Positions 1-34,133 of a stretch of 34,133 nt of DNA are shown here, one piece after another. Both the position numbers and the translations under genes were made by a program. Source of the DNA: a virus; the IMG/VR virus record IMGVR_UViG_3300046001_006957, positions 1 to 34,133 of that record. One strand, given 5' to 3'. Positions within the stretch are counted from its first letter, which is position 1. Every line of letters begins with the position of its first letter. The notes beneath the pieces are model-generated. The model had not been told where the DNA came from. It made no database searches and saw only the letters and a list, made by a program, of their open reading frames with translations.

Positions 1-523
1 TTTTGTAATAGGGAAAATCCACATGAGATCCTAACCAACCTTTTGGCCTCAATTCTAACAAACTGGCCTTGGAAATTTTAGATTTGAATACTGAAAATAT
101 CTTGGTAAAATATTCATTCATGATATCTGTAGTTTCAGTAAAGTCATTTTCAACTAACTTAGGTAGTTGGGTATTCAAATGAAGATCATCCGGATACACT
201 ATTCCTAAATCTTTATCTTGTCTTATAAAATGATCTTCTAAAGGATTGTCACTGTTTTTTTTAGAATAGAATCCTAGTCCTCTATATCTATTAAACTTTT
301 CACCCTGTGAATTTTTAGATACTGAAATTGTATTATGCCTCTCTAACAATTTTGCAATTTGTTCTTTCATTTCTGTTAGATTAAAATCATATTGATTTGG
401 AAGTTTAAATATGTTATATCCTAAAATAGGGCGTGTTGTATACCATTCATCTAGAGGTTTAGAATGTCTGACAGTATCAATACAATCTCCCCACGGCTCT
501 GCTAATTTAGTAGACGTTTTCAT
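1..523 (-). CDS. 2OG-Fe(II) oxygenase-like protein, 3' end outside the window
   Basis: An open frame starts at the ATG complementary to 521-523 and stays open for 174 codons to the window edge, so the C-terminus is missing. Near the break the protein reads LELRPKGWLGSHVDFPYY. The H167-x-D169 pair inside this context resembles the HxD iron-binding motif of aspartyl-hydroxylase/2-oxoglutarate oxygenases; the distal His and the 2OG-binding Arg would lie outside the window. The start overlaps the end of the radical SAM gene by 17 bases, so the two are probably co-transcribed. Four other oxygenase-like genes lie within 7 kb. The substrate is unknown. The reading frame is firm; the family call rests on one motif and on context. 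Confidence 0.7.
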   Translation of the reverse strand, partial: MKTSTKLAEPWGDCIDTVRHSKPLDEWYTTRPILGYNIFKLPNQYDFNLTEMKEQIAKLLERHNTISVSKNSQGEKFNRYRGLGFYSKKNSDNPLEDHFIRQDKDLGIVYPDDLHLNTQLPKLVENDFTETTDIMNEYFTKIFSVFKSKISKASLLELRPKGWLGSHVDFPYYK

Positions 524-1469
524 TTAAAATAATATGTTCGAAATGAGGTGCAATTTTAAAATCAGGAGTTAGCCTACCCCTCCGCTTACTGCCAGCATCT
601 GGAACTCGACCAACCGTTGGACTCCAGTTGGTAATTTTAACCCAAGATGTTCTTAGTTTTTTAGTTTCATCCATAGGAAAGAAAACAATATTTGATTCTG
701 TAAATCCTGCAATAGTATTAAACCCTTTGGCCCATTCTGGGTCTTTATTAAACACTGTACAAACATTTTGTATAAGTTCTTCAAAGGTCCAATTTTGATC
801 TTGTTCTAAGGTATATCTTCCTATTTGCCCTACATTTCTAAATCTGAAAATAGGGTTGCCGCCGATGTGCCTTGACAATTCAAAAAGCCTTGCAGGAACA
901 TGATCGTTTGTTCCTTTTTGCATAATGCAGCCTAAATTTACATTCATACGTGCATCTACACATTGCTGCCACGCTTCGATTTTTCTTTCAGCACAACGCA
1001 TTCCGTCCATCTCTTCGTATACATCATTATCATCTGCACCATTGACACTGATATAGATACTACGCATTCCAGCTTTGGCAAGGTCTTTAGCATACCCGGG
1101 TCTAGCTAACATCAGGCCATTAGATTGCATATTTGGTCTATGTCCGAATTCTCTTATTTTTTCTATTATTTCAAAGATGTCTTTTCTTACAGTTGGTTCG
1201 CCACCTAGCATTCTAATTTCAGTTTTAAATGGTAATCTTCTTAGAACATCATATAAAAGATCCTTGTCCATGTCGGGCGCTTCTCTGTTTGGAATAAAAC
1301 AATTAGCACACTCCATATTACATCGATGTGTAATATCAACATAGATAACCGGAAAATGATTTTTTTCCGGTTCGAGTTCGTAGTAAAAATTAATAGGCAT
1401 CATATTGCATCTATTTATATGTGTATAATTTGTCATCAACGTTTTTATAGTGTTGTTAAATTTTGCCAT
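507..1469 (-). CDS. Radical SAM protein
   Basis: A 320-aa protein with the radical SAM cluster motif CNMECANC (C50, C54, C57; CX3CX2C), which binds a 4Fe-4S cluster that cleaves S-adenosylmethionine. A GGEP motif at residues 89-92 matches the SAM-binding strand of MoaA/PqqE-type enzymes. The C-terminal part (about 230-320) has no obvious cysteine-rich SPASM domain, so a second Fe-S cluster is not supported. The start complementary to 1467-1469 has no clear ribosome-binding site; internal Met codons at residues 12, 23 and 24 are alternatives. Its start overlaps the TAAATA element of the divergent gene at 1497. The gene lies beside the oxygenase-like gene 1-523. The reaction catalysed cannot be deduced. 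Confidence 0.88.
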   Translation of the reverse strand: MAKFNNTIKTLMTNYTHINRCNMMPINFYYELEPEKNHFPVIYVDITHRCNMECANCFIPNREAPDMDKDLLYDVLRRLPFKTEIRMLGGEPTVRKDIFEIIEKIREFGHRPNMQSNGLMLARPGYAKDLAKAGMRSIYISVNGADDNDVYEEMDGMRCAERKIEAWQQCVDARMNVNLGCIMQKGTNDHVPARLFELSRHIGGNPIFRFRNVGQIGRYTLEQDQNWTFEELIQNVCTVFNKDPEWAKGFNTIAGFTESNIVFFPMDETKKLRTSWVKITNWSPTVGRVPDAGSKRRGRLTPDFKIAPHFEHIILNENVY

Positions 1470-1474
1470 AAATA
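1467..1474 (+). promoter_or_regulatory. T4-type late promoter motif CATAAATA
   Basis: CATAAATA matches seven of eight bases of the T4 late element TATAAATA. The expected start is near 1480, giving a short leader that carries the GGAG at 1485-1488 in front of the ATG at 1497. It overlaps the start codon of the divergent radical SAM gene. Confidence 0.5.
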
Positions 1475-1496
1475 CTATCGTAACGGAGATACAATC

Positions 1497-1892
1497 ATGG
1501 TATTACAATTTTTTACAAAACATCGTCCAAATTTAGACATTCCATTCTTTGAAGATTCAGATGAGGGCAAGGCACGATCAGATGCAATAATTCAATTGGC
1601 TAGCGACCATCCTGAACTATGCCTAGGAAGAGACACTTCGCCAATTCCTGCAACTGAGTTAACATGGACTGCTACATGGACATTCGCAGGCCTAGATGAA
1701 TTTAACCAATTTATAGTATTAGCACAGGAGGCCGATGTCACGTTGAGAGTCGATCGAGCTAGATATTATATAAGAAATGGACACACTCTAGTCATTGAAC
1801 ATCAAAACGAAGGCGACGCAGAAAGATCATTAAATATAAACATTGGGCCCGACGGTGTTCGTGGGCCCAATGGTATCATAAATTTTATTTAA
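1497..1892 (+). CDS. Small hypothetical protein, 131 aa
   Basis: No family was recognised. I chose the ATG at 1497 because GGAG stands eight bases upstream and a late promoter motif precedes it; the frame is open further upstream to 1326, but that part lies across the divergent gene and has no ribosome-binding site. The protein is acidic in its N-terminal third, has a Thr/Trp-rich stretch (TWTATWTF) around residues 60-70, and ends in a Gly-Pro-rich tail (GPDGVRGPNG). The codons for this tail form a strong hairpin. Its stop overlaps the stop of the convergent fibre gene by a few bases. Its place between a radical SAM gene and a fibre gene suggests a late protein, but the function is unknown. 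Confidence 0.65.
   Translation: MVLQFFTKHRPNLDIPFFEDSDEGKARSDAIIQLASDHPELCLGRDTSPIPATELTWTATWTFAGLDEFNQFIVLAQEADVTLRVDRARYYIRNGHTLVIEHQNEGDAERSLNINIGPDGVRGPNGIINFI
1841..1872 (-). terminator. Strong hairpin between convergent genes, likely terminator
   Basis: A perfect 10-bp stem, CATTGGGCCC paired with GGGCCCAATG, encloses a 12-base loop. On the minus strand it begins 17 bases after the stop of the fibre gene (stop at 1889) and is followed at once by T-rich sequence (TTTATATTTAA), as expected of an intrinsic terminator. On the plus strand a T-rich run at 1884-1891 follows after a gap, so it may act less well in that direction. Confidence 0.6.
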
Positions 1893-4225
1893 GCTACTGT
1901 GTAAGCTGGTACAACATACTCAACACCGTTTACTTTGATCTTAAAGTAAGTGGCAGGAGTAACGGGCAAAGCACTAGCAACACCGGCAGCGCCAGCGGCA
2001 CTTACTGCTTCTACCATAAAATCCACAGTTCCTGTTCCGCTAGGTTCAAGTACAATATCATCATTGCTGTTCAGTGTGCTGATATTATTTTCAATGATCT
2101 GTAAAGAACCGGTACTTAGACCATAATTAACTGTTAGTTGACCGCTGCCTTCGATGATAACATTTTCTCGGAGTGAAGTAGAGCCAGCACCGTTGTTTGA
2201 TGCAAATACTATTTTAGATAACAGTGAAGTATTGCTCGGTGCAGGATCAACAACAAGAACACTTATTGCCGCCCCTGTTACATAACCACTTGTGCCGTAT
2301 CCTGTGAATGTAATGTCAGCAATATCATCACCAGTGTTGACAATTATCGGAGAAGTGACAGTACCTCTAGTTCTTGTAAAGGCAAAGTTTCTTGCATCTT
2401 GAGACTCATGAGACTGAGATAGATTAACTAAGGTTGTGCCAGCCGAATTAACAGAAAAAGTTGAAGGACCAAAAGAATTAGCGGTGACAGCATTGGTTGT
2501 ATTGATTGCTGCAAAAGTACTAGTACCTGTTGAGGCTGTAACATTACCAGTTAAATTTCCTGTGACATTACCTGTGACATTACCGGTCAGCGCACCAATC
2601 AATGTACCTCTTAGAACACCATCAACTGCGTCAACAAGAACCGATGAATCAAAACCAAACACACTGCCTTTCATATCTCCACTATGATAACCAGTGCTAT
2701 CACCAATTAGAGAGCCAGTCACTGTACCAACTAAGTTACCAGTTACTGTACCAATGGCAGCATCGCCTACAGTGAATACACCTGTACCCGGATTAAACTT
2801 AAAGTTGCTGTTTGTGTAAATTAAATTATCACCAGATTGATCGTCAAAGAACGAAATAAAATGGTCTGCACTAGTTCCCGAAGTATTGACCGTGATAGTT
2901 GTTGCGTTTGCACCAGCTGCTGTAGTAATAGCACTTCCACCTACTGTAGAGCCTGCTGGTAAATTAATAACAGTTCCGTTACCACTAATAGTAGCATTGC
3001 CGATCCATAGGGCGTTGTCGCCTTCAGTCAAATATAATTTACCAAATTTCTTTGTGTAAGATCCAAGACTGTATGACTCGCTGGTACTAGGAAATACATC
3101 ACCGCCTACAAATAATTCATTTTCAAAAGTTACATCGCTGCTGAAAATCATGGCCGGAGTAACAGTGATTGCACTACTATCAGCACTGTCAATCAACGAT
3201 GTAAACAGATTAGTTCCTGTTAAGTTTGTGGCCGAAACAGATGTAGAATTAATTGTGGTCGCATTTAAAATGCTCAATCCTAAGGTATTTGTGCTAGGCT
3301 GATAAGTTAAGTTAGTGTCTGTTCTAATACTTTCGTCGCCACTGGAATTTTGAGTAAAACCAATATAGTGAGTAGCTGCTGATGATCCGGAAGCAACTAA
3401 AGTTACTGTGGTTGCTATGGTTGCTGAACTAGCTGTACCTGTTAAGTTTCCGGTAACATTACCAGTTAATGCACCAATCAATGTTCCTCTTAGAACACCA
3501 TCTCTAGCATCAACTAAGGTTGTTGAATCATCTGCAAAAACTGAACCAGTTAAATCTCCGTGGAATGTACCGTTGGTTGTGTTAACTAAAACTGTACTAT
3601 CTATGCCTACAATATTTCCAGAAATTTCAATATTATAAATATCGCCTTCATTTAGACCTACCGGCTGGCCGCCGATCGTAGAGCCAACTGGAAAGTCAAT
3701 GGCTGAACCTGTGGATGTTATTACGGCATCGCCTAGGTATATTGAACTACCACTTAGATAGATATCTCTAAATCTGTTTGTAGAAGTTCCTAGATCATAT
3801 GCAATATTTGTTTCGGGAATAATGTGCCCTTGAGGTACAAAATTACCATAAACAGTATGAGTCTCAGAGTTAACAATTAATCCTGAATCGTCTGCCCACA
3901 AATTTCCTTTGAAACCTTGATCAGCAACAATTAGGCCAATATAATCTGATAAATCTTGTGCTACTGTGGCTTGTAATCTGTCACCAACGTAGGCAAATGT
4001 AACGCCACTATGTACGGTATTGTCGCTGAGGCTTTCTCCCAAGAACATCTTGGCAGTGGTACTTCTAGCGTCGCCGACGCTGAAGTTGGTCACAGGTAGT
4101 CCTCCGAATGCGGAACCGTTGCCTACGTAAACGCTTCCCGTGGTTGTGTCAAAAACAAGTTCGCCCGCTAATGGTATTGTGGCCACCCTATCAGCTGTGG
4201 GACCTCTTCTAATCTGTAAAGGCAT
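1889..4225 (-). CDS. Tail fibre protein, 778 aa, repeat-built
   Basis: The N-terminus (MPLQIRRGPTADRV, then GELVFDTTTGSVYVGNG) matches the short beta-rich domain that starts many phage fibre and tropism proteins. The rest is low-complexity Gly/Thr/Ser/Asn sequence typical of beta-structured trimeric fibres. Two modules occur twice: a YDLG/YSLG...LYL...G(S/T)T(I/V)GG unit near residues 142-190 and 385-430, and a SVF-DDS...DGVLRGTLIGALTGNVTG unit near 228-264 and 520-570. The first module recurs in the fibres at 29937 and 31678. AGGAG stands just before the ATG, and a GTAAATA late motif lies about 33 bases upstream. Host recognition is the likely role, by inference. No chaperone or enzymatic domain was seen. 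Confidence 0.88.
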   Translation of the reverse strand: MPLQIRRGPTADRVATIPLAGELVFDTTTGSVYVGNGSAFGGLPVTNFSVGDARSTTAKMFLGESLSDNTVHSGVTFAYVGDRLQATVAQDLSDYIGLIVADQGFKGNLWADDSGLIVNSETHTVYGNFVPQGHIIPETNIAYDLGTSTNRFRDIYLSGSSIYLGDAVITSTGSAIDFPVGSTIGGQPVGLNEGDIYNIEISGNIVGIDSTVLVNTTNGTFHGDLTGSVFADDSTTLVDARDGVLRGTLIGALTGNVTGNLTGTASSATIATTVTLVASGSSAATHYIGFTQNSSGDESIRTDTNLTYQPSTNTLGLSILNATTINSTSVSATNLTGTNLFTSLIDSADSSAITVTPAMIFSSDVTFENELFVGGDVFPSTSESYSLGSYTKKFGKLYLTEGDNALWIGNATISGNGTVINLPAGSTVGGSAITTAAGANATTITVNTSGTSADHFISFFDDQSGDNLIYTNSNFKFNPGTGVFTVGDAAIGTVTGNLVGTVTGSLIGDSTGYHSGDMKGSVFGFDSSVLVDAVDGVLRGTLIGALTGNVTGNVTGNLTGNVTASTGTSTFAAINTTNAVTANSFGPSTFSVNSAGTTLVNLSQSHESQDARNFAFTRTRGTVTSPIIVNTGDDIADITFTGYGTSGYVTGAAISVLVVDPAPSNTSLLSKIVFASNNGAGSTSLRENVIIEGSGQLTVNYGLSTGSLQIIENNISTLNSNDDIVLEPSGTGTVDFMVEAVSAAGAAGVASALPVTPATYFKIKVNGVEYVVPAYTVA
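2550..2660. repeat. Internal DNA repeat of the 778-aa fibre gene, copy 1
   Basis: This stretch encodes VDAVDGVLRGTLIGALTGN followed by repeated GNVTG/GNLTG units. It is nearly identical at DNA level to 3438-3540 (shared run AGAACACCATC and flanks), indicating a fairly recent duplication within the gene. This copy has two extra TGNVTG units compared with the other. Confidence 0.75.
3438..3540. repeat. Internal DNA repeat of the 778-aa fibre gene, copy 2
   Basis: Second copy of the module at 2550-2660, encoding VDARDGVLRGTLIGALTGN. Differences are mostly silent or conservative; the number of short TGN(V/L)TG units differs between the copies. Confidence 0.75.
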
Positions 4226-4258
4226 GCTTAACTCCTGGAATATTCGTATCCTATCTTA

Positions 4259-4265
4259 TATTTAC
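4259..4265 (-). promoter_or_regulatory. Late promoter motif GTAAATA for the 778-aa fibre
   Basis: On the minus strand GTAAATA is placed so that transcription would start about 25 bases before the fibre ATG, leaving room for the AGGAG ribosome-binding site. It differs from the T4 late consensus at the first bases. Confidence 0.4.
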
Positions 4266-4282
4266 CTCTTTGTTTCTTTTCC

Positions 4283-4289
4283 GTAAATA
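4283..4289 (+). promoter_or_regulatory. Late promoter motif GTAAATA for the oxygenase run at 4319
   Basis: GTAAATA 29 bases before the ATG at 4319. It lies back to back with the minus-strand motif at 4259-4265, so this 93-base spacer appears to be a divergent late promoter region. Confidence 0.4.
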
Positions 4290-4318
4290 CATTGCACCCT
4301 TAAAATCGTTAAAAAAAT

Positions 4319-5005
4319 ATGCGAACTTTGGAACAAATCAATAAGATCAAACAATATTTTGATGATCCCTGTGCGGTTGAACATTTTGTTTCTAGGAATG
4401 ATATAGACGAATTAATTGCAATTTATGATCAACAGGACAAAATTGTTAAAAACACAGGTCCGGTTACAGTTGATATAGATGCTTTTTTGGAGGTCCCAGT
4501 GTTTCAACGGATATTAGCAGCCATTCAAACTAAAATAGGACCATTTGCAGTTACGGCCGGTTTGTTTTTTAAAACAGATTATCCACATATTATACACAAC
4601 GACGATACATTTGAGCTACCAGAAACGGTCTACAAAGCAATTACTATACCATTAGTTGTTGATGGACACGGAACTCCAAAACTATGCTTCTTTGATCAAT
4701 ATTATTTTCACGGTCCAGCTAAGTTTTTTAAAGGAGACAATAATATACCCACATATTACAATCAACAAATCTATGATTACAAAGATCTAGACGGAGTTGT
4801 TGATCGGCCCTTTGCAGGTCCTAAGGAATATTTTACACATCTAAAGCCCAGTTGGTTACAAGGTCTAAGCCTACACTCTACTATTGATTGGGTTCCCGGT
4901 CAGGCTATTATTTTTGACAGTGTAAGACTACACTGTGCTAGTGACTTTAGAAGTCTAGGAATTAGGAGCAAGCTAGGCCTAAGTATTTTTACAAAGAGGT
5001 TGTGA
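4319..5005 (+). CDS. 2OG-Fe(II) oxygenase-like protein, 228 aa
   Basis: The protein has the pattern of a small double-stranded beta-helix dioxygenase: an HxD-type pair at H93-N-D95 (HIIHNDD), a distal His at H205 (VRLHCAS) and an Arg at 216 that could bind the 2-oxoglutarate carboxylate. These residues would hold Fe(II) and co-substrate for oxygen-dependent hydroxylation; the target is not known. No clear ribosome-binding site precedes the ATG, only an A-rich stretch. Its TGA overlaps the next gene's ATG (TGATG), so it is the first of three translationally linked genes. The motif order fits the family, but overall similarity was judged by eye only. Confidence 0.72.
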   Translation: MRTLEQINKIKQYFDDPCAVEHFVSRNDIDELIAIYDQQDKIVKNTGPVTVDIDAFLEVPVFQRILAAIQTKIGPFAVTAGLFFKTDYPHIIHNDDTFELPETVYKAITIPLVVDGHGTPKLCFFDQYYFHGPAKFFKGDNNIPTYYNQQIYDYKDLDGVVDRPFAGPKEYFTHLKPSWLQGLSLHSTIDWVPGQAIIFDSVRLHCASDFRSLGIRSKLGLSIFTKRL

Positions 5006-5520
5006 TGATTTATTGGCAATATGTTGATTTAGATCCTGTAGAAGTTGATCGAATAAAGAAAAAATATCTAGAAATACTACCAGTTCCACAACATTTTTTT
5101 CAAACTCTAAACTTGGGCATCAAAGAGTTTATGGGCCGTCCCATTTTTAAAACTGTGATAATCAATGCCATGCCTAATTCCATTGGAAAGATACACAGAG
5201 ATCATCGACCTTATGACAACAATGTATTAGCCATCAACATTCCGTTGCTTAACTGTGACAATGCAATTACTGAATTTTGGGACACAGACGAAGACCGCAA
5301 CCTTATACAGTATACTTCTAGCGGAAGTCCTTATATAGGGTTTAACCATAGTAGATGTAAAAAAATCGATGAATTTAAACTAACCCAACCTGTGGTGTTT
5401 AGAACAGACATTCCTCATTCAGTAAACAATTATTCAAACGATGCTAGACTGGCTATCAGTCTACGGCTAGTAAATGACCCCTGGGACTTAGTAAATGGAC
5501 AAATACATATTTTACCCTAA
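5005..5520 (+). CDS. 2OG-Fe(II) oxygenase-like protein, 171 aa
   Basis: Motifs of a small 2-oxoglutarate oxygenase are visible: HRD at residues 64-66 (GKIHRDHRPYD), a distal His at 138 (TDIPHSVNN) and an Arg at 148 (ARLAISLRL). The last segment, a strand ending in R-L-A-I-S-L-R, is typical of the final beta-strands of this fold. I chose ATG 5005 over GTG 5002; the choice changes only one residue. It overlaps the preceding stop by one base and the following gene by 26 bases. It shares the layout of its two neighbours, which suggests paralogy, but sequence identity between them is low. Substrate unknown. Confidence 0.75.
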   Translation: MIYWQYVDLDPVEVDRIKKKYLEILPVPQHFFQTLNLGIKEFMGRPIFKTVIINAMPNSIGKIHRDHRPYDNNVLAINIPLLNCDNAITEFWDTDEDRNLIQYTSSGSPYIGFNHSRCKKIDEFKLTQPVVFRTDIPHSVNNYSNDARLAISLRLVNDPWDLVNGQIHILP

Positions 5521-6022
5521 ATTAAACTTTGATTTAGATAGGATTAAAGAGATAGTTAAAAAACATATGAAACTGGAGATTCCCAAATATGCTACTCATC
5601 AGCGTAGAGTTCAAGATGAGGAGTACCTTATTGAATTACAAAAACAATATCCATTTTTAAGCAATCTTTATAACATATATACCACAGAACCTAACTACTG
5701 CACTCCTATTCATATATGCCCTGCTAGGGGGTGCGCTATTAATATTCCTATCATTTATACAGAAGATTCTTACACTGTATTCTATGAAATTAAAGAAGGA
5801 GCTAAAACTAGATATATCAAAGAACGAATCTATGAAGTTATCAAAGAAGAAGATAGTGTGGAAGTTTTTCGATACACTTTAGATAGGCCAACATTGATGA
5901 ATACACAATTACCTCACGGAGTTATTGGTGGACCACTGGGCCCTAGAACTATTATGAGTTGGAGTGTACTACTTGAGTCAGATTACGAAACAACTAAAAA
6001 AACTTTAATGAGTATGTTGTAG
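5495..6022 (+). CDS. Oxygenase-like protein with an altered iron-binding motif, 175 aa
   Basis: Size and layout match the two genes before it: a central PIHICPARG segment, where the HxD aspartate is replaced by cysteine (H73-I-C75), a distal H141 (LPHGVIGG) and an R151 (RTIMSWSV) at the expected place. Loss of the aspartate would usually impair iron binding, although some members of the fold use other ligands. The protein may therefore be an inactive relative, a cupin with another role, or use different chemistry. It begins inside the preceding gene. It ends 18 bases inside the convergent gene on the minus strand, with no terminator between them. Confidence 0.65.
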   Translation: MDKYIFYPKLNFDLDRIKEIVKKHMKLEIPKYATHQRRVQDEEYLIELQKQYPFLSNLYNIYTTEPNYCTPIHICPARGCAINIPIIYTEDSYTVFYEIKEGAKTRYIKERIYEVIKEEDSVEVFRYTLDRPTLMNTQLPHGVIGGPLGPRTIMSWSVLLESDYETTKKTLMSML

Positions 6023-6706
6023 ATTAGCAATAACCTTGCTGACATTTTCCGAGTTAAAAGGTACATTTAGAATAAGATGTATGCTATCATTAACCCAACT
6101 AACAGTTCTATGTGTTAGTCGTGTGTTAACATAATAGACTCGACCTTGCTCTATCTGTAATTTTTTATCATCCATTAGCCAATCGTAGTCTAATGGAGCA
6201 CAGTTGTTTAAGAAAACAATCAGCCTAAACACATCCCTAGGCATGCTAGGATGATCTCTATGAGGAACAAAATAACCTCCTATGTCGCTTTTAACTAGAA
6301 AAGTTCTACCCAGTGGCATCCATTCTTGTAAAAAAAGTTTTAGACTATTACATTCTCGAAAGATATCTGTAGGATGCCCGAATTCAAGTTCACTTAATCT
6401 ACGACCGGCAGCATAACTGGCCTGTGCTAGGCTGGGATTATCTTTATGTGATTTACCTTGTAAATTTGTTACAGTTAGACTTTTACGATTGTTTGGACGA
6501 TCAGTTCTTGGAAGGTAGTCTACCCAGTCATTATTGAACTGATCTATTTCCTGCATAAATTGACCGCAGTCTAGTTTCCATTTTAAAGGGACTACAGCAC
6601 CTAGATTAGCCAATGCTAGTTCGTTAGATAATGTTTCTAAAGAAACTTTAGAAGGATCATATTGTGCTGACTGACCGCTAATACCTTGAGGAACTTTAAC
6701 ATTCAT
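6005..6706 (-). CDS. 2OG-Fe(II) / aspartyl-hydroxylase-like oxygenase, 233 aa
   Basis: The C-terminal half carries the clearest oxygenase signature of the cluster: HRD at 149-151 in YFVPHRDHPS, a spacer of about 48 residues, then H199 in NTRLTHRTVSW and closing strands (IHLILNVPF). The motif spacing resembles aspartyl/asparaginyl beta-hydroxylases. The N-terminal 100 residues show no known domain. The gene follows the PP-loop gene with an 8-base gap, so the two probably form one minus-strand late operon under the TATAAATA at 7300-7307. The target could be a protein side chain or a small molecule; nothing in the sequence decides this. Confidence 0.8.
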   Translation of the reverse strand: MNVKVPQGISGQSAQYDPSKVSLETLSNELALANLGAVVPLKWKLDCGQFMQEIDQFNNDWVDYLPRTDRPNNRKSLTVTNLQGKSHKDNPSLAQASYAAGRRLSELEFGHPTDIFRECNSLKLFLQEWMPLGRTFLVKSDIGGYFVPHRDHPSMPRDVFRLIVFLNNCAPLDYDWLMDDKKLQIEQGRVYYVNTRLTHRTVSWVNDSIHLILNVPFNSENVSKVIANLQHTH

Positions 6707-6714
6707 ATTAGTAG

Positions 6715-7293
6715 TTATAGTAGTCCGTTATCTTCTTGTCCCAGTTTTGAAAAACTCCACGATCTTTCTGTACACTGCCAACAACGATTACAACGACCAA
6801 TAGATTGTTCCGTACAAGAATGAGTAATGTAGATCAAATCTTGTTGATTATGCTTAAACATCATATCAATTATATCAGTTTTGTACAGATCAACGAATGG
6901 AAATATAATTCTAGGATCATTGGACTTTTTATCTCTCTTAGGAGCTCCGGGCAAATGATCTAATTCGGGAGGATTTTGATTAATTCCTATAAACAAACGA
7001 TTTACTAGATAGTTATTAAAAATGTCAATCACTGCTGTGGTACTTTGTACTCTATGAGGAGCTCTTGGGTCACCTACATAAATTGTTTCCGGAATACTTA
7101 GATTAAATTTTTTATTAAAATGCTCGATTATCGGATTAGCATAAAAGGCAGAGCCATCCGTTTTATTAATTGTAAATGGTTGCAAGTTAATTTTTGGTTC
7201 TTGTTGTATAAGTAGATACAATAGTATTGCACTATCTAGCCCTCCAGATAGCATTATACCGTATTTTTTGTCAAGGTCAATTGGTGGAATCAT
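6715..7293 (-). CDS. QueC-like PP-loop ATPase, 192 aa
   Basis: The PP-loop SGGLDS at residues 16-21 marks an adenylating N-type ATP pyrophosphatase. Near the C-terminus C160, C168, C171 and C174 (C-x7-C-x2-C-x2-C) closely match the zinc site of QueC, the 7-cyano-7-deazaguanine (preQ0) synthase, where the first gap is eight. The protein is shorter than typical QueC (about 220-230 aa), and I do not see the family's central substrate segment, so the substrate may differ. The start lies within a 12-base palindrome (7289-7300) just below a TATAAATA late motif, and no ribosome-binding site is visible. Another queuosine-pathway-like gene (QueD family) lies at 15887. Confidence 0.75.
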   Translation of the reverse strand: MIPPIDLDKKYGIMLSGGLDSAILLYLLIQQEPKINLQPFTINKTDGSAFYANPIIEHFNKKFNLSIPETIYVGDPRAPHRVQSTTAVIDIFNNYLVNRLFIGINQNPPELDHLPGAPKRDKKSNDPRIIFPFVDLYKTDIIDMMFKHNQQDLIYITHSCTEQSIGRCNRCWQCTERSWSFSKLGQEDNGLL

Positions 7294-7299
7294 CGATGA

Positions 7300-7307
7300 T
7301 ATTTATA
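7300..7307 (-). promoter_or_regulatory. T4-type late promoter TATAAATA (exact)
   Basis: TATAAATA on the minus strand is identical to the T4 late promoter element. The expected start would be within one or two bases of the ATG at 7293, which would make the transcript almost leaderless. Confidence 0.6.
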
Positions 7308-7315
7308 GAAAGATC

Positions 7316-7343
7316 TTGACTACTAGAATAAAGAGTATATAAT
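7316..7343 (+). promoter_or_regulatory. Sigma70-type promoter before the tRNA gene
   Basis: TTGACT at 7316-7321 and TATAAT at 7338-7343 are separated by 16 bases. Seven bases after the -10 box lies 7350, the first base of the tRNA acceptor stem. Confidence 0.75.
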
Positions 7344-7349
7344 AGTATT

Positions 7350-7459
7350 GTGGTCGTGAGTGGAATTGGCAGACCTGCCGCTTTTTCCTAGGAGAAGTTG
7401 GTGCCGGGGCAAAGTCCTAGACAACGCCTTTGTAGGTTCGAAACCTACCGACCACACCA
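7350..7459 (+). tRNA. tRNA-Leu-like gene, unusually long, anticodon uncertain
   Basis: The acceptor arms GTGGTCG (7350-7356) and CGACCAC (7449-7455) pair perfectly, followed by discriminator A and an encoded CCA (7457-7459). The T arm GTAGG-TTCGAAA-CCTAC is perfect, and TGGAATTGGCAGAC is the D-loop sequence of leucine-type class II tRNAs. With 110 bases it is over 20 longer than usual class II tRNAs. The anticodon arm is unclear: CTTTT/AGAAG (7381-7397) gives loop TCCTAGG with CTA (amber) as anticodon and C at position 33, while shifting one base gives TAG (Leu). A further pair, CTAGGA/TCCTAG (7388-7393 with 7415-7420), suggests an inserted or alternative structure. It may be a decayed or intron-like variant. 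Confidence 0.8.
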
Positions 7460-7502
7460 AATACTATAATAAGTATTAGAACATAACTTTAAGGAAAACA
7501 TT

Positions 7503-7694
7503 ATGTCAACAACAGTAGAACAACTAAAAGCAGACTTCGAAGCATTCTTAGCTGAGGACGCAAAGTTTACAGCAGGCAACGGTGCCGCAGGTACCCGTGC
7601 TCGTAAAGCACTTCAAGAAGTAGCCAAGGGTGTTAAAGCTCGCCGCAATGAAATTACAGAAGAAAAGAACGCCCGCAAAGAAGCCAAGGCTTAA
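7503..7694 (+). CDS. Histone H1-like (Hc1-type) DNA-binding protein, 63 aa
   Basis: The segment AAGTRARKALQEVAKGVKARR (residues about 28-48) is characteristic of Hc1-like bacterial and phage histone H1 proteins: a short helical domain with conserved AGTRARKAL followed by basic residues. An acidic N-terminal half and a Lys/Arg/Glu-rich C-terminus complete the protein. AAGGA precedes the ATG. It follows the tRNA by 43 bases, so both could come from the promoter at 7316. A role in compacting or coating DNA is inferred from the family. Confidence 0.75.
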   Translation: MSTTVEQLKADFEAFLAEDAKFTAGNGAAGTRARKALQEVAKGVKARRNEITEEKNARKEAKA

Positions 7695-7696
7695 AT

Positions 7697-8203
7697 ATGA
7701 GCAAGGAAGATCTTGACGATCCCGGTGTAGGCATCATCGCACAGGATATCTGTACATTAGATCTAGGATACGGCGCTGTCCCTCCTGACTACGGTAACAT
7801 CAGTTACAGTGGCGGCGTCGATACTATCACCTTAGATAGCAGTACTATGTATAGTGGAAATACTATTACTTTACCTACTACCACTATTAGTAATGGTGGG
7901 TATACAATCGGTGCTACTGGCAGTAGTGGACAGTTTTATACCTCTACAGGTACAGGCGGTCATAACTGGAATAATCCACCAAGTGTTTATATCAGTAATG
8001 GCGGTATCGATATGGCTGCTGGTACTGATATTAAGGTAGATGGAAAAAGTCTTAAAGAGTTTATGACCAAGATGGAAGAACGCCTGGCCATACTGGTTCC
8101 CGATCCTAGCAAACTAGAAAAGTTTGAAGCCCTTAAAAAGGCCTACGAACATTACAAACTGATGGAGTCTCTCTGTCAGGAACAACCTAAAGAAGAAGAT
8201 TAA
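7697..8203 (+). CDS. Phage protein with a fibre-like N-terminus and conserved C-terminal helix, 168 aa
   Basis: Residues 1-110 are rich in Gly, Ser, Thr and Tyr with repeated SGG/NGG turns (for example ITLDSSTMYSGNTITLP), like beta-structured virion or fibre proteins. From about residue 114 the composition changes to a charged helical segment ending in ALKKAYEHYKLMESLC and an acidic tail. A similar ending (KAYEQYSLMLNLA) occurs in the product of the gene at 8871. It starts two bases after the histone-like gene and is followed three bases later by thyX, so it is in the same operon. No specific function was recognised. Confidence 0.7.
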   Translation: MSKEDLDDPGVGIIAQDICTLDLGYGAVPPDYGNISYSGGVDTITLDSSTMYSGNTITLPTTTISNGGYTIGATGSSGQFYTSTGTGGHNWNNPPSVYISNGGIDMAAGTDIKVDGKSLKEFMTKMEERLAILVPDPSKLEKFEALKKAYEHYKLMESLCQEQPKEED

Positions 8204-8206
8204 ATA

Positions 8207-8878
8207 ATGGATGTTAAACTGGTATCCTACAGTCAACCCACTGACGAATTTAGAGATCTGGGCATCGATGATGCGCAGGAACTCATTGCGTATTGCGCCC
8301 GTGTGTCCAATCCAAGCAATCAATTTAACTCTGAGACATCAGAGAAGCTTATACGATACTTGGTCAAACACGCACACTGGAGCCCGCTCGAAATGGTCTC
8401 AGCCTGTGTTGAAATCACTACCACCCGTGACATTGCCCGACAGATCCTTAGACACAGAAGTTTCAGTTTCCAGGAATTCAGTCAACGCTATGCTGACCCA
8501 ACTAAAGATCTCAAATTCGTTACAAGAGAAGCTAGACTTCAAGACCCCAAGAACAGACAGAACTCAGTCGAAGTGGAAGATCAACTGCTACAAAATGAAT
8601 GGTACAGAGCTCAACAACGAGTCATCTATGCCGCACAACGAGAATACGAATGGGCTATCGCTAATGGCATAGCCAAGGAACAGGCTCGTGCTGTGTTACC
8701 CGAAGGCCTAATTGAAAGCAGACTGTATATGAACGGCACCCTGCGTTCGTGGATTCACTTTATTGAACTGCGTAGTGGTAACGGCACACAGAAAGAGCAT
8801 CAACTTATTGCCCTAGCCTGTGCTAAAGCTATCGCTGCGATATTTCCAATGAGTGAAAGCCTGGTACAAAATGGATAA
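8207..8878 (+). CDS. thyX: Flavin-dependent thymidylate synthase
   Basis: This is ThyX, which makes dTMP from dUMP using FAD, NADPH and methylene-tetrahydrofolate. The signature RHR-x7-S is present at R82-H-R84...S92 (LRHRSFSFQEFSQRY), and the C-terminal YMNGTLRSWIHFIELR (about 174-189) contains the expected active-site arginine region. The length, 223 aa, is usual for the family. ThyX is common in large aquatic phages, where it supplies thymidine for phage DNA. The gene begins three bases after the preceding stop, and its own stop lies inside the next gene. All motifs needed for activity that can be judged by eye are intact. Confidence 0.96.
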   Translation: MDVKLVSYSQPTDEFRDLGIDDAQELIAYCARVSNPSNQFNSETSEKLIRYLVKHAHWSPLEMVSACVEITTTRDIARQILRHRSFSFQEFSQRYADPTKDLKFVTREARLQDPKNRQNSVEVEDQLLQNEWYRAQQRVIYAAQREYEWAIANGIAKEQARAVLPEGLIESRLYMNGTLRSWIHFIELRSGNGTQKEHQLIALACAKAIAAIFPMSESLVQNG

Positions 8879-9251
8879 GCTGCCAGAGTTCTGCGAGAAT
8901 TACGAAGTACGAGTTCTCAACGATCAAAAAAAGAGAGCGAGGTACCATCCTCCTCGCTTTTTCACAGACCCGGAAAATGCTTCTATTATTAGAGATGATC
9001 TAGTTTCTTACGAAACTGAGCGTGTGTTTACTCTAGAAATTCCAGAAAGCAGGCTGCGGGCATTGATCGAACTGGAACAGCGTTTCTTTAGATGGCAAAA
9101 GCATACTAAAGGAGAAGTAGACTTCTTTGATATGTTGATGAGCAAAGAGCGTGAAGAAGCTGCCTTTAGATTTTCAAACGAAGCTGTACAAAAAGCATAC
9201 GAACAATATAGTTTGATGCTCAATTTAGCAGGTTATCAAAGGAGATTTTAA
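8871..9251 (+). CDS. Hypothetical phage protein, 126 aa
   Basis: No family was recognised. I chose the ATG at 8871, which overlaps the thyX stop by eight bases; a GTG at 8853 in frame would add six residues. The protein is mostly charged and helical: RALIELEQRFFRWQ and FFDMLMSKEREEAAFRF look like amphipathic helices. It ends in AVQKAYEQYSLMLNLAGYQRRF-like sequence resembling the C-terminus of the 7697 product (KAYEHYKLMESLC). No transmembrane segment or signal peptide. Overlap with thyX suggests coupled translation in an early operon. Confidence 0.75.
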   Translation: MDKLPEFCENYEVRVLNDQKKRARYHPPRFFTDPENASIIRDDLVSYETERVFTLEIPESRLRALIELEQRFFRWQKHTKGEVDFFDMLMSKEREEAAFRFSNEAVQKAYEQYSLMLNLAGYQRRF

Positions 9252-9253
9252 AA

Positions 9254-9607
9254 ATGAATGAAGTACAAATCGTATCAGCATGTCTAGCATTCTTAGTTCT
9301 GTGTGGAGCAGTATACGGCCACATCGGGTTTGCCAAAATGAAAGAATGTTATGGTATGTGGTTTACAAAGGAATACTGGACTGATTACAATACAGTAGAA
9401 TTTCTTTCTTGGTTTGCTAAGGCCACTATCATTGTCCCAGGTTTAATATTTGGTATTAGTGTTTGGTGGCTGTATTTCTTTACTCTGTTCACTAGCCTAA
9501 CACTTATTTGGGCTAGTGAAAAGAAACTATTACCAACACTAGTAGGCTTTAATACTATTTGGGCCTGGATTAGCTGTATGGTATTGGCGCAACATCTTGT
9601 AAAATAA
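9254..9607 (+). CDS. Small integral membrane protein, 117 aa
   Basis: Three hydrophobic segments are visible: about residues 5-25 (IVSACLAFLVLCGAVYG), 55-85 (ATIIVPGLIFGISVWWLYFF, continuing to TLFTSLTLIWA) and 95-113 (LVGFNTIWAWISCMVLA), so three or four membrane helices are likely. A charged loop with MKECYGMWFTKEYW separates the first two. AAAGGAG lies about 10 bases before the ATG. It starts two bases after the preceding gene. It is probably an inner-membrane protein of the infected cell. Its function is unknown; there are no holin-specific features beyond size and helices. Confidence 0.75.
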   Translation: MNEVQIVSACLAFLVLCGAVYGHIGFAKMKECYGMWFTKEYWTDYNTVEFLSWFAKATIIVPGLIFGISVWWLYFFTLFTSLTLIWASEKKLLPTLVGFNTIWAWISCMVLAQHLVK

Positions 9608-9629
9608 AACAAGTCAAAAGAGAATCTCG

Positions 9630-9658
9630 TTGACAGGTTTCTAGAAAGATAGTATAAT
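9630..9658 (+). promoter_or_regulatory. Perfect sigma70 promoter TTGACA-N17-TATAAT
   Basis: TTGACA at 9630-9635 and TATAAT at 9653-9658 are both full consensus with the optimal 17-base spacer. The expected start is near 9665, 24 bases before the ATG at 9689. This is the pattern of an early promoter read by unmodified host RNA polymerase. Confidence 0.88.
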
Positions 9659-9688
9659 TAAGTTGTTCAACAGAGAAAATATACTATC

Positions 9689-10534
9689 ATGGCACAGCAT
9701 TCAAATTACTGGAGTTGTACTCCTTTCGCCGATTGGCTTCGCGGAACCAAGAAGCTCAGTGCCGGCACCGCCGAAGAATGGGACGAATGGACCAACGCTG
9801 CTAAAATCAAGCATAACTTTCGCTATTGGTTAGCCGAAGATGCACTCGGATATGTCCAAGATTTCGTCACTTGGCCTAACAGGAAATTAAATGACATCCG
9901 TTACTACATTAACAATCGTTGGATCACTCGCAGTCATTGCCTCACTGCTCATCCCCGTAACATCAGACCTGGCGATTGGTGTGATGTCGGTAATCGTTTT
10001 TTGCCTTGTCTCTTTAACGAACTCGTAGACTTTGTTGAAATAGAACAGGCCTGGCATCACTGCATTTGGAGTGATGAAATGAAAACCAAATACAATGTGC
10101 CTTGGTACCGCAGTGGTTGGCTACGCCTACGGACCTGGCGTTGTCCAGATGCCGGCATTGAATATTTGGTTTGGGCCAGCGGACTTAGAGTCAAAGAAGA
10201 TATGGGCTGTAATCCCGGGGACAAGGGTTATGGCGAACTTACCTATCAAGCCAAAGCTGCCACAGAAATCCTTGAACTCTATCGTTGGTGGACTGTGGTC
10301 TATCCTAATCGCCCAGATCCTTATGAAGCATCGGGTTGGAGTGCTCACTGCGAAGCTATGCGTCTAAAAAATCCAGGCAGTATGTTTTCTAGCCTGAACA
10401 CTAAAGATCCTGCAGATCGCAAGGCCAGCGACCGAGCTCACAAGCTACTTCAGAAAATTGAAGCGGCCTACGAAAAAGAAGATGAAGCTATGATGATTCG
10501 TCTTATCAAAATCCGAGACGGCCTATGGACTTGA
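9689..10534 (+). CDS. Hypothetical phage protein, 281 aa
   Basis: A soluble protein unusually rich in Trp (for example WCDVGNRFLPCLF and ELYRWWTVVYP), with no recognised catalytic motif. It looks like one of the conserved proteins of unknown function found in T4-like aquatic phages, though I cannot name a family. The C-terminal 60 residues are helical and charged (ASDRAHKLLQKIEAAYEKED). It is first in a run of overlapping genes (9689-11889) under the consensus promoter at 9630, so early expression is likely. No clear Shine-Dalgarno sequence; an AGAGAA stretch lies upstream. Its stop lies inside the next gene. Confidence 0.82.
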   Translation: MAQHSNYWSCTPFADWLRGTKKLSAGTAEEWDEWTNAAKIKHNFRYWLAEDALGYVQDFVTWPNRKLNDIRYYINNRWITRSHCLTAHPRNIRPGDWCDVGNRFLPCLFNELVDFVEIEQAWHHCIWSDEMKTKYNVPWYRSGWLRLRTWRCPDAGIEYLVWASGLRVKEDMGCNPGDKGYGELTYQAKAATEILELYRWWTVVYPNRPDPYEASGWSAHCEAMRLKNPGSMFSSLNTKDPADRKASDRAHKLLQKIEAAYEKEDEAMMIRLIKIRDGLWT

Positions 10535-10722
10535 TCTGTTGTCAAACACCAAAATTGTACTCAGAAGAGCACGACTGTTTCTATTGTAAACCCTGTAATA
10601 AATGGTTAGAGGAAAAATGCGATGACGAAGAATGTGAATACTGTTGGAACAGACCTCCAAAGCCTTCCGATTGTGAGCCCATTCAGAATGTGGGTTCAGA
10701 ATCTGTGGATAGAAAACTGTGA
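10525..10722 (+). CDS. Cysteine-rich zinc-ribbon-like protein, 65 aa
   Basis: Nine cysteines occur within the first 50 residues, including CFYCKPC and CDDEECEYC, which form CxxC knuckles typical of small zinc-binding proteins. The rest is acidic. It begins 10 bases inside the preceding gene, a common coupling in this region. A role as a zinc-stabilised regulator or protein-binding factor is possible from family knowledge, but nothing specific is visible. Its 3' part overlaps the next small gene in another frame. Confidence 0.72.
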   Translation: MDLICCQTPKLYSEEHDCFYCKPCNKWLEEKCDDEECEYCWNRPPKPSDCEPIQNVGSESVDRKL

Positions 10723-10834
10723 AGAGCGTCTTGTTTATAAGCAAGATCCTGTTACACAACAACAATACTGGAATACATACAAATGGTGGATAAAGAGAGA
10801 ATACAGGCACAAGCACCCGCAGAAGGCGTCTTAA
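10688..10834 (+). CDS. Small basic Trp/Tyr-rich protein, 48 aa
   Basis: Starting from the ATG at 10688, the protein is MWVQNLWIENCEERLVYKQ followed by WNTYKWWIKREYRHK, a coherent amphipathic, basic sequence that looks selected. An ATG further upstream (10622) would overlap almost all of the zinc-ribbon gene and is less likely. It overlaps the preceding gene by 35 bases and the following gene by 52, so three reading frames share this short stretch. No family recognised. It is supported by its composition and by filling the gap between neighbours. Confidence 0.5.
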   Translation: MWVQNLWIENCEERLVYKQDPVTQQQYWNTYKWWIKREYRHKHPQKAS

Positions 10835-11130
10835 AACGCAGCGACTGGGGTGATGCCATCACCTATCAAGTGGTTTGCGAATGCCAGGATGCCAATCACG
10901 ATCATAATGTTTGGGTCGAAGCCGACGACCATCGAGTTACAGTCACTACCTATACAACACAAAAGTCTAAATGGTGGACACTAAATCGTTGGCAGACTAT
11001 TTGGATTCTACTTACCAAAGGCCATGTAGAGTACGAAGCCAACATCATCATGACTGCGCAACAGGCAGTCAACTATGCAGAGACTCTAAAGAAAGCAGTA
11101 GAAGATGTCAAAAATTTCAAAAAGCCCTGA
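10783..11130 (+). CDS. Hypothetical phage protein, 115 aa
   Basis: A small soluble protein with alternating hydrophobic and polar residues in the first 90 positions (YQVVCECQDANHDHNVWVE, VTVTTYTT), suggesting a beta-sheet fold, and a C-terminal helix (AQQAVNYAETLKKAVEDVKNF). His/Asp/Cys residues cluster in CECQDANHDH, which could bind metal, but this is only a possibility. The ATG at 10783 has no visible ribosome-binding site, and translation may be coupled to the overlapping upstream genes. It ends inside the next gene. Confidence 0.68.
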   Translation: MVDKERIQAQAPAEGVLKRSDWGDAITYQVVCECQDANHDHNVWVEADDHRVTVTTYTTQKSKWWTLNRWQTIWILLTKGHVEYEANIIMTAQQAVNYAETLKKAVEDVKNFKKP

Positions 11131-11671
11131 TCGGCACACCTTTCAACGAGATAACTATATCAAACGACAAGAAGAAAAAGGTGAAGCCGTGAACGAAGAC
11201 TATCTAGAGATGTTCGAAAACAGCATCCAACGACACAAGGCCAAGTTTGAAGATCCCGCTGACCGTATTGAAAATATGGAATACGATCTTCTGACCACTG
11301 ATTGGATATTGGAGAAGGTTCGTGAAAGCGATGTCTATGCTCAAAATCTCTATGCTGCCATGTGCAATAGGGATTTCATCAAGCACGATGTTATGCCAAT
11401 CCTTAAAAATCAACGCTGGGCATGTTCGTGGAGATATGCCGGCGGCATTATTGCTGACATGCGTAAAGAAGGCGATTATATTGATTGGTATTGTAGCGGC
11501 ATTAAAAATCTTCCGCCTACTGAAGAAGAATTTCAAAAGCTATCACTGGAAGAACAAGCTAGAGCAAAGGAATACGATGCCTATGTTCCGGAAAGTGTAG
11601 TCACTGATGAGATCCGAAAGGATCTGTTTCGTCTGGGCTGGGTAGTCCAAGACGATGAAATGGACGAATAA
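11105..11671 (+). CDS. Hypothetical phage protein, 188 aa
   Basis: An acidic, mostly helical soluble protein. Notable segments are MEYDLLTTDWILEKV, VYAQNLYAAMCNRDF and WACSWRYAGGIIADMRKEGD. I do not recognise a functional domain; it resembles conserved unknown proteins of T4-like aquatic phages. The start at 11105 overlaps the preceding gene by 26 bases; an in-frame ATG downstream is possible because no strong ribosome-binding site is seen. It is part of the early operon from 9630. Confidence 0.75.
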   Translation: MSKISKSPDRHTFQRDNYIKRQEEKGEAVNEDYLEMFENSIQRHKAKFEDPADRIENMEYDLLTTDWILEKVRESDVYAQNLYAAMCNRDFIKHDVMPILKNQRWACSWRYAGGIIADMRKEGDYIDWYCSGIKNLPPTEEEFQKLSLEEQARAKEYDAYVPESVVTDEIRKDLFRLGWVVQDDEMDE

Positions 11672-11694
11672 CCAAAAGGAGAAAGTTGTCCAAA

Positions 11695-11889
11695 ATGAAC
11701 TGGGAACTCTATGAAGTATGGGCCGAGGATGAAGACGGCCATGAGGAGTTGATTGATACAACTAACAGCCGTAGCCAGGCTTTCAAATTGGCGCAAGATA
11801 CTCTTGCCGAAGGGTATATTGCTAGTATCGTCTATTTGGAAAACGAAGAAGGCGATTTGGAAAAGGTAAAACGATTTGAAAACGGTTGA
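11695..11889 (+). CDS. Small acidic hypothetical protein, 64 aa
   Basis: From the ATG at 11695 the protein starts MNWELYEVWAEDEDGHEELI. AAGGAG at 11676-11682 lies 12 bases upstream; a TTG at 11686 would be closer to it and would add three residues. The pattern of short strands and one helix (SRSQAFKLAQDTLAEG) recalls small phage regulatory or inhibitor proteins, but no family is certain. The consensus promoter for the next gene begins inside its last codon. Confidence 0.68.
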   Translation: MNWELYEVWAEDEDGHEELIDTTNSRSQAFKLAQDTLAEGYIASIVYLENEEGDLEKVKRFENG

Positions 11890-11914
11890 CAACACTAGTA
11901 AACGATGCTATAAT
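11886..11914 (+). promoter_or_regulatory. Perfect sigma70 promoter TTGACA-N17-TATAAT
   Basis: TTGACA at 11886-11891 and TATAAT at 11909-11914 with a 17-base spacer, all full consensus. The expected start is near 11921. ACAGGAG lies before the ATG at 11946. The -35 box overlaps the stop of the preceding gene. Confidence 0.88.
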
Positions 11915-11945
11915 ATTAGTATTGTTAAACACACAGGAGTGAATA

Positions 11946-13118
11946 ATGGCTACTAAAGCAAAACATTTGGCAGATGCAAGAGCCTCTAAGGGTCGAGATT
12001 TTAGTCCAAAATGGGATGGCCACGAAGCTTGGGATTCTAATCAATTCCTACGACACTTTCATGGTGCTATGGCCTGGTATCGTTTGGAAAGTTCTAATAA
12101 AGAACTCAAACCCAAAGTTATCAATTGGATGAGTGCTAATGGTTATACCAAAGCACAAATTGCTGATTTTAAAAAGACCAAAGACAATCGTTGTGGAATG
12201 ACCGTAGGTGCTATTGCTGCCTGCTTGTTAAAAGGTATGCCACCAGTTCGTGCAGACTTCAACGATGGCCGTAGCACAGCAGTTTGGTTGGCTAATGAAG
12301 TTTCTAAGATTGTTGCTGAAGGCAAAGACGACATCGACGAAAGCGAAGAGGCCAAAGTCGAAGTTAAAAAGGATGTTTATACACCTAGCATTCAAGAACG
12401 AGTCCGTGATGCCAGTATGTTGATGACTGAAGAAATTGAAACAGCCATTGAAAATTTTCAAACAGATCCCGAAGCGTTTGACCCCAAAGCATTTAAGATT
12501 CTAAATATGCTGAAAGCCAAACAGGCCAAGGCCGCTCATGCTCGTATTATTCGTGAGTTCTATACTCGCAATCTTGAAGAATTAATTGAAGCCGCCTCAA
12601 CTAAAGATGAACAACTTAAAGAAGCCTACAGCCACTTGAGCAAGGTACAACTGCGAAAGATTACTGCGTTCTATCAAGAGATTGTCAGTGCCTGTGAGAT
12701 GTTGGCACAAGAAGCCAAAGTCAATCGCAAGCCCAAAGCTAAAAAGGCTGTGCCTGCTGAGAAGATTGTGGCCAAACTCAAGTACAAAAAAGCAGACGAA
12801 CCGTTGAAACTAGTGTCAATTAATCCTGCAGATATCTTGGGTGCAAAAGAACTGTGGACCTACAATACCAAAAGTCGTAAATTGGGCAAGTATGTTGCCT
12901 CGGAGTTTGCAGATCTCGGAGTAAAAGGTACAAGTATTGTAAACTTCGACGAACATAAGAGTGTACAAAAGACTCTTCGCAAGCCAATTGATCAGCTCAA
13001 AGAGTTTAAGGCAGCAGGAAAGGTTGCACTACGCAAGTTCTTGGATGATATCAATGCTGTAGATACCAAGATGAACGGTCGTATCAACGAAGAGATTATG
13101 TTACTCAAAGTGCAGTAA
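11946..13118 (+). CDS. Hypothetical phage protein, 390 aa, Lys/Ala-rich
   Basis: A soluble, strongly helical protein. Residues 1-90 form a compact region with WDGHEAWDSNQFLRHFHGAMAWY; 140-260 are charged helices that may be coiled coil; a Lys/Ala/Pro linker (NRKPKAKKAVPAEK) leads into a C-terminal domain with SINPADILGAKELWTYN. I recognise the general type as a conserved unknown protein of large aquatic phages but can assign no function. It has its own consensus promoter at 11886 and a good ribosome-binding site, so strong early expression is expected. The basic linker may contact nucleic acid (inference). Confidence 0.82.
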   Translation: MATKAKHLADARASKGRDFSPKWDGHEAWDSNQFLRHFHGAMAWYRLESSNKELKPKVINWMSANGYTKAQIADFKKTKDNRCGMTVGAIAACLLKGMPPVRADFNDGRSTAVWLANEVSKIVAEGKDDIDESEEAKVEVKKDVYTPSIQERVRDASMLMTEEIETAIENFQTDPEAFDPKAFKILNMLKAKQAKAAHARIIREFYTRNLEELIEAASTKDEQLKEAYSHLSKVQLRKITAFYQEIVSACEMLAQEAKVNRKPKAKKAVPAEKIVAKLKYKKADEPLKLVSINPADILGAKELWTYNTKSRKLGKYVASEFADLGVKGTSIVNFDEHKSVQKTLRKPIDQLKEFKAAGKVALRKFLDDINAVDTKMNGRINEEIMLLKVQ

Positions 13119-13125
13119 AACAGCC

Positions 13126-13162
13126 TCTGCCATAGTCATGATAAATACACGACTATGGCAGA
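13126..13162 (+). promoter_or_regulatory. 12-bp inverted repeat enclosing a late promoter and the start codon
   Basis: TCTGCCATAGTC (13126-13137) pairs perfectly with GACTATGGCAGA (13151-13162). The 13-base loop contains most of a late motif, GATAAATA, at 13140-13147, and the right arm contains the ATG of the fibre gene at 13155. RNA read through from the early promoter upstream would fold and hide the start codon. RNA begun at the late promoter would lack the left arm. Confidence 0.8.
13140..13147 (+). promoter_or_regulatory. T4-type late promoter motif GATAAATA
   Basis: Seven of eight bases match TATAAATA. Transcription would start about 13153, almost at the ATG of 13155. It lies within the loop of the inverted repeat 13126-13162. 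Confidence 0.6.
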
Positions 13163-14291
13163 AAACAATCTCGACAAAGCTCTCGCATATTTAGGCTCCA
13201 GCCTAAATACCCTTGTTACACAGGCCAACGGCCCTGTAGATCTAGACAATCTACATACAAGAATACTCAAACGCAGTCTAACTGGTGACCATTTAATGGG
13301 CGGCACCATTGTTAATTTTGCCAGTACAGGCATCAAAGACGAAGCAAGCTCACAACAACTAACAATAAAGGATTCCAGCGTAGAGATTAAAAATCTTACA
13401 GTTGGCGCAGTCAAAGGCAGTCTATCGGTAGAGAATACCATTACTGCTAGTACTATTAAAGTTGATGTTCTTGAAGTAAGAGAACTAAAAACTGACTTAA
13501 AATTAGGGCAAAGTGCCCCATTAGAAATAACCGTTACCGGTGGCGACACACTAGTCGGCAAAGGAATGTTGTTGAAAGGGCAAGGCTCAACCAAACAACT
13601 GATATTCAGTATCAATCCAGACAAGTTTGTCAGTACAGAACATTTTGAATTAATCAAAGATCGCGAATATCGAATCGACGGTAATCAGGTATTGTCGGCA
13701 ACCGCTCTAGGTCTAGGCGTTGTTAAAAGCAATCTTAGAGAAGTTGGCCGTTTGCGTGGCTTGATAGTCGATGGTAGTGTTAGTCTAGATCAATATGTAT
13801 TTTACAACAACTCCACTAACCGATTTGGTATTGGTATAGAGAATCCCAATGCTGGTTTGTCAGTATGCGAGAACGGTGTTGAAGTCATTATTGGCACTAA
13901 GGATCAAACCAAAGGTGTTGTAGGAACTTTTGCAGCCGCAGGACTTGACCTAGTCACTGATAATACTTCAAGAATAAACATCGGAGCCAGCGGAAATATC
14001 CTATTAGGTAACATCAGTGAAGGTCCAGTCCAAGTGTCTGTACATGGAAAGCTGGCCATTAGAGTCAATGTTCCGGATCCCGATGTTGACCTTCATGTCA
14101 ACGGACCTATTCGATTCCACGGACATCTACATGTCTATGCGGACTCTGCTCCAGACTCAGGAACTTACAAAACTGGTGACATTGTATGGAACACTGCTCC
14201 TAGAACAGGCGGCCATGTTGGTTGGGTCTGTACTCGTGCTGGAAGTCCAGGCGACTGGAATCCGTTTGGTCCAATAACACAGGCAGGATAA
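13155..14291 (+). CDS. Fibre/spike-like structural protein, 378 aa
   Basis: Beta-rich repetitive sequence, with a central SNLREVGRLRGLIVDGSV segment and a C-terminal module GTYKTGDIVWNT...GHVGWVCTRAGSPGDWNPFG that is common at the end of phage fibre and spike proteins. Residues about 130-378 align along their whole length with the next gene's product (for example KGQGSTKQLIF / QGQGSTKQFIF), so the two are tandem paralogues. The first 130 residues are specific to this copy. The start is set by the ATG inside the inverted repeat; no ribosome-binding site is visible. A late virion protein is likely. No enzymatic motif was seen. Confidence 0.82.
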   Translation: MAENNLDKALAYLGSSLNTLVTQANGPVDLDNLHTRILKRSLTGDHLMGGTIVNFASTGIKDEASSQQLTIKDSSVEIKNLTVGAVKGSLSVENTITASTIKVDVLEVRELKTDLKLGQSAPLEITVTGGDTLVGKGMLLKGQGSTKQLIFSINPDKFVSTEHFELIKDREYRIDGNQVLSATALGLGVVKSNLREVGRLRGLIVDGSVSLDQYVFYNNSTNRFGIGIENPNAGLSVCENGVEVIIGTKDQTKGVVGTFAAAGLDLVTDNTSRINIGASGNILLGNISEGPVQVSVHGKLAIRVNVPDPDVDLHVNGPIRFHGHLHVYADSAPDSGTYKTGDIVWNTAPRTGGHVGWVCTRAGSPGDWNPFGPITQAG

Positions 14292-14292
14292 C

Positions 14293-15153
14293 ATGTCAGA
14301 TAAACTAACACAAGCAGCAGAATTATTATCGCAGGCACTTCGAGAAATTACACAAGAAAACACCACCAGTCAAAGTGACCGTGTTGTTGTATTCAGTGCA
14401 GACAAAGACGGCAATAACTACGGCAAGGGTCTAATGTGGCAAGGCCAAGGATCAACCAAACAGTTTATCTTTGCTAAAGGTGATAAATTTGTCAGTACTG
14501 AATCCATTGAACTAGTAAAAGACCAAACATTTAACATCAACAATACTCCGGTACTCAGTGAAACTCAGCTAGGTACTAGTGTTATAAAAAGTAACCTGCG
14601 TGAAGTTGGCAGATTACGAGGACTAGTTGTTGACGGAAGTGTCAATATTGGACAATACATTGTTTATAATAACAACAATAATAGATTAGGTCTAGGAACA
14701 GAAAATCCCAATGCCGCATTAAGCATTGCCGAGGACGGTATGGAACTGATGTTAGGCAGCAGTACAGGCGGTCGAGCAATAATTGGAACATTCGGCAGCA
14801 ATGATCTAGATATTGTAACTGACAGTACACCTAGAATTACCCTAGAGGGTGGCGGCAATATCAAATTAGGTAACAAGGCATTTGGACCAATACAGGTTCA
14901 CGTACATGGCAAATTAGCTGTAGGGGTCAAAACTCTAGACAGTCGAGCAGATGTTCATGTTGCAGGTGCTATAAAATTCAACGAAAGACTACATCAATAT
15001 CTAAATTCAGCTCCCGACAACGGAACCTACGAGCGGGGATCAGTGGTTTGGAATACTGAACCGGATGTTGGGCGATGTGTAGGATGGGTATGTGTTCGTG
15101 CCGGCAGTCCGGGAACATGGATGCCATTTGGCGAGATCAAACAAAGCGGCTAA
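14293..15153 (+). CDS. Fibre/spike-like structural protein, paralogue of 13155, 286 aa
   Basis: This protein repeats the C-terminal 250 residues of its upstream neighbour: GKGLMWQGQGSTKQFIF, SNLREVGRLRGLVVDGSV, then NRLGLGTENPNAALS and a closing GSVVWNTEP...VGWVCVRAGSPGTWMPFG. The unique N-terminus is a short helix (LTQAAELLSQALREI). It begins one base after the preceding stop, with AGGA before the ATG, so the pair is co-transcribed. The copies have diverged considerably, so the duplication is old and both are probably kept for function, perhaps as two parts of one baseplate or fibre structure (inference). Confidence 0.82.
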   Translation: MSDKLTQAAELLSQALREITQENTTSQSDRVVVFSADKDGNNYGKGLMWQGQGSTKQFIFAKGDKFVSTESIELVKDQTFNINNTPVLSETQLGTSVIKSNLREVGRLRGLVVDGSVNIGQYIVYNNNNNRLGLGTENPNAALSIAEDGMELMLGSSTGGRAIIGTFGSNDLDIVTDSTPRITLEGGGNIKLGNKAFGPIQVHVHGKLAVGVKTLDSRADVHVAGAIKFNERLHQYLNSAPDNGTYERGSVVWNTEPDVGRCVGWVCVRAGSPGTWMPFGEIKQSG

Positions 15154-15154
15154 C

Positions 15155-15802
15155 ATGCACTACTCACAGACCGCTGTGGTCATAGGCAACGGAGAAAGTC
15201 GCAGTTCTCTAGATCTCGCCAACTTAAAAAATACAGTAACACTCATAGGCTGCAATGCCATTCACAGAGATCTTGCGGTCGATCATCTTGTGTGTTGCGA
15301 TCAACGCATGGTCAAAGAAGCTGTGGCCAATAAAACCATAAGCCATATCTATACGAGACCAAGATATTTTAGAGATTTTCATAAAATTCTGCAAAAAGAT
15401 GCAGTAAATAATTTGCCTAATTTACCCTACCAGGGAACACTAAAACCCGATCAACCGGAACATTGGGGTAGCGGTCCCTATGCCACACTGCTAGCGGCAC
15501 ATTTAAAATTTAAATCAGTCTATATGGTGGGGTTTGATCTCTACGGAAAGAATCGATTAGTTAATAATGTTTATAAAGATACTAATAACTATCTTCCGGC
15601 CGGTAAGCCAGCAGTTGATCCTGCCTATTGGATCTATCAAGGACGAAAAGTTTTTCAATGCTATGAGTCTGTGAAATTTAAAATATTCAATCTACCAGAA
15701 TGGACTCTACCAACCGAATGGCAGTTGCCCAATGTGGAGGCATTTGATTTAAATAAATTTAGATTAGAGCTTGCAAACGAAGTAAATACCCTGTATACTT
15801 AA
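15155..15802 (+). CDS. DUF115-like / glycosyltransferase-like protein, 215 aa
   Basis: The N-terminus (TAVVIGNGESRSSLDL, residues about 6-21) is a nucleotide-binding-like Gly-rich turn, followed by TLIGCNAIHRDL and DHLVCCDQRM, where the sequence around each strand end recalls the DUF115/sialyltransferase-like fold of proteins that add or handle sugars. A later segment, HWGSGPYATLLAAHL...VYMVGFDLYG, fits the second half of that fold. I chose the ATG at 15155 because the frame upstream lies inside the preceding gene. Its location before KDO synthase and a second glycosyltransferase supports a role in surface-sugar chemistry, but donor and acceptor are unknown. Confidence 0.68.
   Translation: MHYSQTAVVIGNGESRSSLDLANLKNTVTLIGCNAIHRDLAVDHLVCCDQRMVKEAVANKTISHIYTRPRYFRDFHKILQKDAVNNLPNLPYQGTLKPDQPEHWGSGPYATLLAAHLKFKSVYMVGFDLYGKNRLVNNVYKDTNNYLPAGKPAVDPAYWIYQGRKVFQCYESVKFKIFNLPEWTLPTEWQLPNVEAFDLNKFRLELANEVNTLYT
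15771..15799 (+). promoter_or_regulatory. Likely sigma70 promoter for the QueD-kdsA operon
   Basis: TTGCAA at 15771-15776 and TATACT at 15794-15799 with a 17-base spacer, inside the end of the preceding gene. It matches the consensus at four and five of six bases and would start near 15806, leaving an 80-base leader with AAAGGAG before the ATG at 15887. Confidence 0.5.
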
Positions 15803-15886
15803 CAGAAGCGGACTTTTAACGCCATTCATCCCGCTATATAAACTCTGCATGTCGTCAAACTTGCTACCTTACAAAGGAGACTAGAG

Positions 15887-16393
15887 ATGGCAAATCTTCA
15901 ACCCGTACAATACAAGTACACAAGCACCAAAGAATATCACGACGCCTTTCCCTGTGCATACAGACAATGGCGAGCTGATAGTCACTGTAATTTAAATCAT
16001 GGCTATTCATTTAGCATGAAATTTTACTTTGGCACTAACGACCTAGATGTTCGCAATTGGGCGGCAGACTACGGTGGCTTAAAAGAACTTAAAAAGATCC
16101 TAGAAGATCAATTTGATCACACTACACTAGTCAGTGCCGACGATCCAGAACTAGAATTCTACAAAGAAATGGAACGCCGTAAGTTGGCAAAGCTGACTAT
16201 TCTTCCTGCACTAGGTTGCGAAGCACTAAGCGACATGCTCTACAAGTATGTCAATGGTGTTTACATTCCAGACATGTGGGGTGATGGTGAAAGCAAACGC
16301 CTATGGTGCTATCGTGTAGAAGTTCGCGAAACACAGGCTAACATGGCATTCCGAGAAGGACATCGTGAATGGAATGAGGATCTATTTGCGTGA
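15887..16393 (+). CDS. queD: QueD / 6-pyruvoyl-tetrahydropterin synthase family protein, 168 aa
   Basis: The family core is visible: the catalytic Cys region DSHCNLNHGYSF (C34, H38), DYGGLKELKKILEDQFDHTTL with the Asp-His pair D77-H78, and a final strand VEVRETQAN with E148. In QueD this enzyme turns dihydroneopterin triphosphate into 6-carboxy-tetrahydropterin, an early step of preQ0/queuosine synthesis; PTPS relatives make biopterin precursors. The usual zinc motif HGH reads HGY here (Y40), so one zinc ligand is altered; H33 or H18 may compensate. The acidic insert after DH (about 82-105) is longer than in E. coli QueD. AAAGGAG precedes the ATG. The symbol denotes the family; the reaction is not certain. 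Confidence 0.78.
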   Translation: MANLQPVQYKYTSTKEYHDAFPCAYRQWRADSHCNLNHGYSFSMKFYFGTNDLDVRNWAADYGGLKELKKILEDQFDHTTLVSADDPELEFYKEMERRKLAKLTILPALGCEALSDMLYKYVNGVYIPDMWGDGESKRLWCYRVEVRETQANMAFREGHREWNEDLFA

Positions 16394-16581
16394 ACTCGAT
16401 TGAACGAGTATGGGCCCGGGCAACCGGGCACCTTATGGGGAATACTGATAGCGACCGTCCAGATGTTCCTATTCTAACACTAAAAGAAGCCCGTTGGGCT
16501 TTGTTCTTTAAAACATTCTGGGTTATAATACATGTGGTAACTTGCTTTTTTATTATTGCCAACACCATTAGACACTGGTAA
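16390..16581 (+). CDS. Single-pass membrane protein, 63 aa
   Basis: The GTG start overlaps the TGA of the queD-like gene (GTGA), indicating coupled translation. The N-terminal half is polar ([20 protein letters not shown]); residues about 35-60 form one membrane helix ([20 protein letters not shown]). The same arrangement occurs in small proteins of other large aquatic phages as far as I recall, but no function is known. The codons for RATGH form a GC-rich hairpin with a GCAA loop (16414-16429). Confidence 0.72.
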
Positions 16582-16589
16582 ATAATAAT

Positions 16590-17432
16590 ATGCGTACATT
16601 TAACATTCACAATATCACCATAGGCAACGATCATCCATTTGTGTTGATCGCAGGCCCCTGTCAAATTGAGAGTCAAGATCATGCTCTCGATACAGCTGAA
16701 CGAATTAAACAAATTACCGGCGAACTAGGAATTAAATTCGTTTACAAAAGTAGCTTTGATAAAGCCAATCGTTCTAGTGTCAGTACTAAACGAGGACTAG
16801 GTATCAAAGAAGGATTAGAAATACTCAATACAGTCAAGCACAAACTTGGAGTGCCTATTCTCACCGATATTCACGAGACCTGGCAAGCACAAGAAGTCAG
16901 CGATGCAGGTGTAGATATTTTACAAATTCCTGCGTTCTTGTGTCGTCAGACTGACTTGTTATTGGCAGCAGGGGTTACTGGTAAAGCAATCAATGTCAAG
17001 AAAGGTCAATTCCTTGCTCCTCACGACATGAAAAATGTTGCCGAAAAGATTGCTAGCACAGGCAACGAACACATTATGTTATGTGAAAGGGGATACACTC
17101 ATGGATATAACAATTTGGTTGTGGATATGCGTAGCCTACCTATTATGGCAAGCACCGGGTATCCAGTGGTCTTTGATGCCACACATTCTGTTCAGCAACC
17201 CGGAGGGCTGGGATCAGTCTCCGGAGGGGATCGCACTATGGTCCCGTACCTCGCGAGGGCAGCAGTGGCCACCGGATGCGTGAGTGCTGTGTTCATGGAA
17301 ACTCACGAAGATCCGGATCGTGCGCCCAGCGATGGTCCTAACATGATCAAGCTAGATAACTTAAAAAACATACTTGAAGAATTGGTTGCCATAGATGAAA
17401 TTGTCAAAAGAAGTAAGAGCCAGTCTAAGTAA
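16590..17432 (+). CDS. kdsA: 3-deoxy-D-manno-octulosonate 8-phosphate synthase
   Basis: Condenses arabinose-5-phosphate with phosphoenolpyruvate to give KDO-8-phosphate, the precursor of the KDO that links lipid A to LPS core sugars. Family motifs are complete: [21 protein letters not shown] (about 52-63), [17 protein letters not shown] (165-181) and DATHSVQ. The metal ligands C24, H199, E237 and D248 are all present, so this is the metal-dependent class rather than the E. coli metal-free type, which has Asn at the first site. At 280 aa it is full length. Its end overlaps the glycosyltransferase gene by 38 bases. A phage copy suggests changes to the host surface or to sugar supply during infection (inference). 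Confidence 0.96.
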
Positions 17433-18213
17433 AGAACAGTTTCGTTTTTATAAACAAAACGGATATCTAGCGCCGATAACGACCAATCTATCAACACCAA
17501 TTGATCCCGCCGCTGAGAAGATCACAGTTCTCTGTGTAAAGTTTGGGACCAAGTATGGTCCAAACTATGTGGAACGATTGCGTAATATGGTTGCTCGCCA
17601 TATGACTGTGCCTTACGAATTTGCCTGCTTAACTGATGATCCTAATCCAATTACTGGAGTTCGAACTATCCTTCAACGAAGCGCAGGATATCTCAAACCA
17701 TGGTGGCACAAAGTTCATATGTTTGATCCCACCCTGGATATACAAGGTAGGATATTGTATCTTGATCTAGATGTAGTCATCTGTAATAACTTAGACAAGT
17801 TGGTTGAAAATCTAAAGTATGAGTTTATGGGTATCCAAGACTTTAATAGAAAATTTCATCCAAATTGGCGAATGCTTAACAGCAGTGTGATGAGTTGGCG
17901 CCATGGCACACAGAGTGAAATTTGGCAGAAATTTGTTGCCAGTCCTGCCAACGCCCAAAGAATGCACGGAGATCAAGATTGGACCTGGCATGTGGCTAAA
18001 GATCGTATTAAATTTTGGCCTATAGAATGGATACAAAGTTATAAATGGGAAATTCGTAGTCGAGAAGATCTAGTTGTTCGAACAGGAAAGAGTGGATTCA
18101 AATTTATAGCGCACGATCTAGTGGTAAACTCACAATGTTCTATTGCTGTATTTCACGGAGATCCCAATCCTGATGCTGTGTTTGATCCGTTTGTAGTTGA
18201 CAACTGGCAGTAA
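17395..18213 (+). CDS. Glycosyltransferase with DxD motif, 272 aa
   Basis: The GT-A type pattern is visible: an N-terminal strand [12 protein letters not shown] (about 44-55), then [19 protein letters not shown], and the metal/nucleotide-sugar-binding DLD at 124-126 in [21 protein letters not shown] and the closing [10 protein letters not shown] fit the acceptor side of GT8-like enzymes. The start overlaps kdsA by 38 bases; a later Met is possible since no ribosome-binding site is seen. Together with kdsA and the DUF115-like gene it forms a surface-sugar module. Donor and acceptor are not known. Its last codons contain the next operon's consensus promoter. Confidence 0.84.
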
Positions 18214-18225
18214 CTGTGTTATAAT
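18197..18225 (+). promoter_or_regulatory. Perfect sigma70 promoter TTGACA-N17-TATAAT
   Basis: TTGACA at 18197-18202 lies inside the 3' end of the glycosyltransferase gene and TATAAT at 18220-18225 just after it; the spacer is 17 bases. The expected start, about 18232, is the A of the next ATG, so the transcript may be leaderless. Confidence 0.85.
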
Positions 18226-18231
18226 AGTAGC

Positions 18232-18534
18232 ATGACTACTATTACTCGTGACCAATTATCCGCTCTACTGCACACAGGAGAGTGTGTGGTAGAATTTACC
18301 AAAGTAGATGGCACAGTTCGCGCCATGCCATGTACGCTTAACGAAGCACTGCTTCCACCACCCTCTGTGCATATTACTAACACAGACAATCCTATCGACT
18401 TTCCTGCTCCTAAACGAGAAAAAAAACTGAATCCAGACATCATGAGCGTTTGGTGTTTGGACAAAAAGGAATGGCGTTCCTTCCGTATCGCCAATGTAAT
18501 TTCTGCAAAAGCAAAAAATGAAAATTCAATTTAA
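18232..18534 (+). CDS. SH3-like / DUF2693-type small phage protein, 100 aa
   Basis: The sequence ECVVEFTKVDGTVRAMPCTL followed by a Pro-rich linker and VWCLDKKEWRSFRIANV matches the pattern of small phage proteins with an SH3-like barrel (DUF2693 type): two beta segments, a conserved F-T-K-x-D-G turn and a W-R-S-F-R ending. The function of the family is not established. It is the first gene of an operon leading to uvdE. There is no room for a ribosome-binding site if transcription starts at the predicted base. It overlaps the next small gene by 17 bases. Confidence 0.75.
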   Translation: MTTITRDQLSALLHTGECVVEFTKVDGTVRAMPCTLNEALLPPPSVHITNTDNPIDFPAPKREKKLNPDIMSVWCLDKKEWRSFRIANVISAKAKNENSI

Positions 18535-18685
18535 CAAAGATACCATGCCCGATGAATTGTACAATGCGCTGTTGAAGCACTTTGTCAACGAAGCTGTTGG
18601 GCTAGGAGTAGAAGTAACCAAGTTTACCGAATTTAACGATTGGGTAATTGAATGTACAGTAAATGAGAAAGCAGCGGTACACTAA
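18518..18685 (+). CDS. Small hypothetical protein, 55 aa
   Basis: A short frame from the ATG at 18518 to TAA at 18683-18685, beginning MKIQFNKDTMPDELYNALLK and ending DWVIECTVNEKAAVH. It fills the gap between two operon members, overlapping the one before by 17 bases and sharing TAATG with uvdE, which supports it as a real gene. It looks like one amphipathic helix plus two strands. No family recognised. Confidence 0.72.
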   Translation: MKIQFNKDTMPDELYNALLKHFVNEAVGLGVEVTKFTEFNDWVIECTVNEKAAVH

Positions 18686-19710
18686 TGACTAAACGCATAG
18701 GCTTTGCCTGCAAGTGGATAGATGGTCCTAGCCAAATCGACGGTATTAAACAACAGGATAACTGTAAGCAATACAATACTGGCAGTACCACTGTTGCCTG
18801 GTTAAATAGACAAACTAAAGAAGTAGCAGAACAAAAACTATGGGACCTAATGGTAGGTAACATAGAATCTACTCGCAAGTTGGTAGAATTAGTTGGAGAA
18901 CAACATGAAGATCTTAGAATGGTTCGACTGTCAAGCGATATACTTCCTGTATATACTCAGCAGGATTGGTGCGGGTTTTGGCGGCTTCCCGATGTCCGAG
19001 CCTATTGCGAAAGAGCATTTGGAGAAGTGGGAGCTTTGGCTCGCAAGAATAGTGTTAGGCTTAGTATGCACCCTGGTCAGTTCACTGTGCTTGCCTCTAG
19101 TAATCCGGGCATTGTAGAACGATCGATTGAAGAATTTGAATATCATACTGATATGGCTCGCTGGATGGGCTTCGGTAAGACATTCCAAGACTTTAAGATC
19201 AATGTTCATATCTCAGGCCGCGAAGGTCCCGAAGGCATTCGAAGGGCATTGTCTAGGCTTAGCCCCGAAGCCCGTAATTGTATTACAATCGAAAACGATG
19301 AAATGACTTGGGGTATCGATTCTAGTATTGAACTAGCAAAAGATTGTGCTCTAGTACTAGATATTCATCACCATTGGATTAACTCAGGAGAATATATTGA
19401 CTCGAATGATGACCGTGTTAAAAGGATTATTGATAGTTGGCGTGGTGTGCGCCCTGTTATACATTATAGTCTTTCACGGGAAGATGTTGTTATTGGCCAT
19501 GCCACAGACACCTTTCCCGCCCTTGATGCGCTGATTGCACAAGGCTACAAAAAACAAAAGCTCAGAGCTCACTCAAACTTCTACTGGAATACAGCAGTGA
19601 ATGAATGGGCTCTGAGCTTCCGTGATAACTTTGACATCATGTGCGAAAGCAAGGCTAAGAATCTAGCCAGCTTTGCACTCTACAAACAAAGTCTTAAACA
19701 GCTGGCTTAG
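18685..19710 (+). CDS. uvdE: UV-damage endonuclease UvdE
   Basis: A TIM-barrel endonuclease that nicks DNA 5' of UV photoproducts and some other lesions, starting excision repair without UvrABC. The family signatures are in order: NTGSTTVAWLN (31-41), RLSMHPGQF (125-133), ENDE (203-206), LVLDIHHHW (223-231), HYS at 260-262 and RAHSNFYWN (294-302); these supply the His/Glu/Asp metal ligands. The length of 341 aa is usual. The start shares TAATG with the preceding gene. It would help a phage exposed to sunlight repair its own genome. It converges with the basic protein gene, with 17 bases of overlap at the 3' ends. Confidence 0.94.
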   Translation: MTKRIGFACKWIDGPSQIDGIKQQDNCKQYNTGSTTVAWLNRQTKEVAEQKLWDLMVGNIESTRKLVELVGEQHEDLRMVRLSSDILPVYTQQDWCGFWRLPDVRAYCERAFGEVGALARKNSVRLSMHPGQFTVLASSNPGIVERSIEEFEYHTDMARWMGFGKTFQDFKINVHISGREGPEGIRRALSRLSPEARNCITIENDEMTWGIDSSIELAKDCALVLDIHHHWINSGEYIDSNDDRVKRIIDSWRGVRPVIHYSLSREDVVIGHATDTFPALDALIAQGYKKQKLRAHSNFYWNTAVNEWALSFRDNFDIMCESKAKNLASFALYKQSLKQLA

Positions 19711-20002
19711 CTTTTGGCTTAGCTGGTGCTTTTGGCGTTGTAGTTTTTGGCTTAGGTGCTGCCTTTGGCGTTGCAGTCTTTGGAGCAGCAGGCTTCTTAG
19801 CAAACTGTTGCTTTTTAGGTGCAGGCTTCTTAGCAGGTGCTTGTTCAACTACAGCCGCTGGCGCAACTGCTTCCGGAACAACAACTACTGCCTCAACTGC
19901 TGGGGCAGGCGCTACCTCAACTTTATAAGGGGCCGGTGCCTCAACTGCTGGGGCAGGTGCTGCCTCTTTGGCTCCGAATAGTTTCTTGATCAATCCTAGC
20001 AT
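19694..20002 (-). CDS. Lys/Ala/Pro-rich basic protein, 102 aa
   Basis: After a short amphipathic start (MLGLIKKLFGAKEA), the protein is almost entirely Ala, Pro, Val and Lys: acidic-hydrophobic repeats (APAPAVEA) up to about residue 58, then a strongly basic tail with repeated KP/PK units (KTATPKAAPKPK). Such tails resemble histone H1 and bind DNA or membranes non-specifically. AAGGAG lies before the ATG and a CTAAATA late motif upstream, so it is probably a late protein. The low-complexity repeats could also have arisen by slippage. Function is not assigned. Confidence 0.7.
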   Translation of the reverse strand: MLGLIKKLFGAKEAAPAPAVEAPAPYKVEVAPAPAVEAVVVVPEAVAPAAVVEQAPAKKPAPKKQQFAKKPAAPKTATPKAAPKPKTTTPKAPAKPKAKPAV

Positions 20003-20024
20003 ATTAAAAGTCTCCTTGGATTTT

Positions 20025-20031
20025 TATTTAG
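20025..20031 (-). promoter_or_regulatory. Late promoter motif CTAAATA
   Basis: CTAAATA on the minus strand about 22 bases before the ATG of the basic protein, with AAGGAG between. The same seven bases occur before the giant fibre gene (20350-20356). Confidence 0.4.
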
Positions 20032-20315
20032 TATCTACCTACAGGTAGTGTGCTACTAGCTGGCATATCCCAAATTTTCTTCTTTTCAACGCCTTTTCTT
20101 TGAGCAAAGCGTTTGCTATCACAGGTTGCGCAACAGTGAAAATAATTGTTGCTCAACCTCTTACGATCAATATGTTTTAGATCTCTACGGAATACTTCGT
20201 CGCAATTGTCACAGCGAAACACCGCCAGCGTTTTATTGCGGGTGTAAGCATGTTCTTCTCCTAGCTTACTATGTCTAACATATTGAGTTTCTTGAATTTC
20301 TGTTGTTAGGAACAT
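20028..20315 (-). CDS. Zinc-ribbon protein, possibly HNH-related, 95 aa
   Basis: Two CxxC pairs, CDNC in FRCDNCDEVF (about 35-38) and CATC in HCCATCDSK (about 62-65), should bind one zinc ion. Basic residues between them (RRDLKHIDRKRL) and after them could contact nucleic acid. The layout recalls the zinc half of HNH-type phage proteins, but the catalytic His-Asn-His is not visible, so nuclease activity is not supported. The start (complement of 20313-20315) has GTAAATA only four bases upstream. Its end lies just upstream of the basic protein gene, with the latter's late motif inside its last codons. Confidence 0.72.
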   Translation of the reverse strand: MFLTTEIQETQYVRHSKLGEEHAYTRNKTLAVFRCDNCDEVFRRDLKHIDRKRLSNNYFHCCATCDSKRFAQRKGVEKKKIWDMPASSTLPVGRY

Positions 20316-20319
20316 TGTT

Positions 20320-20326
20320 TATTTAC
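20320..20326 (-). promoter_or_regulatory. Possible late promoter motif GTAAATA
   Basis: GTAAATA on the minus strand with only four bases between it and the ATG at 20315. If active it would start transcription inside the start codon, so either the element is fortuitous or translation starts elsewhere. Confidence 0.25.
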
Positions 20327-20349
20327 ATCCGGCTTATAAAATTTTCAAA

Positions 20350-20356
20350 CTAAATA
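20350..20356 (+). promoter_or_regulatory. Late promoter motif CTAAATA for the giant fibre operon
   Basis: CTAAATA 32 bases before the ATG at 20389; the expected start is about 20362. An 8-bp inverted repeat, ATAGTAGA (20354-20361) and TCTACTAT (20383-20390), overlaps it on one side and the start codon on the other. Confidence 0.45.
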
Positions 20357-20388
20357 GTAGAGTAAGCATTAAATCTTAGGATTCTACT

Positions 20389-23300
20389 ATGGCAAGAAAA
20401 GTAATTGATACAGGTATTGTGGGCAATGACGGTACCGGTGATAGCATACGCGACTCGTTTCGCAAGGTAAATGAAAACTTCAGAGAGCTCTATGGCGCAC
20501 TTGGTCTAGGCAGTAGACTTCGCTTTGCTACTCTCGAAGATGCACCTATAGGCGGCACCGGTGACGACTATTATCAAGGATTCGAAAATGCGTTGGTAGC
20601 TGTTAATCCCAGCGAATCGGGATTGATATTCAAGCAACTGACTGCAGGAACCGGTATCAGTTTGAATTTTACCGATGAAAATGCAATTCAAATTACCAAC
20701 ACAAGATCTTCAGTAGCGAACGATCCTTCTCCTAGTTTAGGAGGAAATCTACAGGCACAATCAGGTAGCACTCAATATCGTATCCAGTCGCTAGCCACTC
20801 CTATAACTTCAGATGAGGCAGCTAATAAAGGCTATGCAGATACCAAAATTGCCCTAGGAGGTGTTAATGCACTAGATCCAGCAGCTGGCAATGTGGCCAA
20901 TAGTGCGTTTGGTACCATGACCGGACCGTTGATTTTATCTAGAAATCCAAGACCAGAAGATGATGTTACCTACAGCGGTTTAATTGCTGCCACAAAAAAC
21001 TATGTCGACAATGCAGGTTTTGCATCAGTGGCTAATCTATATGTTGCTACCTCTGGCTCAGACGAAAGAGTTGGAGTTGGGGCCAGCACACAAGGTCGTG
21101 CTCTACCATTTGCCTATAGAACGCTAGAAGCTGCTCTAAAGAAAGCTGAAGAAATTATTAAATCATCACCTCCTGAAATCGGACCATATCGTAAGGTACT
21201 AACATGGACCAATCCAGATACTGGCGTTATCAGCAATTGTACACTGACTGATATTGCAGTATCCCCGGATAATGGCGTAGGATTTGCGGGTCGTGTTACT
21301 CTAACTATTGATACGATTAGATTAGTAGCAGGTGGTTACAACTTTAAGGTAAATGAAGTTTTAAGAATTAATAAGGTAGGTGGTGCCACAATTGATGCTG
21401 CTACTGTGAGAATTCTCACAGTAAACAGCGAACCCGGTACTCCGAACGGACCGATTCTTACATTTCAGTTATTAACTGGTGGTAAATTTGACCTAACTTT
21501 ACCTGTAACAAATGTTAGCGGAAACATCGAAGTTGGAGTTGCTAACGGAAGTGAATTTGGAACTAGTGCAGAATTTGCCATTACCTACAAGGTTAGCACT
21601 GCCGTTATTACTTCTGCAGGTTCAGGCTATAGTCTAGTGTCAGTTCGCGTAACTCCTGATATATTGGACACCGGTGCTGTTGCAGGTTTTGGTTTTGCTG
21701 ACATTGTTGGTGGGGCGATTGCTGGTATTACCATTACAGATCAGGGTAGCAAGTTTACAGAATTTCCCGACCTTGTGGTAACATTACCTAGATTTGAAAT
21801 CTATACTGGGGGACAAAGAACTGATTTTACCGGAGATGTAACCACTGACAGTGCTGTGGCTCGTAGAGGCCGTGACATTCGCGAAGGCCTTTACTTATTG
21901 GGCGAGACTTCTGGAGCATTGGCACAAATTCTTTCGCACCAAGGTGAATTGGATACTACTGGCAACGAACTGTTTGATGTTGACATCAAATACGGTACAT
22001 TTGTCAACGGGGAGGCAATTTCCTATGGCGATGTAGCTAACACGCGACAGGTAGCAGTTTTTGTTGAAACTGGTATCTATTATGAAAACTTACCGCTAAA
22101 GGTTTCACAAAACGTAGCTGTTATTGGCGATGAGTTCCGCCGAACAATTATTCGCCCTAAGAAAGGCATGAGCTCAAGCCCTTGGGCATTTCAATATTTT
22201 AAACGAGATCGAGTTATTGATGGTTTAAATACTTCAAGAAACGACCTCAATGCTGCTAGAGAAGACACATTTGGCTATCACTACCTAGGCAATGCAGGTG
22301 AGCCAGTTTATCCCGAAGCAAACATTGATAACAAGGGTTTCTATAGATCGGCCGCAGACTTATTAGCTCTCAATAAACAATTTATACAAGAAGAAGTTAT
22401 TGCCTGGATTAACAAACAGATAGTTGAAGAAGTTGCTCCGTTTGTTGATTTTGAATATAACAGCGACATCTGCAAACGAGATGTAGGACTATTAATTGAT
22501 GCTATGGTGTTTGACCTTAGGTATGGCAGTGCTCCAAGAACTATTTCGGCAGCACTAAAATACAAAGATGCAAACAATGCCAGCGCGGTACTGGCTGTTA
22601 CCGAACAGTTAGATCAAACCATTGCAGCTATTCGCAGATTAGAAACTGTTGCACAGGCTGTAATCCGTAATATCGAAATTGTAAACTCAGAATACCTTGC
22701 TCCAATTACAGGCACCCTGATTACCTATGTTGAGCCGCAGGTAATTGACACTGCTTATACCGCAGAAACTGGGGCCGGCGGCACCCCGGTTACTGTATCC
22801 GCAGTAACCAGAGGTAATGAAACCACAATTACAACATCTCCTGCACACGGGTTGGCTAGTGGAGAAATTGTAACTTTCCGCAACATGACCGGTCTAACTG
22901 AATTAAACGGAAACAGCTATTGGATAACAGTAGCAAATAGTACACAGTTTAATATATATACCAACTCTGCAAGATCAGCAAACGTTGTTAGTACATTGTT
23001 TGGCGCATATACTGCCAGCTCAGGAGACTGTGTGCCCAACGGCGGTGTTATCGGTAGACTAACTGATGTCATTGTTGATATCATCGACACTTCTAGTGAA
23101 TCTTATAATACCCCATTAGACAACGATCAAATAGATGTGTTCTTGATGAATGATGCTACAATTATTCGTGCTATGACAATACAAGGCGGTGGAGGATTTG
23201 GTCTTGTACTAGATCCCGAGGGACAGATTCTTGCTAAATCTCCGTATGCACAAGAAGGTGCTGTATTTTCAAAGAGTACAGGACGACACACATTTAGTGG

Positions 23301-26300
23301 TGGTATGTTTGTTGACGGATTTGCAGGCAATATTAAATTTAGAATTACCAACAAGATCAGTACCACAAGACTGGTAGTTGATCAACTAAAAAGATTCCCG
23401 CAACTGCCTGCTTCATTTATTGTTCAGGATACAGTTTATCGCATCAACTATGTTAGAGATTTTGAATACGGAGTCGGAGTCAACGGTAGTACTGCAACAT
23501 TTGTTCTAGACGAAGTTACTCCGTGGCCATTTGATGTTTTTACCTATGAAAAAGAAATATGTCGAAGAGATGTAGGATTAATCATCACAGGCCTAGGCTA
23601 CGATATTGTCCTAGGAACTAACTATCACAGCAGAAGAGCTGCCCAATCATATAGAGAAGCCAATGCCGAAATAGTCATCAACGATCAACTAGATTTAACT
23701 ATCCGGGCCATTGACCGAGCGCACGATCGTGCAACTGCTACATTAGAAGCAATTGCTGTATCATCAGAATACGATCCTAGTCTTGCTGTAGTTGATCAAA
23801 GTAAACTCAACCTAAGAAATATTATTAGACGAGGCAGTACAGCGGCTCCAACATTGAGTATCACTAATCCAACAGGATTAGCTAGTAATATTGCTAATGC
23901 TAAAATTCTTTTGGTAGCCAACACAGAATTTTTAAAACAGGTAGGAACTGGTTATATTACCACTACTTATCCGTCCTTGACATTTTCTGCGCCGGATAGT
24001 CAGAAGGACATTGAGCGCATACTAGATAGTTTAATCTATGACCTAGTCTATGGTGGTAACAGTGAAACTCGCAAAGCTGCCTTTGCCTACTTCAACGGTG
24101 TCGGCGATGCATTGGTTATTCAACTGTTGTCTACTCAGCCAGAAGCCTGTGAAAATGCTCTAACCACAGTTAAAAATGCAGCTAAACAGGTTATTGTGAA
24201 TACCACAGTGTCTCCTACCTATGGCGCAACCGCAAGTCAGGTAACAGCTTCTGCAAGTGACGGTGCCGTAGCCGGCGAAATCGAAACACTAATGTCTATC
24301 ATCATTACCGCACTAAACACCTATCGTGTTACTGGCGGGGCAGAAGAGGCAAAACTTGCAGCCGCAGTGGCATCATTGCCTGCTGAAGTATTACCAAAAC
24401 TAACAGCAGCATTGGGCGGTTATGATTATGATACTAATCGAACAAATGCTCGTACTGCATTAGAAAGTGCAAAAGTAACCATACAGACTAATGTAATAGA
24501 ATTTGTCGATGCCAATGCCAATGTCTACGAAGTATTGATGCCTGGTAACAGATCAATGTTGTCAAACGACTTTACACAGATCAACGACATGGGCTACGGG
24601 CTGATTGCAGCCAATGGTGGATTGACAGAATGTGTGAGTATGTTTACATACTATTGCTACACTTCTTATTATTCTGTAACAGGCGGACAGATTCGAGGCG
24701 TAGGTGGATCGTCAGCTCACGGTGTGTATGCTTTGGCTGCTGAAGGATCAGACCCGTTAGAAGTTCCAACTCCAGTTGACCTGTATTACGAACTTACACA
24801 GGGTGCTATTGTATATAATGATCTAGGAAGTTACGATAATGATGTTAATGGCTTTATTATCTATGTAACTGACTATGATTATCCTCCAAGAGATCAAAGT
24901 GAAGTTGAAATTGATCACGGTGGTATCACAGGAATAGTAAGATATCCAGTTGTTAGCGCAGTGTCTGAAAGTGATTTCCCTGCAGACTCAACTGGACAGA
25001 AGCTGTATCGTCTGAACTTAAACAGTGACACAGACGGATTGGTAGTAGCAGTACCGAATGGTACTAGAGTCACACTAAGAACTAATAACGAAGTTGTTCT
25101 TACAGGTGGTGTAGTCGGAGTTGCAGTTCGTCCATCAACTGCTTTGAAAATCAACGAATTATTCGACAGTCAACTATATCGTGTTCTAGAATTTGCAGAT
25201 TACTTTCCTCCTGCATTTGAGTCAGTGGTTGTTGAATTTGTCACAGGTGTTGCTACTTTGGTTAGAACTGTTGCTAATCCAGCATCTGTTGCTGCTGGAC
25301 TGTTTGTTGTTGGTAGAGAATATACCATCACAGTTGTGGGCACAACTCCTTGGGGTACTATCGGAGCATCGTCTAGTACCATTGGAGTTGTATTCATTGC
25401 CACAGGCATAGGAACTGGTGACGGTACAGCTCGTCCAACTGCTAAACCAGCTCATGGTCAGAAACCGGGATATGCTATAAAATTTGCAACCAGTGGAACT
25501 TTGCCGGGTGGCATTTCAGCTGGGGACACCTATTATGTTCTTGACGACGGTTTTACTGATTCAACTTTTAGAATTTCATCATCCAAGAACGGCCAGCCAT
25601 TAGAAACTACCAGTGCAGGATCAGGTAGTCATTATTTTGAAGCTACAAAACTTGCGGCTACTGCACTGAAAGACGGTTACAACTATGCCGAGGTCACACT
25701 ATGGCCAAGACAAGAGTTTGTTCCTGTAGCTGCTCCTAGTAATCCAGGTGGTCCTAGACTAGTTGTAGACGCTATTGAATTGGTTAGTGGTTACACATAT
25801 TATATTGTAACCGTGGGAACCACAACTTGGGCTACAGTAGGTGCAGGTGCTGAAACCGTTGGTACTGTGTTTACCGCAACCGGCGCTGCCGTAGAAACAA
25901 CAGGTACTGCTGTAGTCGACTCAGCTCGTTGTACATTTGACCATACCAATGACAGAATCGACAAAAACAGTCACGGATTTGCCGACGGCGATGTCATTAG
26001 ATTTGAAACCAGTGGGCTAATGCCAGCAGGAGTGTTTTCTAGTAGACAATATATTGTTCGAGATTCTGCCGCCAATACCTTTAAACTTTCTAGCTATTCT
26101 GGTGGGCCTGTTATTGAATTTAGTGATGATGGTACAGGAATATTTGCTGTAGGCAAGGTCTTGGGTAGAGTTGGAGACTCCGTACTATCCGTTGTAGAAC
26201 TAGGACCTATTGATGCTGCTCGTATTGTTGGATGTAGATTTACATTCAAGGGTTATAATTATGTTATTACACAATATAACGATGCTGATATAACCGGAGA

Positions 26301-29300
26301 GACCTATGGAGAGATTTATCTTGACACTCCATTACAAGACAGCGTAATTGCCTACGACAGTCCGATTACGCTGTTTGCCGGTGTACAGGCTAGAACAGAA
26401 GACAGTCAAGGCACACTGACCATTCGTATTTCATTGACTCGTGTTACTGGACACGACTTACTAGAAATTGGTACTGGTAGCTATGCCGACACTAACTATC
26501 CAAGCGAGATCTACGGACCACCTGTGCGTATTGCTACAGAGACATTGTTAGATACCACAGGCGAAGTAGAATACAGTCAGGTAGTTGAGCGAGGCGAAGG
26601 CCGTTGTTTCTTTGTAACCACTGACCAATTTGGTAACTTCTCCGTTGGTCCGTTCTTTAGAGTTGACCAAGGTACTGGTACTGTAACATTCTCTGCTAGT
26701 TTGGCATTGAGTAACTTAAGCGGTCTAGGATTCAAGCGTGGTGTTCCAATTGCTGAGTTCTCAACAGATACAACATTTAGCGACAACGCTACTGATACTG
26801 TACCGACAGAAAATGCAACTCGTGGTTATCTAGATCGCAGATTGGGCGTGAGTCACGGTGGCGACAATATTGACGCTGCCAGAATGATTCCTCCAACCAC
26901 TGGTGGCTTCATGGCGCTGAGCGGTCAGTTGGCCATGAAGAACAGTATGAACATGAACGGCTTTAGAATTAGAAATGTAGCCGATCCTGTTGATCCAACT
27001 GACGCTGTAAATCGACGCAGTATTAGTTTTGATGCTATTATTGCCAATAGCTTCCCAGGTCAAGCTGTGGATGCCGGAATGACCATTGCGTTCACTGGAG
27101 CGGGCAACGAAGGTCGTGCTGTAAAGATTGCAGGTGATCTAACTGTACCTAACGACAATGCTGTTACTACAGGTATCGATTCTACTCTAAACGAGTATAA
27201 CATTTATATTAAACCTGATATCATCGACAACGCGAATATCAATAGTGCTGCGGCCATTGCGCAGAGCAAGTTGTCAATGGTTACTGCCAGCACTAGAGCA
27301 GCAGCCGCAGGCATTACACAAGCAGATAGGGGACTTGCTAGTTTTAACTCAGCTGAATTTACACTAACTAGCGGATGGGTTGAACTAAAAACTAACGGCA
27401 TTGAACTAGGTAAATTTGCACAGATTGCCACTGACACTGTTTTGGGACGCAGTGCTGCTGGTACCGGTGATGTCAGCGCAGTGGAATTCAGTACCGTGGT
27501 CGACGAAGGTGGCTCAATCAAGAAGAGTCAATACAGCAGTCTAGGTTTCTTGCGCAGGACTGGTGCTACTACCAGCAGCCAAGATACCGACTATGGTGTT
27601 GTTGAAGCTGTTAGTGCCTATACTGGATTTACTGATGTAAGCGCCAATAACAAATTGGTTATTAGAGACGGTAGCGGTGACATTGGTGTCAGAGATTCTT
27701 ATGCGTCAAGAGCATTCTATGTAGGAACCAGCGCCAGTGCTAACAAGAAACTGGCCGATACCGCGGTAACTGCCACTGGGGGCTCTATTAACTTATACGG
27801 CTTTAGCGGTGTACTAGGTGTTAGTATTGGCGATGGAAGCGTATCTAGTGATAAGGTTTCTAGTTATAGAAATAACAGTCACAGATTCCGTTTAAATGAC
27901 GACAGTGCATTTGCTCCAATACAGGTCAGTTCGATTATTACCCCCGATGTAACCACAGGCGGTGCTAGCACCGCAGGTACATTAACTGGTAATTGGTCAA
28001 TGGCGACTACCAGTAACCTAACATTGGGTACCGGTACTATCAACGCCAGTGCAGGTACTTTACAGTCTATAACACTAACCACAGGTGCAGTAGGAACTGC
28101 TGGTAGTATTACTGGTGCTTGGAGTTTGAACACCACAAGTAAAATTATTGGACAGACCGGCAGTGAAATTGATTTTGCAACAGGTACCATCAAGTCAAGG
28201 ACACTGACCACAGGTGCAACTATCACCACAGGTACATTGACTGGTAACTGGAGTTTAGGATCTGCAAGTAAGATTGATTTCAGCAACGGAACTCTACAGT
28301 CAACAACATTGACTACAGGTGCTACAGCCACAGCTGGTGTTATCACAGGACAGTGGAGTGTTGCAGTAGGATCAAGTATTAATACCGGTGGAACCACTCT
28401 TACAACAAGAGCGATTACTACAGGAGCTGCGGCAACTACAGGAACTATAGAAGGTGACTGGTCGATGTTGACCACAAGTAACATTACTTGGGGCACTGGT
28501 TACCTAGACATGCGTCCAGGAACATTCTATACAGATACGCTGACAACAGGTGCTGCTGGGACAGCTGGCGTTATCACAGGTAACTGGAGTATGGCTACTA
28601 CCAGCAACTTAACTCTAGGTACTGGATACATCGATGCTCGAACAGGTACACTATATACAGATACATTAAATACTGGTGCTAGTGGAACTGCTGGATTAGT
28701 AACCGGTGCATGGACCGTTGACACAGGCAGCACATTTGTTGCTACAACTATTCAGAGTCAAGCAAACTCTGCAACAACCACTGCTACTAATGCCAATACC
28801 ATCAACACAATTGTTCTAAGAGATTCCAGCGGCAACTTCAGTGCTGGAACAATTACTGCCGCTCTAAGTGGTAATGCAAGTACTGCAACTACTTGGGCTA
28901 CCAGTAGAACAATTACCTTGACTGGTGATGTAACTGGAACAGTAAGCGGTGTTAACGGCGGCGGCGACATATCTATTACTACAACAATCAGCGCTGATGC
29001 CACAGTACTAGGTACAGATACAACTGGTCAATATGCAACCACTGTTGCTGTAACCGGAACCGGACTAAGTTGTACTGCACCAAATGCCGCTGACGGTACA
29101 GCCTATACTATTACAAGTAATGCAACTAATTTAAACACAGTCAGTACAATTGTTGCTCGTGATTCAAGTGGTAATTTTAGTGCGGGAACAATTAGTGCTG
29201 CTCTAAGTGGTAATGCAACTACTGCAACTGCCTGGGCCTCCGGTAGAACAATTACATTGACAGGTGATGTAACTGGGGTATCGGCAGCATTTGACGGTAG

Positions 29301-29937
29301 TGGTAATCTTAGCTTTGCTACAACTATTGCTGCTAACTCAGTAGCACTAGGTACAGATACCACAGGTGACTATGTTGGAACTGGTGCAGTTTCTGGTAAT
29401 GGTCTAAGTGGTAGTGCTACTGGCGAGGGGTCTACATTTACTGTTACATCAAATGCTACCAGTGCTAACACAGGTAGTACAATTGTATTCCGTGATGCCA
29501 GCGGCAACTTTAGTGCAGGTGTTATGACTGGTACTGCTACAGCGGCACGATATGCTGACTTGGCAGAACGCTATGCTGCAGATCGAGAGTATCCTGTAGG
29601 TACTGTTGTAGTGTTTGGTGGTGACAAAGAAATTACAACAACCAATACAAAGATGGACACTGCGGTAGCAGGTGTTATTTCTGCTAACCCTGCGTTTAGA
29701 ATGAACTGCGAAGCAGGCGAGGACAACACACATCCATATGTTGCACTAGCTGGTCGTGTTCCTTGTCGGGTTGCGGGCAAGATTAAAAAGGGTAACATAT
29801 TGGTTACCAGTGGAATTCCAGGAGTAGCGGTTGCTGCTGTTGGCGACATTAAGGTAGGATCTATGATAGGAAAAGCCCTTGAGGACTATGACTCAGATCA
29901 CATAGGCACAATTGAAGTAGCGGTAGGGAGAGCATAA
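20389..29937 (+). CDS. Giant tail fibre protein, 3182 aa
   Basis: Residues 1-40 (GNDGTGDSIRDSFRKVNENF then RELY) form the attachment motif shared with the next two genes. A right-handed beta-helix-like part follows (about 560-600, GIYYENLPLKVSQNVAVIGDE). An RDVG...D-x-x-YDL...YG unit occurs three times (near 695, 1058 and 1205). A GREYTITVVGTTPWGTIGA unit recurs near 1642 and 1801, and HGL/HGF-type beta modules lie near 810, 1690 and 1855. Seven TTGA-type repeats span 2523-2795, then three NFSAG repeats. The C-terminal 130 residues (YADLAERYAADREYPVGTVV onward) are a globular tip often seen in such fibres. No ribosome-binding site is obvious. Its stop overlaps the next start (TAATG). Confidence 0.9.
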   Translation: MARKVIDTGIVGNDGTGDSIRDSFRKVNENFRELYGALGLGSRLRFATLEDAPIGGTGDDYYQGFENALVAVNPSESGLIFKQLTAGTGISLNFTDENAIQITNTRSSVANDPSPSLGGNLQAQSGSTQYRIQSLATPITSDEAANKGYADTKIALGGVNALDPAAGNVANSAFGTMTGPLILSRNPRPEDDVTYSGLIAATKNYVDNAGFASVANLYVATSGSDERVGVGASTQGRALPFAYRTLEAALKKAEEIIKSSPPEIGPYRKVLTWTNPDTGVISNCTLTDIAVSPDNGVGFAGRVTLTIDTIRLVAGGYNFKVNEVLRINKVGGATIDAATVRILTVNSEPGTPNGPILTFQLLTGGKFDLTLPVTNVSGNIEVGVANGSEFGTSAEFAITYKVSTAVITSAGSGYSLVSVRVTPDILDTGAVAGFGFADIVGGAIAGITITDQGSKFTEFPDLVVTLPRFEIYTGGQRTDFTGDVTTDSAVARRGRDIREGLYLLGETSGALAQILSHQGELDTTGNELFDVDIKYGTFVNGEAISYGDVANTRQVAVFVETGIYYENLPLKVSQNVAVIGDEFRRTIIRPKKGMSSSPWAFQYFKRDRVIDGLNTSRNDLNAAREDTFGYHYLGNAGEPVYPEANIDNKGFYRSAADLLALNKQFIQEEVIAWINKQIVEEVAPFVDFEYNSDICKRDVGLLIDAMVFDLRYGSAPRTISAALKYKDANNASAVLAVTEQLDQTIAAIRRLETVAQAVIRNIEIVNSEYLAPITGTLITYVEPQVIDTAYTAETGAGGTPVTVSAVTRGNETTITTSPAHGLASGEIVTFRNMTGLTELNGNSYWITVANSTQFNIYTNSARSANVVSTLFGAYTASSGDCVPNGGVIGRLTDVIVDIIDTSSESYNTPLDNDQIDVFLMNDATIIRAMTIQGGGGFGLVLDPEGQILAKSPYAQEGAVFSKSTGRHTFSGGMFVDGFAGNIKFRITNKISTTRLVVDQLKRFPQLPASFIVQDTVYRINYVRDFEYGVGVNGSTATFVLDEVTPWPFDVFTYEKEICRRDVGLIITGLGYDIVLGTNYHSRRAAQSYREANAEIVINDQLDLTIRAIDRAHDRATATLEAIAVSSEYDPSLAVVDQSKLNLRNIIRRGSTAAPTLSITNPTGLASNIANAKILLVANTEFLKQVGTGYITTTYPSLTFSAPDSQKDIERILDSLIYDLVYGGNSETRKAAFAYFNGVGDALVIQLLSTQPEACENALTTVKNAAKQVIVNTTVSPTYGATASQVTASASDGAVAGEIETLMSIIITALNTYRVTGGAEEAKLAAAVASLPAEVLPKLTAALGGYDYDTNRTNARTALESAKVTIQTNVIEFVDANANVYEVLMPGNRSMLSNDFTQINDMGYGLIAANGGLTECVSMFTYYCYTSYYSVTGGQIRGVGGSSAHGVYALAAEGSDPLEVPTPVDLYYELTQGAIVYNDLGSYDNDVNGFIIYVTDYDYPPRDQSEVEIDHGGITGIVRYPVVSAVSESDFPADSTGQKLYRLNLNSDTDGLVVAVPNGTRVTLRTNNEVVLTGGVVGVAVRPSTALKINELFDSQLYRVLEFADYFPPAFESVVVEFVTGVATLVRTVANPASVAAGLFVVGREYTITVVGTTPWGTIGASSSTIGVVFIATGIGTGDGTARPTAKPAHGQKPGYAIKFATSGTLPGGISAGDTYYVLDDGFTDSTFRISSSKNGQPLETTSAGSGSHYFEATKLAATALKDGYNYAEVTLWPRQEFVPVAAPSNPGGPRLVVDAIELVSGYTYYIVTVGTTTWATVGAGAETVGTVFTATGAAVETTGTAVVDSARCTFDHTNDRIDKNSHGFADGDVIRFETSGLMPAGVFSSRQYIVRDSAANTFKLSSYSGGPVIEFSDDGTGIFAVGKVLGRVGDSVLSVVELGPIDAARIVGCRFTFKGYNYVITQYNDADITGETYGEIYLDTPLQDSVIAYDSPITLFAGVQARTEDSQGTLTIRISLTRVTGHDLLEIGTGSYADTNYPSEIYGPPVRIATETLLDTTGEVEYSQVVERGEGRCFFVTTDQFGNFSVGPFFRVDQGTGTVTFSASLALSNLSGLGFKRGVPIAEFSTDTTFSDNATDTVPTENATRGYLDRRLGVSHGGDNIDAARMIPPTTGGFMALSGQLAMKNSMNMNGFRIRNVADPVDPTDAVNRRSISFDAIIANSFPGQAVDAGMTIAFTGAGNEGRAVKIAGDLTVPNDNAVTTGIDSTLNEYNIYIKPDIIDNANINSAAAIAQSKLSMVTASTRAAAAGITQADRGLASFNSAEFTLTSGWVELKTNGIELGKFAQIATDTVLGRSAAGTGDVSAVEFSTVVDEGGSIKKSQYSSLGFLRRTGATTSSQDTDYGVVEAVSAYTGFTDVSANNKLVIRDGSGDIGVRDSYASRAFYVGTSASANKKLADTAVTATGGSINLYGFSGVLGVSIGDGSVSSDKVSSYRNNSHRFRLNDDSAFAPIQVSSIITPDVTTGGASTAGTLTGNWSMATTSNLTLGTGTINASAGTLQSITLTTGAVGTAGSITGAWSLNTTSKIIGQTGSEIDFATGTIKSRTLTTGATITTGTLTGNWSLGSASKIDFSNGTLQSTTLTTGATATAGVITGQWSVAVGSSINTGGTTLTTRAITTGAAATTGTIEGDWSMLTTSNITWGTGYLDMRPGTFYTDTLTTGAAGTAGVITGNWSMATTSNLTLGTGYIDARTGTLYTDTLNTGASGTAGLVTGAWTVDTGSTFVATTIQSQANSATTTATNANTINTIVLRDSSGNFSAGTITAALSGNASTATTWATSRTITLTGDVTGTVSGVNGGGDISITTTISADATVLGTDTTGQYATTVAVTGTGLSCTAPNAADGTAYTITSNATNLNTVSTIVARDSSGNFSAGTISAALSGNATTATAWASGRTITLTGDVTGVSAAFDGSGNLSFATTIAANSVALGTDTTGDYVGTGAVSGNGLSGSATGEGSTFTVTSNATSANTGSTIVFRDASGNFSAGVMTGTATAARYADLAERYAADREYPVGTVVVFGGDKEITTTNTKMDTAVAGVISANPAFRMNCEAGEDNTHPYVALAGRVPCRVAGKIKKGNILVTSGIPGVAVAAVGDIKVGSMIGKALEDYDSDHIGTIEVAVGRA
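27956..28770 (+). repeat. Seven tandem repeats of about 35-43 codons in the giant fibre
   Basis: Units begin TTGA(x)TTAG or variants, continue (T/V/S)(L/I)TG(N/A/Q)WS, and usually end in GTL(Q/Y)(S/T)-TL. Unit lengths vary, and units 1 and 6 are most alike (both contain ITGNWSMATTSNLTLGTG or LTGNWSMATTSNLTLGTG). Confidence 0.85.
28804..29540 (+). repeat. Three long repeats of about 337 bases in the giant fibre
   Basis: DNA runs encoding TIVLRDSSGNFSAGTI, TIVARDSSGNFSAGTI and TIVFRDASGNFSAGVM begin near 28807, 29144 and 29475. The first two continue into AALSGNA(S/T)TAT...RTITLTGDVTG; the third leads into the C-terminal tip. Confidence 0.8.
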
Positions 29938-31676
29938 TGGCAAAACAAACTATTACATCCGGCAAGGCTCCTATTGTATGGAGCACCGTAGAAGATGCAT
30001 TTACCAAAATAAACGCCAACTTCACAGAACTCTATGCAAGTGTAGGAGGAGCAGGTATTGAATTTGATTCACTAGAAAGCAGCTTAACTCCTGCACAAAA
30101 CGATACTTACGATCTAGGTGCACCTAATAAACGCTGGGCCAGTTTGTATCTCAGTGATACACTAATGATTGGGGGTGCAGCCATTACCAATCAAGGATTA
30201 ACTGTTAATTTGCCAAGTGGTACTACAGTTGGCGGGAATTTAATCATTGATCCCAATAAGACATTCTTTAAAGAATTTTCAGTGAATGGCGACACTTCTA
30301 TTGTTGCAGAAGATTTTAATGATGTGTTGGACTTTCAAGAAAACACCGGCATTGGTATTACTACCAACTCTAGTTCTAATGCTATTATTATAGAAAATAC
30401 CGGAGTCACTAGTTTAGTTGCAGGAACTGCTATGGCAATTAGTGGTGCTACTGGCGCTGTCACAGTTAACAATACCGGTGTTACTGCAATTACTGCTGGA
30501 CTTGGAATGAGTAGAAATACTGCTACAGGTGCAGTAACTATTGTTAATGAAGGTATTGTTGATGTTGACGCAGGTAATGGTATTAGCGTGGGCGCTAGAG
30601 ACCCAGCGACTGGCAGGGTTATTGTTACTAATACACTGCCAGCAGGCAATGCCTATCGTGTATTTGCCACAGCAGGTGAACCAAACCTAACTGCTCGAAG
30701 TACAGCTGACACCATAACACTCATAGAAGGCGCCGGTATAAACATTACCAACACTGTGGCCTCGGGAGCATTTACTAATCGAATAACTTTAGAAAACACA
30801 GGTGTGTTGAGTTTAACCGTTGGCGCCGGTCTTACAGTAAGTGCAGCCACTGGGGCTGTTACTCTTAATTTTAATAATAGAATTGATATAATTGGCAGTG
30901 TGTTTGGAGATGATTCAACCGCAATTATCAACGGCATTGATAACACTGTCAGTGGTACAACAGTTACTGGAGGTGTTGTTCGATTAACAGGTGGCACAAT
31001 CTCTACCACTGACTCTAGCGGTATAACTGTTATCACAGCAACAACATTTAATTCAGATGTTACTGTAGAAAATGAACTAACGGTAAGTGGTAATTTAATT
31101 GTAAACGGCACCACTACTACCATAAACTCTGTCACACTCACAGTAGATGACAAAAATATAGAACTGGGATCAACGGCATCGCCCACAGATGTCACTGCCG
31201 ACGGTGGCGGTATCACACTCAAAGGCACCACAGACAAGACATTTAATTATGTAAACTCCACAGGTCTGTGGACAGCCAACATTGGTATTGAAGCTGCTTC
31301 ATTTACTGGTCCTGCTGCTACCGCTACTACATCTAGCACTGCCGCAAGTGTAGGTTACATGGGCTTGCCGCAGAGTGCTACTACTACCACTGCCACATTG
31401 GCTATAGGTGATGCTGGCAAACACATTTATGTGAATACAGCAGGGCAGACAATGACGATTCCGGCAAACAGTGCAGTACCTTATCCCATAGGAACTGCTA
31501 TTACATTTGTTGCTGGACCAAGTGCTGGCACAGTTACTATTGCTATCACAACAGATATCATGTACTTGGTAGGCACAGGTGGAACAGGTTCAAGAACCTT
31601 AGCCGCATACGGTACTGCCACTGCTATCAAAGTGTCAGCCACAGCATGGTATATCAATGGAACAGGACTAACATAA
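29937..31676 (+). CDS. Tail fibre protein, 579 aa
   Basis: The N-terminal motif VEDAFTKINANFTELYASVG (about 17-36) matches the neighbouring fibres. A YDLGAPNKRWASLYLSD...LPSGTTVGG module (about 58-100) also occurs in the minus-strand fibre at 1889. The middle consists of repeated NTGV(T/L)SL...G-G-(M/L)-(A/T)-(I/V)S-ATGAVT units (about 150-320), and a SVFGDDSTAIINGIDNTVSG segment resembles a module of the 778-aa fibre. The C-terminus (HIYVNTAGQTMTIPANSAVP then PYPIGTAITF) is a beta-rich cap found in other phage fibre ends. The ATG overlaps the stop of the giant fibre, so the two are translationally coupled. Confidence 0.88.
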   Translation: MAKQTITSGKAPIVWSTVEDAFTKINANFTELYASVGGAGIEFDSLESSLTPAQNDTYDLGAPNKRWASLYLSDTLMIGGAAITNQGLTVNLPSGTTVGGNLIIDPNKTFFKEFSVNGDTSIVAEDFNDVLDFQENTGIGITTNSSSNAIIIENTGVTSLVAGTAMAISGATGAVTVNNTGVTAITAGLGMSRNTATGAVTIVNEGIVDVDAGNGISVGARDPATGRVIVTNTLPAGNAYRVFATAGEPNLTARSTADTITLIEGAGINITNTVASGAFTNRITLENTGVLSLTVGAGLTVSAATGAVTLNFNNRIDIIGSVFGDDSTAIINGIDNTVSGTTVTGGVVRLTGGTISTTDSSGITVITATTFNSDVTVENELTVSGNLIVNGTTTTINSVTLTVDDKNIELGSTASPTDVTADGGGITLKGTTDKTFNYVNSTGLWTANIGIEAASFTGPAATATTSSTAASVGYMGLPQSATTTTATLAIGDAGKHIYVNTAGQTMTIPANSAVPYPIGTAITFVAGPSAGTVTIAITTDIMYLVGTGGTGSRTLAAYGTATAIKVSATAWYINGTGLT

Positions 31677-31677
31677 A

Positions 31678-34133
31678 ATGGCAAAGAAAATAATTAGAAC
31701 CGGCACAACTGCTGACCCAACTGGTGACAGCCTTAAAAATGCCTTTGTAAAAGTAAATGACAATTTTACTGAACTGTACAATGCATTGGGTCTAGATGCT
31801 GATACACTAAACATTGGGGCATTTGAATTTGCGGGTAGTACTATGACTACCACGGACAGTACTGCCATTGTGATTGATCAAGCTACCACCATAACCAGCA
31901 ACCTGTCAGTGGGTGGGGACATTGTTCCCCAGACTGCCAATGGTGGCGACCTAGGCTCAAGCACACTGCCTTGGCGCAGCCTGTATGTGAGTAACAACAC
32001 AATTTATATTGGTGGCACAGCAGTAGGCCTAGATGCCAATGGTAATCTAACAGTCAACGGCAGTCAAGTCACAGGTGGAAGCGTAAGTAGTTTGGTCAAC
32101 GGTGCTTATTCAGTTGAAGTAGAATCGACTGGCGCTTTCAAAGTCAATGCACAGGCTATTGTTTCAGAAAATCAATTTGGCATCGAAGGCAATGGATTAG
32201 TGCAACTTCAAACGGCCAACGGTGGTTCTTATCTCAGTGTATGGAACGAAGGCAACACTAAAGAAATCAACCTAGTCTTAAATGACGGTGTTGATGATTT
32301 TCAAACTTGGACATTTAACACAGACCGCACCTTGATCCTGCCCAATGACAGTAGAATTAAATCCGCTACCAACATCGACATCACCATCGACACTCCGGAC
32401 AGCAGTACATTCAATTGGCGATTTGGGGCAGATGGGGAGTTAACATTGCCTGGTGGTAGTACCCGTATTGGCACATTGCTGGGATCAGATGCTATTATAG
32501 CCAACGAGGACACAGCATTTGGTGTTGTAGCACAAGGAACAAATGGCACAGTTCAACTAGTGTGGATAGAAGATCTAGAAAATTTTGGTACCAGTAATCT
32601 AGCGGCTGTATATGTAAATTCTGGAGGTCCAGGTAGTGTTAGAATAGCAACAGGTGACAATGGCGGCCCTGGACCCAATTACTGGGAGTTTAACAACAGT
32701 GGTGCATTAACATTCCCCCAAGGCACCACAATTGCCACCGCTGACGGAACAGATGCATTTATCATAGGCGGTGCTGTTGACAAAGATATTCAAATATATA
32801 CCTACAGTGGTGAGACTGCTCGCGGATGGACCTTTGGCACAGATGGAAGTTTACGAATCCCGGGTGATATTACCAGCAACGGCAACATCAACATTGACAT
32901 CAACCTTGCAGACTCAACACTGCGTAGATGGCAGTTTGGCGAAGACGGGGATCTAATATTGCCAGCAGGTGGAGATATCAAGAACAGCACAGGCACTAGT
33001 GTATTAGGTGGCAGTGTTTCTAATTTGGTCAACGGCACAGAAACTTTTACACTTTCCGCAGCAGGTAATGCAACATTCAGCGGCGAAACTGGCGGTACTG
33101 ATAGAGGTATCGTATGGGACTATGGCTCGGGTGCTGGCGGTGTTAACAGTAGGATTAGACAAGACGAAGATGGTCTAACTGTTCGTGCTTACACAGAGAA
33201 CAGTGGAAATTATGCTGCCCCAGTACGAATCCTCACTAATCAAGGTGATAACGAACGAGTTTGGCAGTTCAATGGCGCAGGAAATCTAACCCTTCCGGGT
33301 AATATAACATTGCCCAACGGGTCAGTGATAAAAGACACTGACTATCTTGCCGTAGCATTTGGTGAGTTGGCGGGCACAATCTCACAAGGCATCCAGGCAG
33401 TGGCAGTTGGTGCCGGTGCCGGTTATAATGGTCAAGGCAACGCAGCAGTGGCCATTGGCTCATATGCTGGAGTAAATTCACAAGGTGGTGAAGCAGTGGC
33501 CATTGGAAGTGGTGCCGGCAATGGCTTACAAGGTATTAATGCAGTGGCTATTGGTAGGAGTGCTGGTTATACTGAACAAGGCACCAATGCTATAGCAATT
33601 GGCACATTTGCTGGACAAACTAATCAGGCTGCTAACTCAATCATTCTAAATGCCACTGGCGATCCCCTAGAACAAACCACTGCCAACACATTCACCGTGA
33701 AACCAGTGAGACAGGGTGAGACAGCAGATGCAATGTATTATAATTCATCCACTGGTGAGATTACCTATGCTGACGCATTCTCGTTCAGTGTGGCAGGAGA
33801 TGATTCTACACAGAGAACAATATCCAACAACGAATCTATTAAATTTATAGGCTCGGGTGGTATTACCACTGCCAGTGATGCAGAAGGCAATATCACAATC
33901 ACTGGATCGGGCGGTGGCAGCAGTATACCCACTGTGGTTACCACCGGAGCCGTGGGCGATGATGGTGCGTCTCATTGCAAGGTGCAATTCACAGTGACCA
34001 GTGCTACCACAGTGACCGCTGTTGGTGTTACTGCAATTGGTGTGTCTGATCCATCTAAAGGAACAGTTACATTATCTGGATCTCCGGCTACGGGATCATT
34101 CGATTTAGTTGTGGTTACCAACACCACCCCCGG
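31678..34133 (+). CDS. Tail fibre/adhesin with YadA-like head repeats, 3' end outside the window
   Basis: The frame is open from the ATG at 31678, one base after the preceding stop, to the window edge (818 codons). Residues 1-40 (TADPTGDSLKNAFVKVNDNF then TELYNALG) repeat the attachment motif. A GGDLGSSTLPWRSLYVSNNT module follows near 82-105. Several W-x-F-(N/G)-x-(D/A)-G-x-L-x-(L/I/F)P units (for example RWQFGEDGDLILPAG) recur about every 60-100 residues. Residues 557-653 carry six AVAIGSxAG-type repeats typical of trimeric autotransporter heads. The last part (about 680 on) is beta-rich with AFSFSVAGDDSTQR. A trimeric receptor-binding fibre is likely. Confidence 0.87.
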   Translation, partial: MAKKIIRTGTTADPTGDSLKNAFVKVNDNFTELYNALGLDADTLNIGAFEFAGSTMTTTDSTAIVIDQATTITSNLSVGGDIVPQTANGGDLGSSTLPWRSLYVSNNTIYIGGTAVGLDANGNLTVNGSQVTGGSVSSLVNGAYSVEVESTGAFKVNAQAIVSENQFGIEGNGLVQLQTANGGSYLSVWNEGNTKEINLVLNDGVDDFQTWTFNTDRTLILPNDSRIKSATNIDITIDTPDSSTFNWRFGADGELTLPGGSTRIGTLLGSDAIIANEDTAFGVVAQGTNGTVQLVWIEDLENFGTSNLAAVYVNSGGPGSVRIATGDNGGPGPNYWEFNNSGALTFPQGTTIATADGTDAFIIGGAVDKDIQIYTYSGETARGWTFGTDGSLRIPGDITSNGNINIDINLADSTLRRWQFGEDGDLILPAGGDIKNSTGTSVLGGSVSNLVNGTETFTLSAAGNATFSGETGGTDRGIVWDYGSGAGGVNSRIRQDEDGLTVRAYTENSGNYAAPVRILTNQGDNERVWQFNGAGNLTLPGNITLPNGSVIKDTDYLAVAFGELAGTISQGIQAVAVGAGAGYNGQGNAAVAIGSYAGVNSQGGEAVAIGSGAGNGLQGINAVAIGRSAGYTEQGTNAIAIGTFAGQTNQAANSIILNATGDPLEQTTANTFTVKPVRQGETADAMYYNSSTGEITYADAFSFSVAGDDSTQRTISNNESIKFIGSGGITTASDAEGNITITGSGGGSSIPTVVTTGAVGDDGASHCKVQFTVTSATTVTAVGVTAIGVSDPSKGTVTLSGSPATGSFDLVVVTNTTP
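33346..33636 (+). repeat. Six YadA-head-like repeats of 15-17 codons
   Basis: Successive units LAVAFGELAG, AVAVGAGAG, AVAIGSYAG, AVAIGSGAG, AVAIGRSAG and AIAIGTFAG are joined by Gln/Gly/Asn-rich links. In trimeric adhesins each such unit forms one turn of a left-handed beta-roll. Confidence 0.85.

Follow-up and report, generated by a model that had tools for sequence, protein, structure and literature searches.

A hairpin enclosing a T4-type late promoter and a start codon as a probable early/late translation switch in uncultured T4-related phages

Introduction

The closest described systems are the hairpin switches of bacteriophage T4, in which the structure hides the Shine-Dalgarno (SD) sequence and/or the AUG, so that an SD may be non-essential to the definition of such a switch, and about 100-fold less lysozyme is obtained from the long RNA of gene e (PMC3014915; all sources are cited here from excerpts). 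The T4 late promoter box starts at -13, roughly one turn of the helix upstream of the transcription start (PMC2988020). For leaderless mRNAs, start codons that are not exactly at +1 are reported to work less well (PMC4633059).

The window analyzed here is a virus record of 34,133 nucleotides. An earlier reading of it, the original prediction, proposed that a structural gene is controlled by an early/late translation switch and took as its model T4 genes such as e and soc, whose early transcripts carry hairpins that block translation, which agrees with PMC3014915. The same reading placed a 12-bp perfect inverted repeat, a late box across its loop boundary and the start codon of a fibre gene in its right arm downstream of a strong early promoter.

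Results

A hairpin over the late box and start codon of a fibre-like gene

The gene upstream of the hairpin (11946-13118, plus strand) codes for a 390-aa protein of phrog_11903, a family of unknown function, and is preceded by an SD sequence, AGGAG, that can be read off at 11935-11939 (plus). The early promoter predicted at 11886 is a sigma-70-type TTGACA-17-TATAAT at 11886-11914 (plus) with a 12/12 match, and the gene is presumed early, its class being taken from this promoter. Its stop codon lies 36 nt before the ATG of a 378-aa tail-fibre/virion-like gene (13155-14291, plus), which matches the short tail fibre, tail fibre and virion structural families of PHROG (fibre, 4.4e-10), with a family of unknown function as its best PHROG match (3.5e-12) and no family match in Pfam. 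The original prediction had seen no terminator between promoter and hairpin, and a scan of 11700-14400 likewise found no terminator-like site on the plus strand; as far as sequence goes, an early-type promoter with no plus-strand terminator behind it may let early transcription read into the fibre gene. Elsewhere the window codes for a 778-aa protein with an Mtd_N domain (1889-4225, minus), QueD-like and DAHP-synthase genes near each other (15887-16393 and 16590-17432, plus), a UvdE-type endonuclease (18685-19710, plus) and a 3182-aa open frame (20389-29937, plus).

An inverted-repeat search recovered the 12-bp perfect repeat, with a non-coding left arm at 13126-13137, a right arm at 13151-13162 and a loop of 13 nt. 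If one A.C mismatch is tolerated, the arms extend to 15 nt (13126-13140/13148-13162). The T4-type late promoter box GATAAATA (13140-13147, plus), which is retained in relatives, lies inside the loop of the 12-bp version and straddles the loop boundary of the 15-nt-arm version, for which the predicted position across the boundary is true. The right arm contains the ATG of the fibre gene (13155-13157), as predicted, together with the codons that follow. The box ends 7 nt before this ATG and occupies the SD position, so a late mRNA would not be SD-led. Because the T4 late box begins at -13, late transcription is expected to start at about 13153, with the box at -13 to -6 as in T4 (PMC2988020), and the predicted leader would then be 2 nt, not the 0 nt at which leaderless starts are said to work best. 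With the box in or beside the hairpin, an RNA from this putative start would lack the 5' arm.

Folding of the RNA from 13116 to 13200 gave -25 kcal/mol (z -5.55), a value equalled by 0 of 200 shuffles. The AUG has an unpaired probability of 0.00 in the read-through RNA versus 0.56 in the RNA from 13153, which without the left arm has -2.2 kcal/mol over the stretch compared with the read-through form. The late RNA of 85 nt (13153-13237) forms a downstream structure of its own (-17.1 kcal/mol, z -0.94) with the AUG unpaired; by folding, the start region is thus paired in the longer RNA and free in the late one. A second palindrome at 13188-13209 was considered as part of the element and rejected: it is intact in the near-identical L003, reduced to 8 bp in L010 and gone in L004-L007. 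The downstream structure of the late RNA does, however, derive from it.

Dinucleotide shuffling of the window produced a perfect stem of at least 12 bp with a loop of 3-25 nt, at any position, in 6 of 100 cases (1 of 20 in a smaller run), which leaves some room for a chance palindrome without function. The coincidence of a stem with both a late box and a start codon should be much rarer by chance than this stem-anywhere rate, and its position on the box and ATG, together with the conservation and covariation described below, makes a chance origin extremely improbable and largely refutes it.

Stem retention and covariation at the same junction in relatives

When three versions of the upstream protein were used as queries, each matching at least 80 loci, 240 listed loci including the window were obtained, which reduce to 73 distinct 160-nt junctions. 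A NATAAATA box precedes the ATG by 5 nt (27) or 7 nt (24) in 51 of the 73, and by 18-23 nt in a further 10; for the other 12 the script found no box or no start, and at least one of these (L087) was overlooked on account of a box-like match ahead of it. Among 29 relatives picked by hand from 80, the early promoter TTGACA/TATAAT was present with at least 11/12 matches in 25 and at least 10/12 in 27; the two that miss it, L068 (7/12) and L074 (8/12), possibly have mis-set starts.

Three hairpin designs occur at these junctions. Design (a), that of the window's own fibre family, has the box in the loop and the ATG in the stem. Six relatives of this family retain the stem, and all 12 core pairs are kept in 6 of the 7 sequences including the window; L006 has a single C-to-U change that retains a U.G pair, and in L010 one outer pair is mismatched and three further pairs are gained on the inner side. 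Design (b), in other fibre families, is an equivalent stem built from different sequence, in which the box contributes its first bases to the left arm and the ATG is found in the loop or an inner stem. The L029/L032 family has its AUG in the loop (unpaired probability 0.91 in the read-through RNA) and only the following codons paired. Design (c), which belongs to SD-led genes (L055, L189, L207, L217, L186) and is close to the classical T4 form, has the SD in its right arm, and the box is part of the left arm or of the loop. Separately, the upstream gene of L162 is directly followed by a long stem whose left arm contains GATAAATA (z -4.5 over a 78-nt stretch), and no long open frame was recognized behind it.

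Within design (b), the set with a 17-nt loop (7 sequences) had 9 of its 17 pairs changed on both sides. Its covariation score was 0.345 versus 0.155 (sd 0.037) in shuffles, none of 500 being as high, and controls with the arms slid scored at most 0.084. The longer-loop set (12 distinct rows) showed weak covariation: both sides had changed in 2 pairs, a number reached in 155 of 500 shuffles and rising to 3 when the arms were slid by +1. Its score was 0.086 (6 of 500 as high), and 87.7% of its cells were paired (8 of 500 as high; at most 43.8% when slid). Alignment A1 holds 13 of 14 rows, L024 being omitted, and A4 is A2 without L067, which MAFFT had misplaced; L067 entered the hairpin/terminator test and not the 17-nt-loop covariation. 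The request of the original prediction for conserved pairing in related phages therefore meets with a retained stem in the same family and compensatory changes in others.

Over all sets, the departures from pairing were 23 sense-strand G.U and 7 A.C (p 0.005 on the assumption that cells are independent), an excess that points to sense RNA rather than DNA. This bears on the possibility that the palindrome is a DNA operator or a cruciform acting on the late promoter, as the nearness of its centre to the late box might suggest. An element of that kind fits poorly with the G.U excess, with a sequence that is wholly different between families while pairing is retained, and with a box that sits in the loop or in an arm depending on the design, and we consider it very improbable.

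Hairpins and terminators at the junction

The terminator search flags 28 of the 73 junctions, including 18 of the 51 whose spacing is 5-7 nt. Complementarity of the left arm, tested with shuffling confined to the 28 nt that precede the box, reached p<0.05 at 18 of the 33 leaderless-type junctions that lack a terminator, 12 of them at p<0.01, and at 0 of the 18 that have one. Grouped into rough clusters, the figures are 8 of 10 versus 0 of 7 (p 0.0023), although this exclusion is partly built in, because a terminator fills the space that the left arm needs. In the window's own fibre family, L008 and L009 (53% identity) have a terminator and no such stem (L206 in the arm test). L033 and the L053 group (4 junctions) have neither a terminator nor a significant outer arm by the same test.

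The alternation of hairpin and intrinsic terminators at one junction could mean that the hairpin is itself a factor-dependent terminator or pause site, halting the early RNA and not its translation. However, the plus strand has no T-run after the stem, and no plus-strand site was found that combines a GC-rich stem with a T-run as an intrinsic terminator does. For the minus strand, the scan does report the hairpin as a terminator-like site (17 pairs, tail CTGTTTTACT), and this T-run is present in the near-identical L011 and absent in L012, L027, L030 and L031. Furthermore, the start codon is in every design covered or flanked by the right arm, which in SD-led relatives holds the SD. We consider termination or pausing unlikely.

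Lineage and leaderless-type late genes

The phages that share this locus are an uncultured, aquatic-type metagenomic group related to T4. A search with the upstream protein returned 27 phage records, among them phiM12, Cr30, PA5oct, DLP6 and ACP17, all below 60% identity. Two large contigs with the locus, G001 (353 kb) and G004 (282 kb), have genes for a capsid protein of the Gp23 type and for a gp55-type late sigma factor, and neither was found in the 146-kb record G003.

These three large relatives contain 150 NATAAATA sites, 112 of which are followed by an ATG (at least 60 open codons) within 60 nt. By spacing, 49 sites lie at 4-7 nt and 42 at 14-30 nt, beside 3 at 0-3 nt, 1 at 8-13 nt and 17 at 31-59 nt. 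Control motifs placed few sites at 4-7 nt (ATTAATA 5/49, AATAATA 3/45, ATAATAA 6/43, ATAAAAA 5/76), and box-like or overlapping motifs, perhaps variant boxes, gave a smaller peak there (TATAATA 16/74, TTAAATA 15/74, AATAAAT 18/77). SD-like tetramers at -17 to -4 were present in 24 of 42 sites of the 14-30 nt class and in 0 of 49 of the short class, in which the box itself fills part of that stretch. For the short class, matches to the pattern and to its reverse, summed over the two strands, numbered 28 versus 2 in G001, 16 versus 1 in G003 and 17 versus 2 in G004, and 74 versus 12 summed over 16 records including the window. Of 10 short-class genes scanned in G001, 3 match structural or connector families.

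From this spacing the lineage appears to make leaderless late mRNAs, and the window, in which a promoter element replaces the SD just before the start codon, falls within the pattern; the prediction that almost no leader is left was right, the 4-7 nt spacing being common across the lineage. It is not a general T4-superfamily trait. Seven known phages showed no excess over the reversed pattern on both strands (T4 3 versus 4, phiM12 0 versus 1, PA5oct 12 versus 13, Cr30 1 versus 0, OC 3 versus 2, ACP17 1 versus 1, DLP6 1 versus 1).

A hairpin is not a general feature of such starts either. Among 54 leaderless-type sites (3-8 nt; the three large relatives and the window), z was below -5 in 4 and below -2 in 9. 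An early promoter (at least 11/12) lay within 2 kb of 2 of the 4 hairpin sites versus 5 of the 50 others (p 0.077), and 3 of these 7 sites with an early promoter had neither a terminator nor a z below -2. The window has a second leaderless-type start, TATAAATA 6 nt before the ATG of a 192-aa QueC-like gene (6715-7293; start region 7291-7307, minus), where no strong hairpin forms (z -1.39). Leaderless-type late boxes were also seen in divergent pairs, set back to back or overlapping, with an ATG 4-7 nt from each box on the strand of that box, at G001:76466-76527, G001:261109-261138, G003:93189-93238, G010:14631-14677, G013:20985-21046 and G020:11846-11895.

Since leaderless AUGs require a 5' end (PMC4633059), the stem might instead be an RNA-processing site, for example RNase III-like, at which the read-through RNA is cut near the AUG to give a translatable end, and stems of up to 13-17 bp in some relatives would suit this. 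The late box is, however, already placed to create such an end by initiation, and a processing role seems to us highly unlikely.

A phosphoesterase gene of similar design

A calcineurin-like phosphoesterase gene of G001 (PF00149; L091:3846-3900) also gave a strong fold (z -5.29). In 80 relatives (L314-L393) taken from at least 596, NNTAAATA lies 3-8 nt before the ATG in 72. The left arm of the stem runs into the box, and the right arm is formed by the Thr-Tyr-Arg-Ser-Ile codons (codons 4-8); 25 of the 46 distinct arm pairs form at least 10 of 13 pairs. Mean pairing was 8.96 versus 8.13 (sd 0.14) with arms swapped, the maximum of 1000 swaps being 8.57. Base 2 of the box and the third base of the Tyr codon were A-T in 16, G-C in 7, G-T in 1 and T-C in 1 of the 25 paired rows, and A-T in 21, G-C in 8, T-C in 7, A-C in 4, G-T in 3 and T-T in 3 of all 46, counts of rows that are related by descent and not of independent events. 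By these alignments, a promoter box covaries with a synonymous codon base in a design similar to that of the fibre hairpin. A T-rich run, also coding, follows this stem, and a terminator role for it in read-through RNA is conceivable.

Discussion

Our results make it likely that the hairpin is an early/late switch like that of T4 gene e, adapted to a leaderless late mRNA and insulating a late gene from early transcription. This reading, the one originally predicted, is the best supported on comparative grounds because the pairing is conserved and compensated, the early promoter is conserved, terminators replace the hairpin in some relatives and two large relatives encode a gp55-type late sigma factor. 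An early RNA from 11886 would read through the 390-aa gene and fold with the fibre-gene AUG paired. On this RNA, internal initiation and re-initiation after the stop codon would both be poor because the 36 nt from stop to ATG hold no SD sequence, and the hairpin probably stops whatever residual initiation of either kind takes place; we assign it this role because a leaderless AUG needs a 5' end. Late in infection, a gp55-type holoenzyme would start at about 13153, inside the hairpin, and the resulting RNA, without the left arm, would be unable to form the stem. Its AUG, 0-2 nt from the 5' end, would then be translated as a leaderless or nearly leaderless mRNA.

On a broader reading, which we hold with about even confidence, a large uncultured lineage of the T4 superfamily has a class of leaderless late genes that, where they lie behind early genes, can be protected by a terminator or by a co-evolved hairpin that unites late promoter, start codon and first codons in one RNA switch, so closely that a base of the promoter changes in step with a synonymous codon base. 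The T4 hairpin switch, known for a few lysis, capsid-accessory, recombination and homing genes, would thereby extend to a fibre-like gene and to an SD-less, apparently leaderless late mRNA. Aquatic-type metagenomic phages may on this view have a second way of translating late genes, which poses the testable question of what makes infected cells prefer AUGs at the 5' terminus. Where hairpin and terminator replace one another at a single junction, comparison of relatives may also reveal early/late boundaries in unculturable phages. Among the matches listed in a search of open-licence literature, none dealt with leaderless late mRNA in T4-like phages or with such hairpins, which is weak evidence of absence.

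Parts of this arrangement have counterparts elsewhere. Leaderless middle and late mRNAs form a phage class in the Thermus phage phiYS40 (PMC3594737); unlike phiYS40, the starts described here follow a T4-type late box and their leaderlessness is judged from spacing, and the excerpted account of phiYS40 includes no hairpin switch. In mycobacterial leaderless genes a -10 element replaces the SD just before the start codon, and lambda and P2 are named as sources of leaderless genes (PMC4633059), the promoters being unrelated in each case. In I-TevI, I-TevII, I-TevIII, segB and Aeh1 mobE, as here, the late promoter is placed so that the late RNA cannot form the structure that hides the ribosome-binding site (PMC2988022); those hairpins hide a consensus SD in mobile endonucleases, whereas the window's hides the SD-less AUG of a fibre-like gene. 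The closest likeness is to T4 e, soc and 49, in which the long early RNA hides the start region and the late RNA, without the 5' arm, is translated (PMC3014915), as we propose for this locus. T4 e has two late boxes ending 26 and 13 nt before the ATG with AGGAGG between, so that its late RNA is SD-led, whereas the window's gene has no SD and a late box that ends 7 nt before its ATG.
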